Shown here piece by piece: positions 1-64,000 of a DNA stretch of 64,000 nt. Source of the DNA: Martinezella rhizogenes (lineage in GTDB: Bacteria > Pseudomonadota > Alphaproteobacteria > Rhizobiales > Rhizobiaceae); the NCBI RefSeq assembly GCF_007002745.1, contig NZ_SGNY01000004.1:372001-436000 (forward strand). The letters run 5' to 3'. The number at the start of each line of letters is the position of its first letter. Within the stretch, counting starts at the first letter, position 1. The translations under genes were made by a program, and so were the position numbers. The notes under the pieces are model-generated. The model was not told the DNA's origin, ran no database searches, and saw only the letters and a list, made by a program, of their open reading frames with translations.

Positions 1-96
1 TATTCAGCGGTGTGGCATCGCTCGCTGTTCAACCTCGCGCTTTATATCACCCTCCTTGGCGTGCTTTCCGCTATTCTCAAGTGGTTGCAGACATGA
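1..96 (+). CDS. DUF1656-type small inner-membrane protein, C-terminal part
   Basis: Only the last 31 codons lie in the window, read from base 1. The visible residues end with a hydrophobic helix (LYITLLGVLSAIL) followed by KWLQT and a stop. A short protein of this kind directly before an HlyD-type adaptor is the usual position of DUF1656/AaeX proteins, which accompany AaeA/AaeB or EmrA-like aromatic-acid efflux systems. Its stop TGA overlaps the ATG of the adaptor gene as ATGA, so the two are translationally coupled. The family call rests on context and a hydrophobic fragment; the start is outside the window. Confidence 0.6.
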   Translation, partial: YSAVWHRSLFNLALYITLLGVLSAILKWLQT

Positions 97-971
97 CAAA
101 TTATACCGTCACCTTGGGCAGAGCCCTGTTGACCTTATCCATGGTATGTTGCGCAGCGGTACTAAGCTGGCACCTGTGGTCTTTCTACATGGAAGCGCCG
201 TGGACACGCGACGCTCATATCCGGGCAGATATCGTTCGTCTGGCACCAGATGTGTCGGGACCCGTCACGGAGGTTTTGGTATCCGACAACGCGCAAGTCG
301 AAAAAGGGATGCCCCTGTTTCGGATCGAAGCAGACCGGTTTGAACTCTCGCTGCGCCAGGCAGAGGCCCAAGTGCGGAGCAGTAAGGCCGCAGCGGATCT
401 GGCTAAGATCGAATTTGAACGATATCAACTGCTCGCCTCTAAAGAAGCCGCCAGCCTCAAGGAGCGGCAGCATGCAGAAAGCCTGCGGTACCAGGCAGAC
501 GCCGCTTATCAATCGGCACTCGTCGCCCTTGATCTGGCGAAGCTGAACCTTGACCGGACAACCGTGAAAGCGCCAGTCTCAGGCAAAATCACGAATTTCC
601 CTTTACGTCGGGGCACCTATGTCTCCGTCGGAAATGCGGTCGGCGTGCTAGTAGAAAGTGACGCCATCTACGTTGCGGGGTACTTTGAAGAAACAAAACT
701 CCCGCGGATCCACGTCGGAGATCGCGTGAAGATCGAGATCATGGGAGAACAGCAACCGATTATCGGCCATGTCGCAGGTGTTGCCGCCGGGATTGAGGAT
801 CACGAGCGAAGCGATACTGCAGGTTCGCTCGCTAGCGTTGCTCCAACATTTTCATGGGTCCGTCTGGCCCAGAGGATTCCGGTGCGGATTGAGATCGACC
901 ATGTTCCAAAGTCGGTCAACCTGATTGCGGGGAGGACCGCAACAGTCTCTGTTGAACCGAGGGGCAACTGA
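93..971 (+). CDS. HlyD/EmrA-family membrane fusion protein of an efflux pump
   Basis: Periplasmic adaptor of 292 residues that should link an inner-membrane exporter to an outer-membrane channel. One N-terminal membrane helix (about residues 10-30) is followed by the split biotinyl-lipoyl half (APDVSGPVTEVLVSDNAQV), a short alpha-hairpin rich in Ala, Glu and Gln, the second lipoyl half (TVKAPVSGKI) and a beta-barrel domain. This is the AaeA/EmrA layout. The start chosen overlaps the stop of the preceding DUF1656-like gene (ATGA); a longer frame begins at base 12 but would overlap that gene heavily. The exporter subunit, probably FUSC/AaeB-like, should lie to the left, outside the window. The substrate cannot be told. 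Confidence 0.85.
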   Translation: MTNYTVTLGRALLTLSMVCCAAVLSWHLWSFYMEAPWTRDAHIRADIVRLAPDVSGPVTEVLVSDNAQVEKGMPLFRIEADRFELSLRQAEAQVRSSKAAADLAKIEFERYQLLASKEAASLKERQHAESLRYQADAAYQSALVALDLAKLNLDRTTVKAPVSGKITNFPLRRGTYVSVGNAVGVLVESDAIYVAGYFEETKLPRIHVGDRVKIEIMGEQQPIIGHVAGVAAGIEDHERSDTAGSLASVAPTFSWVRLAQRIPVRIEIDHVPKSVNLIAGRTATVSVEPRGN

Positions 972-1278
972 GGCGTAAAACCATCCCCTGCGTCGGAATG
1001 CGTAGATCGAGGTGCGCGCGCGTCCCAGCGTTTTCGTGACCCCGATCTGTCAAGAAGAGACTTGCGGACCCGTCGGCGCCCCATTTATCGTACGTCTCCC
1101 TCTCCGCAGGAGGATATAGCGAGGGGCCCCACACATCTCATTGCCTGATTTTTAGCCCGTCCAACCTGAACCCCAATGCCCAGTAGCCTGCAAGGATTCA
1201 GAGCCGGGCCGAGCGAACCTTCTGGCGTGCTATGAACATCGGAACAAGCTCTCATTTCCCGGCTGGCTGAGCTCGCCG
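972..1278. other. Intergenic, nothing recognised
   Basis: About 300 bases between the adaptor gene and the convergent anti-sigma gene. I see no convincing reading frame, RNA gene or strong hairpin; short frames here have no recognisable product. Confidence 0.5.
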
Positions 1279-1983
1279 TTATCGCGGCATCCTTGCCAGT
1301 CCCTTAGCGAGGATCGGTCCGGTCGGTCGCCCCGTCGGCGATCCACCCGTCTGCTCAAGTGTGATCTCATAGAGCTGATCATTTCTTGGTGATGGCAAGA
1401 CCGGACTATCGAGACGTGCGGAGCGCGCACCTTCGATGAGGCCGAGGGAAACTGGCCCCATCTCCCGGGATGGCAGGGTCCAGACCTGGATCGTCTTGTC
1501 CCCGGGGATGTTGAAATCGGCCAGCATACGGATCGTCGCCTGCTCGTTGCCGAAATCCTCGACGACCGCCTGCACCTCCCCAGCATCATTGATCAGAACC
1601 GCGACGACAAGCGGTTCCACCGTCCGGGTCAGGCTGTAAGCGAGACCAATCGCGAGTAGAAAGGTGGCGGCGATGGCCGAGATCGCAGCCATTCGCCAAC
1701 CGTTTCTACGGTTGTCATTGGCGTTTGAGATCAGAGGCATAACAGCGGCTTGATCCTGGACCGGCAAGGCCGCTTCGATGCGCTGCCAAAGCTGCTCGGT
1801 GACGGTAGCAGGTGCCACGCTCATGTCGAGAGGCAGGAAGCGCTCGCGGCTGGCAGCAATTGCGGCGCGCAGTTCAGCATCGCGTTCCATGGCAACCTCA
1901 ACCTCGTCAACATCCGCGGCCTCTATCAGGCCCAGGACATATTCATCGGCAATGGCAGGGATATCCTTGCGATCGTAGGTCAT
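1279..1983 (-). CDS. Anti-sigma factor, RskA (anti-sigma-K) type
   Basis: Membrane-bound anti-sigma factor of 234 residues. The N-terminal cytoplasmic part (YDRKDIPAIADEYVLGLI) resembles the anti-sigma domain that holds the cognate sigma factor. One membrane helix (MAAISAIAATFLLAIGLAY, about residues 100-120) follows, then a periplasmic RskA C-terminal domain ending in the hallmark ITLEQTGGSPTGRPTGPIL. Its ATG overlaps the stop of the sigma gene as ATGA, the usual translational coupling that keeps the pair in balance. A longer frame reaching 2142 would run inside the sigma gene and is not needed. Confidence 0.88.
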   Translation of the reverse strand: MTYDRKDIPAIADEYVLGLIEAADVDEVEVAMERDAELRAAIAASRERFLPLDMSVAPATVTEQLWQRIEAALPVQDQAAVMPLISNANDNRRNGWRMAAISAIAATFLLAIGLAYSLTRTVEPLVVAVLINDAGEVQAVVEDFGNEQATIRMLADFNIPGDKTIQVWTLPSREMGPVSLGLIEGARSARLDSPVLPSPRNDQLYEITLEQTGGSPTGRPTGPILAKGLARMPR

Positions 1984-2531
1984 GCCATGCACTCCCGGAG
2001 AGCTGCAAGGCCACGCCTGATCCAGGATTTGGTCGTACCGAGCGGAATGCGCAGCCTCCCGGCGATCTCGCCATGCGAGTAGCCGCCGATATAGGCCATA
2101 AGAATGCCGCTCCGTTTGCTCTCGTCGAGTCCGCCGAGGCAATCATAGAGCCGCGAACTGCGGTCCAGCCTGTGCCACGCCGCCAAGACCTCATCCGCCT
2201 GCTCGCTGTCGCGCAGGGCCTCCACTTCCTCGACGGTGTGCTCACGCTTTCCGTCCCGCAGGAGATTAAGTGCCCGGTTGCGGACGATGGCATAGATCCA
2301 GCCTCGGGCAGAGCCGCGATCGGCCCTATACTGATACGCATGGGTCCAGATCCGGATGAAGGCGTCCTGCACCACCTCTTCGGCAAGCTCACGACGCCGA
2401 ACAATGCGCTCGGCGACCGCGATCAGGCGTCCCGCCTCCCGATCAAAGATCAGGCGCAGAGCGTTGCGATCACCCTTGGCGCAGGCAGCGAGTGCCGTAT
2501 CGAGATCATCCGGCTTAGAGCCCATCAGCAT
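1980..2531 (-). CDS. ECF RNA polymerase sigma factor
   Basis: Extracytoplasmic-function sigma factor of 183 residues, paired with the RskA-type anti-sigma gene downstream. Region 2 is visible (ALRLIFDREAGRL through ELAEEVVQDAFIRIWTHA, then GWIYAIVRNRALNLLR), and region 4 follows with a helix-turn-helix (GGYSHGEIAGRLRIPLGTTKSWIRRGLAAL). The ATG at 2531 is preferred because GGGAGAAGG stands a few bases upstream; the frame extends to 2648 without a better start. A promoter-like pair of elements just upstream suggests autoregulation. The target known from the sequence is the divergent DUF4394 gene. Confidence 0.9.
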   Translation of the reverse strand: MLMGSKPDDLDTALAACAKGDRNALRLIFDREAGRLIAVAERIVRRRELAEEVVQDAFIRIWTHAYQYRADRGSARGWIYAIVRNRALNLLRDGKREHTVEEVEALRDSEQADEVLAAWHRLDRSSRLYDCLGGLDESKRSGILMAYIGGYSHGEIAGRLRIPLGTTKSWIRRGLAALRECMA

Positions 2532-2579
2532 CAATACCTTCTCCCAACACCGACGAAGAAGACTGTCGGCTTTGAAAGC

Positions 2580-2608
2580 TATACCCGCCGGATCGACGAA
2601 TGGATGCA
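2580..2608 (-). promoter_or_regulatory. Candidate ECF promoter of the sigma/anti-sigma operon
   Basis: On the minus strand TGCATCC (2608-2602) is followed after 16 bases by GGTATA (2585-2580), about 49 bases before the sigma start codon. The same -35-like heptamer occurs on the other strand for the DUF4394 gene. TGTATCC/CGTATA-like pairs are the kind of element bound by ECF factors with RskA-type anti-sigmas, so I infer positive autoregulation. Confidence 0.5.
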
Positions 2609-2632
2609 AGTCGAAATTATTTTTTCGCAGGC

Positions 2633-2660
2633 TGCATCCAAACGGCATGGCTCGCGTGTC
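2633..2660 (+). promoter_or_regulatory. Candidate ECF promoter of the DUF4394 gene
   Basis: TGCATCC (2633-2639) then 15 bases then CGTGTC (2655-2660), about 70 bases before the ATG of the DUF4394 gene. The heptamer is identical to the one serving the divergent sigma operon, which argues for a shared ECF regulon. The -10-like part matches less well. Confidence 0.45.
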
Positions 2661-2728
2661 TTCAGTTCAGGAAGCGTCGAGAGCCGAGCGCTACACGACT
2701 TCCGAACGGTTCAACACGGGAGAAAGAC

Positions 2729-3517
2729 ATGAAGATCATTCGTTTCGCACTGATTGCCTCCTCTGCTTCCATCGCAGTGGCATCAACCGCATTCGCTGCC
2801 CCCGTCCTCGGCCTGAGCGGCGACAGGACGCTCGTCATCTTTGATACGGAGAAACCGGCGGTGACGAAAAAGATGGACGTGACTGGCGTCGACAAGCTTG
2901 TCGGCATCGACTTCCGCCCCGGCAACAAGACGGTGATCGGCGTCACCCCGGATCATCGCATCGTCTCGATCAATCTCGAAACGGGCGCCGCCACCGACGT
3001 CGCCAGAATGGACAAGATGCTGACCATGACGCAAGCCCCTGTCGTGGTCGACTTCAACCCGATGGCCGATCGGCTGCGCTTCATGACCGGAACGACCAAC
3101 CATCGCGTCCACCCGGATACTGGCGCTGTGACGGTTGACGGTGTGCTCGCCTTCGAGGAGGGCGACATGCACAAGGGCGAGACCCCGAACATCGTCGCTG
3201 CTGCCTATACCAACTCCGTCGGCAAGCCTGAAAAGACCGCCATGTATAATATCGATGCCACGATCGGCGCGCTGATCCAGCAGACCAAGCCGAATGACGG
3301 CACGCTGAAAGCAATCGGCAAGCTCGGCCTTAAAGACAAGCCTGCGGCCTATGCCTTTGATATTCAGGGTATGGCGGACGGCAAGAACGTGGCCTATCTC
3401 GCCGCATCCAAGACGCTCTACACGGTCAACCTCGAAACTGGAGCGGCAACCGAAGTCGGCCCGATCACAGGGCTCGACAACGAAGTGCGCGACATCGCCG
3501 TTCTGCCGAACATGTAA
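2729..3517 (+). CDS. Secreted DUF4394 domain protein
   Basis: Exported protein of 262 residues. A signal peptide (MKIIRFALIASSASIAVAST, cleavage likely after AFA) is followed by a single DUF4394 domain made of repeated beta-propeller-like stretches: VGIDFRPGNKTVIGVTPDHR, VDFNPMADRLRFMTGTTNHR and a closing AASKTLYTVNLETGAATEVG. The start at 2729 follows GGGAGAAAG and begins the signal peptide; the frame extends upstream without sense. The function of the domain is unknown. Divergence from the sigma/anti-sigma pair and a matching promoter element point to ECF control, as is common for DUF4394 genes in rhizobia. A strong hairpin terminator follows. Confidence 0.85.
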   Translation: MKIIRFALIASSASIAVASTAFAAPVLGLSGDRTLVIFDTEKPAVTKKMDVTGVDKLVGIDFRPGNKTVIGVTPDHRIVSINLETGAATDVARMDKMLTMTQAPVVVDFNPMADRLRFMTGTTNHRVHPDTGAVTVDGVLAFEEGDMHKGETPNIVAAAYTNSVGKPEKTAMYNIDATIGALIQQTKPNDGTLKAIGKLGLKDKPAAYAFDIQGMADGKNVAYLAASKTLYTVNLETGAATEVGPITGLDNEVRDIAVLPNM

Positions 3518-3546
3518 TTCGGCAGACGTTTAACGATGAAAACTGA

Positions 3547-3579
3547 AAAGGCCGGCGACCTCAAATGTCGCCGGCCTTT
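3547..3579 (+). terminator. Rho-independent terminator after the DUF4394 gene
   Basis: Perfect 13-base-pair stem: AAAGGCCGGCGAC (3547-3559) and its complement (3567-3579) around a 7-base loop, 30 bases after the stop codon. The A/T ends of the stem make it work in both directions, so it could also end transcription coming from the minus strand. Confidence 0.9.
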
Positions 3580-3601
3580 CTGATGACGGAATGGTCCCGG
3601 A

Positions 3602-3768
3602 CTACATCTTGCGCAGAAAACCTTGTCGATGACATGGATGACGCCGTTGGATTGTTTAATGTCGGCGATCGCCGTGTGCGCAACACCACCCATCTCGTTG
3701 GTGAGCGTGATCGTGCCCATGCATTCCCTGGCCTTCAGGATGCATCCGCCGACGATGAAACTTTGCGA
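3602..3768 (-). pseudogene. Fasciclin (FAS1) domain relic
   Basis: Reading leftwards from about 3768 the frame gives FIVGGCILKARECMGTI then HTAIADIKQSNGVIHVIDKV, the end of a FAS1 domain (the NGVIHVID motif is diagnostic). One base is missing near the end: after DKVF the correct ending LRKM-stop is in the neighbouring frame (stop at 3604-3602). The N-terminal two thirds of the domain are absent, because the stop of the DoxX gene lies about 20 bases upstream. So this is a truncated and frameshifted relic. Fasciclin genes are frequent partners of ECF sigma/RskA loci in rhizobia, in keeping with the anti-sigma relic at 5202-5357. Confidence 0.75.
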
Positions 3769-3790
3769 ATTTCGTCAGACGATATCAAGG

Positions 3791-4207
3791 CTATTTTTCG
3801 CCACGCCCGAATGGCCAGACGACGATGTTTCCCGCGAAGAGCGCCAACCACACCAAGTAAGGCTGCAAAGGCAACCGGATGAGATGGTAGGACCATTGCC
3901 ATGGCGAAACAGTCGCTGCACCAAGGCTGTCAATGGCACGCTTGATATTGGCCGGGAAGACGCAGATTGCATAGAGCGCCAGGCCAATGCCGGCAGCTTT
4001 CCGCAGCCTTGGCACCAGAATTCCGACCGCACCGGCAATCTCGCACAGACCAGTCAGGAAAATAGCGGCCTCCGGCTCAGGAACCCAGGCAGGCGTGATA
4101 CCGAGGAAGGGTTTGGGCAGGACGATATGAAGAATGCCCGCGAGACCATAGAAGCTGGATAATCCCCACTGGCACCGCCGCTGCCAGACATCAATCCTTG
4201 CCGTCAC
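3791..4207 (-). CDS. DoxX-family membrane protein
   Basis: Protein of 138 residues with four predicted membrane segments (SSFYGLAGILHIVLP, AIFLTGLCEIAGAVGILV, AAGIGLALYAICVFPANI, YLVWLALFAGNIVVWPF), the pattern of DoxX/COG4270 proteins. These small inner-membrane proteins are linked to redox or quinone chemistry, with no exact role known here. The GTG start at 4207 has AGAGGA upstream and overlaps the end of the hydrolase gene by 17 bases, so the two are co-transcribed and probably coupled. Confidence 0.8.
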   Translation of the reverse strand: MTARIDVWQRRCQWGLSSFYGLAGILHIVLPKPFLGITPAWVPEPEAAIFLTGLCEIAGAVGILVPRLRKAAGIGLALYAICVFPANIKRAIDSLGAATVSPWQWSYHLIRLPLQPYLVWLALFAGNIVVWPFGRGEK

Positions 4208-5198
4208 GTGCTATCCTCTGCTCGACATCCCTTTTTATGGCATTGAGGTTCGACTTGCGGCCCGCAACCGTCTCGATCGCTGCGATTGCCAGATCACTCG
4301 CGACGAAATCCGACTTGTGCCCGAGATTGTGCACGACGATCAGACAAGCACCACGAATATCGCGGGCGAGATGAAGGGAGTGGACCTCAGGGGAGACGAT
4401 ATTATCAGTATCGCCAGTAATGATGACTGTCGGCACTTTGATTTTGCGGTAATTCACGGAAGCCGCTCTGGCCCAGTCGCTCAAAGCCGCAACCTCTCTC
4501 GCATTGTGCCGAAATGCGAGCGGCCGCAGTGCTTGCAGGGCACGTGTCTTGTCGATGTAGCCGGCAGGAACCGGGTTCGGGGCAAAAACGCCTTTCGTGG
4601 CACGATCAATCGCCATAAGCCCGACAGCTGGCACGATAAGGGTGCTGAATAAAGTGCCTGTGACCGGGGCGCTGGCAGCGTCGTAGTACCAGGCGATCCC
4701 ACCATTCCATGAGTAGACCGCCGGAGACAGGAAGACGAGGCCCGAGACCATGTCAGGATGGCGCACGGCGAAGGACGCGGCAATTGCTCCCCCGAAGGAA
4801 TGACCGACAATAATAGCGCGGTTGATACCGCGCTTCTGCATGAGGACGGCAATGGAGTCGGCTTGACCGTCGGGCAAAATGTTCTGCTCACCACCGACGT
4901 CGGAATTACCGTGACCCGGGCGATCGAGGAACAAAAGCTTGGCCCGCTCCTGCAGCTTTGTCCGAAACGAGAAAATCGGATCGTAAAGGCTGGCGCTGGC
5001 ACCATGAATGAAAACGATTGGTGGCAAGTCTGGATTCCGACCAGGCTCAAGCAGGACACTATTAAGTTTGAACCCACCGACATCGATACGGACTGGCTGA
5101 TCGTCCCGCTTTGGCGCAGCAACCGCTTTAGAAACAATCAACGCGAAGCAGCCCATCATCAGAAGCGCAGCGATCAGGCAAAGAGTTCGATCCGGCAT
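4191..5198 (-). CDS. Alpha/beta hydrolase, exported or membrane-anchored
   Basis: Protein of 335 residues with an N-terminal hydrophobic signal or anchor (LCLIAALLMMGCFALIVSKA). The fold's landmarks are clear: oxyanion strand IVFIHGASAS near residue 65, nucleophile elbow GHSFGG near 135, the acid in ITGDTDNIVSPE and the catalytic His in VVHNLGHKSD. An esterase, lipase or haloalkane-dehalogenase-like role is possible; the substrate is unknown. It sits in an operon with the DoxX gene downstream and directly after an anti-sigma relic. Confidence 0.85.
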   Translation of the reverse strand: MPDRTLCLIAALLMMGCFALIVSKAVAAPKRDDQPVRIDVGGFKLNSVLLEPGRNPDLPPIVFIHGASASLYDPIFSFRTKLQERAKLLFLDRPGHGNSDVGGEQNILPDGQADSIAVLMQKRGINRAIIVGHSFGGAIAASFAVRHPDMVSGLVFLSPAVYSWNGGIAWYYDAASAPVTGTLFSTLIVPAVGLMAIDRATKGVFAPNPVPAGYIDKTRALQALRPLAFRHNAREVAALSDWARAASVNYRKIKVPTVIITGDTDNIVSPEVHSLHLARDIRGACLIVVHNLGHKSDFVASDLAIAAIETVAGRKSNLNAIKRDVEQRIARDGKD

Positions 5199-5201
5199 AT
5201 C

Positions 5202-5357
5202 CTAGAGCTGCCTCGCGGTTCCACTGGCAAAGATCGGACCTGTCGGAAGGCCAGTCGACAACCCTCCGAACGGCTCAAGGCTGACGGCAAGCGCCGCACC
5301 CACGCTAATGGTCTGGCGCAGGTCAGCTGGAATGAGCAGCTCACCCTCTGCATCCGC
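5202..5357 (-). pseudogene. Anti-sigma factor (RskA C-terminal domain) relic
   Basis: Fifty-one open codons ending at TAG (5204-5202) encode DAEGELLIPADLRQT, then SVGAALAVSLEPFGG and STGLPTGPIF. This is the end of an RskA-type anti-sigma factor; compare GGSPTGRPTGPIL at the end of the intact gene at 1279-1983. An in-frame stop lies just upstream, and no start, membrane helix or N-terminal domain remains. It ends four bases before the start codon of the alpha/beta hydrolase. It appears to be the remnant of a second sigma/anti-sigma locus. Confidence 0.75.
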
Positions 5358-5904
5358 CTACTCCACCTCAGAATTAACAGACTGAAACTTTTATCGGAGT
5401 TCCAGTCCGGGGCAAGGGGTGTACGGCTGTGTCACCATTTCTATTCGGCTCTCGGGATATGGAGGCACCGTTTCAAAAGCGGGCGTTCCCCGATTGGATT
5501 GCGGCCCGCAAGCTGTGGGCAAGACGACGCAGCTCTCAGGGTTGGGCTCTTGAAGGAATTCAGACCCGCGACCCGTCGTGGCCAAATTTCCTTTTTTCGA
5601 GATATTTTAGAGTAGATGAAATTTGCCCCGCCAGCATAGTTGATTTGAAACCGAGACCGGACTGACCCTTGCCAAAGTCCAAGCTGAGGTAGCAGCCTTT
5701 TCGACAGGACTAAGAAGAGGCAGTTCCCGATCTCATTCGTGTCATTCACAGCTGGATCGTGACATTAAGAAGTAACAATGAGCGCAGAAAAAACGGATCG
5801 CCGGCTTTGCGACGGTTGCGACGGAACGCTCCCTGAACCCTAGGACGACCTTTGCGATTTCAGTTGCCACAGCTTTCCATGGAATGATGGAAATGACCCT
5901 GCGG
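5358..5904. other. Degraded intergenic region, no gene recognised
   Basis: About 550 bases upstream of the anti-sigma relic. If a whole sigma/anti-sigma locus once stood here its upstream part should lie in this stretch, but I recognise no sigma-factor motif. The short frames present have no convincing start or domain. Confidence 0.5.
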
Positions 5905-6549
5905 TCAGCCGTCTGCCGATATTCCTCTGTAGAGCCAGTTCCAGGTCCTGTCGAAATACAGGTCGACAGACTGTCTTGTATCAAATTCGGCGCTGCCCAT
6001 CATCGCGGATGAGGTGGGCATTGCAACAAGACAGTGAATGAGATGGCTGGCGATCAGGCTCACATCCCCGGTCGCAACCACGCCCGCATCCTGCGCTGTC
6101 TGCACGGCATCGACGAGCCGGTTCATGATCGGATCGGGCTGCGGCGGGATCGGTCTTTTCTTTTCGAACACGACCGCTTCACTGAAGGTTATACGCTTCA
6201 GCGCAATGAGGTCCGGCTCCATGTTGATATGCAGCAATTCGCGCATCAGGGCCCGCAGGCGTTGAAGAGCGTTGCCCTGTGCCATCGGCAAGTCTCTCAG
6301 CCGTGCCACCGCTCGGGCGTGAGCATGTTCCACCACGGCTTCGAACAGGGCGACTTTCGAGGGAAAGCGGCGATAAACAGTATCCTTGCCTGCCCCGCAC
6401 TGCGAAGCGACCTGTTCCATTGAAGTGCCGGCAAAGCCGCGCGTCGCAAAAAGCGTGGTCGCAGCGTCGATTATCCGCTCGGCCGCGGCGTTCTGTTCCG
6501 CCTTCAAGGGCCGACCGACCCGCGCTGTGGCGTTTGTTTTTTCCGACAC
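5905..6549 (-). CDS. TetR-family transcriptional regulator
   Basis: Regulator of 214 residues. An N-terminal TetR helix-turn-helix is clear (RIIDAATTLFATRGFAGTSM, then CGAGKDTVYRRFPSK), followed by a C-terminal AefR-like ligand domain (DLIALKRITFSEA). It is divergent from the siderophore receptor gene with 163 bases between the starts, where a near-perfect inverted repeat lies. It most likely controls the receptor operon and itself. The inducer is unknown. Confidence 0.85.
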   Translation of the reverse strand: MSEKTNATARVGRPLKAEQNAAAERIIDAATTLFATRGFAGTSMEQVASQCGAGKDTVYRRFPSKVALFEAVVEHAHARAVARLRDLPMAQGNALQRLRALMRELLHINMEPDLIALKRITFSEAVVFEKKRPIPPQPDPIMNRLVDAVQTAQDAGVVATGDVSLIASHLIHCLVAMPTSSAMMGSAEFDTRQSVDLYFDRTWNWLYRGISADG

Positions 6550-6638
6550 CAGATTTCCTCCGCACTTGCCCGTGCCCGGCCTGTTTGAAGACGTCGAACA
6601 GGATTGCCAACATAAAAGTTGACCAACGCCTTCATATT

Positions 6639-6660
6639 AACTGGACAGGACGGTCCCGTT
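6639..6660. promoter_or_regulatory. Inverted repeat, candidate TetR operator
   Basis: Arms AACTGGAC (6639-6646) and GTCCCGTT (6653-6660) match at seven of eight positions around a 6-base spacer, midway between the tetR start and the receptor start. Size and place fit a TetR operator blocking both promoters. This is inference only. Confidence 0.4.
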
Positions 6661-6712
6661 TGATTTATGCACTCTAGCAGATTTCCCAAGCTTCGACCAT
6701 GGGGGCGAATTC

Positions 6713-8860
6713 GTGAAGCAAGGTCTTTCCTTTAAAAACATTCTGACAGCCACAACCTTTCTGGTGGCGACCCATGCCCTGGCGCAGGAGCAGGGCACAC
6801 AGTTGGAAACAATCGTCGTGCAGGGCAATGGTGGGGCAGCCGGGACCTCCGCTGCGATTGTCGCCAAGTCCACTCGGTCGGCAACCAAGACCGGAACACC
6901 TTTAGCCGAAACGCCGCAATCCGTTACCGTGATAACGCGCAAGCAGATCGACGACCAGAACCCGCAGACGGTCGGTGAAGCGCTGCGTTACACAGCCGGT
7001 GTGTTGTCTGATCGGGACTCGAATTCGCGTTACGATTCCGTGTTTCTTCGCGGCTTCGGCGCATTTGGCACGGCGACCAATTATGTGAATTATCTGGATG
7101 GTTTGAAACTTCAACGTGGTCAGGCCTTTGCAACACCCTCCATTGATCCGTTTCTCCTTGAGCGCATCGACGTCCTGAAGGGGCCGGCAGCACTTCTTTA
7201 TGGCCAGGTGAGCCCCGGCGGCCTTGTCAATCAGGTCAGCCGCAAGCCATCGAGCGTGCCGTCAAACGAGGCAAGACTTGAAGTCGGGACCGATGGAAGG
7301 GTGCAAAGCGGTCTTTATTCCACCGGCCCCATCGCCACGGATGGAACATGGCAATATGGTATCGGCATTGTTGGCCGTTCCTCCGGCACACGCTATGACG
7401 ATGTGGATGAAAAGCGTCTCGGCATTGCGCCATCCCTCAAGTGGCAGCCGGACGAGGATACCTCGCTCGTTGTTTCCGGTTATTATCAGCGCGATCCGGA
7501 AGGCGGCTATTTCAACTCGCTTTATCCGAAGTTTCTGGCGCCCGCAGGTTATGCCGGTTTCCTCAGTCGGGACCTCAATGTCGGGGATCCCAACTACGAC
7601 GCGTTCAGGCGCACCCAGTATGGTGCCGGTTACGAGTTCGAGCACAGGTTCGATGACCAGGTGACCATCCGCTCCAACTTCCGATATTCCGGCGTGGATA
7701 CCGATATGCGTTCGCTCCAGATGAACGGGCCAATGTCCGCGACGGGTATTATTCCCCGCTGGGCTGTCCATTCCATCGAGGACGCCGAAGGCTTTTCCTT
7801 CGACAACCAGGCTGAATTCAAGTTCGAAACCGGCGCCATCGGTCATACGCTTCTTGCCGGCCTCGACATTCAGCGCTCAAGCAGCAGCTGGGAATATCTG
7901 CTGGGTGGCGCGACGCCGCTTGATGTGGCCAATCCCGTCTACGGCCGACCGGTCGGCCCGTTCATGACGGCGGTCGACAATGATCAGTCGCTTCGCCAGA
8001 CAGGCATCTATCTCCAGGATCAGATCGAGATCGGCGGGCTGCGCGGTGTTTTCGGGGTGCGGCACGACTGGGCCCGTCAGGACACTGACAATCTCCTTGC
8101 CGGAACATCGTTGAAACGATCTGACAGCGCAACAAGCTATCGCGCCGGCCTGCTTTACCTTTTCGATAACGGCATTGCGCCTTATGTCAGTTATTCCACC
8201 TCGTTCGAACCTTCCACCAGCGTTGGTGCCAATGGCAGTCCGTTCAAGCCGACGGAAGCGCAGCAATATGAGGTGGGCGTCAAATACCAGCCCTCGGGGC
8301 TGGACGCCATGTTCACGCTCTCCACTTTCGATATTCGCCAGCAGAATGTGGTCTATTACAACGCCTCATCAGGCTTCAATGAACAACAGGGCGAGATCCA
8401 CTCCCGCGGGCTGGAGTTCGAGGCGAGGGGGAACCTCACCAGCAATCTCGAACTTATCGCTGCGGTTTCCCTGCTCGACACGGAAGTTTCCGAATCCGGT
8501 ATCACATCGATCATAGGCAACCGCCCGCAGGCCGTGCCGCGCTACTATGGTTCGCTCTGGGCGAACTACACCGTCGATTCCGGTGCGCTGGAGGGCTTAA
8601 GCGTCGGCGGCGGGATGCGTTTCGTCGGCTCCAGCTATAGTAACGACACCAATACGGTGAAAGCCGATGGCTATACCCTGCTTGACGCCGCACTTCGTTA
8701 TGATTTTGGAGCAACGAACCCGAAACTCAAGGGGCTGCAGGCGACACTGAACGTCACCAACCTGCTCGACAAGGACTATTACTCCTCCTGCAGTTCCGAA
8801 TATTATTGCCAATACGGCAACGGCCGCACGGTGCTCGCCGGCCTCAGATACAAATGGTGA
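6713..8860 (+). CDS. TonB-dependent siderophore receptor (FhuA/FoxA type)
   Basis: Outer-membrane receptor of 715 residues. A signal peptide (about residues 1-25, ending ATHALA) is followed by a TonB-box-like stretch (ETIVVQG), a plug domain (ETPQSVTVITRKQIDD, VFLRGFG, IDVLKGPAALLYGQVSPGG) and a 22-strand barrel ending in the aromatic residue W. The terminal part (NVTNLLDKDYYSSC then NGRTVLAGLRYKW) is typical of ferrichrome/ferrioxamine/coprogen receptors. The start is GTG with GGGGGCG upstream; an ATG at 6699 is out of frame. It is the first gene of a three-gene iron set with a binding protein and a reductase. Confidence 0.93.
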   Translation: MKQGLSFKNILTATTFLVATHALAQEQGTQLETIVVQGNGGAAGTSAAIVAKSTRSATKTGTPLAETPQSVTVITRKQIDDQNPQTVGEALRYTAGVLSDRDSNSRYDSVFLRGFGAFGTATNYVNYLDGLKLQRGQAFATPSIDPFLLERIDVLKGPAALLYGQVSPGGLVNQVSRKPSSVPSNEARLEVGTDGRVQSGLYSTGPIATDGTWQYGIGIVGRSSGTRYDDVDEKRLGIAPSLKWQPDEDTSLVVSGYYQRDPEGGYFNSLYPKFLAPAGYAGFLSRDLNVGDPNYDAFRRTQYGAGYEFEHRFDDQVTIRSNFRYSGVDTDMRSLQMNGPMSATGIIPRWAVHSIEDAEGFSFDNQAEFKFETGAIGHTLLAGLDIQRSSSSWEYLLGGATPLDVANPVYGRPVGPFMTAVDNDQSLRQTGIYLQDQIEIGGLRGVFGVRHDWARQDTDNLLAGTSLKRSDSATSYRAGLLYLFDNGIAPYVSYSTSFEPSTSVGANGSPFKPTEAQQYEVGVKYQPSGLDAMFTLSTFDIRQQNVVYYNASSGFNEQQGEIHSRGLEFEARGNLTSNLELIAAVSLLDTEVSESGITSIIGNRPQAVPRYYGSLWANYTVDSGALEGLSVGGGMRFVGSSYSNDTNTVKADGYTLLDAALRYDFGATNPKLKGLQATLNVTNLLDKDYYSSCSSEYYCQYGNGRTVLAGLRYKW

Positions 8861-8867
8861 TGTCGCC

Positions 8868-9992
8868 GTGATCATAACGAGACGAGGCTTTTGCATCTCC
8901 TTTGCGGCAGCTGGCATCCTTTCCGGCATTCAGCCCGCTGGAGCCGAGCAACCGGTTACCGTGAGGGATATGGCGGGGCGCGAGGTGCACCTCCCTGCCC
9001 TTCCGAAAAGGATCGTTTTGCTGGAGGCGCATGACCTGCTGACGATGTCGCTCCTGCATCGCGATCCTGCGTCGCTGGTCGTGGGCTGGGCCGCCGTCGA
9101 TCGGCTCGACAGCGGTGAATTGCAGACGATCCTGCTGAACGGCCATTCCGTCAGCACGGTCGGGACGCTGAGCCCGGACACGCTTTCCCTTGAAGGGCTG
9201 ATCGCCCTGTCTCCCGACCTGATCGTGACCACGGCCTTCATGACGCCGCAGGGTGATGAGAATTCCCTGCTGCAGAGGCTGAAGGAGATCGGCATTCCCG
9301 TGGTCTTCAGCGACGCCTTTTCAAACGCGGCGGATGAGGCGAGGGCAAGCGGCCCGGTTGATGCGATGAAAGCATCTATGCGCATGTGGGGAACACTTCT
9401 GGGTGCTTCAGGCAAAGCAGAGGCCTATATCACCTTTGTCGAGCGGGAACTGGCGGGCATTGCAACGTGCGTTTCAGGTGCGAAGCCCGTCACGACCTAT
9501 CTGGAGGTCCAGTCGACGCTCGACGACTGCTGCTGGGCGGCGGGCAGAAAGAACTGGGGCGAATTGCTGGCGCTGGCCGGTGGTCAGCCGCTTCCGGGCG
9601 TGGTCGCGCCGTGGTTTGAGAAGCTGTCGCTCGAATATCTTCTTGCCACACCGCATGAGGTCTACATCGCCTCCGGCGGTGGCTGGGCCTCGGGTGGCCG
9701 TCCGTCCATCGGCCCTGGAATCGACGCCGAACAGGGTCGACAGGGATTGCAGCACCTGATCGAGGGCCGCCCGAGTTTCGAACATCTGCCGAGCGTTCGT
9801 TCAAAGCGTGTTTACGGGATATGGACCGGGTTGATTACCAACTTGCCCCTCAACGTGCTGTTTATCGCCCAGGCAACCAGATGGCTGCATCCGGATCGAT
9901 GTGCCGATATCGATCCAACCGCCATTCTCGACACCATCAATCGCGACTTCGCAGCATTTCCCATAAAGGGACCGCTGTGGGCGGCGATCTGA
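8868..9992 (+). CDS. Iron-siderophore ABC transporter substrate-binding protein
   Basis: Periplasmic binding protein of 374 residues, FecB/FhuD/BtuF class (PF01497): VTVRDMAGREVHLPALPKRI at the start of the mature part, then SPDLIVTTAFMTPQG. The N-terminus has a twin-arginine stretch (TRRGFCIS) before a hydrophobic core ending QPAGA, so export by Tat is possible. The start is GTG, 7 bases after the receptor stop. No permease or ATPase follows, so the importer's membrane parts must be encoded elsewhere, or the protein works with a shared transporter. Confidence 0.88.
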   Translation: MIITRRGFCISFAAAGILSGIQPAGAEQPVTVRDMAGREVHLPALPKRIVLLEAHDLLTMSLLHRDPASLVVGWAAVDRLDSGELQTILLNGHSVSTVGTLSPDTLSLEGLIALSPDLIVTTAFMTPQGDENSLLQRLKEIGIPVVFSDAFSNAADEARASGPVDAMKASMRMWGTLLGASGKAEAYITFVERELAGIATCVSGAKPVTTYLEVQSTLDDCCWAAGRKNWGELLALAGGQPLPGVVAPWFEKLSLEYLLATPHEVYIASGGGWASGGRPSIGPGIDAEQGRQGLQHLIEGRPSFEHLPSVRSKRVYGIWTGLITNLPLNVLFIAQATRWLHPDRCADIDPTAILDTINRDFAAFPIKGPLWAAI

Positions 9993-10010
9993 GACACGGA
10001 GCCACGCCCG

Positions 10011-11132
10011 ATGCCATCGACCAGCAACAACCGATACCGCGCACATGCCGCTGTCCAGTTTGAAAAGATTAACGACTATATCGAACCGATTGTTGAATCG
10101 ATTGCAACGCACGACATGACCGTTAAGAAGGCAGGTGGCATTCATCATATCCATTCGCCATTCGGCGACGCCACATTCGAGGCGACCGGAAACGGTTTCC
10201 GGTTGACGGCGGAAGCTTCCGATCCCGGCGGTCTGAACCGGCTGAAACATGCTCTGGTCGGGCCGATCGGTTTCATCGCCGCCCGTGAAAATCTCGATAT
10301 TCAATGGGAAGGCGACCATGCGGACCCTGCCTTACCCGACGATCTGCGCATTTTGCGGGTGCAGACCATTGAGGACCTGTCGCCCCGCTTTCGCAGGATC
10401 GTCTTCAAGGGAGAGAACCTCGAACGTTACGACCGTAAAGACCAGCTCCACTGTCGTCTCATTTTCCAGCCGCGCGATATCGCCGCGCCACGCTGGCCGC
10501 TACTTGACCATCGCGGGCATGTCGTCTGGCCGGACAATAATGCTGTTCCGACGCGCGTCTATACGATCCGCTTCATCGACACGGCAAGACAAACAATCAC
10601 AATCGATTTCGCGCTCCATGCTCATCCCGGTCCCGCGACCGTGTGGGCGATGAACGCACAGGCAGGCGATGTCGTCGGTATTCTGGGGCCTGCGGCGAAC
10701 GGCCCAGGGCTGGCGGACTTCTACGTTCTCGCCGGCGACGAAACCGCATTGCCCGGCATTGCCAGAATTCTCGAACATCTGCCGGCGACGGCAACCGGCC
10801 ATACCTTCATCGAAGTCGATACGCCCGCCGACGAATTGCCGCTCTGCTCTTCCAGCGATGTCTCAATCCGGTGGTTGTATCGCAACGGCAATGCTGCAGG
10901 CACAACGACGCTGCTTCAGGACGCAATTGGCTCCATTCGATGGCCGACATGCCGAGAGAGCATCTTCTTCTGGGGTGGATGCGAACACAAAGCCTTCAGT
11001 GCCATTCATCGTCACCTGAAGAAGGAAGTGGGGCTTCCGCGTCACCGCTTCGTGCTCTATTCGCACTGGCACAGGTGTCTCAGCGAGGAAGATATCATCG
11101 CTGCAGGTGCAGATGCTTATCTACCTCAGTGA
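10011..11132 (+). CDS. Siderophore-interacting protein: DUF2218 fused to FAD-binding ferric reductase
   Basis: Cytoplasmic protein of 373 residues. Residues 1-100 form a DUF2218 domain (HIHSPFGDATFEA). After it comes a siderophore-interacting FAD domain with the flavin motif RVYTIR near residue 183, then a C-terminal SIP domain (FYVLAGDETALPGIARIL, then SIFFWGGCEHKA). ViuB/YqjH relatives reduce ferric siderophores with NAD(P)H to free the iron. A GGAG ribosome-binding site stands before the ATG, 18 bases after the binding-protein gene. Last gene of the siderophore set. Confidence 0.9.
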   Translation: MPSTSNNRYRAHAAVQFEKINDYIEPIVESIATHDMTVKKAGGIHHIHSPFGDATFEATGNGFRLTAEASDPGGLNRLKHALVGPIGFIAARENLDIQWEGDHADPALPDDLRILRVQTIEDLSPRFRRIVFKGENLERYDRKDQLHCRLIFQPRDIAAPRWPLLDHRGHVVWPDNNAVPTRVYTIRFIDTARQTITIDFALHAHPGPATVWAMNAQAGDVVGILGPAANGPGLADFYVLAGDETALPGIARILEHLPATATGHTFIEVDTPADELPLCSSSDVSIRWLYRNGNAAGTTTLLQDAIGSIRWPTCRESIFFWGGCEHKAFSAIHRHLKKEVGLPRHRFVLYSHWHRCLSEEDIIAAGADAYLPQ

Positions 11133-11193
11133 CAGCGAGTGATGGCTGACGGAATAGTGAATAGCCCCGAGTTTCGTAGACACCCTTGGGTTA

Positions 11194-12034
11194 GGGTCAG
11201 GACTCATTGTTCATAGCCAGAAGATAACGGTTGCAGCGAGAGCGATGGCGGAGAGAAAGGCCATTGGGCACCTGTCGTAGCGCATAGCGACACGCCGCCA
11301 GTCTTTGAGACGCCCGAACATGATCTCGATCCGGTTACGCCGTTGTAGCGGCGTTTGTCGTATTTGATGGTCTTGGTGCGGGATTTGCGACCCGGAATGC
11401 AGGGAGTGATACCCTTTGCCTATAAAGCGTCACGATACCAGTCGGCATCATAGCCACGGTCGGCCAGTAGCCATTTTGCCTTGGGAAGCTCATCAAGCAA
11501 GGCGGCAGCACCGGTGTAATCGCTGACCTGACCAGCCGTTATGAAGAAATTGATCGGGCGACCACTCGCATCCGTTACGGCATGAAGCTTGGTGTTCATA
11601 CCACCTTTCGTGCGCCCAATCAGGCGGCCCGCGCCCCCTTTTTTACCCGCAGGCTGGAAGCAGTGCGGTGGGCCTTCAGATAGGTCGCGTCGATCATGAT
11701 CGTCTTGCGCTCTGCGGCTTCAGGCACAGCCAGGCCTTCCATCATCTGGATAAAGATGCCCTTGTCGCCCCAGCGTTTCCAGCGGTTGTAAAGCGTTTTT
11801 GCCGGGCCATATTCCTTCGGCACATCACGCCAACGCAGCCCATTGCGGTTGACGAAGATAATGCCGCTCAGAACGCGTCGGTCGTTAACGCGCTGGCGGC
11901 CATGGCTTTTGGGGAAATAAGGCTGAAGACGAGCCATTTGCTCGTCCGTCAGCCAAAATAGATTACTCATTGGCCAGGCTCCTGCACAAACGCATGAATC
12001 ATAACCGTCAATTCAAATCAATGGGTCCTGAGCC
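11194..12034. mobile_element. IS5-family (IS427-group) insertion sequence, 841 bp, defective
   Basis: Ends are imperfect inverted repeats: GGGTCAGGACTCATTG at the left and GGCTCAGGACCCATTG when the right end is read inwards. TA dinucleotides flank both ends (11192-11193 and 12035-12036), fitting the TA target duplication of this group. The transposase is on the minus strand and is broken. The element interrupts an integrase gene. Confidence 0.8.
11211..11970 (-). pseudogene. IS5/IS427-group transposase, degenerate
   Basis: The first part (11970 to 11620) reads WLTDEQMARLQPYFPKSHGR, GLRWRDVPKEYGPAKTLYNR and IDATYLKAHRTASSLRVKKG. The frame then ends at an A6G5 run, the place where IS427-group elements shift frame to make the full DDE transposase. 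The second frame continues with LIGRTKGGMNTKLHAV and LLADRGYDADWYRDAL, then meets an in-frame TAG, and later loses one base between KRRY and RRNRIEIMFGRLKDW; the usual ending ATVIFWL-stop is at 11211. The last two defects are not part of programmed shifting, so the transposase is dead. Confidence 0.8.
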
Positions 12035-12254
12035 TAAGAACTGCCATCCGACGACGATGAGCAGCGAACCTTTCATCAACCTCGGCAGCAGCCTTCCGAA
12101 CAGCGATGAGGGCTTCATAGACGTTCTTCGTCCTAAGCGAGAATGTCTCTTCCGCCTTTGGATAGGTTTTTTTGATGTCTGAGGGGATGGCAGTGCGGTG
12201 CCAATAAGTGTTACCGCGCATCATCAAACGGGGGTGCCTGGGCATGTCTTTCAT
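12035..12254 (-). pseudogene. Phage-type integrase, N-terminal fragment cut by the IS
   Basis: About 73 codons from the ATG at 12254: PRHPRLMMRGNTYWHRTAIP, then SLRTKNVYEALIAVRKAAAEVDE (read in parts). This is the N-terminal (DUF6538-like) domain found on tyrosine integrases of rhizobial islands. The frame runs into the right end of the IS at 12034. Nothing like the catalytic domain is found on the other side, so the rest was deleted. The gene starts about 90 bases from the 3' end of tRNA-Ser and reads away from it, the normal place for an island integrase. Confidence 0.7.
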
Positions 12255-12345
12255 TGCTCCACTGTAACAGTTGAGTGGAACGACGAGAAGATCAAGGCAT
12301 TGAAAATGCTAACTTAGTAGGAAACGCAGGCGCTTCGGTTCAGAA

Positions 12346-12435
12346 TGGCGGAGAGGGTGGGATTCGAACCCACGATACCCTTGCAGGTATGCCGCATTTC
12401 GAGTGCGGTGCATTCGACCACTCTGCCACCTCTCC
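12346..12435 (-). tRNA. tRNA-Ser (anticodon CGA), reads UCG codons
   Basis: Class II tRNA of 90 bases with encoded CCA. The acceptor stem is GGAGAGG paired with CCTCTCC, the discriminator base is G, the anticodon stem CCGCA/TGCGG closes the loop CTCGAAA (anticodon CGA). A long variable arm (CATACCTGCAAGGGTATC) marks it as serine, and the T-arm holds GGTTCGAATCC. The gene is intact, as expected when an island integrates and restores the 3' end. An integrase fragment lies just beyond its 3' end. Confidence 0.96.
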
Positions 12436-12631
12436 GCATGCGCGAACGCTTGCGTTGCGCGCTCCTATTAAACATCAATGGCCGGGCTGACAAGCGGAAT
12501 TTCGTGTTTGTGTCACAAATTATTCGTCATAGAGAAGACTGGAGAAATGCTTCGGCTTTCGGCGGTTTTCACAGCATTTTAAGACGACACGCATCGACCT
12601 CCAGCCGTGCGCGTCACACTCGGCAATGGTG

Positions 12632-13513
12632 TTAGAGCAATTGATAGCGCTGCAGGATTTTCACAATCTGGTCGTCCTGTTGCTGGTCCGGCAGCAGGGC
12701 CGGCTGACGGCTGGCGCCGACGGACGGGTCCTGCAGGTAGAGTGAGCGCTTGACCATGGCGGGTGCAAAACCCAGCGCATAGAGATCGGTGCGGAAGGCT
12801 GTGTAGATCGCCTGCTGGCGTTCGGCCTCTATGATATTGCCGGCGTTGAATCCGTTGAGAATGCCGGCAAGCACATCCGGCATTGCGTTGCCAAGGCCGG
12901 AAATACAGCCTGCGGCACCGTTCTGTAACGACCACAAGACGAGGTGATCAGGGCCGGAATAGACCTCGAAACCGGGCATCTCCTTCGCCACCTGGAGATA
13001 GGCTTCGAGCGTCTGCTGCGCGCCACCGGAATCCTTGATGCCGGCGATATTGCCGTGGGTTGCAAGTTTACGCGCGGTTTCCGGCTCTATGTGGTTCTGG
13101 GTGCGGGCGGGGATATCGTAGAGATAGGTCGGGGTCTCAACGGCATCGGCCACCGTCGAAAAATGGCGGATCAGGCCATCCTGCGTGCAGGCGATGAAGA
13201 AGGGCGTGATAACGGCGATACCGTCGACGCCGATACGGTCGAAGGCTTTGGCAAGCTGTATGGTCTCGAATGTGGCGGGCATGCCGGCATTGACGATGAC
13301 TTTGGCGCGGCCGGCCACTTCGTCCACCACTTCTTCGGTCAGCCGGATTTTTTCTTCATGGGTCAGCGCGGTAAAATCGCCGTTGGTGCCGGCGCACATG
13401 ATGTTGTTGCCGGCCGCCACCTGGCGGCGCACCTGCGCGCGCGTGGCTTCGTAATTGATGGTTTCGTCTTCGTTGAAACAGGTGACGAGCGCGACGAAGG
13501 CTTGTTTGGTCAT
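12632..13513 (-). CDS. DapA/NanA-family lyase (dihydrodipicolinate synthase superfamily)
   Basis: Class I aldolase of 293 residues. The Schiff-base lysine is K160 in AGIKDSGG, the proton-relay tyrosine is Y132 in TYLYDIP, and the substrate-carboxylate loop is GTNGDFTAL near residue 42 (DapA has GTTGE, NanA GSTGE). Members split or form pyruvate aldol adducts: dihydrodipicolinate, N-acetylneuraminate, 2-keto-3-deoxy sugar acids. It is the last gene of an oligopeptide-type ABC operon (ATGA overlap with the ATPase gene) opposite a sialidase-like gene. A catabolic aldolase is therefore more likely than a lysine-biosynthesis enzyme. Confidence 0.85.
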   Translation of the reverse strand: MTKQAFVALVTCFNEDETINYEATRAQVRRQVAAGNNIMCAGTNGDFTALTHEEKIRLTEEVVDEVAGRAKVIVNAGMPATFETIQLAKAFDRIGVDGIAVITPFFIACTQDGLIRHFSTVADAVETPTYLYDIPARTQNHIEPETARKLATHGNIAGIKDSGGAQQTLEAYLQVAKEMPGFEVYSGPDHLVLWSLQNGAAGCISGLGNAMPDVLAGILNGFNAGNIIEAERQQAIYTAFRTDLYALGFAPAMVKRSLYLQDPSVGASRQPALLPDQQQDDQIVKILQRYQLL

Positions 13514-15153
13514 GAAAGAACTCCACTTGAATTTCCGATGGCAGGGCCGGCATCCGTCGGACTACGCGCAGAATGCATATCGGGGTCGGGATCGAGGCTC
13601 GCCGAAAGCAGCGCGCGGGTATAGGCCTCACGTGGCGCTTCAAAGACCTGCCGGACGGAACCGAATTCCACCACCTCGCCGCGCTGCATGACCATGACGT
13701 GATCGGCGAAATCCCGAACCACCGGCAGGTCATGGGCGATGAAGATGAAGGAGAGGCCCATTTCGCGGCGCAGTTTATCGAGCAGCGCGATAACCTGCGC
13801 CTGCACTGACACATCGAGCGCCGAGACTGCCTCGTCACAGATGATGAGCTTCGGCTCCAGCGCCAAGGCGCGGGCAATGGCGATCCTTTGCCGCTGGCCG
13901 CCGGAGAACTGGTGCGGATAACGGCGCATATGTTCCGGCGACAGGCCGACCTGATGCAGCAGTTCCGCGGCGCGTTCGCGCCATCTTGCCCTGGGCAATA
14001 TGTCCGGATGGATGACCCAGGCTTCGGAGATGAGCTGAAATACCGTCATGCGTGGGTTGAGCGATTGGGTGGGATCCTGAAACACCATCTGCAGATCGCG
14101 CCTGAGCGCGAAGAGCTCCGCCGGCGAAAGCTGGAAGAGATCCTGCCCCTTCCACAGGGCGCTGCCGGCATCCGGCTCGTCAAGCCGCAACAGAATGCGC
14201 GCCAGCGTTGACTTGCCGGAACCGCTTTCCCCAACGACGGCGATGGTCTCGCCGGCCATCAGGTCGAAGGAAACACCCTTCAAGGCCTCGAAGGCGCCGT
14301 AGCGCTTGCGCACATCGCGCACACTGAGCAAAGGTTCACCCCCTGCTTTCGGTTCGTGCATTTCGCCCCGGCCGGGGGCGGCGCTGATGAGCTTGCGGGT
14401 ATAGGGGTGCTGAGGGTTGCGATAAACCTCGCGAACGGTGCCGGCCTCCACCAGCACGCCCTTTTCCATCACCACCACCCGGTCGGCTATCTCGGCGACG
14501 ACGCCGAGATCATGGGTGATGATGAGTATGGCCATGCCGGTTTCCCGCTGCAGCTCCTTGAGCAGGGAAAGCACCTCGGCCTGCACCGTCACGTCAAGCG
14601 CCGTGGTCGGTTCGTCGGCGATCAGCAGGTCGGGCCGCAGCGCCAGCGCCATTGCGATCATGACGCGCTGGCGTTGGCCGCCGGAAAATTCATGCGGATA
14701 TTTCCTCAGGGCTCCATCCGGATCAGGAATGCCGACACGGGCGACAAGCCGCCTTGCCTCCGCCTCAGCTTCCGCCTTGCCCATGCCATGGGTGGTCATC
14801 GCCTCGCGGATCTGCCAGCCGACGGTATAGACGGGATTTAGATGGCTGAGCGGATCCTGAAAGATCATGGCGATGCGCCGGCCGTTGACCTCGCGACGCG
14901 CTTCTGCCGGCATGGTCAGAAGGTCTTTGCCATCAAGCAATATCCGGCCGCTGCTGATATATCCGGGCGGCATGTCGATGAGGTTCATGATGGCCGAGGA
15001 CGACACCGATTTGCCCGAGCCGCTTTCGCCGAGGATCGCCAGCGTTTCGCCACGGTCGATATGGTAGGAGACATCCTTCACCGCATGGACGACACCGCTT
15101 GCGGTGTGGAACTCCACGGAAAGGTTGCGCACGTCGAGAAGATGGTCAGCCAT
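13510..15153 (-). CDS. Fused DppD-DppF type ABC transporter ATPase
   Basis: Protein of 547 residues carrying both ATPase domains of an oligopeptide/nickel/glutathione-type importer (GsiA layout). First domain: Walker A GESGSGKSVSS near residue 41, signature FSGGQRQRV, Walker B LLIADEPTTALD. Second domain: [11 protein letters not shown] near 315, FSGGQRQRIAIARAL, LIICDEAVSALD. Both look catalytically complete. It overlaps the permease gene by 8 bases and the lyase gene by 4. Confidence 0.94.
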   Translation of the reverse strand: MADHLLDVRNLSVEFHTASGVVHAVKDVSYHIDRGETLAILGESGSGKSVSSSAIMNLIDMPPGYISSGRILLDGKDLLTMPAEARREVNGRRIAMIFQDPLSHLNPVYTVGWQIREAMTTHGMGKAEAEAEARRLVARVGIPDPDGALRKYPHEFSGGQRQRVMIAMALALRPDLLIADEPTTALDVTVQAEVLSLLKELQRETGMAILIITHDLGVVAEIADRVVVMEKGVLVEAGTVREVYRNPQHPYTRKLISAAPGRGEMHEPKAGGEPLLSVRDVRKRYGAFEALKGVSFDLMAGETIAVVGESGSGKSTLARILLRLDEPDAGSALWKGQDLFQLSPAELFALRRDLQMVFQDPTQSLNPRMTVFQLISEAWVIHPDILPRARWRERAAELLHQVGLSPEHMRRYPHQFSGGQRQRIAIARALALEPKLIICDEAVSALDVSVQAQVIALLDKLRREMGLSFIFIAHDLPVVRDFADHVMVMQRGEVVEFGSVRQVFEAPREAYTRALLSASLDPDPDMHSARSPTDAGPAIGNSSGVLS

Positions 15154-16069
15154 GCTTGCGGCCCTTCATTTCCAGCCGCCAGCGCTGCACGGGGTCAAGC
15201 GCGATGCGCAGCCAGTTGGACAGCAGGTTGAGCGACAGGGTGGTGAGAATGATGGCAAGCCCGGGCCAGAAGGACAGCCACCAGGCATTGGTGAGATATT
15301 GCCGCCCCTGCGAAATCATCAGACCCCAGGTGATTTCCGGAGGCTGAATGCCGATGCCAAGGAAGGACAGCGCGCTTTCCGCCAGCATCACATAAGCGAA
15401 ATCGAGCGTCGCAAGCGTCGTCAGCGTCGGCAGCACCACGGGCAGGATGTGGCGAAACAGGATGCGTTTGCCGGATGCGCCCATCACGCGCGCCGCCTGC
15501 ACGAACATGCGCTCGCGCACCTCCAGCACCTCCGCCCTGGTGGTGCGGATGTAAACGGGAATGCGGGTGATGGCCAGAACCAACATCAGGTTGAGGATGG
15601 AGGAACCGAGCAGATAAAGGACGATGACCGCGATCAGCAGCGACGGAAACGACATGATCACGTCTGCCAGCCGCATGATGATCTGGCCGACGCGGTTGGA
15701 GGAAAACCCGGCGATGAGGCCGAGCACCGTGCCGGTGACGGCGGAGAGAAGCACGGCGCCGGCTGCAATCATCAGCGTGTTTTGCGTGGCGGCGACGATG
15801 CGCGCCAGAAGTGAACGGCCGAGCGCATCCGCTCCCAGCCAGAAGTACCATTCACGCTGCCAGTCGAATGGCGCGAGATTGCGTCCGCGCAGGTTCTGTT
15901 TCGTCGCGAGATCGCCAAGCCAGGCCGGGCCGACAAAGGCGAGTATGACGATGACGACGAGAAAGATCGCGGCACAGAGCGCAAATTTATCCGCCCACAA
16001 CATGCGCAGCATGCGCGTTACGAAGGATGGCTCATCGATGATCTCGGTATCGGCGTTCAAAAGGCTCAT
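15146..16069 (-). CDS. ABC transporter permease, DppC type
   Basis: Inner-membrane permease of 307 residues with the N-terminal OppC-like segment (FALCAAIFLVVIVILAFVGP), the loop FWLGADALGRSLLARIVAA typical of DppC, and the EAA-type coupling motif QAARVMGASGKRILFRHILP. Works with the DppB-type permease upstream and the fused ATPase downstream in one minus-strand operon. Confidence 0.93.
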   Translation of the reverse strand: MSLLNADTEIIDEPSFVTRMLRMLWADKFALCAAIFLVVIVILAFVGPAWLGDLATKQNLRGRNLAPFDWQREWYFWLGADALGRSLLARIVAATQNTLMIAAGAVLLSAVTGTVLGLIAGFSSNRVGQIIMRLADVIMSFPSLLIAVIVLYLLGSSILNLMLVLAITRIPVYIRTTRAEVLEVRERMFVQAARVMGASGKRILFRHILPVVLPTLTTLATLDFAYVMLAESALSFLGIGIQPPEITWGLMISQGRQYLTNAWWLSFWPGLAIILTTLSLNLLSNWLRIALDPVQRWRLEMKGRKHG

Positions 16070-16084
16070 GGCTAAATGTCCCCC

Positions 16085-16999
16085 TCAGTGCCGGATACGC
16101 GGATCGAGCAGCGCATAGGCGATATCGATCAGGAGGTTCATCAGGAAGATCGCCAGCGCGGTGACGAGAATGGCGGCCAGAACGACATTAAAATCCCGCT
16201 GCAGAATGGAATCGATCATCAGCTTGCCGACGCCCGGAAACCCGAAGATGGTTTCAACGATGACGGCGCCGTTAAGAAGGCTTGCGGCCTGATCACCGAT
16301 GACGGTGATGACCGGCAGCATGGCGTTGCGCAGGGCATGGATGAAGATGATCGGCCCGGATTTCACGCCCTTGGCGCGTGCCGTTTTGACGTAAGCGGAA
16401 GACAAAGCACCGATCATCGAGCCGCGCACTACCTGCACGATGATGCCGAAGGGGCGCACGAACAGCACCGAGATCGGCAAGATCCAGTGCAGCACGGAGC
16501 CCGTGCCTGATGTGGGCAGCCAGGCGAGATTGACGGAAAAGACGACGATCGCGACGATGGCCAGCCAGAAATCCGGAACCGAAGCGCCGATCAACGAAAT
16601 GGTCGAGGCCATGCGGTCGAAAAAACCGCCGGAGCGGAAAGCCGCAAGCGAGCCGACGACGATGGCCGCGGTGGTGACCAGCGACATGGTGATGACCGCA
16701 AGCCAGAGCGTCCAGACAAAGGCCTCCAGCACCACATCCAGCGCCGGACGGGCTTTTCTGAGCGATTCACCCAGATCTCCCGTCATCACATCGCCCGCAT
16801 AACGCAGGAACTGAACCATCAGCGGATCATTCAGCCCGTGCAGCGCACGAAACTGCTGCTTCAATTCCTCCGAAGCCTCCACCGGCAGAAACAGCGCGGC
16901 CGGGTCTCCTGTCAGGCGGGAGAGGAAGAAAACCATTACGATGAGGCCGACCAGGGAGATCAGGCTCGCAATGGATCGTTTTCGGATGAAGCTCAGCAT
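16085..16999 (-). CDS. ABC transporter permease, DppB type
   Basis: Inner-membrane permease of 304 residues. First helix SIASLISLVGLIVMVFFLSR followed by the typical LTGDPAALF; coupling motif YVKTARAKGVKSGPIIFIHA; ending FPGVGKLMIDSILQRDFNVV, as in DppB/GsiC proteins. It is 85 bases inside the operon from the binding-protein stop and 15 bases before the DppC-type gene. Confidence 0.93.
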   Translation of the reverse strand: MLSFIRKRSIASLISLVGLIVMVFFLSRLTGDPAALFLPVEASEELKQQFRALHGLNDPLMVQFLRYAGDVMTGDLGESLRKARPALDVVLEAFVWTLWLAVITMSLVTTAAIVVGSLAAFRSGGFFDRMASTISLIGASVPDFWLAIVAIVVFSVNLAWLPTSGTGSVLHWILPISVLFVRPFGIIVQVVRGSMIGALSSAYVKTARAKGVKSGPIIFIHALRNAMLPVITVIGDQAASLLNGAVIVETIFGFPGVGKLMIDSILQRDFNVVLAAILVTALAIFLMNLLIDIAYALLDPRIRH

Positions 17000-17073
17000 G
17001 GTTGCCTCCGGGTTTCAACGCGGCGGCAAGGCTTTCGCCCTGCCGCCGCTCATTGGCTTATAAGATGCAGGCT

Positions 17074-18582
17074 TTACTTGATGCCGATTTCCGAAAGCTG
17101 CAGCATCGAGTTGGTGGCGATGGTGGGCTTGAAGTCCAGACGTTCGGAAACGCGGGAGAAACCGACCATGTGGAACAGCAGCACATCCGCCACGACATCA
17201 TCATGCAGGTAGGCGATGAGTTCTGACCAGAGCTTGGCGCGCTCGTCACCGACGGCTGCGGAAGCGCGCTCGATCAGGTCATCCACCTTGGGGTCCGAGA
17301 AGCCGGACTGCGTGCCCTTGGTGGCATATTTGAAGAACATGGTGAAGGACGGATCGCCCTTGGAGTTGTCGTGCATGGCAGCGACGATCTGCGGTCCGCG
17401 ACCTTCCTTGAAGGGCTTGGAATAATAGCTCTCGTGTTCGGCCACTTCCACGAATTTCAGGTCGATCTTGAAGCCGACGTCCTGCAATTGCTGCTGGATC
17501 GCCTCCATGATTTCGGTGACATTCGGAAAATTCGCGGTGCGCGCGATGATGGTGATCGGCGTATCCACCTTCACGCCGGCAGCCTTGGCTTCTTCGAGCA
17601 GCTTCTTTGCGCCATCAGGATCGTAAGGGAAGACCTTGACGTCGGGGTTCCAGCCAAGCGTGGTCGGCGGAACGAGCGCGGTCGCCAGCACCGCACCTTC
17701 GGGAACCAGCGTGCCGAGGAAGGCCTGCCGGTCGATGGCGAGGTTGAGCGCGCGGCGCACCCGCACATCGTTCAGCGGCGCGATGTTGTGGTCGAGGCGC
17801 ATATAGACCGTCTCGCTATCGAGATAGGAAAAATCGGTCTTCGGATTGGTCGCGTCGAGCTGGGAAATGGAGGGCGAAAGATCAGCCTCTCCGGTCTGCA
17901 CCATGGCGGCGCGAACCGAGGGATCGGCACGGAAAAGATAGGTCGCTTCCGTCACCTGCGGCTTCTTGCCCCAATAATCGTCACGTGCAGTCAGAACGAT
18001 CTGCTGGCCCGGCGTCCAGTTGGTCAGCTTGTAAGGTCCGGTGCCAACAGGCTCGCGGATGAATTCCATCTTGGTTTCTTCGGGAACGATGGTAACCAGC
18101 GACATCAGCAACGGCAGAATTGGCTGGGCCGGGTCGGTCTTGAAGTCGATCGTGTGGTCGTCAACGACCGAAGGCGTCACAGTCATCCCACCAAAATAAC
18201 GGCGGGATTCACAGGCGTTCTTGTCGCTCATGATGCGTTCGAAGCTGTGCTTCACGTCCTTGGCGTCGAAAGTGGTGCCATCGGAAAACTTCACACCTTC
18301 ACGCAGATGGAAGCGCCAGCTGCCATCGGCATTCTGCTCCCATTTCTCGGCAAGCCGTGGCTGAACGCCGTTCTTGCCGCGCACATCAAGCTCGGTCAGC
18401 GTTTCGCTGACATTTTCCATGATAATGCGGCCAATATTGGAGCGGGTCGCCATGCAGGGCTCCAGCAGATCAGCCTCTTCCGCCAGCACGATCTTGATCG
18501 GCCCCGAGGCCGCAAGCGCCGGCGAAACCGCGGCGCTGAGGGAACCCAAGACAAGGGCGCCCACAATCAATGACTTCTTCAT
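17074..18582 (-). CDS. ABC transporter substrate-binding protein, family 5
   Basis: Periplasmic binding protein of 502 residues (SBP_bac_5, PF00496). Signal peptide MKKSLIVGALVLGSLSAAVS cleaved after ALA. Core motifs: MENVSETLTELD, LREGVKFSDGTTFDAKDVKH, VGTGPYKLTNWTPGQQIVLT and ALNLAIDRQAFL. The ATG at 18582 follows GGGAGGAGAA and begins the signal peptide; the open frame upstream to 18756 is not needed. Family 5 members bind peptides, nickel, glutathione, opines or oligosaccharides, so the ligand must be judged from the operon, whose last gene is an aldolase. Confidence 0.93.
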   Translation of the reverse strand: MKKSLIVGALVLGSLSAAVSPALAASGPIKIVLAEEADLLEPCMATRSNIGRIIMENVSETLTELDVRGKNGVQPRLAEKWEQNADGSWRFHLREGVKFSDGTTFDAKDVKHSFERIMSDKNACESRRYFGGMTVTPSVVDDHTIDFKTDPAQPILPLLMSLVTIVPEETKMEFIREPVGTGPYKLTNWTPGQQIVLTARDDYWGKKPQVTEATYLFRADPSVRAAMVQTGEADLSPSISQLDATNPKTDFSYLDSETVYMRLDHNIAPLNDVRVRRALNLAIDRQAFLGTLVPEGAVLATALVPPTTLGWNPDVKVFPYDPDGAKKLLEEAKAAGVKVDTPITIIARTANFPNVTEIMEAIQQQLQDVGFKIDLKFVEVAEHESYYSKPFKEGRGPQIVAAMHDNSKGDPSFTMFFKYATKGTQSGFSDPKVDDLIERASAAVGDERAKLWSELIAYLHDDVVADVLLFHMVGFSRVSERLDFKPTIATNSMLQLSEIGIK

Positions 18583-18904
18583 TCCGTTCTCCTCCCAGAT
18601 CAGAAATTCAGCAACATGGCGGCGTGCCGCAAGGGGTTCTAAAGAAAGCCCCGCCTCCTGCATCGAGGAGCATGGCGTGCGGATGATTGTCTCCTCCACC
18701 CGTAAACAGAGCATCGGCGCTATCACCTTTTTTGTCAATTTATTTTTCTTAAGCATTTTTTACCAGCGCCAAAATAGCAATTTTTATTGTTTTAAAACAG
18801 ATAATTAAATCGAAAAATCGAAAAATCAAATGTTCGATTTGCATCGAAATAAACTTGACAACTTTTCGAATATGTCATTTTCATCAGGCCAAGAGGAGAC
18901 CACG
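18583..18904. promoter_or_regulatory. Divergent regulatory region of the transport and dehydrogenase operons
   Basis: About 320 bases between the starts of the binding protein and the sialidase-like gene, very A/T-rich at 18720-18870 unlike its surroundings. It contains a tandem ATCGAAAA repeat at 18809-18824, an inverted repeat at 18816-18839 and a -35-like TTGACA at 18855-18860 on the plus strand. No clear -10 is seen at standard spacing. No gene is seen. Confidence 0.5.
18816..18839. promoter_or_regulatory. Inverted repeat, candidate operator
   Basis: AATCGAA (18816-18822) and TTCGATT (18833-18839) form a perfect 7-base inverted repeat with a 10-base spacer, just upstream of the TTGACA element. 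The FCD/GntR protein encoded at 22213-22920 is the only local regulator and the likely binder, though FadR-type operators usually have a shorter spacer. Confidence 0.35.
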
Positions 18905-20101
18905 ATGACCCCTGATGACATCGCTCACGCCATGACCGGAGCCATCCGCACCACGTCAGAAAATCGGCAGGAAGCGCTGCTGCCGTCGCCGATGATCCAG
19001 AACCATGCAAGCTTTCTGCACCTGGCTGATGACGGCGCCTTGCTGTGCGCATGGTTCGGCGGCACGCTGGAAGGAAAATCGGACATTTCGATCTTCGCTT
19101 CCGTGTTGATGCCCGGCGCGACAAGCTGGGGCGCACCACAGCGCCTGAGCTACGACCCTGCCCATTCCGAACAGAACCCGGTTCTTTTCACCGCGCCGGA
19201 TGGTGCCCTGTGGCTGTTTCACACCGCCCAGCCTTCCGGCAACCAGGACGAATGCCGCATTCGCATGGCGCGAGTTACCCGTGATATGACGGCACCGGAA
19301 AAGCTCATCTCCGAAGAGGGTCGTTTTCTCGATCTTCCGAAGGGCTGCTTCATCCGCGCGCCGCTGCGCATTCGTGATGACGGCGCATGGCTGCTACCAA
19401 TCTTCCGCTGCATCCAGCGCCCCGGCCAGAAATGGAACGGCAGCCACGACACCGCAGCACTTGGCATCTCCAAGGACAATGGCCTGACATGGCAATTGCA
19501 GGAGCTCGAAAATTCGACCGGCTGCGTGCATATGAGTCCGGTTTCCGGCGGTGATGCACGCTACTCCGCCTTCTTCCGCCGTCGTCAGGCCGATTTCGTT
19601 TATCGCACGGAAAGCGCTGATGGCGGCCGCTCATGGTCAAAGCCGCAGCCGACCGACGTGCCGAACAACAATTCCTCCATTGCCGCAATCAGGCTCGGCG
19701 ACGGCCGGCTGGCGATGATCTGCAACCCCGTCAGCGCCGCGCAATCGAGCGACCGGCGCGCCTCGCTTTATGACGAGCTCGGAGAGGATGACAGCAGGCC
19801 GGATGCCGATCCGACAGGCGGATGTGTGCCGGTCTGGGGCGTGCCGCGCGCGCCGGTTTCCATCTGCATCTCCGGTGACGACGGGCTCAGCTTCCCCACC
19901 CGTATTCTGATCGAGGACGGTCCCGGCACCTGCCTGTCGAACGATTCGACTGATGGTCGCAATCTGGAGATGTCCTATCCATGGCTTCTGGAAGCACCGG
20001 ACGGTACGCTGCACGCCAGCTACACCTATCATCGCCGCGCAATCAAATATGTCCGGCTGGCGCCCGGCTGGGCAGACCCCAAGGACGGGAGAAAAAGATG
20101 A
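18905..20101 (+). CDS. Sialidase-like BNR-repeat protein, cytoplasmic
   Basis: Protein of 398 residues of the sialidase-like BNR_2 family (COG4692). Asp-box motifs occur three times ([24 protein letters not shown]), and the N-terminal family motif [16 protein letters not shown] is present. The ATG at 18905 follows AGGAG; no signal peptide is visible, so it should act on an imported compound in the cytoplasm. Its stop overlaps the pdxA2 start as ATGA. Substrate not known; the name sialidase comes from the fold, not from a proven reaction. Confidence 0.82.
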
Positions 20102-21054
20102 GCAACATCATTGGCATCACCATGGGCGACCCCTGCGGCGTCGGCCCGGAAATCACCGTCAGGGCGCTTGCCGAAATGTCTGCCCCGGACCAAGCCGCTA
20201 CACGGATTTACGGCAATCTGGCCACGCTTCAGGCGGCACGGGATGCGCTTGGCGTCGATATCGATCTGACACGGCATGTGGTCGACCTGCCCATCGAGGG
20301 CGCGCCGCTGCCGTGGGGTACGCTGTCGCCGGTGGCTGGTGACGCCGCTTTTCGTTTCATCGAAAAGGCCGTGCGTGATGCCGAAGCGGGCGAAATCGGC
20401 TGTATCGTCACCGCACCGATCAACAAGGAGGCCCTGAACCTTGCCGGCCACCATTATGACGGCCACACCGGCATGTTACGCAGCCTCACCGGCTCTTCGG
20501 CCGCCTATATGCTGCTCGCCTCCGAGCGGTTGAAGGTCATTCACGTTTCGACCCATGTTTCCCTGCAGGACGCCATTGCCCGGGCGACGACGGAACGGGT
20601 GGTGGCGACCATCCGCGCCGGCAATGCACACCTGAAACGCATCGGTTACGAGCGGCCGCGCATCGCGGTCGCCGGCATCAATCCGCATTGCGGCGAAAAC
20701 GGCCTGTTCGGCACCGAAGATGACGATCAGATTGCGCCCGCAGTCGCCGCTGCCCGTGCCGAAGGCATCGAGGTGCATGGACCGATTTCCGCCGATACCG
20801 TTTTCCACCGGGCCTATTCCGGCGCTTTTGATCTCGTTGTCGCGCAATATCACGATCAGGGCCATATCCCGATCAAGCTGGTCGCCTTCGATACCGCCGT
20901 CAATGTTTCGGTCGATCTGCCGATAGACCGCACTTCCGTCGACCATGGAACGGCCTTCGACATTGCCGGCAAGGGCATCGCCAATCACGGCAACATGAAA
21001 GAGGCCATCGCCTATGCCCGCAAACTCGTGGCGGGCAAGAGCGCGAAAGGATAA
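20098..21054 (+). CDS. pdxA2: PdxA2-like 4-phosphate acid sugar dehydrogenase
   Basis: Protein of 318 residues, PdxA family. N-terminal [14 protein letters not shown], metal ligands in [11 protein letters not shown] (H123 region), H in [14 protein letters not shown] and [10 protein letters not shown] near residue 252. PdxA proper makes the pyridoxine precursor; PdxA2 proteins pair with DUF1537 kinases and oxidise 4-phospho-D-threonate or -erythronate to dihydroxyacetone phosphate with loss of CO2. The DUF1537 gene 2 kb away favours the PdxA2 role. Translationally coupled to the sialidase-like gene and 5 bases before the iron alcohol dehydrogenase gene. Confidence 0.85.
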
Positions 21055-21059
21055 GCACC

Positions 21060-22178
21060 ATGTCCATAGCTCCCATTCTCATCCATCAGCCGCGCAGGCT
21101 TGCCGTTGGCGCGGGCACCGTCGCGCAGGTTGGCGCCTTCGCCGGCAAAACCGCCTCGACCTTAGTGATCGCCACGCCGCTGACAGCGAAATTCGTCGAC
21201 CGTTTGCAATTGCAGGGTCCATTCACGGTGTTTGATGCCATTCCCGGCGAGCCGGACACGGCGACGCTCGATGCAGCACTCGACGCGGCACGCAATGCCA
21301 AACCCGATCTCGTCATCGGCCTCGGCGGCGGTTCGGTAATGGATGTGGCAAAGCTGGTTGCCGCATTGTGGAAATCAGACCAGACGCTTGAGGATGTGGC
21401 CGGATCGAACAGGGTCACCGGGCGCGACGCCAGGCTGGTGCAGATCGCCACGACCGCCGGCACCGGCTCGGAAGCCGGCATTCGCTCGCTGATCACCGAT
21501 CCCGTCAAGGGCAATAAGATCGCAGTCGAAAGCCCCCACCTCATCGCCGATTTCGCCGTGCTCGATCCGGAACTCACCTATTCCGTGCCGCCGGCCGTGA
21601 CGGCGGCAACGGGCGTGGATGCCATGGCCCATTGCGTCGAAGCCTTCACCAACCGCAAGGCTCACCCGATGATCGACGGTTTTGCCCGCATGGGTTTTGC
21701 GCTGGTCGGCAAATATCTGGCACGCGCCGTCCGCGATGGCACGGATACTGAAGCGCGGGAAGGCATGATGCTCGCCTCCTATTATGGCGGCATCTGCCTC
21801 GGCCCGGTGAATACGGCCGCCGGCCACGCCATCGCCTATCCGCTCGGCACGCTCCTCAACCTGCCGCACGGGCTGGCGAATGCCATTGTTTTTCCGCATG
21901 TCCTGGCCTTCAACCAGCCCTCTGTTTCGGCAAAAACGGCGGAAGTGGCTGGTGCGCTCGGCCTTTGCGAGCATCTTTCGCCGGATGACCTGCGCAAGGC
22001 GGCAACGGATTTCTGCGCCGGGCTCGGCATCGAAATGTCACTGGCAAGGCACGGGGCAACCGAGACCGATCTTCCCCGTTATGCCGAGGACGCACACGCC
22101 ATCCGCCGGCTGATGGACAATAATCCGGTCGATATGAGCCTTGAAGATGTGCTCGGCATTTACCGACGCGCCTTCTGA
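21060..22178 (+). CDS. Iron-containing alcohol dehydrogenase
   Basis: Group III alcohol dehydrogenase of 372 residues. The NAD-binding GLGGGSVMDVAKL is near residue 89; metal ligands are seen in TGVDAMAHCVEAF and NLPHGLANAIVFPH. Related enzymes reduce or oxidise short aldehydes, lactaldehyde, maleylacetate or hydroxy acids. Third gene of the plus-strand operon, so it probably supplies or removes the substrate of the PdxA2-like enzyme. Exact substrate unknown. Confidence 0.88.
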   Translation: MSIAPILIHQPRRLAVGAGTVAQVGAFAGKTASTLVIATPLTAKFVDRLQLQGPFTVFDAIPGEPDTATLDAALDAARNAKPDLVIGLGGGSVMDVAKLVAALWKSDQTLEDVAGSNRVTGRDARLVQIATTAGTGSEAGIRSLITDPVKGNKIAVESPHLIADFAVLDPELTYSVPPAVTAATGVDAMAHCVEAFTNRKAHPMIDGFARMGFALVGKYLARAVRDGTDTEAREGMMLASYYGGICLGPVNTAAGHAIAYPLGTLLNLPHGLANAIVFPHVLAFNQPSVSAKTAEVAGALGLCEHLSPDDLRKAATDFCAGLGIEMSLARHGATETDLPRYAEDAHAIRRLMDNNPVDMSLEDVLGIYRRAF

Positions 22179-22191
22179 AAGAAGGGTCAGC

Positions 22192-22205
22192 ACGCCTTCG
22201 GGCGT
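22192..22205. terminator. Short UUCG hairpin between convergent genes
   Basis: ACGCC-TTCG-GGCGT, a 5-base-pair stem with a stable UUCG tetraloop, lies between the convergent alcohol dehydrogenase and GntR stops. No clear T-run follows, so terminator activity is uncertain. Confidence 0.3.
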
Positions 22206-22212
22206 ACCGGCC

Positions 22213-22920
22213 TCAATCCGAATGCGAAGATTCGAACAGACGGTCGCGGGATCCCGTTAGATGCTGGAGCATCAACTGACGCGCCGCCTCGGCATCCCCA
22301 TCGGCGATCGCCTTCGCAATGGACTCATGTTCGGCAAAAACACGCGTCAGGCCGGAGGCCTCGCGCTTCACCGACATGCCGTGGAACTTCATGCCCATCG
22401 CGATATGATCTTTCAGAGCCTCCATCGCGGTGGAGAAATAACTGTTCCTTGCCGCCCGCGCGATGGCGAGGTGAAACTGATAATCGGCGTCCTCACGGTG
22501 GGACTGGCGATTGGTGGCGTCCCGCATCAATTCGAGCGCCTTCCTGATCGCCGCAAGCCTCTCGCCATCATGCCGTAATGCCGCCGCAGCGGCCGCGGCC
22601 GGCTCCAGCGTCAGCCGGAATTCGTAACAATTCAGAAGGTCGGCGACATTTTCCAGCTGCCCGAAGCCGAGCGGCTCGCGCAGGCCAAAAGCCCGCACAT
22701 AGCTGCCGGAACCTCTTCGGGAATAGATGAAGCCCTGCTCGCGTAGCCGCCGCAAAGCCTCGCGCACCACCGGTCTCGAGACCTCGAATTCCATCGCGAG
22801 TTCATGTTCGGTCGGCAGCCGTTCGTCCGGCTTGTAGGCACCGGATTTGATCGCCCGGTGCATTCTCTCGAAAATAATGTCCGGAAGTGCCTTACGCGCC
22901 GTTTCTTTCATCAGCCCCAT
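22213..22920 (-). CDS. GntR-family regulator, FadR/FCD subfamily
   Basis: Regulator of 235 residues. A winged helix (LPTEHELAMEFEVSRPVVRE, GFIYSRRGSGSYV) is followed by an FCD effector domain (FRLTLEPAAAAAAA, DADYQFHLAIARAARNSYF, FAEHESIAKAIADGD). FCD proteins sense sugar acids or carboxylates with a metal site. It starts 4 bases after the DUF1537 stop, so the two are one transcript. It likely controls the whole 12.6-24 kb locus. Confidence 0.9.
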   Translation of the reverse strand: MGLMKETARKALPDIIFERMHRAIKSGAYKPDERLPTEHELAMEFEVSRPVVREALRRLREQGFIYSRRGSGSYVRAFGLREPLGFGQLENVADLLNCYEFRLTLEPAAAAAAALRHDGERLAAIRKALELMRDATNRQSHREDADYQFHLAIARAARNSYFSTAMEALKDHIAMGMKFHGMSVKREASGLTRVFAEHESIAKAIADGDAEAARQLMLQHLTGSRDRLFESSHSD

Positions 22921-22924
22921 CTGG

Positions 22925-23980
22925 TCAGCTTTCTCCGGTGTCGTTTACGCCAAGCATCATTTTCGCAATGTGTTTCAACGTGTCAGCTTGCCCAAAACCG
23001 CCGGACTTCGCAATGATGCATTGGTCGCCCACCCAGCCGACGCCCAGACCCGGCAGGCATTCGCCAGCAAGACGCAGACGAGAAATGCCCATGGCGCACA
23101 ACACGGCTTCGGCCGTCGCCCCGCCAGACAGAAGCAACCCGCCGGCACCTGCCGTGAAGCGCGGCACGACGCCTTCCGCCAGCCGATCGGAAACGATAAG
23201 CGGCGAAAGATCTTCTGCCCCTTGCGTTGCGCGAACAAGTGTCAGGCCGGAACCTTCATGTATACGAGAAGGCACGACACCGTTGGGCGCATCGATAACC
23301 GACACAAGTCCGGCCCGCTCAAGCGCTTGCATTTGCTCTACCGTAATCGGGTCACGCGAACCGACGACGAAAAGTCCCTTGCCGGCCGGAATAATCACCG
23401 TCTCGGCAACAGTCCGCCCGGTCATCGCCTCGGCAAGAGCCTCGGCAAGCCCACGTGCGCCGACCAGAAGATCGACGCCTTTAGCCTGTGCGGCGGCGAG
23501 AGCTTCGCGGATGTCACCCTGCGATCGCGTGTCGGGTATCGTGCAGCGACCAGCGTGTCCGCCGAGCTTCTCATGAACTGGAATGGCGACGTCAACGCCA
23601 AAGCCGGATACGGCCGCGTCCATAACGATACGTCCGAAATCGGGGATGGCGGGCGCAACAAGTGCGTGCCGATAGGACATCGCATCCATTTCAGCCGCAA
23701 TGTGCCCCTTCAGCCGGGAGTCGACCTTCTTGAACAGGATCGTATCCGCTGGAACCAGCGCCAATAGTGACCGCGTGCGTTGACTGGCTTCTTCCGCATC
23801 ACCGTCTCGACAACCCAGGTTAACGCTGAGGACGGCAGGCGCATCCGCGAGGGCTGCGGGCACACCGTCAAGCCCGATCGCAACCTCGGTCGCCAGCCCG
23901 CGCCCGGCAAAGGGTGCGGCGGCGTCGAGCGCGCCTGTCAGATCATCGGCGAAAATCAGCAGCACGGGCGAAGCCTTCAA
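22925..23980 (-). CDS. DUF1537 four-carbon acid sugar kinase
   Basis: Protein of 351 residues with the N-terminal family motif LIFADDLTGALDAAAPFA, the second motif FKKVDSRLKGHIAAEMDA and the C-terminal GGLLLSGGATAEAVL plus GVGWVGDQCIIAKSGGFG. Known members (DtnK, DenK, OtnK, LtnK) phosphorylate C4 of threonate, erythronate or their keto acids. The family is usually 410-430 residues, so this copy is short. The start appears to be TTG, since no ATG or GTG gives the conserved N-terminus. Together with the PdxA2-like enzyme it would give DHAP. Followed by the GntR gene. Confidence 0.87.
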   Translation of the reverse strand: MKASPVLLIFADDLTGALDAAAPFAGRGLATEVAIGLDGVPAALADAPAVLSVNLGCRDGDAEEASQRTRSLLALVPADTILFKKVDSRLKGHIAAEMDAMSYRHALVAPAIPDFGRIVMDAAVSGFGVDVAIPVHEKLGGHAGRCTIPDTRSQGDIREALAAAQAKGVDLLVGARGLAEALAEAMTGRTVAETVIIPAGKGLFVVGSRDPITVEQMQALERAGLVSVIDAPNGVVPSRIHEGSGLTLVRATQGAEDLSPLIVSDRLAEGVVPRFTAGAGGLLLSGGATAEAVLCAMGISRLRLAGECLPGLGVGWVGDQCIIAKSGGFGQADTLKHIAKMMLGVNDTGES

Positions 23981-24191
23981 AAAAAGTTGTAATGTTTTAC
24001 CTCAATAAATTTATTTATAATCAATAGATAAACAGATGTGAATAACAAAAATTATTATGAAGGCTTTCGAATTGGCCGGCTGGCGATGAAGCGAACCGCT
24101 AGGCCATCGCTAGATTCAGAAAAGGATAAACGCGGCCAACCCGCATGCGGCTCCGCAGGCAAGGCGAAAGACGGCAAACAGGATATCGCCG

Positions 24192-26435
24192 CTAGATAAA
24201 CCGGAAAGGTAGCCCTGAGATAAGCGCTTTGACAAAACGCTTCTTTTGAAAGCGCCCGTTCAGCGAAACACGCGGCAACTGCGTTGGCTTTTCGAGGCTA
24301 TGAGGGCCAAGAACACCGGCCTGTGTGGTGACCGCCACGGAAAATCCCGCCTCGAACACCGCCTTTGCCTCGCGCTCTGCCACTGCTTTTGTCCAGCCAT
24401 AGGGATAAGAAAAGGATTGTGGCCGACGGCCGACATAGGCCTCCACCCGGCGGGTCGATTCCTCGATCTCGTGCGCCAGACGCGCCGCATCGATCTTGCG
24501 CATGTTCACATGCGTCATGGTGTGTGCGCCGAAATGCACCAGAGGATCGTCCGACAACACCCTGAGTTCATCCGCATCCATGACAAGCTCGTCCACGATC
24601 GCGATGGGATCGATGGCGTGCTGTCTCGCTGCGCGGTCGATCCTTTCCACTGCCTCATCCTCTGAAAAGTTCTGCACGAAATTCTCAAGGCGCGTGAATG
24701 CTTCCGCCTTCTGCTGAGGCGTGGCGGATGCCACATGTTCCGGCCCGGAGCCGAAATCGAAGTCAAACGATGCGGCTTTCTGCGTCAGCGCAGCCGCGGT
24801 TTCCCACCACAGGCTGCGCGTCCGTTCAACAAAACCCGGTGTGATGAAAATCGTGTAGGGAACGGCATATTTGCGGAAGACCGGCGCGGCATGAACGGCA
24901 TTATTGCGATAACCGTCATCAAGCGTGAAGGCGCAAAACGACCGGCTTTCGTTATTGTCGGCAAGCAATGCCGGTAAATCATGCAGGTGGACGGGAACGA
25001 GACCACATTCAAGCGCTGCCTGTATCGCCTCTTCCAGAAACTGCGGCGTGACGGACAATTGCACATTGGCCGCAAAAGGCGAGATGGCCTGCCCCGGGCG
25101 CACATGATGAAGCGTAAAAATCACGCCACGCCCGGCAAGCGACGGAAATGCGGCGCGGATCGCGGGCAGAGAACTCACCTCCAGCCCGGCCCTTATGGCT
25201 CCGTATTTCAACAGGCGCTTTGCCGCCTGTCCGGAAACCGTTGCCGATTGTTTTGACTTCAGGCCGGGCAGAACCCGTTTTTTGGCGACTCTCCAGGCGG
25301 TGAGCGGCAGATCGATAAGACCCGGCAAGGGATCATTCAGCGCAAAAGCGGCCCAGCTGCGGATTTTGCCCAGAGATGTGACGTAGTCGCCGATATTGGC
25401 CTTGCCGCGCCGGCTTAATGTAAAGGCGGCAACCGTATCACGGACAAGATAGGACCACGACACGCCTTGTTGCGCAGCCTGGGGCGGGCCGGTGGGCACG
25501 TCATTGGCAACCTGCCATAATAACGCGCCAAGATCGACGCCTGCCGCCGAACTGAGGCCGAACCACGACCATGGGCGCGGATTGACATCGAGAAGCTTCA
25601 GCGAACCATCCCTGCCGTCGAGTTTGAATTCCACCTCGACCAGACCGCTGTGACCGGCCGATTTTAATATCGTCCGGGCCGCCTCGATCGCCTGTTGGTT
25701 GTCCACAACCTCGACGCAGGTGCTGGTATATCCGAAATCGACGGGATATTGACGCGTGCGCCGGGCGGTGAACTCGGCAACCGGATCGCCGTCGCGCCAT
25801 AGCGCCGCATAGGAAAACTGGCTTTCTCCCCCACCGGGAATGAGTTCCTGCACCACGACATTGCCCGCGCCGATCTCCGCGCTCGCATCCGCAAAGGCGG
25901 TTTTCAACGCCTGCCGGTCATCGGCGCGGATCACCTTCGCGCGGGAAATCACGGTATCCCCGCCACCCATATTCGGCTTGAGGATAACGGGAAACGTAAC
26001 GTCCAGCGCATCGATGTCATCGGCCGATGTCAGCGCATACGTCCGGGGGAACGAGACGCCAAGCTCCGCCGCGCGTTTATAGAGCAGCGGCTTCTCACAC
26101 AACCATTGCAGGGATGGCCAATCCGGCAGGATGATTTTGTAAAGGGCGGAGAGTTCGTCGCGGTGTTGCGAAACAAGCTGTACCTCGCCATCCCCGGATG
26201 GCACGAGCAGACAGCCCTTCAGATGATGTTTTTCGGCCATTTCCCGCAAAAAGGGCAACGCCCCGGCATCGTGCGGGCCGGCCCAGCGGATCGTCTCCCG
26301 CACGAAGCGCGACCAGCCCGGCAGAGGTGAATCATGGGTGAGATAATAGACAGGCACATTCAGGGCGCCGAGGCTGCGGGCAAGGGCAAGCGTGCCGTGA
26401 GCACCGCCGACAATAACAACACCTGGAATGGTCAA
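24192..26435 (-). CDS. ATP-grasp / polysaccharide deacetylase fusion protein
   Basis: Protein of 747 residues with two enzyme parts. Residues 1-400 form an ATP-grasp ligase: an N-terminal VVIVGGAHGTLALARSLG, ATP lysine in ILKPNMGGGD near 153, VVQELIPGGG near 195 and metal site LLDVNPRPWSW near 285. Residues 435-747 form a NodB-type deacetylase: FTLDDGYRNN (metal Asp pair 506-507), HFGAHTMTHVNM for the metal His pair, and FSYPYGW. This could join an amino or carboxy group and then deacetylate the same glycan or glycopeptide. No signal peptide is seen. Substrate unknown; single gene with no operon partner. Confidence 0.85.
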   Translation of the reverse strand: MTIPGVVIVGGAHGTLALARSLGALNVPVYYLTHDSPLPGWSRFVRETIRWAGPHDAGALPFLREMAEKHHLKGCLLVPSGDGEVQLVSQHRDELSALYKIILPDWPSLQWLCEKPLLYKRAAELGVSFPRTYALTSADDIDALDVTFPVILKPNMGGGDTVISRAKVIRADDRQALKTAFADASAEIGAGNVVVQELIPGGGESQFSYAALWRDGDPVAEFTARRTRQYPVDFGYTSTCVEVVDNQQAIEAARTILKSAGHSGLVEVEFKLDGRDGSLKLLDVNPRPWSWFGLSSAAGVDLGALLWQVANDVPTGPPQAAQQGVSWSYLVRDTVAAFTLSRRGKANIGDYVTSLGKIRSWAAFALNDPLPGLIDLPLTAWRVAKKRVLPGLKSKQSATVSGQAAKRLLKYGAIRAGLEVSSLPAIRAAFPSLAGRGVIFTLHHVRPGQAISPFAANVQLSVTPQFLEEAIQAALECGLVPVHLHDLPALLADNNESRSFCAFTLDDGYRNNAVHAAPVFRKYAVPYTIFITPGFVERTRSLWWETAAALTQKAASFDFDFGSGPEHVASATPQQKAEAFTRLENFVQNFSEDEAVERIDRAARQHAIDPIAIVDELVMDADELRVLSDDPLVHFGAHTMTHVNMRKIDAARLAHEIEESTRRVEAYVGRRPQSFSYPYGWTKAVAEREAKAVFEAGFSVAVTTQAGVLGPHSLEKPTQLPRVSLNGRFQKKRFVKALISGLPFRFI

Positions 26436-26605
26436 AGCCTGATCCCCGTCCTATTCCGTACCTTGATCGCAAAAATTGATAAATAAATTGGATATTTCTA
26501 AAGTATTGAGCGGCGACGATCGAATTGCCGGCGCCGAAGCGCTTCTTACTCTCCTGAGCTTCTTTCAGCGCTTCGGAATTTGCTTCGAACTGAACGGGAA
26601 CCGCA

Positions 26606-26995
26606 TCACACCTCTTTGCGGACGGGGCGCGGCTCGCCCTTATCGTCCACCGCGACCATGATGAAGACGGCTTCCGTGACCTTTTCGCGTGAATCCTGAT
26701 AATGCCTGCGGGTCCAGGCCTCGATCTTGAGCGTGACGGAGGTGCGCCCGACCTTCTCTATCCGGGTATAGACGCACAATGTATCGCCGATCTTGACCGG
26801 CTTCTTGAAGACGATTTCGTTGACAGCCACTGTCACGGTGCGGCCGCCGGCCACATCATTGGCGCGGACGAAAGCGGCAAGGTCCATCTGCGACATCACC
26901 CAGCCGCCGAAAATATCACCGGCCGGGTTGGCGTCGGCGGGCATGGCAAGCGTTCTGAGGGTAAGTTCCATGTCGGCGGGCGGTTGCTGGTCCAT
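26606..26995 (-). CDS. Acyl-CoA thioesterase, YciA-like hotdog protein
   Basis: Protein of 129 residues with a single hotdog fold. The motif PAGDIFGGWVMSQMDLA holds the catalytic Asp/Gly region of YciA-type thioesterases, and TVAVNEIVFKKPVKIGD follows. It hydrolyses short- to long-chain acyl-CoA in the cytoplasm. Length matches the family (about 130). No operon partner. Confidence 0.9.
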   Translation of the reverse strand: MDQQPPADMELTLRTLAMPADANPAGDIFGGWVMSQMDLAAFVRANDVAGGRTVTVAVNEIVFKKPVKIGDTLCVYTRIEKVGRTSVTLKIEAWTRRHYQDSREKVTEAVFIMVAVDDKGEPRPVRKEV

Positions 26996-27168
26996 ATGTC
27001 AAATTCCTTTCACAAACCTCCCGCTACCGGACTTAGACAACCGCGCCTCATCAGCCAATAGCCGATTTATCGCGGCAGCCCTTCCAAAACAGCAAGGAAT
27101 CACACAGCCATCGTAAGCTTCGGTTAACCATGATGGGGCACGATTCCAAAAAACGCGAGGGCGTGCGA

Positions 27169-27363
27169 ATGGCCTATGACTGGAGTGGGAACAACACGAT
27201 ACAGCAACGTTACGACCGCATCATTGTGGTGGTCGCAAGCGTTATCGCCGTTAGTCTGGCGACCGGAACCATTGCGCTGCGCTCGCAGGCGGGACCGGAG
27301 ACCACCATAAATCTCGCCAAACAACAGCGGCTCGACCTGGAAAAGTGGCATTTGCGGCTTTGA
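27169..27363 (+). CDS. Small membrane protein, function unknown
   Basis: Protein of 64 residues: a charged N-terminus, one membrane helix (RIIVVVASVIAVSLATGTIA) and an amphipathic tail. The start at 27169 has GAGGG at the right spacing; an ATG ATG pair at 27130 gives a 77-residue form with a weaker ribosome-binding site. Codon use looks like that of its neighbours. I do not recognise a family. Confidence 0.6.
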   Translation: MAYDWSGNNTIQQRYDRIIVVVASVIAVSLATGTIALRSQAGPETTINLAKQQRLDLEKWHLRL

Positions 27364-27402
27364 TCCGCCGCAACCGACCCAAATGATGACATAGCGAAAC
27401 GG

Positions 27403-29211
27403 CTATTGCGAATTGCCATCACGCTTGGCGATATTTTCCTTTGGTACGGCATGGTCGAGATGCGCCACAGCCGGAGAAAGAACCGACAGAAACGTCTCTG
27501 AGCGACCAATATAGATGATCGCCGCGCCATCGATGCCGTTCAGAACTGCAGCCAGCGTATCCTGCGTCTGTTTCTCCAGCCCTTCCAGCAAATCGTCGAT
27601 GACGACAAATTTCGGCTTCAGCAACAGGGCATTGGCGACACGGATGCTGGCCTGCTCATCCGGATCCAGTTTCTTGTCCCAGCGGATGTTTTCATCGAGA
27701 CGGGGCGCCATATCGCCCAGCCCGCACGCGGTGAGCGCCGCGACATAATCCTCCTCGGCAAACCGCTGCGGCGCGCGCGGATAGGCGAGAATTTCGCGCA
27801 GCGAACCCGTCGGCAAATAGCCATGCTGGGCAATGAACAGCGTGTCGGATTGCTCGGGCATTTCTATTCTGCCCTGCCCCCAGGGCCACAGTCCCGCCAT
27901 GGCGGCAAATAACAGCCGCCGGTTCACGCCCTGCTCGCCATTGATCATCAGCCGCTCGCCCGGCCCGATCTCCACATTCGCCTCACGCAGCCGGAAACCG
28001 CGCTCCACATCCTGCCCACCTGCATCGCGGCAGATCGTGACCGACTGAAGGCGGATCTTTTCATTCTGCGCGCTCCGCTGCAGATCGATCGCCAGCCCGT
28101 GCTGTTCGACACTATCCATCTGGATCAAGGCGTTGCGAAACACCGAGACGCGCTGCAACGTCGCCTTCCAGCTGGCAATCGGGCCGAAATTGTCGATGTA
28201 CCAGCGAAGCGCGGTATTGACCTGATTGAAGGCGCCGACAGCCATCATCAGCCCACCAAAGGTGAGGTTGCCGGAAAAATAAACCGGCGCCGCGATCAGG
28301 ATCGGCGCGACGACCGCCAGCCAACCATAGCCCGACGAGACCCAGGTTAGATGCGTCAGCGCCATGGCCAGCCCCCGGATCACACCAAGCACGGCATCGA
28401 TATCGACACCGATCCGCCGCCGCTCGTTTTTTTCACCGCGCGCCAAAGCGATCGCGGCCAGATTTTCGCTGGCGCGCATCAGGGAAAAGCGCAGTTCCGC
28501 CTCTTTCGAATAACGTTCAGCGTTCAGCCCAACCAGACGATAACCGACAAGGTTGCTCAGCAAAGATGCGGAACCGGCATAAAGGATCGCCGCCCAAACC
28601 ATATAGCCAGGAATGGGGACAAGATCGCCATTGATGGTGATGGAAAAGCCCGCTGACAGGCCCCAGAGAACACCGATGAAGCTGATAAGCAGGATTGTTG
28701 CGTTCACGAGGCCGATGGACAACGCGGTGCTGCTTTCGGCAAGGTTGCGGACATCATCGTGCAAACGCTGGTCGGGGTTGATGGCGATCGTGCCGAAACC
28801 GGCAAGACGGGCGGCGCGGCCCGGTTTCAGCCATTGGTCCACCATATCCTTGGCAAGACCCTCGCGCATGTTCAGCGCCGTCATCTGGTTGAGCCAGGTC
28901 TGGATGACGTTGAGCAGCAGCAGCAGCCCGGCAATGATCGCGAAGACCTCGAGCTGGTGAATGAAGGCATCAAGATCGCGCCGCTCCAGCGCATTGTAGA
29001 AAGGCGCGTTCCACTCGTTGAGGCGGATCTGGCCATAGGCCGTCAGCAATATTACCGTCAATAGGGCAAACGACAGCAATATCAGCCGGTTGCGCACCGG
29101 TGAGGTCCAGAAGGCATTGCCCATCATGCGCAATTGCGCAGGAAAATCGAGATCGAAGCCCGAAGGGTTAGCCGCGCTCTTGCGCTGATCGTCGGTCACC
29201 GTTGTTGCCAT
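27403..29211 (-). CDS. SbmA/YddA-like ABC membrane protein with degenerate ATPase domain
   Basis: Protein of 602 residues. Residues 40-330 form an ABC_membrane_2 domain of about six helices (LILLSFALLTVILLTAY, FAIIAGLLLLLNVIQTWLNQ, and others), with the family's LNEWNAPFYNALERRD and GFGTIAINPDQRLHDDVRN. Residues 385-590 align as an ATPase domain, but its motifs are eroded. The P-loop is GEQGVNRRLLF (no GKS, 425-435), the signature LDPDEQ replaces LSxGEQ, Walker B ends VVIDDLL without the catalytic Glu, and the H-loop His is replaced (YIGRSET). The frame is intact, so this is probably a working membrane protein without ATP hydrolysis, perhaps driven by proton force as SbmA/BacA are. Confidence 0.85.
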   Translation of the reverse strand: MATTVTDDQRKSAANPSGFDLDFPAQLRMMGNAFWTSPVRNRLILLSFALLTVILLTAYGQIRLNEWNAPFYNALERRDLDAFIHQLEVFAIIAGLLLLLNVIQTWLNQMTALNMREGLAKDMVDQWLKPGRAARLAGFGTIAINPDQRLHDDVRNLAESSTALSIGLVNATILLISFIGVLWGLSAGFSITINGDLVPIPGYMVWAAILYAGSASLLSNLVGYRLVGLNAERYSKEAELRFSLMRASENLAAIALARGEKNERRRIGVDIDAVLGVIRGLAMALTHLTWVSSGYGWLAVVAPILIAAPVYFSGNLTFGGLMMAVGAFNQVNTALRWYIDNFGPIASWKATLQRVSVFRNALIQMDSVEQHGLAIDLQRSAQNEKIRLQSVTICRDAGGQDVERGFRLREANVEIGPGERLMINGEQGVNRRLLFAAMAGLWPWGQGRIEMPEQSDTLFIAQHGYLPTGSLREILAYPRAPQRFAEEDYVAALTACGLGDMAPRLDENIRWDKKLDPDEQASIRVANALLLKPKFVVIDDLLEGLEKQTQDTLAAVLNGIDGAAIIYIGRSETFLSVLSPAVAHLDHAVPKENIAKRDGNSQ

Positions 29212-29432
29212 TCATTCCATTCCGAAACGTCTGTCGGCAAAGAAAGCGGGTCGCGATTCTGCGCCTTGCGATGCCAAGCAATAACACGCCGTTCGACCTT
29301 GTCCACAATCCCGGCGAAATCCCGGCGGCGGCGATTGAAAAGCGCGGATAAATCTTCGCGCGGGCAAACCTTTCGGCCCGTAGCAACAATGCGGATGTCC
29401 CCGGAAATGATCCTTGCTTTCTTTTCCTGCAT
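29196..29432 (-). CDS. Small hypothetical protein upstream of the SbmA-like gene
   Basis: Possible protein of 78 residues (start MQEKKARIISGDIRIVATGR) overlapping the SbmA-like gene start by 16 bases. Codon use is plausible, but no ribosome-binding site stands before the ATG and no domain is recognised. An earlier start at 29495 would reach near the divergent gene start. Confidence 0.4.
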   Translation of the reverse strand: MQEKKARIISGDIRIVATGRKVCPREDLSALFNRRRRDFAGIVDKVERRVIAWHRKAQNRDPLSLPTDVSEWNEWQQR

Positions 29433-29504
29433 TGCACAAAATCCGAATAATTTCAGAGGGGCGGATAAACCGCATAGACCGGAAAAACCGGGCAAGGCAG
29501 ATTA

Positions 29505-32500
29505 ATGGCGATCAAAGCGAGCATCTATCATCTGACGCATTATAAATATGACAATCCGGTTCGCCTTGGACCACAAATCATCAGATTAAAGCCCGCCTCG
29601 CATTCCAGAACCCGCGTTATCAGCCATTCGCTCAAGGTTTCGCCATCCAATCATTTCGTAAACCTGCAGCAGGATCCCTACGGCAATTACCTCGCCCGCT
29701 TCGTCTTTCCCGAGCCGGCAACGGAATTCAAGATCGAGGTCGATCTTGTCGCCGATATGACGGTTTACAATCCGTTCGATTTCTTCGTCGAGGAAGAAGC
29801 GACCAAATGGCCGTTCGATTATCCGCAGGAATTGCGGGACGATTTATCCATCTACATGAAACCGGAGCCGACCGGCCCGCTGCTCGCAGCCTTCATGGCG
29901 ACCGTTGACCACACACCCGGCCAGCCGACGGTCGATATGGTTGTGGGCCTCAACGCCCGCCTGCAACAGGAAATCGGTTATGTCATCCGCATGGAACCGG
30001 GCGTCCAGACGCCGGAGGAAACACTGGCCTCTGGCAAGGGATCGTGTCGCGACACCAGCTGGCTGCTTGTACAGGTTCTGAGGCATCTTGGCCTCGCCAC
30101 GCGTTTCGTATCCGGATACCTCATCCAGTTGACGCCCGATCTCAAGGCGCTGGACGGCCCTTCCGGCACCGAGGTGGATTTCACCGACCTGCACGCCTGG
30201 GCCGAGGTCTATATGCCAGGCGCTGGCTGGATCGGTCTTGATCCCACATCTGGGCTTCTGACCGGTGAAAGCCATATTCCACTGGCGGCAACACCACATT
30301 ATCGCAACGCCGCACCGATTTCGGGCGGTTATTTCGGCCACGCCAATACCGAATTCGCCTTCGACATGCAGGTCCGGCGCGTTGCCGAAACCCCGCGCAT
30401 CACCAAACCCTTTTCCGATGACAGCTGGGAAGACCTCAACACGCTTGGCGAAGTGGTCGATAATGTCCTGAACGCGCATGACGTCCGGCTGACCATGGGC
30501 GGCGAGCCCACCTTCGTTTCCATCGACGATTTCGAAACCGAGGAATGGAACACCGGCGCGGTTGGACCGACAAAACGCGAAAAAGCAGACGCCCTGATAC
30601 GCCGCCTGCGCGAGCGTTTCGCGCCGGGCGGCTTTCTGCATTATGGGCAGGGCAAATGGTATCCGGGCGAAAGCCTGCCGCGCTGGACCTTTTCGCTCTA
30701 TTGGCGAAAGGACGGCCTGCCGATCTGGCAAAACCCGGCACTGATCGCCGAGGAAGGCTCATACACCAAGGTCCTGCCCGAAGATGCGCAGCGATTACTG
30801 AACGGTATCGCCACGCAGCTTGGCATAGAGCCTGATCTTGTACTGCCCGCTTATGAGGATCCGGCCGAATGGATCATCAAGGAAGGCAGCCTTCCCGATA
30901 ATGTCGACCCGTCCAATTCCAAATTGAAAGATCCCGAAGAGCGAAACCGCATAGCCCGCGTGTTCGAACGCGGGCTTACGACGCCGACGGGCTATATTCT
31001 TCCCGTCCAGGCGTGGAACGCCAAGGCAGACGGCAAACGCTGGGTCAGCGAAAAATGGAAAACGCGGCGCGGCAAGATTTTTCTCGTTCCGGGTGACAGC
31101 CCGGTCGGTTACCGCCTGCCGCTCGGCACCCTGCCATATGTACCACCCTCTGCTTACCCCTATATCCACGAGGCCGATCCATCGATCCCTCGCGACCCGC
31201 TTCCCGATCTCGCCTCGCCGTCTGGCCGCGCCATGCCGGCAGCGTCCTTCCAGGTGGATGAGGCTGCCACCCAAGCGCGTGTCGAACAGACGCTTGGAGA
31301 AATCGGCGGTGCGGTGCGCACCGCGCTCTCCGTTGAGCCGCGTGACGGCCGTCTCTGTGTTTTCATGCCGCCGGTCGAACGCATCGAAGACTACCTCGAG
31401 CTAGTCGCAGCCGCGGAAGCCGCGGCGGCCGAGCTGGGACTGTCTGTTCATATCGAGGGTTATGCGCCACCGCATGACGAGCGCATCAATGTCATCCGCG
31501 TCGCGCCCGATCCGGGTGTCATCGAGGTCAACATCCATCCCGCTGCAAGCTGGAAGGAATGCGTCGACATCACCTCGGCGGTTTATGAGGAAGCACGCCA
31601 GACACGTCTCGGTGCTGACAAGTTCATGATCGACGGTCGCCACACCGGCACCGGCGGCGGCAACCATGTGGTCGTCGGCGGCGCCAACCCCAATGACAGC
31701 CCCTTTCTGCGCCGGCCCGATCTTCTGAAAAGCCTCGTTCTGCACTGGCAGCGGCACCCTTCGCTTTCCTACCTCTTCTCCGGCCTGTTCATTGGCCCGA
31801 CCAGTCAGGCCCCGCGTATCGACGAGGCCCGCCACGACAGCCTTTATGAGTTGGAAATCGCACTCGCGCAGGTGCCTGCGCCCGGTGAGGGCGCGCCACC
31901 GCTGCCATGGCTGGTTGACCGCCTGTTCCGCAACCTCCTGACGGATGTGACGGGCAACACCCACCGCGCGGAAATCTGTATCGACAAGCTGTTTTCGCCT
32001 GACGGACCGACCGGACGCCTCGGGCTCGTGGAATTTCGCGGCTTCGAAATGCCGCCGAACGCCCGCATGTCGCTGGCCCAGCAATTGCTGGTGCGCGCGC
32101 TTATCGCCCGCTTCTGGAAAAACCCCGCCGGCGGCAAATTCGTGCGCTGGGGCACGGCACTCGCCGACCGCTTCATGCTGCCGCATTATATCTGGGCGGA
32201 TTTTCTGGATGTGCTCGCCGATCTCAGGGAAAACGGTTTCGATCTGAAACCCGAATGGTTCACCGCCCAGCAGGAGTTCCGTTTCCCCTTCTTCGGCGAA
32301 GTGGAATATGAAGGCTCGAAACTGGAGTTGCGTCAGGCGCTGGAACCCTGGCATGTGATGGGCGAACAGGGCGCCATCGGCGGAACCGTGCGTTTTGTCG
32401 ATTCCTCGGTCGAGCGTTTGCAGGTACGGCTGGAAACCTCCAACCCAGCGCGTTACGCCGTTGCATGCAACGGCCGCGTCGTTCCGCTGACCCCGACGGA

Positions 32501-32831
32501 GAACCGCAGCGTCGCGGTTGCCGGCGTGCGCTTCAAGGCATGGCAGCCCGCTTCCGGCCTGCATCCCGTTCTGCCCGTCAATTCACCCTTGACCTTTGAC
32601 ATTTATGATACATGGTCGAGGCGATCGATCGGCGGATGCATCTATCATGTTGCCCATCCGGGCGGGCGCAATTACGAGACGTTTCCCGTCAACGGCAACG
32701 AGGCCGAGGCACGCCGCCTTGCCCGTTTCGAACCATGGGGACATACGGCAGGACAATATCCGCTTCATGCGGAAACCGTGTCGCCAGAATTTCCGCTGAC
32801 GCTCGATCTGCGTCGGCCATACGGAGTTTAA
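29505..32831 (+). CDS. Transglutaminase-like / DUF2126 two-domain protein
   Basis: Protein of 1108 residues. The N-terminal part is a bacterial transglutaminase-like domain (start [20 protein letters not shown]) with a complete triad: C181 in [11 protein letters not shown]230 in DLHAWAEVY and D246 in GLDPTSG. The remainder is DUF2126 (COG4196), with conserved stretches [27 protein letters not shown] and [14 protein letters not shown]2126 has been proposed to be related to glutamine-synthetase-like COOH-NH2 ligases. First gene of a three-gene operon with a permuted ATP-grasp and a second transglutaminase; this set is widespread but its product is not known. Confidence 0.9.
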
Positions 32832-32832
32832 A

Positions 32833-35238
32833 TTGTCCAAAGCCCCGGCAACGGAACGCAAGACGGAAACCGGCGCACCGCTGCGCGGGCTTGGCTATTC
32901 CACCTTGCCGGGCGTGGCCGACGAAATGCTCGATACCGACGGCAAGGTGAGGCCGGTCTGGAAGCACCTGCTCGGTGCGCTCTCGCGCATGTCCGAACGC
33001 GAACTGCACGAGCGCTTTGCCCGCACCGACCGCTATCTGCGCGACGCAGGCGTGTTCTACCGCGATTATAGCAAGGGCAGCAGCGAACGAAACTGGCCGA
33101 TCTCGCATATTCCGGTACTGATCGATGACAGGGAATGGACGGTTCTCTCCGAAGGGCTGAAACAGCGCGCCGATCTTCTGGAGGCCATGGTTGCCGATTT
33201 TTACGGCGAAAACCGGCTGGTGAACGAAGGTTACGTGCCGCCGGCGCTGATCGCTTCCAATCCGGAATATTTACGGCCGATGGTTGGTGTCAAACCGGCA
33301 AGCGGCCATTACCTGCATTTCTGCTCATTCGAAATAGGACGCGGACCTGATGGAAACTGGTGGGTGCTGGCCGACCGGACGCAGGCGCCTTCCGGCGCTG
33401 GTTTCGCGCTGGAAAACCGGGTAGCCACCACCCGCGCACTGTCCGATATCTACGCCGAAACCCATGTTCACCGGCTGGCCTCGTTTTTCGGCGCTTTCCG
33501 CGACACGCTGCAGGCCCACAGGAAGCACCCGGACGATCGCATCGCGGTGCTGACGCCCGGCCCCGCCAACGAAACCTATTTCGAACACGCCTATATCGCC
33601 CGTTATCTGGGCTTCATGCTGCTGGAGGGTGAGGACCTGACCGTCGTCAACGGCCGCGTCATGGTTCGAACCGTGGCCGGGTTGAAGCCGATCGGTGTGC
33701 TCTGGCGGCGTCTCGACGCCTCCTATTCCGATCCGCTGGAACTCAACCAGCAATCCCATATCGGCACGCCCGGCATGGTGCAGGCGTTGCGCAACGAAGC
33801 GCTCACCATCGTCAACGCCCTCGGCAGCGGCATTCTCGAAACGCGGGCACTGCTTGCCTTCATGCCGCGCATCTGCCGCCACCTTCTGGGCGAGGAGCTG
33901 AAGCTGCCGTCGATCGCTACCTGGTGGTGCGGACAGGAATCCGAGCGCCGCCATGTTGCCGGCAATATCGAAGGCATGGTCATCGGCCCGGCCTATTCCC
34001 GCCTGCCCTTCTTCGACGATAACGGCCAATCCGTGCTCGGTTCGTCCTTGCGCGAGACGGCGAAGGAATCGATCAGCGACTGGCTTGCCTCTGACGGCCA
34101 CAGGCTGGTGGGCCAGGAAGTTGTGAAGCTTTCAACCACGCCGGCCTATATCGGCAACAAGCTCGTACCGCGCCCGATGAGCCTTCGCGTCTTTGCCGCC
34201 CGCACGCAGAATGGCTGGCAGATCATGCCGGGTGGCTTTGCCCGAATTGGAAGCGGCGATGACGTTTCCGCCATTGCCATGCAATCGGGTGGCAGCGCGG
34301 CGGATGTCTGGATCGTCAGCGAAAAACCGGTGGAACGCACCACGCTTCTGCCGGCGGAAGAGAGCTTTACCCGCAACATGCCGGGCAGCCTGCCCAGCAG
34401 GGCTGCCGACAACCTCTTCTGGCTCGGCCGTTATATCGAACGTTCTGAAGGCGCGTTACGCATCCTGCGCGCCTGGCACGGGCGTTATGCTGAATCGGCC
34501 GATCCGCGCCAACCCCTGCTCGCCCATGTGACGCGGTATCTCGAAGCGCTTGACGTGGAGATGAACGATGCCGTGCCGGAAAGCCTGCTGAACAACATTA
34601 ACAGCGCGCTTTATTCCGCCAGCAATATCCGCGACCGCTTTTCACCCGATGGATGGTTGGCGCTGAACGACCTTGCCAAGACCGCCCGCCGTTTCCACGC
34701 GAAAGTGGCGCCCGGCGACGATGCTACCCACGCCATGACCATCCTGCTGCGCAAGCTTGCCGGCTTTGCCGGTCTCGTGCACGAAAACATGTACCGTTTC
34801 ACCGGCTGGCGTTTCCTGTCGATCGGCCGTTATCTTGAACGCGGCCTGCACATGACACGGCTTCTCGGCCACATGACCGGGCCGGACGCGCCTGATGGTT
34901 CCTATGACATGCTGCTCGAAATCGGCGACAGCGTCATGACCCATCGCCGCCGCTACAATGTCGCCACGGCGGGGTTGACGGTCACCGATCTTCTGGCACT
35001 TGATCCGCTCAATCCGCGCTCGATCCTGTTCCAGTTGAACGAAATCCGCACCGAGGTGGAGCAGCTTCCAAATGCCTTTGTGAACGGCCAGATGTCGCCA
35101 TTTTACCGCGAAACGATGCGTCTTCATTCCGGGCTCGCCGTCATGACGCCGGAAAATATGAACGGTGCGATCTATCGCCAGCTTGAAACCGACATGGAAC
35201 ATCTGTCCGATGTTCTGGCCCGCACATATCTCGGATAA
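32833..35238 (+). CDS. Circularly permuted ATP-grasp / alpha-E domain protein
   Basis: Protein of 801 residues. About residues 1-480 are a circularly permuted ATP-grasp type 2 ligase (FYRDYSKGSSERNWPISHIP, RFARTDRYLRDAGVFY, WVLADRTQAPSGAGFALENR). About residues 510-800 are an alpha-helical alpha-E domain (SRAADNLFWLGRYIERSEGA). These halves are often separate genes; here they are fused. The start is TTG, one base after the stop of the preceding gene, so translation is coupled. Predicted to form amide or peptide-like bonds; partner of the two transglutaminase-like proteins. Confidence 0.9.
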   Translation: MSKAPATERKTETGAPLRGLGYSTLPGVADEMLDTDGKVRPVWKHLLGALSRMSERELHERFARTDRYLRDAGVFYRDYSKGSSERNWPISHIPVLIDDREWTVLSEGLKQRADLLEAMVADFYGENRLVNEGYVPPALIASNPEYLRPMVGVKPASGHYLHFCSFEIGRGPDGNWWVLADRTQAPSGAGFALENRVATTRALSDIYAETHVHRLASFFGAFRDTLQAHRKHPDDRIAVLTPGPANETYFEHAYIARYLGFMLLEGEDLTVVNGRVMVRTVAGLKPIGVLWRRLDASYSDPLELNQQSHIGTPGMVQALRNEALTIVNALGSGILETRALLAFMPRICRHLLGEELKLPSIATWWCGQESERRHVAGNIEGMVIGPAYSRLPFFDDNGQSVLGSSLRETAKESISDWLASDGHRLVGQEVVKLSTTPAYIGNKLVPRPMSLRVFAARTQNGWQIMPGGFARIGSGDDVSAIAMQSGGSAADVWIVSEKPVERTTLLPAEESFTRNMPGSLPSRAADNLFWLGRYIERSEGALRILRAWHGRYAESADPRQPLLAHVTRYLEALDVEMNDAVPESLLNNINSALYSASNIRDRFSPDGWLALNDLAKTARRFHAKVAPGDDATHAMTILLRKLAGFAGLVHENMYRFTGWRFLSIGRYLERGLHMTRLLGHMTGPDAPDGSYDMLLEIGDSVMTHRRRYNVATAGLTVTDLLALDPLNPRSILFQLNEIRTEVEQLPNAFVNGQMSPFYRETMRLHSGLAVMTPENMNGAIYRQLETDMEHLSDVLARTYLG

Positions 35239-35242
35239 CCCT

Positions 35243-36124
35243 ATGCTTTACGATCTTTCCCTGCATATGGGTTACACCTACGACACGCCGGCCCATGGCG
35301 CACGCCACATTATCCGTGTGCTGCCTCTGTCGATCCCGGGTCGGCAGAGACTAGTCGCAGGCTCCATCGATGTTTCGCCCGTGCCGGAAGAACGTGCCGT
35401 CTTTGACGATTTCTTTCATCAATCGGCGACGTCTGTGCATCTGCGCGCGCCGCATGAAAAGCTGGATATCCGCATGCAGGCGCGGGTGATGGTGGAAGCG
35501 CCGGCCATGACGGCGGATTTTTCACCCGAGCTTTCCCGCCTGCCGCAGAACCTTGCCGATGTCTGGTCGATCGATTTCCAGTCACCACACCATTTCATTG
35601 GCGCGAGCCCCAGAATAGGAGTGGATACGGCAATATCCGCCTATGCGCGGGAGTTGCTGAACCCGGGAATGACGATCCGCGAAATCGCGCTGGCCATGTG
35701 CAAACGCATCCACAAGGACTTCACCTATGATGGCGAGGCGACCACCGTGGATACGACACCATCGGAAGCCTTTAAATTGAAGCGCGGCGTGTGCCAGGAT
35801 TTTTCGCATATCATGATCATGGCGCTACGCAGCCTCGGCATTCCCGCCGGTTATGTCAGCGGTTTCCTGCGCACCATTCCTCCTCCGGGTAAGGAACGGC
35901 TGGAAGGCGCCGATGCCATGCATGCCTGGGTCCGCATCTGGTGCGGAGAAGCGGCCGGTTATCTGGAACTCGACCCCACCAATGATATCGTGGCCGGCAG
36001 CGACCACATCGTCGTCGGTTATGGCCGCGACTATTCGGATGTCGCACCGGTGATCGGGGTCCTGAAGAGCTACGGCAACCAGCAGATAAAACAGGCGGTG
36101 GATGTGGTTCCCGTCCAGCAATGA
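35243..36124 (+). CDS. Transglutaminase-like cysteine protease family protein
   Basis: Protein of 293 residues: an N-terminal bacterial transglutaminase-like beta domain (HMGYTYDTPAHGARHIIRVL), then the core with C184 in KRGVCQDFSH, H227 in DAMHAWVRIW and D244 in LELDPTND, a complete triad. The ATG lies 4 bases after the ATP-grasp gene stop. It probably cleaves or transfers the amide made by the ligase. Third and last gene of the operon. Confidence 0.92.
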   Translation: MLYDLSLHMGYTYDTPAHGARHIIRVLPLSIPGRQRLVAGSIDVSPVPEERAVFDDFFHQSATSVHLRAPHEKLDIRMQARVMVEAPAMTADFSPELSRLPQNLADVWSIDFQSPHHFIGASPRIGVDTAISAYARELLNPGMTIREIALAMCKRIHKDFTYDGEATTVDTTPSEAFKLKRGVCQDFSHIMIMALRSLGIPAGYVSGFLRTIPPPGKERLEGADAMHAWVRIWCGEAAGYLELDPTNDIVAGSDHIVVGYGRDYSDVAPVIGVLKSYGNQQIKQAVDVVPVQQ

Positions 36125-36290
36125 CACAATATGTGTTATTTCAATCTTCCAACCAATTAATTCTTAAAAATACTTCAAAAACTGCACCAATTTGAACGAT
36201 TCATAAAATTATAATCTTCGTGTTAGCGGATTTTATATCCTTTACGGGTTTTCTGCGCTCAGTCGCATATTCTAATCGGTGAGCCCCATC

Positions 36291-37529
36291 ATGACCGCCT
36301 CCACAGACAAAAAACTGAAGCGCCGTTTCCTTGCCGATACCAGCGGTAATTTCGGCATCATGACGGCAATATTGCTACCGATGTTGCTGGGCGTGGCCGG
36401 AGCCGGCCTGGAGCTGGCGAATGTGATGCAGGTGAAAGCCGACCTGCAGAACACGGCGGATTCCGCAGCGCTCGCCGCAGCAACCGAGGCACGCCTGAAG
36501 GAAGGCGCGCTCACAGACGAACAAATCAAGGAAATCGCCAAGGCCTTCATCGCTGGGCAGATGGAAAAGAGCCTGACCGAGGAAGAGAAAAAGGAACTGG
36601 AGAAGAACTCCCCAGTTGGCGTTTCCGCTAAGGAAGATGCGCGCGGCAAGACCTATACCATCGAGACCACGCTATACCGCCAGGTGCAGCTCAATCCGCT
36701 GCTGGGGTTCGTCGGTATTAAGACACTCGATATCGCAGCGACCGGAACCGCGAAAAGTACCGTCAACAAAGGCGCACCGATATCCATGTATCTGGTGCTC
36801 GACCGCTCCGGTTCGATGTCCTTCAAGACGGACAGTGTCGACAGCGCTAAAACGTCCTGCCAGAACTACACATCCGATAACTGGGGCAAGTATCCCAATC
36901 TCGGCAAGACATCGCCCTGTTATGTCAACAAGGCCACATCGTTGAAGACCGCCGTCAGCTTTCTAGTTGCTACATTGAACAAGGCCGATCCGACCTACAC
37001 CGCAAGTGGCGGCTCCCAGCTCGTTCGGACCGGCGCGTCGGTATATACACATGAGACCTATGCGGCTCAGGCTATCAGCTGGGGTACGAACAGCGTTGTC
37101 AGCTACGTTAATAAACAGATTCCCGAATTTCCCACTGGCGGCACGGATGCCCGCAGCAGCCTGAATGCCGCTTACAACGCTCTTAAAAAAACGAATCCGG
37201 ACGAAGCCAACGCACATAAGACACAGGAAAGCGAATCCTTCGAGCGCTATATCGTTCTCATGACCGACGGTGAAATGACTGGAAACAGCTCCTCGTGGAG
37301 TTCCAGCATCGACCAGTCGGTGCGCACCACCTGCGAGACCGCCAAGAAAGACGGGATCAAGATCTTCAGCGTCGCCTTCATGGCGCCGGACAAGGGCAAG
37401 TCGCTGCTGCAATATTGCGCTTCCAGCCTCGACAATTATTACGCGCCCGAAAACATGGAGCAGATTGTCACCGCCTTTGGCGAAATCGCCCGCAAGGCAG
37501 CCGGCAGCATAGCCACGCTGACGAACTGA
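36291..37529 (+). CDS. TadG-like pilus protein with von Willebrand A domain
   Basis: Protein of 412 residues. The N-terminal TadE/G segment (SGNFGIMTAILLPMLLGVAG then DLQNTADSAALAAA) anchors it in the inner membrane, and a periplasmic vWA domain follows with the metal-binding start LVLDRSGSMSF and the later GGTDARSSL and IVLMTDGEM. Such proteins go with Tad/Flp pili, but no tad genes are nearby, so this is an orphan copy. The ATG at 36291 is preferred to a GTG at 36279; GGTGAG gives a weak ribosome-binding site. It is preceded by about 165 A/T-rich bases. Confidence 0.85.
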   Translation: MTASTDKKLKRRFLADTSGNFGIMTAILLPMLLGVAGAGLELANVMQVKADLQNTADSAALAAATEARLKEGALTDEQIKEIAKAFIAGQMEKSLTEEEKKELEKNSPVGVSAKEDARGKTYTIETTLYRQVQLNPLLGFVGIKTLDIAATGTAKSTVNKGAPISMYLVLDRSGSMSFKTDSVDSAKTSCQNYTSDNWGKYPNLGKTSPCYVNKATSLKTAVSFLVATLNKADPTYTASGGSQLVRTGASVYTHETYAAQAISWGTNSVVSYVNKQIPEFPTGGTDARSSLNAAYNALKKTNPDEANAHKTQESESFERYIVLMTDGEMTGNSSSWSSSIDQSVRTTCETAKKDGIKIFSVAFMAPDKGKSLLQYCASSLDNYYAPENMEQIVTAFGEIARKAAGSIATLTN

Positions 37530-37689
37530 CGAAAATTCGGCAGGCGAAGACGCAAACATATCGCTTCCGGGGTATTTGCCCCGGAGGCCAGTCTTCCCGG
37601 GTTCTGCATGGCTGACAAGACATGCGCGGCAGGTGACAGCGGCTGCGACCCGTGGCATAGGAGGGCCGCTCCCATTCATAGGCCCTGTC

Positions 37690-39312
37690 ATGATCCGCAT
37701 CGAAAATATCAGCAAGTCGAACAGTCACCGCATTCTTTACATCGAGGCCTCCGCTGCGCTCAATCGCGGCGAGAAGATCGGCCTTGTCGGGCCGAACGGT
37801 TCCGGCAAGACCACGCTGTTTCGGATGATGACCGGCGAGGAGCAGCCCGATGAGGGACAGGTCGTCGTCGAAAAGGGCATGACGGTCGGTTATTTCGATC
37901 AGGATGTCGGTGAAATGTCCGGGCGTTCCGCGGTCGCCGAAGTCATGGAAGGCGCAGGCCCGGTCAGCGAAGTGGCGGCGGAACTGCGGGAACTGGAAGC
38001 CGCCATGTCCGATCCCGACCGAATCGACGAAATGGACGCCATCATCGAACGTTACGGTGAAGTGCAGGCGCGTTACGAAGAGCTTGACGGCTACGCACTG
38101 GAGGGCCGCGCCCGTGAGGTTCTGGATGGCTTGAGCTTTAGCCAGGAAATGATGGACGGTGACGTTTCAAAACTGTCCGGTGGCTGGAAGATGCGTGTGG
38201 CGCTCGCCCGCATCCTTTTGATGCGCCCGGACGTGATGCTGCTTGACGAACCGTCGAACCATCTCGATCTCGAAAGCCTGATCTGGCTTGAGGATTTTCT
38301 GAAGAACTATGACGGCGCATTGTTGATGACTTCGCATGACCGCGAATTCATGAACCGTATCGTCACCAAGATCATCGAGATCGATGCCGGCAACCTCACC
38401 ACCTATTCCGGCGATTATGGCTTTTACGAACAGCAGCGGGCACAGAACGAAAAGCAGCAGCAGGCGCAATTCGAGCGCCAGCAGGCTATGCTCGCCAAGG
38501 AAATCAAATTCATCGAACGCTTCAAGGCGCGTGCCTCGCATGCCTCGCAGGTGCAGAGCCGCGTCAAGAAACTTGAAAAGATCGACCGCGTCGAACCGCC
38601 AAAACGGCGCCAGACGGTCGCTTTCGAATTCGCCCCTGCCCCAAGATCGGGTGAGGATGTCGTGGCGCTGAAGAAGGTCAACAAGGCCTATGGCAGCCGC
38701 ACGATCTATGGCGAGCTGGATTTCATGGTGCGGCGCAAGGAGCGCTGGTGCATCATGGGCGTGAATGGCGCTGGAAAATCCACCCTGCTGAAGCTGGTGA
38801 CCGGCACGACCGCGCCGGATTCCGGCAATGTCACGCTCGGCGCCAGCGTCAAGCTCGGTTATTTCGCCCAGCACGCCATGGATGTTCTGGATGGCGACAG
38901 CACCATTCTGGAATGGCTGGAGGAACGTTTTCCAAAAGCCGGACAGGCGCCGCTCCGCGCGCTTTCCGGCTGTTTCGGCTTTTCCGGCGACGATGTCGAA
39001 AAACGCTGTCGCGTTTTGTCCGGCGGTGAAAAAGCCCGTCTCGTGATGGCGGCCATGCTTTTCGATCCACCGAATTTCCTGGTACTCGATGAGCCGACGA
39101 ACCACCTCGATCTCGATACCAAGGAAATGCTGATCAAGGCCCTGTCGGATTATGAGGGCACGATGCTGTTCGTTTCCCACGATCGCCATTTCCTCGCCGC
39201 CCTCTCAAACCGGGTACTTGAACTGACTCCGGATGGCATTCACCAATTTGGCGGTGGCTACACCGAATATGTAGAAAGCACCGGGCAGGAAGCACCGGGC
39301 CTTCGCAGCTGA
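37690..39312 (+). CDS. ABC-F family ATPase
   Basis: Soluble protein of 540 residues with two ATPase domains and no membrane part. Walker A sites GPNGSGKTTLF (near residue 34) and GVNGAGKSTLL; signatures LSGGWKMRVALARIL and LSGGEKARLVMAAM; both Walker B sites lead to EPSNHLD/EPTNHLD, the ABC-F hallmark. A charged coiled linker (QQRAQNEKQQQAQFERQQAM) separates them. ABC-F proteins bind the ribosomal E site and ease translation stalls or resist antibiotics; the Uup/YbiT-like form here is probably housekeeping. Start at 37690 gives the conserved MIRIENIS; the frame is open further upstream. Confidence 0.93.
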   Translation: MIRIENISKSNSHRILYIEASAALNRGEKIGLVGPNGSGKTTLFRMMTGEEQPDEGQVVVEKGMTVGYFDQDVGEMSGRSAVAEVMEGAGPVSEVAAELRELEAAMSDPDRIDEMDAIIERYGEVQARYEELDGYALEGRAREVLDGLSFSQEMMDGDVSKLSGGWKMRVALARILLMRPDVMLLDEPSNHLDLESLIWLEDFLKNYDGALLMTSHDREFMNRIVTKIIEIDAGNLTTYSGDYGFYEQQRAQNEKQQQAQFERQQAMLAKEIKFIERFKARASHASQVQSRVKKLEKIDRVEPPKRRQTVAFEFAPAPRSGEDVVALKKVNKAYGSRTIYGELDFMVRRKERWCIMGVNGAGKSTLLKLVTGTTAPDSGNVTLGASVKLGYFAQHAMDVLDGDSTILEWLEERFPKAGQAPLRALSGCFGFSGDDVEKRCRVLSGGEKARLVMAAMLFDPPNFLVLDEPTNHLDLDTKEMLIKALSDYEGTMLFVSHDRHFLAALSNRVLELTPDGIHQFGGGYTEYVESTGQEAPGLRS

Positions 39313-39375
39313 GGCCACGTACCGGACACAGGGTCTCCGCAACGGTAACTTTCGTACTCGATACTGGAGAAGCAG

Positions 39376-40386
39376 ATGCGGATCGTGGTTTACAGCGCCA
39401 AGCCCTATGACAGGCAGTTCCTTGACGCCGCGGCCCGGTCAGGCATGCGGATACAATATTGTGAAGCGCGCCTGTCGCTTGAAACTGTTGCCCTGGCGGA
39501 GGGAGCAGGTGCTATCTGCGCCTTCGTCAATGATGACCTGTCGCGGCCCGTGCTCGAAAGGCTGACGGAAATGGGCGTGCAGCTCGTCGCCCTGCGATGC
39601 GCCGGTTTCAACCAGGTCGATCTCGTGGCTGCCGAAAAGCTGGGCCTGACCATTGCTCGCGTTCCCGCCTATTCGCCCTATGCGGTTGCCGAACACACGA
39701 TGGCGCTCATCCTGTCACTCAACCGCAAGATCCATCGCGCCTATAACCGCGTCCGCGAAGGCAACTTCGCCCTCGATGGCCTGCTTGGTTTCGATCTCCA
39801 CGGCAAGACCATCGGCATCGTCGGCACTGGAAAGATCGGCGCGATTTTTGCGCGTATTGCATCGGGTTTTGGCTGCCGTCTCATCGGCCAGGATCTTCAG
39901 CCGAATCCTGATTGCGAGGCGTTGGGCGTGGCCTATGTGACACGGGAGGAATTGTTCCGGACATCGGACATTCTTACGCTGATGTGCCCGCTCACACCGG
40001 AGACCAGGCACCTGATCCGCAAGGAGACGCTACCCCTCCTCAAGAAAGGCGTGATGCTCATCAACACCAGCCGCGGCGCAATCATCGACACGCGCGCCGC
40101 GATCACGGGTCTGAAAGACGGCAGGATCGGTTCTCTCGGCATCGATGTCTATGAGGAGGAGGCCGATCTCTTTTTTGAAGATCTTTCCAATGACGTGCTG
40201 CGCGACGATGTCTTTGCACGGTTGCTGACCTTCCCCAATGTTCTGGTAACCGGTCATCAAGGGTTCTTCACGGAGGAAGCCCTCAAAAACATTGCGGATA
40301 CCACGATCGGCAATATTGAAAGCTTCATCAGCACTGGCAAAGCGCTGCATGCGGTCTCCACCGAACAGCTTGCAGGCCCCGTTTAG
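39376..40386 (+). CDS. ldhA: D-2-hydroxyacid dehydrogenase, D-lactate dehydrogenase type
   Basis: Protein of 336 residues. NAD site [15 protein letters not shown] near residue 151; catalytic Arg in [13 protein letters not shown], Glu in VYEEEADLF and His in [13 protein letters not shown] (the HQ/FFT form is typical of D-LDH). N-terminus [16 protein letters not shown] is that of LdhA. Interconverts pyruvate and D-lactate with NADH in the cytoplasm. GGAG in front of the ATG. It precedes an L-lactate dehydrogenase gene, so both lactate isomers are covered. Confidence 0.9.
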
Positions 40387-40524
40387 CGCTTCCGCCCCGC
40401 CTCTGAATTATTCATGCTTCGAGCCTGCGGAAATCGTCGGCAGGCCGATTGCCCGCCCCAAATCCCGGGTATAGGTTTCGAGCAATCTTTTCAGGGCTTT
40501 CAAACCGGACCGGTCGAGCGACAG

Positions 40525-41673
40525 ATGCAACTCAAAGACTGCTATAATTTCCACGATTTTCGCCGTATGGCCAAACAGCGTCTTCCCGGACCGATCTTCA
40601 ACTACATAGATGGGGCTGCCGACGACGAAGTAACGTATCGACGAAATACGGCCGCCTTTGAAAACTGCGATCTTGTTCCGGATGTGCTGCGCGGTGTGTC
40701 CGACGTGGACATGTCGGTCACCGTCATGGGGCAAAAGCTCTCCATGCCGGTCTATTGTTCCCCGACGGCGCTGCAGCGTCTCTTCCACCATCAGGGAGAG
40801 CGGGCGGTCGCGGCCGCGGCTGGAAAGTTCGGCACGATGTTCGGCGTCTCTTCCCTCGGCACCACCAGCCTTGAGGAAGCACGCCGGATCAGCGGCGGGC
40901 CGCAGGTCTATCAGTTCTATTTCCACAAGGACCGTGGCCTCAACCGCGATATGATGGCGCGCGCCAAAAGTGCCGGTGTCGAGACGATGATGCTGACCGT
41001 GGACAGCATTACCGGCGGAAACCGCGAGCGCGACAAGCGCACTGGTTTTGCCATCCCCTTCAAGCTCAATCTCTCCGGCATCGCGCAATTCGCCATCAAG
41101 CCGGCCTGGGGCATCAATTATCTGACGCATGAGCGCTTCAGCCTGCCGCAGCTCGACGGCCACATAAAAATGGATGGCGGGGCGCTCTCCATCAGCCGTT
41201 ATTTCACCGAGATGCTGGACCCTTCCATGAACTGGGATGACGTGGCGCAGATGGTGAAAGAATGGGATGGACCCTTCTGCCTCAAAGGCATCATGTCGGT
41301 TGACGACGCCCGGGGCGCTGTCGAAATCGGCTGCAGCGGCATCGTGCTCTCCAATCACGGCGGTCGCCAGCTCGATGGTTCCCGCAGCGCCTTCGACCAG
41401 CTGGCAGAGATAGTCGATGCGGTTGGCGACCGGATCGATGTGATGATGGATGGCGGCGTACAGCGCGGAACCCATGTTCTCAAAGCCCTGTCTCTGGGCG
41501 CAAAGGCTGTGGGGCTCGGCCGCTATTATCTTTTCCCGCTCGCTGCTGCCGGCCAGCCGGGGGTAGAAAGGGCGCTGGAAATGATGCGCATCGAAATCGA
41601 GCGCGGCATGAAGCTGATGGGCTGCACCACTGTCGAGCAGCTGACGCGCCGGAACCTGCGGTTTCACGGATAG
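40525..41673 (+). CDS. lldD: FMN-dependent L-lactate dehydrogenase / alpha-hydroxyacid oxidase
   Basis: Protein of 382 residues, same length as LldD. N-terminal YNFHDFRRMAKQRLPGPIFN then YIDGAADDE; FMN/substrate sites in PVYCSPTALQRLF, LTVDSITGGNRERD, GIMSVDDARGAVE, the catalytic stretch LSNHGGRQLDGS (His acting as base) and MDGGVQRGTHVLKAL. It oxidises L-lactate to pyruvate and passes electrons to quinone or oxygen. The ATG at 40525 starts the conserved region; the frame is open upstream to 40414. 138 bases after ldhA on the same strand. Confidence 0.9.
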   Translation: MQLKDCYNFHDFRRMAKQRLPGPIFNYIDGAADDEVTYRRNTAAFENCDLVPDVLRGVSDVDMSVTVMGQKLSMPVYCSPTALQRLFHHQGERAVAAAAGKFGTMFGVSSLGTTSLEEARRISGGPQVYQFYFHKDRGLNRDMMARAKSAGVETMMLTVDSITGGNRERDKRTGFAIPFKLNLSGIAQFAIKPAWGINYLTHERFSLPQLDGHIKMDGGALSISRYFTEMLDPSMNWDDVAQMVKEWDGPFCLKGIMSVDDARGAVEIGCSGIVLSNHGGRQLDGSRSAFDQLAEIVDAVGDRIDVMMDGGVQRGTHVLKALSLGAKAVGLGRYYLFPLAAAGQPGVERALEMMRIEIERGMKLMGCTTVEQLTRRNLRFHG

Positions 41674-41700
41674 AACCGTATTCCGCATTTCCAGGCAAGG

Positions 41701-42045
41701 TTACAGCTTCCCGCTGTAATCACAGGCCATTTCCGCGGCGTTTCGCCGATGTTCCAGCAGCGCTGCGCCGATATTCCAGATAAGCGCCAAGGATATCACC
41801 ACACAAATGCTGCCAGAGATCAGGGAACGGTGGCGCTTTGCACCTGACAGGAACACCCAGCCGATAATGGCATAGGCTACAAGTGCCGGCACGGCAGGGA
41901 TCAGAACCGATATAGGCCCATCACAATCGACTGCCTCGATGCCGACGGCGCGATACTCATTCGGCGGTGTCGTGATGCCGAGCACGGCGACGGGCAACAT
42001 CGCAGCGAGAACAGCATAACGGAAGAAGCGAGGCGTATCGGGCAT
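41701..42045 (-). CDS. Small membrane protein, function unknown
   Basis: Protein of 114 residues with three membrane segments (YAVLAAMLPVAVLGITT, VLIPAVPALVAYAIIGWVFL, ICVVISLALIWNIGAALL) and a short tail containing one Cys. No family recognised. Single gene opposite lldD, ending 27 bases from its stop. Confidence 0.7.
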   Translation of the reverse strand: MPDTPRFFRYAVLAAMLPVAVLGITTPPNEYRAVGIEAVDCDGPISVLIPAVPALVAYAIIGWVFLSGAKRHRSLISGSICVVISLALIWNIGAALLEHRRNAAEMACDYSGKL

Positions 42046-42066
42046 GTCTGCTCCATAGCCGGGTAA

Positions 42067-42201
42067 TTACACATCGCAACGGTACGAAACCTTCCGCGCG
42101 GACTGCTTGAGGATGGCTTTTTTCTCGATGGCGGTCATTCCTGAAGTCGCCCCAACGATCCTGAACGGGAGCTTGCCCGATTTCCCGGAGAAATCCAGCA
42201 T
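42067..42201 (-). CDS. Possible 44-residue basic protein
   Basis: Small frame of 44 codons (start MLDFSGKSGKLPFRIVGATS) with codon use rich in G/C at third positions, like nearby genes, and many Lys residues. No clear ribosome-binding site and no family known; it lies between the membrane-protein gene and the MarR-GNAT promoter. Doubtful. Confidence 0.3.
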   Translation of the reverse strand: MLDFSGKSGKLPFRIVGATSGMTAIEKKAILKQSARKVSYRCDV

Positions 42202-42242
42202 TTTAAAGAAGACCGAACTTGGCAGATCGTGGTGAGTATGAT

Positions 42243-42257
42243 TATCGTTGCACGATA
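42243..42257. promoter_or_regulatory. Perfect palindrome before the MarR-GNAT gene
   Basis: TATCGT-TGC-ACGATA, a perfect 6+3+6 inverted repeat that ends 19 bases before the ATG of the MarR-GNAT gene. Size and spacing are those of MarR operators (TTCGTTGCACGAA-like), so autoregulation is likely. Confidence 0.6.
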
Positions 42258-42276
42258 CAACCATAATGGGTTTAAC

Positions 42277-43218
42277 ATGTCCGAACAGTCTCTCCCCATA
42301 AATGACATCCGCTTCACCTCGCGCCGGCTTGTCCGGGAACTCGGTTTCATGGGCGACGATTTCGCAGGCACCGATCTGCCACCTTCCGCTGTTCATGCCC
42401 TGATCGAGATCGAGACGTGCCCGGGAATTACGGCGCGTGATCTGGGAAAGCTTCTGCGGCTTGAAAAATCCAGCGTCAGCCGCATGCTTCGCAAACTCGT
42501 GCTGTCAGGAGAGATTCTGGAGAAGACGGACGGGCAGGATAACCGTATCAAGCTGCTGTTTCTTACCGACAAGGGACAAAAACGGGTCGGCGCCATTCAC
42601 GCCTTCGCCAACCGGCAGGTATCCGGCGCCCTGACACAGCTCACACCGGCAGATGCAAACACAATCCTTGCGGGGCTGCGCCTTTATGCCGATGCTCTGG
42701 GAGACCGAGGCGATGTCACCACTCCGGCTATCGATATCGTCTCAGGATACCAGCCGGGCATCATCGCCCGCATAACACAGATGCATGCGCTCTATTACGC
42801 CCGGACATCCGGCTTCGGCCAGCGCTTCGAATCCGTTGTCGCCGAAGGCCTCGCCTCCTTCTGCAGCCGGCTCGAAAGACCGCAAAATGCGATATGGACC
42901 GCGATGCGCGGCGACGAGATTATCGGCTCCGTCGCCATCGACGGCGAAGACCTTGGATCGGGCAACGCGCATCTACGCTGGTTCATAGTGGATGACAGTG
43001 TTCGCGGTGGCGGTGTCGGACGCAGGCTGCTTGCAGCCGCTCTGGCCTTTGCGGATGAAAAGGCCTTTTCGGAAACCCATCTTTGGACATTCAACGGCCT
43101 TTCGGCCGCCCGACATCTTTACGAGACCCATGGTTTCGCCTGTGTCGAAGAACGTCCTGGTAGCCAATGGGGAAGCGAGGTTCTGGAACAGCGCTTTGTT
43201 CGTTCCCGGCCCGAATGA
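42277..43218 (+). CDS. MarR-GNAT fusion regulator/acetyltransferase
   Basis: Protein of 313 residues. Residues 1-150 form a MarR winged helix (IETCPGITARDLGKLLRLEK, SSVSRMLRKLVLSGEILEKT, DNRIKLLFLTDKG). Residues 160-313 form a GNAT acetyltransferase with the acetyl-CoA loop DDSVRGGGVGRRLLAAAL and LSAARHLYETHGF. MarR-GNAT fusions are common in rhizobia and their substrates are unknown. Start at 42277 gives MSEQSLPIND; upstream codons cross the palindrome. Confidence 0.88.
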   Translation: MSEQSLPINDIRFTSRRLVRELGFMGDDFAGTDLPPSAVHALIEIETCPGITARDLGKLLRLEKSSVSRMLRKLVLSGEILEKTDGQDNRIKLLFLTDKGQKRVGAIHAFANRQVSGALTQLTPADANTILAGLRLYADALGDRGDVTTPAIDIVSGYQPGIIARITQMHALYYARTSGFGQRFESVVAEGLASFCSRLERPQNAIWTAMRGDEIIGSVAIDGEDLGSGNAHLRWFIVDDSVRGGGVGRRLLAAALAFADEKAFSETHLWTFNGLSAARHLYETHGFACVEERPGSQWGSEVLEQRFVRSRPE

Positions 43219-43292
43219 TCGCTAATCCCGGTGGATGAACGGCCGCACCGAAAGTTACCGTGCAGCCGTCTACGGATCATAAATCGGACCTA

Positions 43293-44324
43293 TCAGAAGG
43301 CGAGCTGAACTTTCATGGATTTGCTTCTGTCACCGGCGGTTTCAAATGCCGTGACCGCCTCTTCCAACGGGAAGGTGCCGGTCAGCAGAGGCTTCAGGTC
43401 GACGCGGCGCTGGTTGATGAAATCGACGGCAAGTCCAAATTCCTCATGGAAACGGAACGTGCCCTTCATCTCGATTTCCTTGGCGACCACCATGTTCTGG
43501 GGAATGGACACATCGCCGCCGAGACCGAGCTGAACCACCGTGGAGCGCGGTTTCAGCGCTTCGAGACCCGACCGGACGGCCCTTTCGTTTCCGGAGGCTT
43601 CAAATTGCACATCGAAGTAGCCCTTGTTCGCCGAATAGGCTGATAACGCATCCGGGTCGCTGGCAACATTGATGACACGGTCGGCGCAGACGGCAAGCGC
43701 CTTTTGCAGAACCGCATCCATGACATCGGTCGCAATGATTTCCCGGGCGCCATGGGCGCGGGCGGCGATGATGGCAAGCGCACCAATCGGCCCGCAGCCG
43801 GTGACCAGAACACGCTTGTCGGTCAATGCGCCGGCGCGGTTAACGCCATGCAGCGTCACTGCAAAGGGTTCGGCCATGGCCGCTTCATGGATGGAGATGC
43901 CATCACGCACCTTGTGGCACTGATAGGCCTCGGCAACGAGGCGCTGGCGGAATGCTCCCTGAATATGCGGCATCGGCATGGCGGAGCCATAAAAGCGCAT
44001 GTTCAGGCACTGGTTCTGCTGGCCCTTCAGGCAAAATTCGCAATGGTTGCAGGGCCGGCTCGGCGACACGGCAACGCGGTCGCCGACGGCAAGACCGGAA
44101 ACGCCTTCTCCCAAAGCCTTGATGGTGCCGGCGACCTCATGGCCAAGGATCATCGGCTCCCGCACCCGCACGGTGCCGAAGCCGCCGTGATTGTAATAAT
44201 GCAGGTCGGAGCCGCAGATACCACCCGCCTCGATGGCGACCTCGACCTGTCCGGGGCCGGGCTGCTCCGCCTCCCGTTCTTCAATCCGCAAATCCTTGGC
44301 CGCGTGGATGACAACCGCTTTCAT
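43293..44324 (-). CDS. idnD: L-idonate 5-dehydrogenase-like zinc alcohol dehydrogenase
   Basis: Medium-chain dehydrogenase of 343 residues. Catalytic zinc ligands C and H in GGICGSDLHYY and GHEVAGTI; structural zinc cysteines in PCNHCEFCLKGQQNQC; NAD site VTGCGPIGALAIIAA. The sequence RFYGSAMPMPHIQGAFRQ is close to IdnD proteins, which oxidise L-idonate to 5-ketogluconate; related sugar acids remain possible. The ATG at 44324 follows GGGAGGAG. Last gene of the minus-strand operon starting at 49112. Confidence 0.83.
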   Translation of the reverse strand: MKAVVIHAAKDLRIEEREAEQPGPGQVEVAIEAGGICGSDLHYYNHGGFGTVRVREPMILGHEVAGTIKALGEGVSGLAVGDRVAVSPSRPCNHCEFCLKGQQNQCLNMRFYGSAMPMPHIQGAFRQRLVAEAYQCHKVRDGISIHEAAMAEPFAVTLHGVNRAGALTDKRVLVTGCGPIGALAIIAARAHGAREIIATDVMDAVLQKALAVCADRVINVASDPDALSAYSANKGYFDVQFEASGNERAVRSGLEALKPRSTVVQLGLGGDVSIPQNMVVAKEIEMKGTFRFHEEFGLAVDFINQRRVDLKPLLTGTFPLEEAVTAFETAGDRSKSMKVQLAF

Positions 44325-44390
44325 ATTCGCTCCTCCCATGGGGGTTCGGCATGGCGGCTACTGCCGCCAGGCCATTTCCCTGGATTTGTC

Positions 44391-45065
44391 TCAGATATCG
44401 ACCACGAGGCCCTTGGCTTTCAGCACAGCCTCGAGCTTGCTGACCTCGATCACCGATTTGCCCTGCTTGTAGGCTTCGATGTAACCGGCCTCGGCATCTT
44501 CGCGGGCCTGCGAAAGCTTCGCCGATTCCTGCGCTTCTTCGCGTCGGACGACGACAAGACCGTCGGCATCACCGACGATGATATCGCCCGGATTGATGAT
44601 TTCGCCGCCGACGATCACCTGATCGTTGACGGCGGCAATGGTCTCCTTGACCGTGCCCTTGATGCAGACGCTAAGCGAGAAGACGGGAAAGCCGAGATCT
44701 CGCAGCTGCAGAGTGTCACGCACGCCGGTATCGGTCACCAGACCGCCGATGCCTTTTGCGAGGCAGGCATTGGCGAGCACATCGCCGAAGGAACCCGCTT
44801 CTTCATATTCACCGGCGGAAACGACAATGATGTCACCCGGCTTGGCATAGTTGATGGCCAGCTGCAGCATGATGTTGTCGCGCGGCGCACATTTGACCGT
44901 GAAGGCCGGGCCGCAGAGCTTCATGCGATAATCGACCGGCTTCAGCCGCGAAGACAATGCGCCACGACGCCCCTGCGCCTCATGGATCGTCGCAGGAGAG
45001 AATTTGGCAAGGGCCTCGACATCGGCCTTGGCCGGACGTTGCGCGATATCTTTAATGTGGATCAT
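44391..45065 (-). CDS. RraA-like aldolase/decarboxylase (HMG aldolase family), copy 1
   Basis: Protein of 224 residues, RraA-like/HMG-CHA aldolase family. Family core KFSPATIHEAQGRRGAL, KPGDIIVVSAGEYEEAGSFG, TDTGVRDTLQLRDLGFPVF; the R-D pair holding the pyruvate and metal is kept. The longer C-terminal tail separates it from RraA proper. Metal-dependent members split 4-carboxy-4-hydroxy-2-oxoadipate-like compounds to pyruvate or decarboxylate oxaloacetate. Its paralogue at 54055-54723 sits in the neighbouring operon. Lies between the binding-protein and idnD genes. Confidence 0.85.
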   Translation of the reverse strand: MIHIKDIAQRPAKADVEALAKFSPATIHEAQGRRGALSSRLKPVDYRMKLCGPAFTVKCAPRDNIMLQLAINYAKPGDIIVVSAGEYEEAGSFGDVLANACLAKGIGGLVTDTGVRDTLQLRDLGFPVFSLSVCIKGTVKETIAAVNDQVIVGGEIINPGDIIVGDADGLVVVRREEAQESAKLSQAREDAEAGYIEAYKQGKSVIEVSKLEAVLKAKGLVVDI

Positions 45066-45159
45066 GAAAACCTCCCACGTTGAAACCGTCGGCGAGAACG
45101 TCTCGCCGACCGGTGATGGTGTTGAATGGATGGAATGATGACTGAAGCTGAGCCGAAGC

Positions 45160-45996
45160 TCAGGGGATCGGATCGAACTTCAGTTCGGACAGAGGCACAA
45201 CCTTGTCGGTGCGCGTCATCTTGTATTCGGTGTTCGGGCCAAGCCACTTGTCCCAAATGCGATTGATCTCGCCATCCGCATCGAGCTTGCGGAGAATTTC
45301 GTTGATCTTGGCGGTCAGCGCCGGATTGTCCTTGGCCATGCCAATGCCGATAGGCTGGAAGAGCATCGGCTCTTCGATCATCCGCATCTGCTTGCCCTTG
45401 GTCTTGGATTCGTTGACGAACTTGGTCATCGTCATGGTGTTTCCGACGATGCCGCGCGCCTTGCCCTGCTGAACGGCGAGATAGGCGGACGCCGTATCCT
45501 GGAACGTCAGCGGCTCGGACTTGTTGAGCTTGACAGAGAGTTCCGATGTCGAGCCCTTGCTGGACGCGATGCGCTGGCCGACAAAATCGGACTTCTTGGT
45601 GCCAGGGTCATCGACCGGAACGATCAGCATTTCCTTAGCCAGGTAATAAGGGTCGCTGAATTGGATCTGTTCTGCACGGCTTTGGGTATAGGCAAGGTTG
45701 GCGACCGAGAGATCGACGCGGCCGAGCTTGACTTCGGGGACGCGCGCTTCGACCGACACCGGCTTGACCTCGGCCTTGACGCCGAGTTCCTTGGCGATGG
45801 CGCCGCAAAGGTCAACGTCGAAGCCCGCCATTTCGCGCGTCTTCGGATCCGGCGATGCGAAAGGCGGCACGTCGGCGAAAGTGGCACAACGCAACGTCTT
45901 GTTCGCCATGATCGTGTCGAGCTGGTCGGCCTTGGCCGGCAGGACCGCGGCAGAGGTCGCAAGCGCAGCGGTAAGCGTAATTGTCTTCCAGTTCAT
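45160..45996 (-). CDS. ABC transporter substrate-binding protein, family 3
   Basis: Periplasmic protein of 278 residues, SBP_bac_3 fold (polar amino acid type). Signal peptide ends SAAVLPAKA. Core: CATFADVPPFASPDPKTREM, GFDVDLCGAIAKELGVKAEV, VANLAYTQSRAEQIQFSDPYY. In this operon, with sugar-acid enzymes, the ligand is more likely a hydroxy acid or amino-sugar derivative than a plain amino acid, but that is a guess. Ordered after the ATPase gene. Confidence 0.9.
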   Translation of the reverse strand: MNWKTITLTAALATSAAVLPAKADQLDTIMANKTLRCATFADVPPFASPDPKTREMAGFDVDLCGAIAKELGVKAEVKPVSVEARVPEVKLGRVDLSVANLAYTQSRAEQIQFSDPYYLAKEMLIVPVDDPGTKKSDFVGQRIASSKGSTSELSVKLNKSEPLTFQDTASAYLAVQQGKARGIVGNTMTMTKFVNESKTKGKQMRMIEEPMLFQPIGIGMAKDNPALTAKINEILRKLDADGEINRIWDKWLGPNTEYKMTRTDKVVPLSELKFDPIP

Positions 45997-46088
45997 TTCA
46001 GTTCTCCCTGTTATTATAGAGGTTGGGTTGGTAATTCAGTCCGGAGCGTTTTTTTTGCGAAACCGCTCATATTTGTCGCCAGCTCGCC

Positions 46089-46853
46089 CTAGTGCCTGAG
46101 ATCAGCGAGAAAACGCTGGGCACGCGGGTGTTGCGGATTTTTGAAAAACTCGTCTGGTTTGGCAGTCTCGAGAATGCGCCCGGCGTCGATGAACCAGATG
46201 CGGTCAGCCACTTCACGGGCAAAGCCCATTTCATGGGTGACGCAGAGCATCGTCATGCCTTCGGCAGCGAGGCTCTTCATGACAGCGAGCACTTCGCCGA
46301 CCATTTCCGGGTCGAGCGCAGACGTCGGTTCGTCGAACAACATGACCGGCGGTTCCATGGCAAGCGCCCGCGCGATGGCGACGCGCTGCTGCTGGCCGCC
46401 GGAGAGCTGGGCCGGGTAGGAGCTGGCCTTGTCGGCCAAGCCAACGCGATCAAGAAGCTTCAGCGCCTTGTCATGGGCAACAGCCGGAGAAACGCCCTTC
46501 ACCCGGATCGGCGACATGGAGACATTCTCGACCACTGAAAGATGCGGGAAGAGGTTGAAGCTTTGGAAGACGAAACCCACCCGGCTGCGCAGGGCATTCA
46601 GCTCCTTTGCGCGCATCTGGGCATGGATGTTCCTGCCATCCAGCATGATCGAGCCGCTGCTGATCTCCTCCAGACGGTTGATCGTGCGGATGAGGGTGGA
46701 CTTGCCGGAGCCCGACGGTCCGCAGATGACAACGACTTCGCCACGGGTGACGTTTTCGTTGACATCCTTGAGCACCTGATAATCGCCATAGCTTTTGCAG
46801 ACCTGCGAAAGCGTGATGGTGTATTCCTGAGTGGCGGAAACTGGCGCGGTCAT
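46089..46853 (-). CDS. ABC transporter ATPase, GlnQ type
   Basis: Protein of 254 residues. Walker [16 protein letters not shown] near residue 46, signature [15 protein letters not shown], Walker [17 protein letters not shown], and [16 protein letters not shown], all as in GlnQ/ArtP. Its ATG overlaps the permease gene stop by 4 bases. Confidence 0.95.
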
Positions 46854-47608
46854 AGCTGCTCCGTAACGATATTGGCGGGGGCCGGTGCGTCTGCCGCGAG
46901 CTTGCCGCGCGGGCCTGCCCGCCGGCGGGCGATGCGCCGCTCGAGAAGATTGGCGACATGGGTGAGCGACCAGCAGATGATGTAATAAACCATCGCCAGA
47001 ATGAGGAAGACCTGGAAAGGCTGTGTCAGGAGCTGGTTATTCACCTGGTTCGCCGCAAAAGTCAGGTCCGGCACATTGATGACATAACCAAGCGTCGTGT
47101 CCTTGATGGTGGACACGAAAGTCGAAATGAGGCTCGGGATCATGTTGTAGAGCGCCTGCGGCAGGATGATATAGCGCATCGCGCTGAAATATCCGTGCCC
47201 CAGCGCCCGCGCCGCATCCATCTGTCCGGCCCCAAGCGATACGATGCCAGCGCGCACAACCTCGCTCATGAAAGCGCCCTGATAGATGACGAGTGTTGCC
47301 AGCATGGTAACGAAGCTCGGCACATCTGCACCGGTCCACAACGGAACGAGAAAATAGCTCCAGAGGATGAGCATCAGCAGCGGCACGCCACGGGTGAAAT
47401 ACACCACGGCGGTGACTGGCCAGCGCAGGAGCCGCCATTTCGACAGCCGCGCCAGCGCCATCAGGATGCTGACGGGAAAGGCGAGCGCGATACTGAGCGC
47501 CGACAGGATGAGCGTGTTGGCAAGGCCGCCCAGCGGCCCGTTGGGATATTGGCCAATCAGCAGAAGCAGCCAGTAATCCTGCACGATTGCGATCATGTCA
47601 TGGATCAT
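46850..47608 (-). CDS. ABC transporter permease, GlnP/HisM type (second)
   Basis: Inner-membrane permease of 252 residues. Has the leading [19 protein letters not shown] then [18 protein letters not shown], and the coupling motif [20 protein letters not shown]. Both its ends overlap neighbouring genes by 4 bases, so the four-gene block is tightly coupled. Confidence 0.94.
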
Positions 47609-48312
47609 GCCCGTGCCCTCCGCAGTGGATCGGCACGCATGGAGATATAGGCTCCGAGACCCATGATCAGCAGCGAGAAGAACAGATAAAGCACGGTGGC
47701 GACGAGATAGACTTCAAACGTCCGGAAGCTGAGATTTTCGACTTCCTTGACCGCATGGGTGAGTTCGGGTGCCCCGATCAGAACCCCGAGACTGCTGTTC
47801 TTGAACAGCGAGGTGCTGTGATTGATCAGCGGCGGCAGTGCGTTGCGAACGCCCTGCGGCATGATGACGAAACGCATGGCCGAGACGTAGCTGTGGCCGA
47901 GTGCACGCGCCGCTTCCATCTGACCGGGATTGATGGAGCGCACGCCGGAACGCAGATCTTCACTGAAATAGGCAGCCTGACAGAGGCCGAGGCCGATGAT
48001 GGCGAAGATCGATTCCGCGTTGTGGCTGGACAGCCAGTTCGCCAGCCCGCTTGGCAGCAGTGTGAAAACGCCGAAATACCAGAGCATCAACTGCACCAGT
48101 GTCGGAACGTTACGGTGATAGGAAACATAGGCCGCCACCAGCGGATCACCGAAGCGGAAAGGTGACAGGCGAATGGCAAGCAGCACAATGGCCAGCGACA
48201 TGGCGAGCAGCCATGAGCCGGCATAGATGATGAACGTCATCTGGATGCCATGCAAAAGCATCGAGACATAGTCCGCATTGCTCAGGATTGCCCAAAGGTC
48301 AAAACCGCTCAC
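47605..48312 (-). CDS. ABC transporter permease, GlnP/HisQ type (first)
   Basis: Inner-membrane permease of 235 residues. First segment MLLHGIQMTFIIYAGSWLLA; RNVPTLVQLMLWYF; coupling motif GQMEAARALGHSYVSAMRFV. Forms the heteromeric channel with the following permease. Its ATG overlaps the stop of the SDR gene by 4 bases. Confidence 0.94.
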   Translation of the reverse strand: MSGFDLWAILSNADYVSMLLHGIQMTFIIYAGSWLLAMSLAIVLLAIRLSPFRFGDPLVAAYVSYHRNVPTLVQLMLWYFGVFTLLPSGLANWLSSHNAESIFAIIGLGLCQAAYFSEDLRSGVRSINPGQMEAARALGHSYVSAMRFVIMPQGVRNALPPLINHSTSLFKNSSLGVLIGAPELTHAVKEVENLSFRTFEVYLVATVLYLFFSLLIMGLGAYISMRADPLRRARA

Positions 48313-49112
48313 GCGACTTTTCCTCCGGCTCCGCCCGCCGCGGCTTTATTTTCAGCCGGTCGATTTTCAACCGTCTGGGGCTTGGCCGTCTGCAGCCCGC
48401 CCATGACCTGAAGCGTCGGGGTGATTTCCATATGGCCGATATTCATGGCCACGGGTGCGGCGATGGCAAAGGCGATCGCATCGGCGATATCGGACGCCTG
48501 CGGCAGTTCAAAACCGTCGATGAAGCGCTCGCGAATGCTCGGATCATTGCCGTGCACATGCGTAAATATGTCGGTTGCAACGCGGCCGGGGCAAATTTCC
48601 GTCACCCGCACACGTTTACCGAAAGCATCGATCCGCAGCTGGTTGGACAGCATCGCCACGCCCGCCTTGCTGGCATGATAGATGGAGTTGCCGCCGAAAT
48701 TATAATTACCGGCGATAGAGGAGATGTTGATGACGTGGCCGCGATCACGCGCCACCATGCCCGGCACCACCATGCGGCAGAGATGCAGCACGGCGCGCAG
48801 GTTGACGTCGATCAGGAGATCGATATCACTTTCATCCGCTTCCAGAAATTTCTTCGGACGGTCGACACCGGCATTATTCACGAGAACATCGAACGCGACC
48901 TCGCTGGTGAGCTTTGCAAGAGCAGGCCGGTCAGTCACATCGATGACATGCGCGAAGCAACCCGTGCGCTTCGCCAATTGCTTCAGCGCATCCGCACTTC
49001 TGGCAACCGCATGGACTTCCAGCCCCTCACGGCAAAGCCGCTCGACAACGGCGGCGCCAATTCCGGAAGATGCGCCGGTCACGAGTGCGGTCTTGTAGTC
49101 TGAGAATGGCAT
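48309..49112 (-). CDS. Short-chain dehydrogenase/reductase
   Basis: NAD(P)-dependent SDR of 267 residues. Cofactor motif ALVTGASSGIGAAV at residues 9-22, NNAGVD, catalytic Ser in INISSIAG and the YHASKAG Tyr-Lys pair; class I family. The C-terminal tail is longer and Ala/Lys/Pro-rich. First gene of the operon with the ABC transporter, RraA-like and idnD genes; it likely oxidises the imported hydroxy acid. Confidence 0.9.
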   Translation of the reverse strand: MPFSDYKTALVTGASSGIGAAVVERLCREGLEVHAVARSADALKQLAKRTGCFAHVIDVTDRPALAKLTSEVAFDVLVNNAGVDRPKKFLEADESDIDLLIDVNLRAVLHLCRMVVPGMVARDRGHVINISSIAGNYNFGGNSIYHASKAGVAMLSNQLRIDAFGKRVRVTEICPGRVATDIFTHVHGNDPSIRERFIDGFELPQASDIADAIAFAIAAPVAMNIGHMEITPTLQVMGGLQTAKPQTVENRPAENKAAAGGAGGKVA

Positions 49113-49294
49113 GTTTGTCCCCTATCGTTGACCAAACATTAGTGAAGCTTTCATCGCTTGCCTAAGACCGATTTTTTTTGGAGTAATAAGCAACTTGTAT
49201 GGATGACGGATGCGAACGGTACTTTCGGCACTGCATCAGTCCGGCCGGCGAAAAGGCACAACCGCCCCGTCACCGCCAGAACCGGCGAAATCGC

Positions 49295-50230
49295 CTAAAC
49301 GACCGGCGTCGGCAAGTCTCTCCCCGCAAAATGCGCGTCCAGATTGGCGAGAACCAACGCGCCCATTTCCAGCCGTGTCTCATGGGTGGCGGCGCCGATA
49401 TGCGGCGCGAGGACCACATTGCGCATGCCGAAGAGTGCCTCGGGAACATGCGGTTCATTCTCGAAGACATCGAGGGCCGCACCTTTCAGCCCACCCGCCA
49501 AGAGAATATCGACCAGCGCCTTTTCATCGACAAGCGACCCTCTGGCAACATTGACGAGAACCCCGTCCGGCCCAAGGGCCTCCAGCACCTCTCGGTTGAT
49601 GGCGTGTTTCGTCTCCGGCGTTGCAGCCGCCGCGACGATCAGGACGTCGCAGGCACTCGCGAGCGACACCGCCGTTGGATGATATTCATAAGCCACATCC
49701 TGCTTCTGCCGGCTGAAATAGGAAATCTCCGCGTTAAAAGCTTCCAGCCGCGCCGCAATGGCCCGGCCTATGCGGCCGAGCCCGTAAATGCCGTAACGGC
49801 GCCGCGAGGCCTTGTTGCCGAGCGGCATCTCGCCTCTTTTCCATGCGCCGGACCGGACATGGTGATCGGCGTTGACGAGTTGGCGTAGCAGCATGACGGA
49901 GAGGCCGATGGCGAGATCGGCAACATCCTCAGTCAGCACATCCGGCGTGTTCGTTACCCTGAAGCCGCGTTCGCGGGCCTGATCGAGATCGACCTTGTCG
50001 AAGCCGACGCCGTTGATGGCGACGATTTCAAGAGCCGGCAGGCAGGTGGCGAGTTCAGGGGCAACGCCGATATGGCCGCCGGTGACGACAGCCTTTATCG
50101 ACGCCGCCTCCGCCTGCAAAAATGCCTGCTTGTCGGATATTTCGTGCCAGCGATGGACCCGGAAGCGTTTTTGCAGTTCAGCTTCGATCTGCGGCTGGAG
50201 CGGATAGGTTTGCAGAAGATCGGGCTTCAT
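49295..50230 (-). CDS. D-2-hydroxyacid dehydrogenase (glyoxylate/hydroxypyruvate reductase type)
   Basis: Protein of 311 residues. NAD motif YGIYGLGRIGRAIAARL, then R in VNVARGSLVDEKAL, E in ALDVFENEPHVPE and H in VLAPHIGAATHET: the full Arg-Glu-His set. Shorter, GHRB-like class. Reduces 2-keto acids such as hydroxypyruvate with NAD(P)H. Last gene of the TctABC/DenD operon, 10 bases after the SDR. Confidence 0.9.
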   Translation of the reverse strand: MKPDLLQTYPLQPQIEAELQKRFRVHRWHEISDKQAFLQAEAASIKAVVTGGHIGVAPELATCLPALEIVAINGVGFDKVDLDQARERGFRVTNTPDVLTEDVADLAIGLSVMLLRQLVNADHHVRSGAWKRGEMPLGNKASRRRYGIYGLGRIGRAIAARLEAFNAEISYFSRQKQDVAYEYHPTAVSLASACDVLIVAAAATPETKHAINREVLEALGPDGVLVNVARGSLVDEKALVDILLAGGLKGAALDVFENEPHVPEALFGMRNVVLAPHIGAATHETRLEMGALVLANLDAHFAGRDLPTPVV

Positions 50231-50239
50231 ACGCGCTCC

Positions 50240-50995
50240 TTACCCGCGACCGACGAAAGGCATGCCGCTCGCCATCACGGTCATGGTCAGCACATTCGCC
50301 TCCAGCGGCAGCGAGGCCATATGCACCACGGCTTTGGCGACAATGCCGGCATCGATGGTCGGCTCAATGGCGGTGCTGCCATCAGCCTGCAGCACGCCGG
50401 TGGCCATGGCGCGGGTCATCTCAGTGCTGGCATTACCGATATCGATCTGCCCGCAGGCGATGTTGAACGCCCGACCGTCCAGAGCGGCCGATTTTGTAAG
50501 CCCGGTAATGGCGTGCTTGGTCGAGGTGTAAGGTGCGGACCGCGGACGCGGCGTGGTGGCCGAAATTGAGCCATTATTGATGATGCGCCCGCCCTGGGGT
50601 GACTGCGCCTTCATCTGGCGAAACGCAGCCTGCGTGCAGAGGAAAGCGCCAGTGAGGTTGGCCCCGACCACCGCGTTCCAGGTTTCGAACGACACGTCTT
50701 CGATATGGACCGCCGGTGCCGACATGCCGGCGTTGTTGACCAGAAGATCGAGACGACCGAAACGACCGGTGACCTCGGCGAACAGCCGTTCGACATCGGC
50801 CGGAACGGAAATATCGGCCGTGACGGCCAGAACGCGGTCTCGATGTTCGCGCCATTCGCCGAAAGCGGCGTCCAGAACCTCACGCCGCCGCCCTGTGATC
50901 GCAACGCTGTAACCATCTTCCAGAAGCGCCTCGGCAATCGCCTTGCCGACGCCTGTTCCTCCACCCGTGACGAGTGCGATCTTTCCACCACTCAT
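50240..50995 (-). CDS. Short-chain dehydrogenase/reductase
   Basis: SDR of 251 residues: [49 protein letters not shown]. Cytoplasmic, NAD(P)-dependent. It overlaps the DenD-like gene by 4 bases and precedes the 2-hydroxyacid dehydrogenase, so it should act in the same short pathway, on a hydroxy acid or sugar-acid intermediate. Confidence 0.9.
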
Positions 50996-51978
50996 GCCGT
51001 TTTCCCTTCCAGCTCATCTTCCACATGCGCCTGAATGATTTCGGCGAAGGATGTTTCCGCCCGGAAGCCGAGGGACAGAGCGAGCTGCGGATCGTAATCC
51101 TCGGCCCAGCCGTCGACGATCCGGATGATCCGCTCGTCGGGAACACGCTTGATAAGTGCCACAGCCTTTTCCCCAGCGAAGGCACGCAGAGCCTCGATCT
51201 CGTCGGCAACCGTGGCCGAAAGCCCCGGCATGATGAGATTGCGACGAACGCCAAGCCCGGAAAGATCGACGGTCGCGGCGCGCAGCAGGAAGGCGACGGC
51301 CGAACGCGGGCTGGCGAACCAGTGGCGCACGGTATCAGCAACGGGCAACACCGCTTGCTGGCCCACCAGCGGTTCGCGCAGGATATTGGAGAAGAAGCCG
51401 GAGGCGGCCGCGTTCGGCTTGCCGGGACGGATGCAGATGGTGGGCAAGCGGATGCTGACACCGTCGAAGAAACCACGGCGGCTATAATCCGCGAGCAAAA
51501 GCTCCACGATCGCCTTCTGCGTACCGTAGCTGGTCAGCGGAGCCGTCAGGAACTCATCGCCGATCACCTTCGGGAATGGCGAGCCGAACACGGCGAGCGA
51601 CGAGCAGAACACCACGCGCGGCCGGTATCCGTCCTTCTGATGCTCCAGACGAACGGCTTCGAACAGTGAACGTCCGCCATCGAGATTGATACGATAGCCC
51701 TTCTCGAAATCGGCCTCTGCCTCGCCCGAAACCACGGCGGCGAGATTGAAGATCACATCCGGCCGTTTTGCGATCAGCTTTTCGGCAACACCGGCGTTCG
51801 ACAGATCGCTGCGCTCGAGGGTCACCGTGCCGTCGAAGCCTTTCGGCGCAACCGGCTCGAAAACATCCGTCAGCGTCATTTGGCTGATCTTCACACCGCC
51901 AAGCGTTCCGTCCGCGGTAAGGCGTTGTGTCAATTTACGGCCGATCATTCCGGCCGCGCCGATTATCAGAATATGCAT
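50992..51978 (-). CDS. denD: DenD-like D-erythronate dehydrogenase, extended SDR
   Basis: Extended SDR of 328 residues. NAD motif [17 protein letters not shown] at the N-terminus, then [32 protein letters not shown] with the Tyr-Lys pair. This matches DenD proteins, which oxidise D-erythronate to 2-keto-D-erythronate. The OtnI and OtnC partners of that pathway are not in the window; an RraA-like enzyme, an SDR and a hydroxyacid dehydrogenase are present instead. Confidence 0.83.
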
Positions 51979-52020
51979 GGTTCACCTTTGATTGACCGGC
52001 ATTGCCGGCTCGATTGATTG

Positions 52021-53532
52021 TCAGTCCTCGTCACCCTGAAACACCACTTCGCGGCGGCGCATGATCGCCGGCATCGCCATCATGATGACGACGATGGCAG
52101 ACAAAGCGAGCAGGGTGGCGCTGATCGGATGGGTGACGAATGTCGAAAAACTACCCTGCGAGATCAGCAGCCCGAGGCGCATGTTCTGTTCCAGAAGCGG
52201 ACCGAGCACGAAGCCCAGCACCAGAGGTGCCGGCTCACAGCCGATCTTGCGCAGGAAGAAGCCAACGATGCCGAAGACCGCGCAGAACAGAACATCGACG
52301 ACGCTGTAGGACAGGCCATAGGCGCCGATGGCGCAGAACATCAAAATGGCGGGGCACAAAAACCGGTAGGGAATGCCGAGAAGGCGAACCCAGATGCCAA
52401 TCAGCGGCAGGTTCAGCACCAGAAGCAAAAGATTGCCGACCCACATGCTGGCGATCAGCCCCCAGAAAAGGTCTGGCCGCGACTGCATGACTTCAGGTCC
52501 CGGTGTAATGCCCTGGATCATCATCGCGCCTACCATCAGCGCCATCAGTCCATTGGCGGGAATGCCGAGCGTCAGAAGCGGAATGAAGGAGGTCTGCGCG
52601 CCGGCATTATTGGCGCTTTCCGGCCCCGCCAGCCCTTCGATTGCGCCCTTGCCAAACCGGGACGGGTCCTTGGCGATCTTGCGTTCCAGCGCATAACTCG
52701 CGAACGAACTCATGATCGCACCACCACCGGGCAGCACGCCGAGGAAAGAGCCGAGCGCGGTACCGCGCAACACGGCGGGAAAGGCCTGTTTGAAATCCTG
52801 CCGGGTCGGCATCAGCGATCCGGTCTTTGCTGCCCCTGCATCCCGCTCCACGCCCTGCTGCAGGTTGAAGAGAATTTCGCTGACGCCGAGAAGCCCGATG
52901 GCAAGCACCACGAAATCGATGCCGTCGAACAGTTCCGCCATGCCGAAGGTAAACCTTTGCTCGCCGGAAGTCGGATCTATGCCGACGAGGCTGAGCGCGA
53001 TACCGAAGGCGATCATGCCGACCGCCTTGACCGGCGATCCGCTCGACAGGAAAACGGCAAACAGCAACCCGAAGATCACCAGACTGAAATAATCGGCCGG
53101 CCCGAAGGCAAGCGCCACGGCCGAAAGCGGCTTTGCGACAACGACGATCAAGACAGTCGCCACCGTGCCGGCAAAAAACGACCCGAGCGCCGCCGTGGCC
53201 AGCGCCACACCCGCCCTGCCCTGCCGGGCCATTGCATAACCATCGATGCAGGTGACGACGGATGAGGATTCGCCCGGCAGGTTGACGAGGATCGCCGTTG
53301 TCGAGCCGCCATATTGCGCGCCATAAAAAATGCCCGCGAGCATGATCAGCGCCGCCGTATCCGGCATCGTATAGGTGATGGGCAGAAGCAGCGCGACGGT
53401 GGCGGAAGGGCCGATGCCCGGCAGGATGCCGATCATCGTGCCGAGTGTGACGCCAAGCAGGCAGTAGAAAAGGTTTACCGGCGTGACGGCCACACCGAAA
53501 CCGAGGATGATATTGGAAAGAAGATCGGTCAT
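52021..53532 (-). CDS. tctA: Tripartite tricarboxylate transporter, large permease TctA
   Basis: Membrane protein of 503 residues. Has the family repeats GTMIGILPGIGPSATVALLL and LGSFLGVLPGGGAIMSSFAS, plus the ligand loop FYGAQYGGSTTAILVNLPG. Around 11-12 membrane segments. Works with TctB and the periplasmic TctC to import carboxylates with sodium or protons. ATGA overlap with the tctB stop. Confidence 0.95.
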   Translation of the reverse strand: MTDLLSNIILGFGVAVTPVNLFYCLLGVTLGTMIGILPGIGPSATVALLLPITYTMPDTAALIMLAGIFYGAQYGGSTTAILVNLPGESSSVVTCIDGYAMARQGRAGVALATAALGSFFAGTVATVLIVVVAKPLSAVALAFGPADYFSLVIFGLLFAVFLSSGSPVKAVGMIAFGIALSLVGIDPTSGEQRFTFGMAELFDGIDFVVLAIGLLGVSEILFNLQQGVERDAGAAKTGSLMPTRQDFKQAFPAVLRGTALGSFLGVLPGGGAIMSSFASYALERKIAKDPSRFGKGAIEGLAGPESANNAGAQTSFIPLLTLGIPANGLMALMVGAMMIQGITPGPEVMQSRPDLFWGLIASMWVGNLLLLVLNLPLIGIWVRLLGIPYRFLCPAILMFCAIGAYGLSYSVVDVLFCAVFGIVGFFLRKIGCEPAPLVLGFVLGPLLEQNMRLGLLISQGSFSTFVTHPISATLLALSAIVVIMMAMPAIMRRREVVFQGDED

Positions 53533-53981
53533 GGCAGCAGCGGTATCCTCTGTCCGAGGCCGACAACGAAAATGAGGATGCAGGCAAGGATGAGCACTGC
53601 CGAAAGTAGCAGAACTTCAACCGGCCGGATCCTGCCATAGGCGATGCAGGCGAGCACGATCAGTACGAAAGCGGCGGCAATGAAGCCCAATGGCTCGATC
53701 AGCAGCGCAAAACCGACAATGCCGGCGACCGCCAGAAACGGACGCATTTTCGGCGCCACCCAGGCTTCGGACGGTGTCTTCCCCAGTAAATCCTGCAAAA
53801 GCAGCGCGATGCCGAGTGCGAACATCAAAGCCGCGATCACCGTCGGCATATAGCCGGGTCCGGGCTGGAAATTAGTGCCCATGCTCAGCGGCCGCGCGCC
53901 GTAATAAAGCCCCGCGGCGGCCACCAGAAAGAAAGCCCCGGACAGAATATTCGCCGTCAGTTTCGAGCCGTGTTCGGCCAT
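53529..53981 (-). CDS. tctB: Tripartite tricarboxylate transporter, small permease TctB
   Basis: Protein of 150 residues with four membrane segments (LSGAFFLVAAAGLYYGARPL, MPTVIAALMFALGIALLL, FLAVAGIVGFALLI, VLLLSAVLILACILIFVVGL). The GPGYMPTVIA stretch is typical of TctB. The ATG at 53981 has GGAGGGGAG upstream; a longer frame extends to 54071. Confidence 0.9.
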   Translation of the reverse strand: MAEHGSKLTANILSGAFFLVAAAGLYYGARPLSMGTNFQPGPGYMPTVIAALMFALGIALLLQDLLGKTPSEAWVAPKMRPFLAVAGIVGFALLIEPLGFIAAAFVLIVLACIAYGRIRPVEVLLLSAVLILACILIFVVGLGQRIPLLP

Positions 53982-54054
53982 GATTATCTCCCCTCCATAT
54001 TGAGAAATACGCCGCGCCTCCCGACACGGCGTATTCAGATGCCGGATTGCTGGC

Positions 54055-54723
54055 TCAGTCGGCCCAGACACATCCCTTCGAGCGCATCATTTCGTAGCGA
54101 TCCTCGATATCCATCTTGCCCTGACGGTGCAGTTCCATCATGTGGTTCTCGTGATCGTCGCGCTCCCGGCAGGCCTTGACGAGTTTCGAGATATCGCTCT
54201 CGCGAACGACGACAACGCCGTCATCATCGCCGCAGACGATATCGCCGGGGCTGATCAATTCGCCGCCCACCACGACCGGATGGTTGATGGTGCCGAGCGT
54301 GTCCTTTGAGGTGCCCTTCATGCAAAGGCCGAGTGAGAAAACCGGGAAACCGATCTCGCGCAGACCCTTTCCATCACGCACGGCGGCGCTGACCACGAAG
54401 CCGACAATGCCCTTGCCGATGCAGGCGGCAGCCAGCACATCGCCGAAGCCGCCCTGATTGGGGTTGTCACCGCCATCAATCACCAGCACGTCACCGGGCT
54501 TTGCCAGATTGATGGCCTCGAAAATCATCAGATTGTCGCCGATGTGGCATTTCGCGGTGATCGCCGGGCCACAAATTTTCAGGCCCGGCTTGATCGGCTT
54601 GATACGATAATCGAGAGCGCCGAGCTTGCCCTGCGCCTCATGAATAGTGGCGGGGCTGAACTTGCTGATCGCCTCGATATCGGCCTTGGAAGGGCGCTGG
54701 AAATTGCGGATGACATGGGCCAT
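54055..54723 (-). CDS. RraA-like aldolase/decarboxylase (HMG aldolase family), copy 2
   Basis: Protein of 222 residues, clear paralogue of the one at 44391-45065: KFSPATIHEAQGKLGALDYR, KPGDVLVIDGGDNPNQGGFG, SAAVRDGKGLREIGFPVFSL. The Arg-Asp pair is kept. Lies between the tctC and tctB genes, which is an unusual place and suggests the imported acid is its substrate or close to it. The ATG at 54723 is favoured by AAGGAACC upstream. Confidence 0.85.
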   Translation of the reverse strand: MAHVIRNFQRPSKADIEAISKFSPATIHEAQGKLGALDYRIKPIKPGLKICGPAITAKCHIGDNLMIFEAINLAKPGDVLVIDGGDNPNQGGFGDVLAAACIGKGIVGFVVSAAVRDGKGLREIGFPVFSLGLCMKGTSKDTLGTINHPVVVGGELISPGDIVCGDDDGVVVVRESDISKLVKACRERDDHENHMMELHRQGKMDIEDRYEMMRSKGCVWAD

Positions 54724-54815
54724 TGGCCTGGTTCCTTTCAACAGTGGGTCATAGCCGGGCCGCAGACCGGCCCAAGCGTTATTTGTTGGGGCGAGAAGCG
54801 GTCGGTACCGGCCGC

Positions 54816-55769
54816 TTATTTTGTCCAGGGCTTGCTTTTCCAGAGCTCGGCCAGATTGGCGTTGCCCTTCTTGAGCGCCTCGGCAAATTCGACCTGGGTC
54901 AGCGGCAGCGTGGTCAGTTCGCGCTTCTTGGCGTCGGCAAGATAATCCGGGTCCTTCAGCGCCTTCTGGAAGGCATCGACCAACTTTGCCTCCACATCCG
55001 CCGGCAGACCTTTCGGCGCTCCGAAACCGGCAAGCAGGCTGAACTGAACATCGTAGCCGGCTTCCTTGAAGGTCGGCACGTCAGGCGAGAGCGGCGAGCG
55101 CTCAGTACCTGATGTGGCCAGTACACGAAGTGCGCCAGAACGATTGTCGGCAAAAACCTCGTTGAGGTTCATGAAACCGAGCGTGACGTGGTTGCCAAGC
55201 ATGGCGAGCCTTGCCGGTCCGCCGCCATTGAAGGGCACGAAGTTCAGCTTCACGCCCGCCGCATCTTCAAACAGCAGAGCAGTGATCTGGCTCGGATGAC
55301 CGATGCCGGTCACGCCGACGACGACCGGGTTCGCCTTGGCCGCCTCGACGAATTCCCTGGCGGTCTTGATCGGCGACACCTTGTTGACCGTCAGCGCCAG
55401 ATCGCCGCCGATCTGGTTTGCGAGCGGGGTGAAGGCATCCTCCTTGTAGCTGGCATTGCCCTGCACGATCGGCGAATACATGGACGGAAAATTCAGCGCA
55501 CCGATGGTGTAGCCATCAGGCTTGGCATTGGCGATATAGGTTGCGCCGATCAGCCCGCCGGCACCTTCGCGGTTTTCCACCACGACCGATGTGCCGAGAT
55601 ATTTTTCAAGATAAGGCACCAGCGCCCGCGACTGGATATCGGTACCGCCGCCGGCGGGATAACCGATGACCAGCGTCACCGGCCGCTCCGGATATTCCGC
55701 AGCCGCCCCTCCTGCAGCAAGGATTCCCGCAGCCGCCAGCACGCCAAACAGAGATGTCTTCAAACGCAT
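54816..55769 (-). CDS. tctC: Tripartite tricarboxylate transporter binding protein TctC
   Basis: Periplasmic protein of 317 residues (Bug family). Signal peptide MRLKTSLFGVLAAAGILAAG cleaved after AAA; then EYPERPVTLVIGYPAGGGTDIQS and VVENREGAGGLIGATYIANA, the usual Bug N-terminus. Bug proteins bind carboxylates through water-mediated contacts, so the acid cannot be named. First gene of the TctCBA/DenD operon; GGAGGAAA stands before the ATG. Confidence 0.94.
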   Translation of the reverse strand: MRLKTSLFGVLAAAGILAAGGAAAEYPERPVTLVIGYPAGGGTDIQSRALVPYLEKYLGTSVVVENREGAGGLIGATYIANAKPDGYTIGALNFPSMYSPIVQGNASYKEDAFTPLANQIGGDLALTVNKVSPIKTAREFVEAAKANPVVVGVTGIGHPSQITALLFEDAAGVKLNFVPFNGGGPARLAMLGNHVTLGFMNLNEVFADNRSGALRVLATSGTERSPLSPDVPTFKEAGYDVQFSLLAGFGAPKGLPADVEAKLVDAFQKALKDPDYLADAKKRELTTLPLTQVEFAEALKKGNANLAELWKSKPWTK

Positions 55770-55863
55770 ATCTTTTCCTCCCCGATACGCTTTCACCGGG
55801 GAGGCTAGGAACAAGCCATCAACAACACAAATACCGAGTTTTCAAACTACCCATACAAATCTT

Positions 55864-56751
55864 TTATGGGTTGAAAGAAGGTTCGCGCCTTGCGACCGAC
55901 CGCAGCAGGTCCCGAAACAGCCTGAAGGTGCGCTCATCCACCTCCCTGCCCTTCAGCAGATGGATGGAGCGATAAATAACCGGATCGGTTATATGCGCGG
56001 CCTGAAGCTGGCCGGCCTCCTGCTCCTGCTGAACCGAATTCCATGACAGGATCGTCGCACCGATGCCGGCGCCTACGGCCCGTTTGATCGTATCCTGCCC
56101 GTCTATCTCCATCGTCACATTCAGCCCAATACCGGCACGGGCAGCGGCCTCGTCTATCGATGCGCGCAGCGGATTATCTCTCGGCGGCAGGATCAGATTG
56201 AGCTTAGCCGCGGCCTCAAGCGGCATCGACCGGCCGAGTGGCCTTGAGGAAACTGCAAACAAGCTTTCCTTGACGATGAGATCGTCGGCCTTCTCTTCCG
56301 CACCGACAAGCGCAACCGCCATATCCACCTTGCCGAGACGAATGAGGCGCAGCGATTCATCATTGCGTGCCTCTATCAGCCGCAGCGAAACCTTGGGCAT
56401 CGAAGCGGCAACCTCGCTGATGATGCTTGGTGCAAAGGCCGTGGCCCAGGAAGGGATGAGGCTCAGCCGGATCACCCGCTCATCCAGATAGGCCATGGCG
56501 CGAATTTCCGCCTCCGCCTGCCTTACCTTCTCGGTGATCTCGCGTGCATGGGCGAGAAGCACTTCACCCTTCTCCGTCGCCTTCACGCCACGCGCCAGCC
56601 GGTGCAGCACGGGAAAACCCACCAGCCGTTCGAGTTCCGTGATGTGGTGGCTGAGCGCCGGCTGGGCTATCCCCAACTGCCGCGCCGCAGCCGACATTGA
56701 GCCGCAATCGGCAATCGCGACCAGATATCGCAGCCTGCGCAAATCCAACAT
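55864..56751 (-). CDS. LysR-family transcriptional regulator
   Basis: Regulator of 295 residues. N-terminal winged helix LDLRRLRYLVAIADCGSMSA, ARQLGIAQPALSHHITELER, HRLARGVKATEKG; C-terminal LysR substrate domain. It is on the same strand 94 bases upstream of tctC, so it likely activates that operon in response to the acid. ATG at 56751 with GGTGGAAGCG upstream. Confidence 0.92.
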   Translation of the reverse strand: MLDLRRLRYLVAIADCGSMSAAARQLGIAQPALSHHITELERLVGFPVLHRLARGVKATEKGEVLLAHAREITEKVRQAEAEIRAMAYLDERVIRLSLIPSWATAFAPSIISEVAASMPKVSLRLIEARNDESLRLIRLGKVDMAVALVGAEEKADDLIVKESLFAVSSRPLGRSMPLEAAAKLNLILPPRDNPLRASIDEAAARAGIGLNVTMEIDGQDTIKRAVGAGIGATILSWNSVQQEQEAGQLQAAHITDPVIYRSIHLLKGREVDERTFRLFRDLLRSVARREPSFNP

Positions 56752-56949
56752 GCCCGCTTCCACCTCCCGCCGGTTCACGAGGTGATCATGACACCAAATT
56801 GCCGCCGTGACCTAGGGCAAAAAGCCCTTTTCCGCGAAAGGTGGGCAATGGGGCAAGTGATGGGGTAAGACAAGATTCTTATGACAGCCGGCTAAGGCTT
56901 TTCTCCGCTTCTTTCCCATGACACGGTCCTGGCTGCGATGGGGAGCGGG

Positions 56950-57861
56950 ATGGATCCTAAGACCGGTATTTTGCTCAAGCTGACGGCCATGCTGGCATTC
57001 ACAGTCATGTCCGCCTGTGTGAAGGGCCTGGACGGGGCGATCCCGGTGGGCGAAGTCGTTTTCTGTCGGGGATTTTTTGCCCTCATTCCCCTCTGTCTCT
57101 GGTTCATCGCATCGTCCGAGCGGATAACCATCCCGGCCCGGAAAAACATCGGCAGCCTGCTCGCGGGCAGCTCGGCCGGGCTTGGCGGCATGTTCTTCGG
57201 CTTTCTGGCGCTCGCTTATCTGCCGCTGGTGAATGTGACCGTGCTGAGCTACACGACGCCGCTTTTCACCATCATGCTGGCAGCGCTGCTCTTGCGCGAA
57301 AAGGTGCGGGTTTTCCGCTGGTCCGCCGTGCTCACCGGCTTCATCGGCGTCTTTATCACCTTATCACCCAATCTGGTCTTGGATACCGCATCAGGCCGGA
57401 TCGATGGCGTTGCAATGATCGGAACCGCACTGGCGCTGACCGGTGCGCTTTGCGCCGCCTTTTCCTCCATCGCCGTCCGTCACCTGAACAGCATCGAAAA
57501 GCCGTCACGCATCGTGCTCATCTATACGCTGACGGGAGTTGTCGCCGGCTTCACCACGATCATATTTGGATGGAAAATGCCGGATTTTCACCAGTTCCTG
57601 CTGCTCGCCGGCAGCGGTCTCGCCGGCGGCATCGGCCAGATTACCATGACGCTCAGCCTGCGGCATGCCCAGGCCTCGCTGCTGGCGCCTTTCGATTATA
57701 CGACGATGATCTGGGCGATCGCCCTCGGTTATCTCTTCATGGCCGAAGTTCCGACTGGCGCAACCATCGTCGGCGCACTGACAGTCATTGCTGCCGGACT
57801 GTTCGCCATGTGGCGCGAAAGCCGGCTGGCGAAACAACCCATCAGGGAGCCGAGAGCGTAA
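56950..57861 (+). CDS. EamA/DMT-family transporter, copy 1
   Basis: Inner-membrane protein of 303 residues, about 10 segments in two EamA halves (GILLKLTAMLAFTVMSACVK, VGEVVFCRGFFALIPLCLWF, then LPLVNVTVLSYTTPLFTIML). The second half ends SLRHAQASLLAPFDYTTMIW. Probably exports an amino acid or metabolite. The ATG at 56950 has GGGGAG; its stop lies 20 bases inside the end of the convergent paralogue. Confidence 0.9.
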   Translation: MDPKTGILLKLTAMLAFTVMSACVKGLDGAIPVGEVVFCRGFFALIPLCLWFIASSERITIPARKNIGSLLAGSSAGLGGMFFGFLALAYLPLVNVTVLSYTTPLFTIMLAALLLREKVRVFRWSAVLTGFIGVFITLSPNLVLDTASGRIDGVAMIGTALALTGALCAAFSSIAVRHLNSIEKPSRIVLIYTLTGVVAGFTTIIFGWKMPDFHQFLLLAGSGLAGGIGQITMTLSLRHAQASLLAPFDYTTMIWAIALGYLFMAEVPTGATIVGALTVIAAGLFAMWRESRLAKQPIREPRA

Positions 57862-58768
57862 GCTCATCGGTGATACGCTTTTTATGCAGCCGCCTTTCCC
57901 GCCATAACGTGAACAAACCGGCAGCAACCACGATCGACGCCCCCATAATGGTGGTGAGCGCCGGCACCTGATCCATGAAGGTGTAACCGATCAACAGCGC
58001 CCAGATCATCGTCGTATAATCGAACGGCGCCAGCAGCGACGCCTCCGCATAGCGCAAGCTGAGCGTTACCAATATCTGCGCGGTTCCGCCGATGAGACCG
58101 GTGCCGATCAGCAGTGCCCATTGCCACGCGGTCGGCATTGTCCAGCCCATGCCGATGCTCGCAAAACCGATGACGGTGGTGAGCAGGGTGAAATAGAAGA
58201 TGATCGCGCCGGTATTTTCCGTCTGCGTCAGATGCCGGATTTGGATCATCGATATTGCGGAGAAAAAAGCCGCGGCGAGCCCAAAAAGACCGCCGAGCAT
58301 GGCAACGCGGGTGCCAGAAGTGATATCCGCAACATCGAAGGAAAAATGTGGCGACAGGATCAGCACGATGCCGCAAAGCCCGAAGACCACCGCGGTCCAG
58401 CGGTACATCCTGACGACTTCCTTCAAAAGCAGCATCGCCAGAATGACCGTGAAGAGCGGTGTCGCGTAGCTGATGGCCGTAGCATCGGCGAGCGGAATAT
58501 AGGCCAGCGCCAGATAGCTGAAAACCATGCCGCCGGTGCCGGAGAAACTCCGCACCAGATGCCCGCCAATGTGGCTTGTGGCCACCTGCCTCCGGAAACC
58601 GCCCTGCGAAGCCATCCACAGACAGAGCGGCAGCATGGCCACCGCCGACCTGAAAAAGACGACCTGGCCGATGGGGATCTCGCCCTTGAGACCGCTGATA
58701 CAGGCGCCCATCAACACCAGAGCAAGTGCTGCGGAGATTTTAAGGAGAATGCCTTTGCGGGGTTCCAT
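57842..58768 (-). CDS. EamA/DMT-family transporter, copy 2
   Basis: Inner-membrane protein of 308 residues closely resembling its convergent neighbour: GILLKISAALALVLMGACIS, IGQVVFFRSAVAMLPLCLWM, SLRYAEASLLAPFDYTTMIW. The two genes are tail to tail and share 20 bases at their 3' ends. Start at 58768 with AAGGAACG upstream. Confidence 0.9.
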   Translation of the reverse strand: MEPRKGILLKISAALALVLMGACISGLKGEIPIGQVVFFRSAVAMLPLCLWMASQGGFRRQVATSHIGGHLVRSFSGTGGMVFSYLALAYIPLADATAISYATPLFTVILAMLLLKEVVRMYRWTAVVFGLCGIVLILSPHFSFDVADITSGTRVAMLGGLFGLAAAFFSAISMIQIRHLTQTENTGAIIFYFTLLTTVIGFASIGMGWTMPTAWQWALLIGTGLIGGTAQILVTLSLRYAEASLLAPFDYTTMIWALLIGYTFMDQVPALTTIMGASIVVAAGLFTLWRERRLHKKRITDELTLSAP

Positions 58769-58963
58769 GGTTCGTTCCTTCGGACGTCTTTGAACCGTTT
58801 CACCACGCAAAGGCTGGATATCAAACCTCAAAGCAGTGTCCATAGGAACTTCGTCTGACCCCATTAATGCTGCCCACATGGTAGCTATTGCTGATGGACA
58901 GGCTGCGGATTCCGCTCCGTTTGCCCGTCGCCGTGGGGATACAAAAAGACGTTGGAAACCAAT

Positions 58964-59428
58964 ATGGATCTGGAAAAGATCAAGAAACTGATCGAGTTTG
59001 TCGGCTCTTCGCGAGTGTCCGAATTGACCGTGAGCCAGGAGGGAACCACGGTCCGGATCATTCGTGAAAACAGCGCCGTTTCACTGCAATCGCCATCCCC
59101 GCAGCCCCAGCCTGTTCCGGTGGCGCAAACAGCATCCGAGACACCGCGCGCCGAAGAACAGGCGCCGGCCTCCACCGTCACCGCTCCGGTACCATCCGGC
59201 ATCGTCGCAGCGCCCTCATTCGGTCTTTTCCATCGCGCGCCAAGCCCCGGCACGCCGCCTTTCGTCGAAGCCGGCGATGAGGTCAGGCATGGACAGGAAC
59301 TCTTCATCATCGAAGCAATGAAGGTGTTCAACACCGTGAGAGCCGAGCGCAGCGGCAGGATCGCCAGATTCATTGCCAATGACGGCGAAGATGTCGAACT
59401 CGGACAGCCGGTGCTGGAGTTCGAATGA
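58964..59428 (+). CDS. accB: Biotin carboxyl carrier protein
   Basis: Protein of 154 residues. An N-terminal helix ([20 protein letters not shown]), a Pro/Ala-rich linker (about 45-80), and a biotinyl domain with the lysine in [18 protein letters not shown] near residue 118. MKV instead of MKM is allowed for biotinylation. Lies first in a six-gene operon with accC and 5-oxoprolinase-type genes, so it probably serves a separate carboxylase and not the main acetyl-CoA carboxylase. The stop overlaps the accC ATG as ATGA. Confidence 0.9.
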
Positions 59429-60819
59429 TGAACGCGTCACTCCCAAAGGCAGCGGCCGAACAAAGAGCATTCGACAGTGTCCTTATCGCCAATCGTGGCG
59501 AGATCGCACTGCGCGTGCAACGCGCCTGCCGCGAACTCGGCCTGAAGACCGTCATGGTCTATTCGGAAGCCGATAAGGACGCAGATTATCTGAAGGCGGC
59601 CGACACCGCCATCTGCATCGGCCCCGCCTCTCCCGGCCAGAGCTATCTCAACGCGCCGGCCATATTGCTCGCAATGGAGCTGACCGGCGCTGGCGCGGTT
59701 CACCCCGGTTATGGTTTTCTATCCGAAAGAGCGTCTTTTTCGGAGGCCGTGGAGGCGGCGGGAGCGGTCTTCATCGGCCCACGCGCCGACGCCATCCGCA
59801 CCATGGGTGACAAGATCGCAGCGAAGCGGGCGATGATGGAGGCTGGCGTGCCCTGCGTTCCGGGCCCCGATTCCGCCCTGCCGGATGACATGGCCGAAGT
59901 CTCGAAAATCGCCGCCGACATCGGTTATCCCGTCATCGTCAAGGCGGCCGGCGGCGGCGGTGGGCGCGGCATGCGCGTCGTTCGAGAGGCTTCCGCCCTT
60001 CAGGATGCCGTTCTCGTCACCCGCGAGGAAGCAAGCCGTGCTTTCGGAACGCCGGAACTCTATATCGAGAAATTCCTCGAACATCCGCGTCATGTCGAAA
60101 TTCAGGTTCTCTGCGATGGCCAGGGCGGCGGCGTCTGGGTGGGGCTGCGCGACTGCTCGATGCAGCGCCGGCACCAGAAGGTCGTTGAAGAAGGCCCTGC
60201 CATCGGCATCCCGCCTGATGTGGCCGCTTTCGTCGGCAATCGCTGCGTCGAAGCCTGCCGCCAGATCGGTTATCGCGGCGTCGGTACCTTCGAGTTTCTT
60301 TATGAAAACGGTGAATTCTATTTCATCGAAATGAATACCCGCCTGCAGGTCGAACATCCGGTCACGGAAATGACGTCAGGTGTGGATCTGGTGCGCCAGC
60401 AGCTTCTCGTCGCTCTTGGCCATCCGCTCGAGATTTCGCAGGAAGACATCACCTGCGAAGGGCATTCGATCGAATGCCGCATCAATGCCGAAGACCCCTA
60501 TAATTTCATTCCCTGCCCCGGTCTGATAACGGCCCTTCACCTGCCGGGCGGCCCCGGCGTGCGGGTCGATACCCATGTGACGGCGGGTTATCGGGTTTCG
60601 CCCCACTACGATTCCCTGATCGCCAAGCTCATCGTCCACGCGCCGACGCGCGAACAGGCGATTCTGCGCATGCGCCGCGCGCTTGGCGAAATGCGCATCG
60701 AAGGCGTCTCCACCAACCTGCCGCTACATCGGGAAATATTGGACGACCCGGCCTTCTCCGAAGGCGGCACGGATATTCACTACCTCGAACATTGGCTTGC
60801 AGCGCGGAGTGCCCAGTGA
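59425..60819 (+). CDS. accC: Biotin carboxylase
   Basis: Protein of 464 residues. N-terminal [20 protein letters not shown], the ATP-grasp glycine loop [14 protein letters not shown], the [10 protein letters not shown] stretch and the catalytic [17 protein letters not shown]. Complete active site. It carboxylates the biotin on the AccB partner using bicarbonate and ATP. Overlaps both neighbours (ATGA and GTGA). Confidence 0.94.
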
Positions 60820-61256
60820 AACGACAGCCTGTTTCCATATCCCGCTACAGCAAGCCCGGCACGATTGCCGATCTTGCCGCTCACCTCGAGCGCAACAACG
60901 TCTCCGCCATCGAGATCGAGACCCCCGATGGGTCACTGAAGATCGTTGCCATGGCAGGCGGTCAGGCCTCTGCGGCACAGCAGCCCATTGAAGCGACCAA
61001 AGCGCCGGTAAAGGCGGGGGATATTCTTGCCCGTGCACCGATGGCCGGCATCTTCACAGCCGCCCATCCGCAGCGCCCAGACCGGGCGGTTCAGGCAGGA
61101 CAATCCGTAGCGAAAGGCGAGATCGTCGCATTCATCGCGGCTGGACCCGTGCTTGTTCCGGTCATCGCCGAAAAAGCCGGCACCGTCAGCGAAATCGTGG
61201 CGGAAACTGGTGTGCTTGTCGGCTATGGCTCCACCCTTCTCAAGACCGAAACATGA
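60816..61256 (+). CDS. Biotin-carrier-like protein without the biotin lysine
   Basis: Protein of 146 residues built like AccB: an N-terminal helix ([20 protein letters not shown]) then a biotinyl-type barrel starting [20 protein letters not shown]. Where AccB has EAMKM this protein has [17 protein letters not shown], so no lysine stands at the modification site. The start is GTG, overlapping the accC stop as GTGA. It may be a scaffold for the carboxylase and the PxpBC subunits. The frame is intact. Confidence 0.82.
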
Positions 61257-61966
61257 TGGTGACGTCGATGAGCAACCTCCCGCTGAAAACGCCCCACCTC
61301 ACCCCCGCCCATCTGGGCCTGCCGAAAATCTCGATGATAGGCAACAGGACCTTTCTGATCGAAGCGCCCGGCGAGCTGGACCTGCCCGCCCAGCGGCGTA
61401 TCTGGGCGCTGACGCGTGCGCTGAAAGATCGTCCCGAGGTGCTGGAACTCATACCCGGCATGACCAACCTGCTGATCGTGCTGCGCGGTACGCCTGAAGA
61501 TGCCGGGCATCTGCAGGACGAGCTTCTCGACCTCTGGCAAAGGACGGCGGAGCTCGATCTTCTCGGCAAGACCATCGAAGTGCCCACGACCTATGGCGGC
61601 GAACACGCCATCGACCTTGCGGCGATCTGCGATTATTCCGGCCTACCCGATAAGGAGGTCGTGCGCCTTCACTTCGAGCGCACCTATACGGTTTTCGCCG
61701 TCGGCAGCGCGCCCGGTTTCGGTTATCTCGGCGGTCTCGATCCACGCATTTTCATGCCGCGCAAGAAAGTCCCTTCGCTGCGCATGCTGAAGGGCATGGT
61801 GACGATCGGCGGCATGCAGTCCGGCATCTCGGTTCTGACCGGGCCAAACGGCTGGAATTCGCTGGGTTTCACCGAAATCACCATGTTCGACGCCACGGCC
61901 GAACAGCCAGCTGTGCTGGCGCCCGGCGACCGGGTTCGCTTCCTTCCCGAAAGGATCGAACTATGA
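61253..61966 (+). CDS. pxpB: PxpB/KipI-family subunit (5-oxoprolinase-type)
   Basis: Protein of 237 residues of the KipI/PxpB family. The core SAPGFGYLGGLDPRIFMPRK is conserved, but the next motif, usually PRxxVPAGSVGIGGxQTGIY, reads MLKGMVTIGGMQSGIS here and the end is LTGPNGWNSLGFT. This marks a divergent branch. With PxpC it forms the subunit pair that activates and opens the lactam with ATP in 5-oxoprolinase. ATG overlaps the preceding stop, and its stop overlaps pxpC. Confidence 0.85.
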   Translation: MMVTSMSNLPLKTPHLTPAHLGLPKISMIGNRTFLIEAPGELDLPAQRRIWALTRALKDRPEVLELIPGMTNLLIVLRGTPEDAGHLQDELLDLWQRTAELDLLGKTIEVPTTYGGEHAIDLAAICDYSGLPDKEVVRLHFERTYTVFAVGSAPGFGYLGGLDPRIFMPRKKVPSLRMLKGMVTIGGMQSGISVLTGPNGWNSLGFTEITMFDATAEQPAVLAPGDRVRFLPERIEL

Positions 61967-62961
61967 TCCATATTCTTGCCTGCGGACCGCTGAACACAGT
62001 GCAGGATCTCGGCCGCGCGGGTTACCGCAATATCGGCATCACCGCCACGGGCGCGATGGACCCGATTGCGCTCAGGGTCGGCAATCTTCTCGCCGGCAAC
62101 GGCGAAGAGGCCGCGGCGATTGAAATCCAGACCTTTCCTTTCCGCATCGAATTCGAAGAGGCGCTGACCTTCGCGGTAACCGGCGCGGATTGCGCTGCAC
62201 GGCTCGATGGTGCGGATTTACCGCCTTACTGGTGTGTGCGGGCCGAGAAGGGTCAAATCCTCGAGCTTTCGACCCCGCTGAAAAATGCGCGGGCCTATCT
62301 CTGCCTTCAGGGCGGCGTCGATGTTCCGGTGGTGATGGGATCGCGCAGCACTTCTCTTCGCGGCTCATTCGGCGGTCACGAAGGACGGCATCTCACCACT
62401 GGCGACAGGTTGCCCGTTCTGCCATCCGAGTCACTCGCTCTGCCTGCAAGCGGCCTTGGCCTTACGCCGCTTGCAGAAGCGATGCCGGACATGTTTCCGG
62501 TGTCCGACACCGGCGAATTGCTGCTGAGAGCCATTCCAGCCGCCGAACATGATCTTTTCGGCGACAACGCCGAACGTTTCTGGTCGGAAGCCTGGAAAAT
62601 CACCTCACAGAGCGACCGCACCGGTTACCGGCTGGCCGGAACACCGCTGACCCTTTCGGCTCCCGTGGAACTACGTTCCTATGGCGTCATCCCGGGCGTG
62701 GTTCAGGTGCCGCCAAGTGGCGAGCCGATCATCCAGATGAGCGACGCCAACACGGCCGGCGGTTATCCCAAGATGGCCGGCATCATCGACAGTGACCTGT
62801 GGCGTCTCGGCCAGGCCCGCATCGGCAGCCGCATCCGCTTCGTGCAGGCAACGGTACGGGAGGCGCTGGAGATCGAGAAGGCGATCGACGCCTATTTCGC
62901 GGATATCCGCAGAACCCTGCCGCTGGTTACCGCCGCACTCGGCACGCTGACAAAACGATAA
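61963..62961 (+). CDS. pxpC: PxpC/KipA-family subunit (biotin-dependent carboxyltransferase-like)
   Basis: Protein of 332 residues. N-terminal GPLNTVQDLGRAGYRNIGIT and TGAMDPIALRVGNLLAGN, then GGVDVPVVMGSRSTSLRGSF, SDRTGYRLAGTPL and IQMSDANTAGGYPKMAGIID. All main family motifs (AHS2) are well kept, unlike those of the PxpA and PxpB partners. Coupled to pxpB by ATGA. Confidence 0.9.
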   Translation: MIHILACGPLNTVQDLGRAGYRNIGITATGAMDPIALRVGNLLAGNGEEAAAIEIQTFPFRIEFEEALTFAVTGADCAARLDGADLPPYWCVRAEKGQILELSTPLKNARAYLCLQGGVDVPVVMGSRSTSLRGSFGGHEGRHLTTGDRLPVLPSESLALPASGLGLTPLAEAMPDMFPVSDTGELLLRAIPAAEHDLFGDNAERFWSEAWKITSQSDRTGYRLAGTPLTLSAPVELRSYGVIPGVVQVPPSGEPIIQMSDANTAGGYPKMAGIIDSDLWRLGQARIGSRIRFVQATVREALEIEKAIDAYFADIRRTLPLVTAALGTLTKR

Positions 62962-62986
62962 TCCTGAAGAACAAGGAGAGGGAACC

Positions 62987-63754
62987 ATGAAGATCGATGT
63001 TAATTCCGACATGGGCGAAGGTTTCGGCGTCTATAAGGTCTGCGACGACGAGAAGCTTATGGAAGTCGTCTCTTCGGCGAATGTCGCCTGCGGTTTCCAT
63101 GCCGGCGATCCGGAAATGATGGCGCGCATGGTGCGTCTGGCCAAACAGAACGGCGTCGGCGTCGGCGCCCATCCCGGCCTCGCCGACCGTCTCGGCTTCG
63201 GCCGCCGCGAAATTCCCGTCGACGCGGAAGAAATGGAACAGCAGGTTCTCTACCAGCTCGGCGCGCTTTCGGCGATTGCCAGGGCGCAGGAGGTTGCGCT
63301 CTCCCATATCAGCTTCCATGCCGCCATGGGCAACATGATCAATCGCGATGCGGCGCTTGCCGAACGGATCATGAAAAAGATCAGGGCGGTCGATCCCAAT
63401 CTCATCGTCTTTTCGATGCCGGACATGCTGATCGAAAAGGCGGCGCTGGATTGCGGGCTAAAAGTGCTCAATCTCTTCCTCGCCGACCGCGCCTATGATG
63501 TGAAGGGCCAGCTCGTGCCACGCAAGCTGCCCAATTCCGTCATCAAGGAAGAGGGAAAAGTTCGCGCGCGGGTGCGCCAGTTTCTGGAAAAAGGCACGGT
63601 CACGACCATCGAGGGCGAGATCATTCCCGTTCGCGCCCGGTCGATCCTTGTTCACAGCGACACACCCGGCTCGCTGGAGCTTGCCCGCACGGTGCGTAGC
63701 GAAGTGGAAGCCTGCGGCGGCAGCGTCGTGCCGGCTCGCGAAGTGATCGCCTGA
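62987..63754 (+). CDS. pxpA: PxpA/LamB-YcsF family protein, divergent
   Basis: Protein of 255 residues. N-terminus DVNSDMGEGFGVYKVCDDEK and SANVACGFHAGDPEMMARMV are those of LamB/YcsF. The central motif, normally HVKPHGALYN, reads HISFHAAMGNMINRD here: the Lys-Pro and Gly are lost. The later ADRAYDVKGQLVPRKLPNSV matches. In 5-oxoprolinase PxpA is the subunit that opens the ring, so a changed active site suggests another substrate. GGAGAGGG before the ATG; last gene of the operon. Confidence 0.85.
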   Translation: MKIDVNSDMGEGFGVYKVCDDEKLMEVVSSANVACGFHAGDPEMMARMVRLAKQNGVGVGAHPGLADRLGFGRREIPVDAEEMEQQVLYQLGALSAIARAQEVALSHISFHAAMGNMINRDAALAERIMKKIRAVDPNLIVFSMPDMLIEKAALDCGLKVLNLFLADRAYDVKGQLVPRKLPNSVIKEEGKVRARVRQFLEKGTVTTIEGEIIPVRARSILVHSDTPGSLELARTVRSEVEACGGSVVPAREVIA

Positions 63755-63790
63755 AGCGGGGGCACGCCTCATATTCTGACGTACCAAAAG

Positions 63791-63829
63791 TTACGGCACC
63801 GCATTCCATTCAGGAGCGCGGTGCCGTAA
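63791..63829 (+). terminator. Rho-independent terminator after pxpA
   Basis: Perfect 12-base-pair stem TTACGGCACCGC (63791-63802) and its complement (63818-63829) around a 15-base loop, followed by TTTT, 36 bases after the pxpA stop. The A/T ends also suit the convergent gene beyond. Confidence 0.88.
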
Positions 63830-63908
63830 TTTTGCCGGCTATGCAATTACGATGTGGATTTGCGCCCTTCACAAGCCGGGCCGCATGAGCGCCCCGGCCA
63901 TAAAACCA

Positions 63909-64000
63909 TCAATTCAGCTGGATCACGTGGTTGCTGTCGCTCGTCCAGCTCAGTCTCACCCGGTCACCGGCGGCGCTGACGGCATTGGTGAAACCTTCCG
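63909..64000 (-). CDS. C-terminal end of a gene, probably an ABC transporter ATPase (TOBE domain)
   Basis: The last 30 codons are visible: EGFTNAVSAAGDRVRL, SWTSDSNHVIQLN and a stop at 63909. The strand pattern (GDRVRLSW, then HVIQLN) resembles the TOBE end of PotA/UgpC-type ATPases. The rest lies outside the window, so the call is tentative. Confidence 0.5.
   Translation of the reverse strand, partial: EGFTNAVSAAGDRVRLSWTSDSNHVIQLN

Follow-up and report, generated by a model that had tools for sequence, protein, structure and literature searches.

A tightly packed operon on the plus strand of NZ_SGNY01000004.1 from Martinezella rhizogenes appears, on balance, to encode a biotin-coupled ring-opening enzyme of the Pxp type that acts on a cyclic amide other than 5-oxoproline, an activity and a substrate that we infer. 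The operon occupies positions 58964-63754 of the window, which is the whole 64,000-nucleotide stretch of DNA analysed, and its source is a plant-associated bacterium. The six-gene operon proposed in a preliminary description of this DNA is real, all six genes having been located and assigned by Pfam (families given first in the brackets):

58964-59428, plus strand: BCCP, biotin carboxyl carrier protein with EAMK at residue 117 (Biotin_lipoyl; TIGR00531 at 117.8 bits, cut-off 115.2)
59425-60819, plus strand: AccC-like biotin carboxylase (CPSase_L_D2, Biotin_carb_N and Biotin_carb_C; NF006367 and TIGR00514 over cut-off; AccC motifs present)
60816-61256, plus strand: BCCPx, a BCCP paralogue without the biotin lysine (Biotin_lipoyl at 32.1 bits; alignment with BCCP of relatives)
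61253-61966, plus strand: PxpB, carboxyltransferase subdomains C/D, with Ser152 and Ser175 (CT_C_D; equivalog TIGR00370 over cut-off; column counts)
61963-62961, plus strand: PxpC, carboxyltransferase subdomains A/B (CT_A_B; TIGR00724 over cut-off, NF045499 below)
62987-63754, plus strand: variant PxpA with S109, A112, L163 and L221 (LamB_YcsF; alignment and structure model)

The word "fused", used earlier for this arrangement, is wrong: the genes are separate, the first four junctions being 4-base overlaps (ATGA, GTGA, ATGA and ATGA) and PxpC and PxpA being parted by a 25-base gap. A scan for promoters and terminators returned counts below the means of shuffled sequences. Homologues of PxpA, PxpB and PxpC are encoded together (Pfam and NCBI models), along with all parts of a biotin-dependent carboxylase of the urea carboxylase type, namely a biotin carboxylase (BC), whose motifs we take to have a catalytic meaning, a BCCP with EAMK and a CT_A_B/CT_C_D carboxyltransferase. 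Pfam detected no AccA/AccD-type carboxyltransferase among the six genes. BCCPx, the loss of Glu163 and Cys221 from PxpA and the setting of neighbouring genes were absent from the preliminary description.

The variant PxpA is a conserved subfamily. Its residues 107-116 read HISFHAAMGN, the departure from the family motif pointed out earlier, and the form H[IFVL][SG]FHAAMGN recurs in all 80 variant-locus relatives. An alignment of 214 PxpA sequences has Lys109 and Glu163 both present in 108 rows and both absent in 106, with no row bearing Lys109 without Glu163; the operon protein, with S109 and L163, differs from all 108 K-type rows, and Cys221 is lost as well (L221). Thirteen residues (N6, D8, E11, H38, H62, D67, R73, Q90, H111, D167, Y170, H223 and D225) are identical in all 214. 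Seven rows were excluded from this alignment, the second copies of L111 and L112 being too short and the starts of L261, L262, L270, L274 and L291 not being found; L079 is a filler stretch and was left out of the counts. In a quick tree of 145 of the 214 rows, computed with the motif columns removed and with SH-aLRT support only, the non-Lys rows group together in a single clade (SH-aLRT 97). The motif was mis-read in L272 and a few other rows, and the second "motif change" on the tree is L272. The structure model of PxpA (mean pLDDT 90.3) matches the fold of 2dfa and 1v6t and places residue 109 just after the predicted strand 105-108 and residue 163 inside strand 159-165; its resemblance to CE4 deacetylases (Z about 13) was taken as fold likeness only. 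Lys109 and Glu163 may be definers of 5-oxoprolinase activity.

The VPAGSVGIGG form is indeed lost in PxpB, as had been noted: from position 180 the protein reads KGMVTIGG, and the other PxpB of the same genome has IPAGSVALAG. Judged by column counts, positions 152 and 175 seem more telling than this stretch, the former being Ser in 95/96 variant rows (one gap) and Phe in 80/80 K-type rows, the latter Ser in 96/96 variant rows and Arg in 72/80 K-type rows. PxpC, which had been called normal, deserves the term for its fold, with 41% identity to E. coli YbgK over 290 residues (Z 32.9) and model matches to 5dud, 5i8i and 3mml, but not by the NCBI equivalog NF045499, against which it scores 290.4 bits with a cut-off of 500.

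The preliminary description had tied the variant motif to accBC. PxpA phylogeny was set against the presence of BC, and the equation of motif and accBC was rejected because BC neighbours K-type PxpA too: it adjoins PxpA in three lineages or more, of which two keep KPHG, and stands beside KPHG-type PxpA in the second operon of the same genome. Among K-type rows, 26 have BC nearby and 79 do not. The proposal of a single BC-PxpBC complex fared better and is partly supported by the gene packing, by the conserved neighbourhood and by analogy with PDB 9yx5, which, in the part of the entry available, is the long-chain acyl-CoA carboxylase of M. smegmatis with the PxpBC homologues MSMEG_0435-0436 bound. 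That entry likewise joins PxpBC homologues to a biotin carboxylase complex; unlike our operon, it is actinobacterial, and no PxpA from it appears among the matches listed. Since the partner there is a long-chain acyl-CoA carboxylase, the binding may be regulatory.

A regulatory role also figures in a rather unlikely alternative, in which PxpBC itself consumes ATP to phosphorylate the ring amide; the relation of BC, BCCP and BCCPx to the complex would then be purely regulatory, in one direction or the other. In the accessible portions of the sources, PxpBC is assumed to phosphorylate 5-oxoproline (PMC13274462) and PxpB and PxpC themselves show ATP hydrolysis (PMC8453981), an activity that would leave ordinary Pxp systems with no need for biotin; the majority of K-type loci without BC nearby fits the same picture. 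A whole BC-BCCP pair would, however, be costly for mere regulation, and the recurrence of BC beside PxpA across lineages also speaks against this alternative. Several observations nevertheless run counter to the biotin-coupled reading: besides the ATP hydrolysis described for PxpB and PxpC and the BC beside K-type PxpA, three enterobacterial genomes (L116, L124 and L130) carry variant PxpBCA and BCCPx with a single AccC of about 460 aa, and at L107 and L092 the PxpA of the variant clade stands alone in the stretch read. L107 belongs to R. rhizogenes OV677, where BCCP, BC, BCCPx, PxpB and PxpC lie together elsewhere (L315). Erwinia typographi (L128) has no BC near the variant; at another site (L316) it has a BCCP-BC pair with LysR and ABC permease genes next to it, and we guess that this pair may serve the variant system. 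L162, another variant locus without BC nearby, is a short contig.

The genes near PxpA in the 80 variant loci include BC in 74, an aminotransferase in 77, an SDR in 76, a LysR/NAC-type regulator in 77 and a transporter in 78; 113 other PxpA loci have an aminotransferase in 2, an SDR in 0 and an aldolase in 9, in a comparison where flanks (9 kb for the 80 variant loci, about 7 kb for the others) and search thresholds differ and the counts are not independent, the 80 loci being mostly Rhizobiaceae. An aldolase of the 4-carboxy-4-hydroxy-2-oxoadipate (RraA-like) type lies near 82/97 variant rows, at least 10 of the 17 rows beyond the 80 loci possibly repeating those loci, and near 7/9 N-type rows. 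N-type loci have an aminotransferase in 8/9 and an SDR in 5/9, nine loci being counted because rows L095 and L317 are one place. Fisher tests take no account of relatedness and enter one locus twice, and no conclusion here draws on them. Upstream of the operon the window holds the following genes of this kind:

44397-45065, minus strand: RraA-like aldolase, matched stretch (tblastn, 67% to the aldolase near the L089 PxpA operon)
45163-45996, minus strand: solute-binding protein, matched stretch (tblastn, 82% to a conserved neighbour of the SBP_bac_3 family)
46089-48312, minus strand: ABC transporter ATPase (46089-46853) and permeases (46850-47608 and 47605-48312), 79-83% to conserved neighbours, with Pfam assignment for the ATPase and the 47605-48312 permease
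48309-49112, minus strand: SDR oxidoreductase (83% to a conserved neighbour)
52021-54071, minus strand: TctA and TctB transporter genes, a possible part (sequence/Pfam assignment)
54055-54741, minus strand: second RraA-like gene, a possible part (NF006731 at 203.2 bits)
54816-55814, minus strand: TctC solute-binding protein, a possible part (Pfam)
55864-56778, minus strand: LysR-type regulator, a possible part (family label from reading the sequence)
57842-58879, minus strand: EamA-type transporter (label from reading the sequence), a relative of which (at least 50% identity) lies near PxpA in 21/80 variant loci

Three of the five RraA-like genes scanned pass NF006731 (4-carboxy-4-hydroxy-2-oxoadipate aldolase/oxaloacetate decarboxylase; cut-off 179), namely the one at 54058-54741 in the window and those of L089 and L093 (228.4 each); those of L090 (129.4) and L099 (146.4) score below it.

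Two constant residues are lost and the setting is that of a distinct breakdown pathway, and the variant PxpA therefore probably opens a different cyclic compound than 5-oxoproline, as had been suspected; the separate KPHG-type Pxp operon of the same genome, which includes a D-glutamate cyclase gene, supports this too. Going by families and motifs, BC would use ATP and bicarbonate to carboxylate biotin on BCCP, and PxpB-PxpC, which are homologues of the carboxyltransferase in urea carboxylase, would draw on the carboxybiotin for activation of the ring amide. The variant PxpA, a predicted barrel hydrolase with the 13 family-invariant residues, would then open the ring with loss of the carbamate, and the loss of Lys109 and Glu163 would mark the switch to another substrate. 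The ring-opened amino acid may pass through an aspartate-type aminotransferase to an oxo acid and through the RraA-like aldolase to pyruvate; the SDR step has no place in this proposed order. Because of the order of transamination and then aldol cleavage, a lactam of a 4-hydroxy, 4-substituted glutamate (4-hydroxy-5-oxoproline type) is suggested as a tentative candidate for the substrate.

The operon shares with the PxpABC 5-oxoprolinase of E. coli, B. subtilis and C. glutamicum the three families, the fold and the 13 PxpA core residues, and it might be a second ordinary 5-oxoprolinase converting 5-oxoproline to glutamate, its changes being drift. NCBI names all three subunits 5-oxoprolinase and PxpA exceeds the cut-offs of two NCBI subfamily models, as PxpB does that of its equivalog, yet we consider this unlikely. 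PxpA falls below three matched equivalog cut-offs (NF003812, 195.9 of 378 bits; NF003813, 219.7 of 392; NF003815, 234.8 of 337) and PxpC below its own, the otherwise constant Lys-Glu pair is lost in 106/106, few of the other 113 loci have the aminotransferase, SDR or aldolase as neighbours, and the genome already has its KPHG operon with D-glutamate cyclase. Further differences from those enzymes are the loss of PxpA Cys221 and of Phe and Arg at the two PxpB positions, a dedicated BC, BCCP and BCCPx, and different neighbouring genes.

The BCCP and BC exceed acetyl-CoA carboxylase equivalog cut-offs and could be a spare half of that enzyme, in the operon by chance and serving fatty acid synthesis, but this seems quite improbable given the four overlaps running through to PxpC, the BC near PxpA in most variant loci, another AccC (452 aa, 54% identical) elsewhere in the genome, and the L315 cluster, in which the pair remains beside BCCPx, PxpB and PxpC although PxpA is elsewhere. 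We hold it equally improbable that the operon encodes a split enzyme of the urea carboxylase kind whose sole reaction is N-carboxylation of urea, guanidine or a small amide, PxpA serving as scaffold or next hydrolase. BC, BCCP and carboxyltransferase subdomains A/B and C/D are indeed common to the operon and the urea carboxylase/urea amidolyase of K. lactis, to which the PxpC model aligns with Z 28.4. The subunits are separate in the operon, however, a LamB/YcsF protein takes the place of allophanate hydrolase, and PxpA keeps its 13 invariant residues. Lys1605 of urea carboxylase is given as the likely general base in the portion available of PMC5770610. KlUA Lys1605 aligns with Arg170 of the operon PxpB (Arg also in 55/55 K-type rows without BC), and where four aligned urea carboxylases have a further Arg the operon has Ser175, two differences that tell against the biotin-coupled reading as well. 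By reasoning, an aminotransferase and a pyruvate aldolase misfit urea or guanidine; these two neighbours, together with the SDR and the PxpB position where Lys gives way to Arg, led us to set aside urea and allophanate as substrates.

From residue 108 BCCPx reads AAGPVLVPV where BCCP has EAMKVFN (alignment with relatives). A simple search found it in 74/80 variant loci, never with EAMK, and a profile in 95/97 variant rows; of the remaining two copies, that of L116 lies on the same contig about 2 kb past the fetched stretch and that of L107 in the separate cluster L315. Absence of EAMK from all 74 copies would suit a decaying BCCP duplicate without a role of its own, a very improbable account given its presence for 97/97 variant rows with those two copies, the recurring replacement sequence in aligned copies and its occurrence beside 8/9 N-type and some K[AL]HG rows (profile). 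BCCPx is instead a probable structural adaptor docking the carboxylase and the carboxyltransferase, because it persists next to PxpBCA even in loci that lack a dedicated BC or BCCP in the vicinity. An analogy is offered by the plant BADC proteins, biotin-less BCCP relatives of acetyl-CoA carboxylase: BCCPx, too, resembles BCCP, lacks the biotin lysine and occurs together with a true BCCP. It is a candidate assembly factor.

Literature searches (in one case the best 20 of 977) had neither this operon nor a BC-Pxp coupling among the matches listed. The lamA/lamB lactam utilisation genes of Aspergillus nidulans are a fungal parallel, and LamA resembles urea carboxylase. YcsF, a PxpA, is related to A. 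nidulans lamB and to use of 2-pyrrolidinone in the available part of PMC3412718. OplAB and CapAB lactamases likewise depend on ATP and bicarbonate for lactam opening (PMC8453981, PMC11033972; both in part), although CapAB is described as not similar to PxpABC in the excerpt of PMC8453981.

The phosphorylation of 5-oxoproline by PxpBC is an assumption in PMC13274462, and with a clade that owns a biotin carboxylase one can ask directly if carboxybiotin takes that role. If the biotin-coupled reading is true, databases wrongly label a carboxylase-lactamase simply as 5-oxoprolinase, an example being the annotated island of Allorhizobium pAtS4e. The conserved pathway also points to a nutrient, perhaps plant-derived. 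A broader and unlikely conjecture would have Pxp-type lactam opening generally biotin-driven, PxpBC being the carboxyltransferase of a carboxylase-hydrolase with a borrowed or own BC/BCCP, the variant clade a second specificity for 4-hydroxy-4-substituted 5-oxoprolines of plant origin with a transaminase-aldolase route to pyruvate, and the biotin-less BCCP the assembler of the enzyme and a recruiter of the dedicated or housekeeping carboxylase. In Lactiplantibacillus pentosus, an extra BCCP/BC pair and pxpB/pxpC are given as separate facts in the part available of PMC12427679.

Our comparative analysis confirmed, by protein families and gene junctions, that the preliminary description was right about six tightly joined genes with a PxpA variant. 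Four of the gene junctions are 4-base overlaps and the fifth is a 25-base gap; the families are, in gene order:

58964-63754, + strand: Biotin_lipoyl (BCCP), biotin carboxylase (BC), Biotin_lipoyl (BCCPx), CT_C_D (PxpB), CT_A_B (PxpC) and LamB_YcsF (variant PxpA)

The comparison of 214 PxpA sequences, from 80 variant loci and further genomes sampled at order, family and phylum level, revealed Lys at position 109 (numbering of the window's proteins) in 108 sequences and Ser, Gly or Asn in 106. Glu163 accompanied this lysine in 108/108 sequences and was present in 0/106 non-Lys sequences, which carry Leu (101), Ile (2), Thr, Val or Ser (1 each) there; position 221 is Leu in 106/106 non-Lys and Cys in 107/108 Lys sequences. 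Thirteen of the 17 core positions counted are identical across all 214 proteins. The AlphaFold model of the window PxpA (mean pLDDT 90.3) has the fold of 2dfa and 1v6t (Z 33), with position 109 directly after strand 105-108 and position 163 inside strand 159-165. When 145 sequences were placed in a tree with the motif columns removed, the 37 true non-Lys sequences formed a single clade (SH-aLRT 97), composed of a 9-member GALGN-type (N-type) group with support 86 and the window's 28-member FHAAMGN group with support 100. Judged from residues and branching, the PxpA variant is a subfamily. The N-type proteins (L088-L095 and L099; HVNPHGALGN and similar), which share about 47-53% identity with the window PxpA, form an intermediate group: they are devoid of Lys109 and Glu163 and keep Gly112.

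The surroundings of the operon comprise a set of metabolic and transport genes:

44397-49112: aldolase, binding protein, ABC transporter and SDR
49298-51978, flanked by the SDR/ABC module and the TctA gene: 2-hydroxyacid dehydrogenase, SDR and D-erythronate dehydrogenase (350.5 bits, cut-off 325)
44397-45065 and 54055-54741: two distinct RraA-like aldolase genes, the former beside the ABC transporter and the latter beside TctABC
about 4 to 7 kb beyond the window's end: aminotransferase, a further SDR and a LysR gene

Among the 80 variant loci an aminotransferase was found in 77, an SDR in 76, a LysR/NAC-type regulator in 77 and a transporter of some kind in 78; applied with less strict thresholds to 113 other PxpA loci, these searches detected an aminotransferase in 2 and an SDR in 0, and N-type loci carry them in 8/9 and 5/9 cases, respectively. 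An RraA-like aldolase lies near 82/97 variant and 7/9 N-type sequences versus 9/113 others; eight of these nine share 27-35% identity and the ninth (L097) 66%. Of five RraA-like proteins scanned, three, including that at 54058-54741, exceed the cut-off of the NCBI model for 4-carboxy-4-hydroxy-2-oxoadipate aldolase/oxaloacetate decarboxylase. The neighbourhood of the variant operon thus points to a catabolic pathway. These neighbours and the loss of the Lys109-Glu163 pair lend support to the preliminary proposal that the substrate is not 5-oxoproline; the substrate itself we infer. Since an aspartate-type aminotransferase would be followed by a pyruvate aldolase, 4-hydroxy-, possibly 4-substituted, glutamate is one tentative candidate for the opened product, and the replacement of a charged pair by small and apolar residues in PxpA would fit a substituted ring. 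Another option is an aspartate derivative with oxaloacetate decarboxylation.

What the preliminary description had read from the presence of accBC gains no such support, since BC adjoins PxpA in 26 Lys-type as well as 28 non-Lys sequences of the 145-member tree, in at least three lineages (YVKPHGALYN, HIKPHG-type and the non-Lys clade), and is neither rare nor specific to the variant. The window's genome provides an example in its second Pxp operon, where BC occupies a 638-aa open frame:

G000:C4:508702-513216 (7682-12631 of locus L061): KPHG PxpA, D-glutamate cyclase, fused PxpB-PxpC and BC

Biotin coupling may extend to true 5-oxoprolinase. BC was absent from the stretch searched in six of the 80 variant loci (L107, L116, L124, L128, L130 and L162). 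L162 is a short contig, in the genome of L107 BC is part of the other cluster, and the L116, L124 and L130 genomes encode one AccC each, of about 460 aa. Erwinia typographi (L128) carries a further BCCP-BC pair at another place (L316), apart from PxpBCA, and it is a guess whether this pair belongs to that system.

The third gene of the operon, by its alignment, is not an ordinary carrier. BCCPx aligns with BCCP of the same operon, N-terminal part included, and shows a GPxLxPV-like stretch in place of EAMK. A simple search found BCCPx in 74/80 variant loci, EAMK being present in none of these copies, and a profile search found it in 95/97 variant sequences. The two misses are explained by its position: in Winslowiella (L116) BCCPx is found about 2 kb past the stretch searched, on the same contig, and in Rhizobium rhizogenes OV677 PxpA is on its own (L107), with BCCP, BC, BCCPx, PxpB and PxpC at another place (L315), a set split in two yet complete. 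The same profile placed BCCPx beside 8/9 N-type, 6/19 KAHG and 2/10 KLHG sequences, 1/25 KPHG sequences with BC and 0/43 KPHG sequences without BC. BCCPx also adjoins PxpBCA with no dedicated BC or BCCP nearby in L124, L130 and L271 (profile) and in L116, and its retention there fits a putative adaptor through which a shared carboxylase would be recruited.

PxpC and PxpB are homologous to the urea carboxylase carboxyltransferase, and PDB entry 9yx5, by its title, contains a long-chain acyl-CoA carboxylase complex with bound MSMEG_0435-0436, PxpBC homologues. BC and BCCP would accordingly provide carboxybiotin, PxpBC would use it for activating the ring amide, and PxpA would open the ring. PxpB changed together with the PxpA variant: position 152 is Ser in 95/96 variant sequences (one gap) versus Phe in 80/80 K-type (Lys109) ones, and position 175 is Ser in 96/96 versus Arg in 72/80; the four aligned urea carboxylases have Arg at the latter. 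Lys1605 of urea amidolyase, the likely general base according to PMC5770610, aligns to Arg170 of the window PxpB; its equivalent is Arg in 55/55 K-type sequences without BC and Arg (18), Lys (6) or Gly (1) in the 25 with BC. Carboxyl transfer is weakened as an explanation because this lysine is missing and PxpBC are themselves reported, in PMC8453981, to hydrolyse ATP. Activation may instead proceed via phosphate or carboxyphosphate, routes that PMC11033972 and PMC8453981 discuss for OplAB and CapAB; direct phosphorylation of the ring amide we consider unlikely. HIKPHG-type Pxp loci (L062, L063, L275, L276, L277 and L279) contain BC and a short carrier with EVMK, and in the three aligned (L062, L063 and L275) PxpB has Lys at the general-base position of urea carboxylase.

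The window belongs to a genome near Agrobacterium, and its PxpA is 98% identical to those of the nearest named relatives, Agrobacterium genomosp. 13, A. leguminum and A. tumefaciens B6. Variant proteins 67-71% identical to the window PxpA occur in Enterobacterales (L116, L124, L127-L130, L132 and L137) and Rhodobacterales (L121 and L125), and among the 601 plasmid records that match PxpA, 162 reach at least 60%. The likeness between distant orders, together with the plasmid matches, suggests that variant PxpA moved between lineages. The conjugative plasmid pAtS4e of Allorhizobium ampelinum carries the entire island within one annotated stretch, and 98 of the 601 plasmid records are from Klebsiella.
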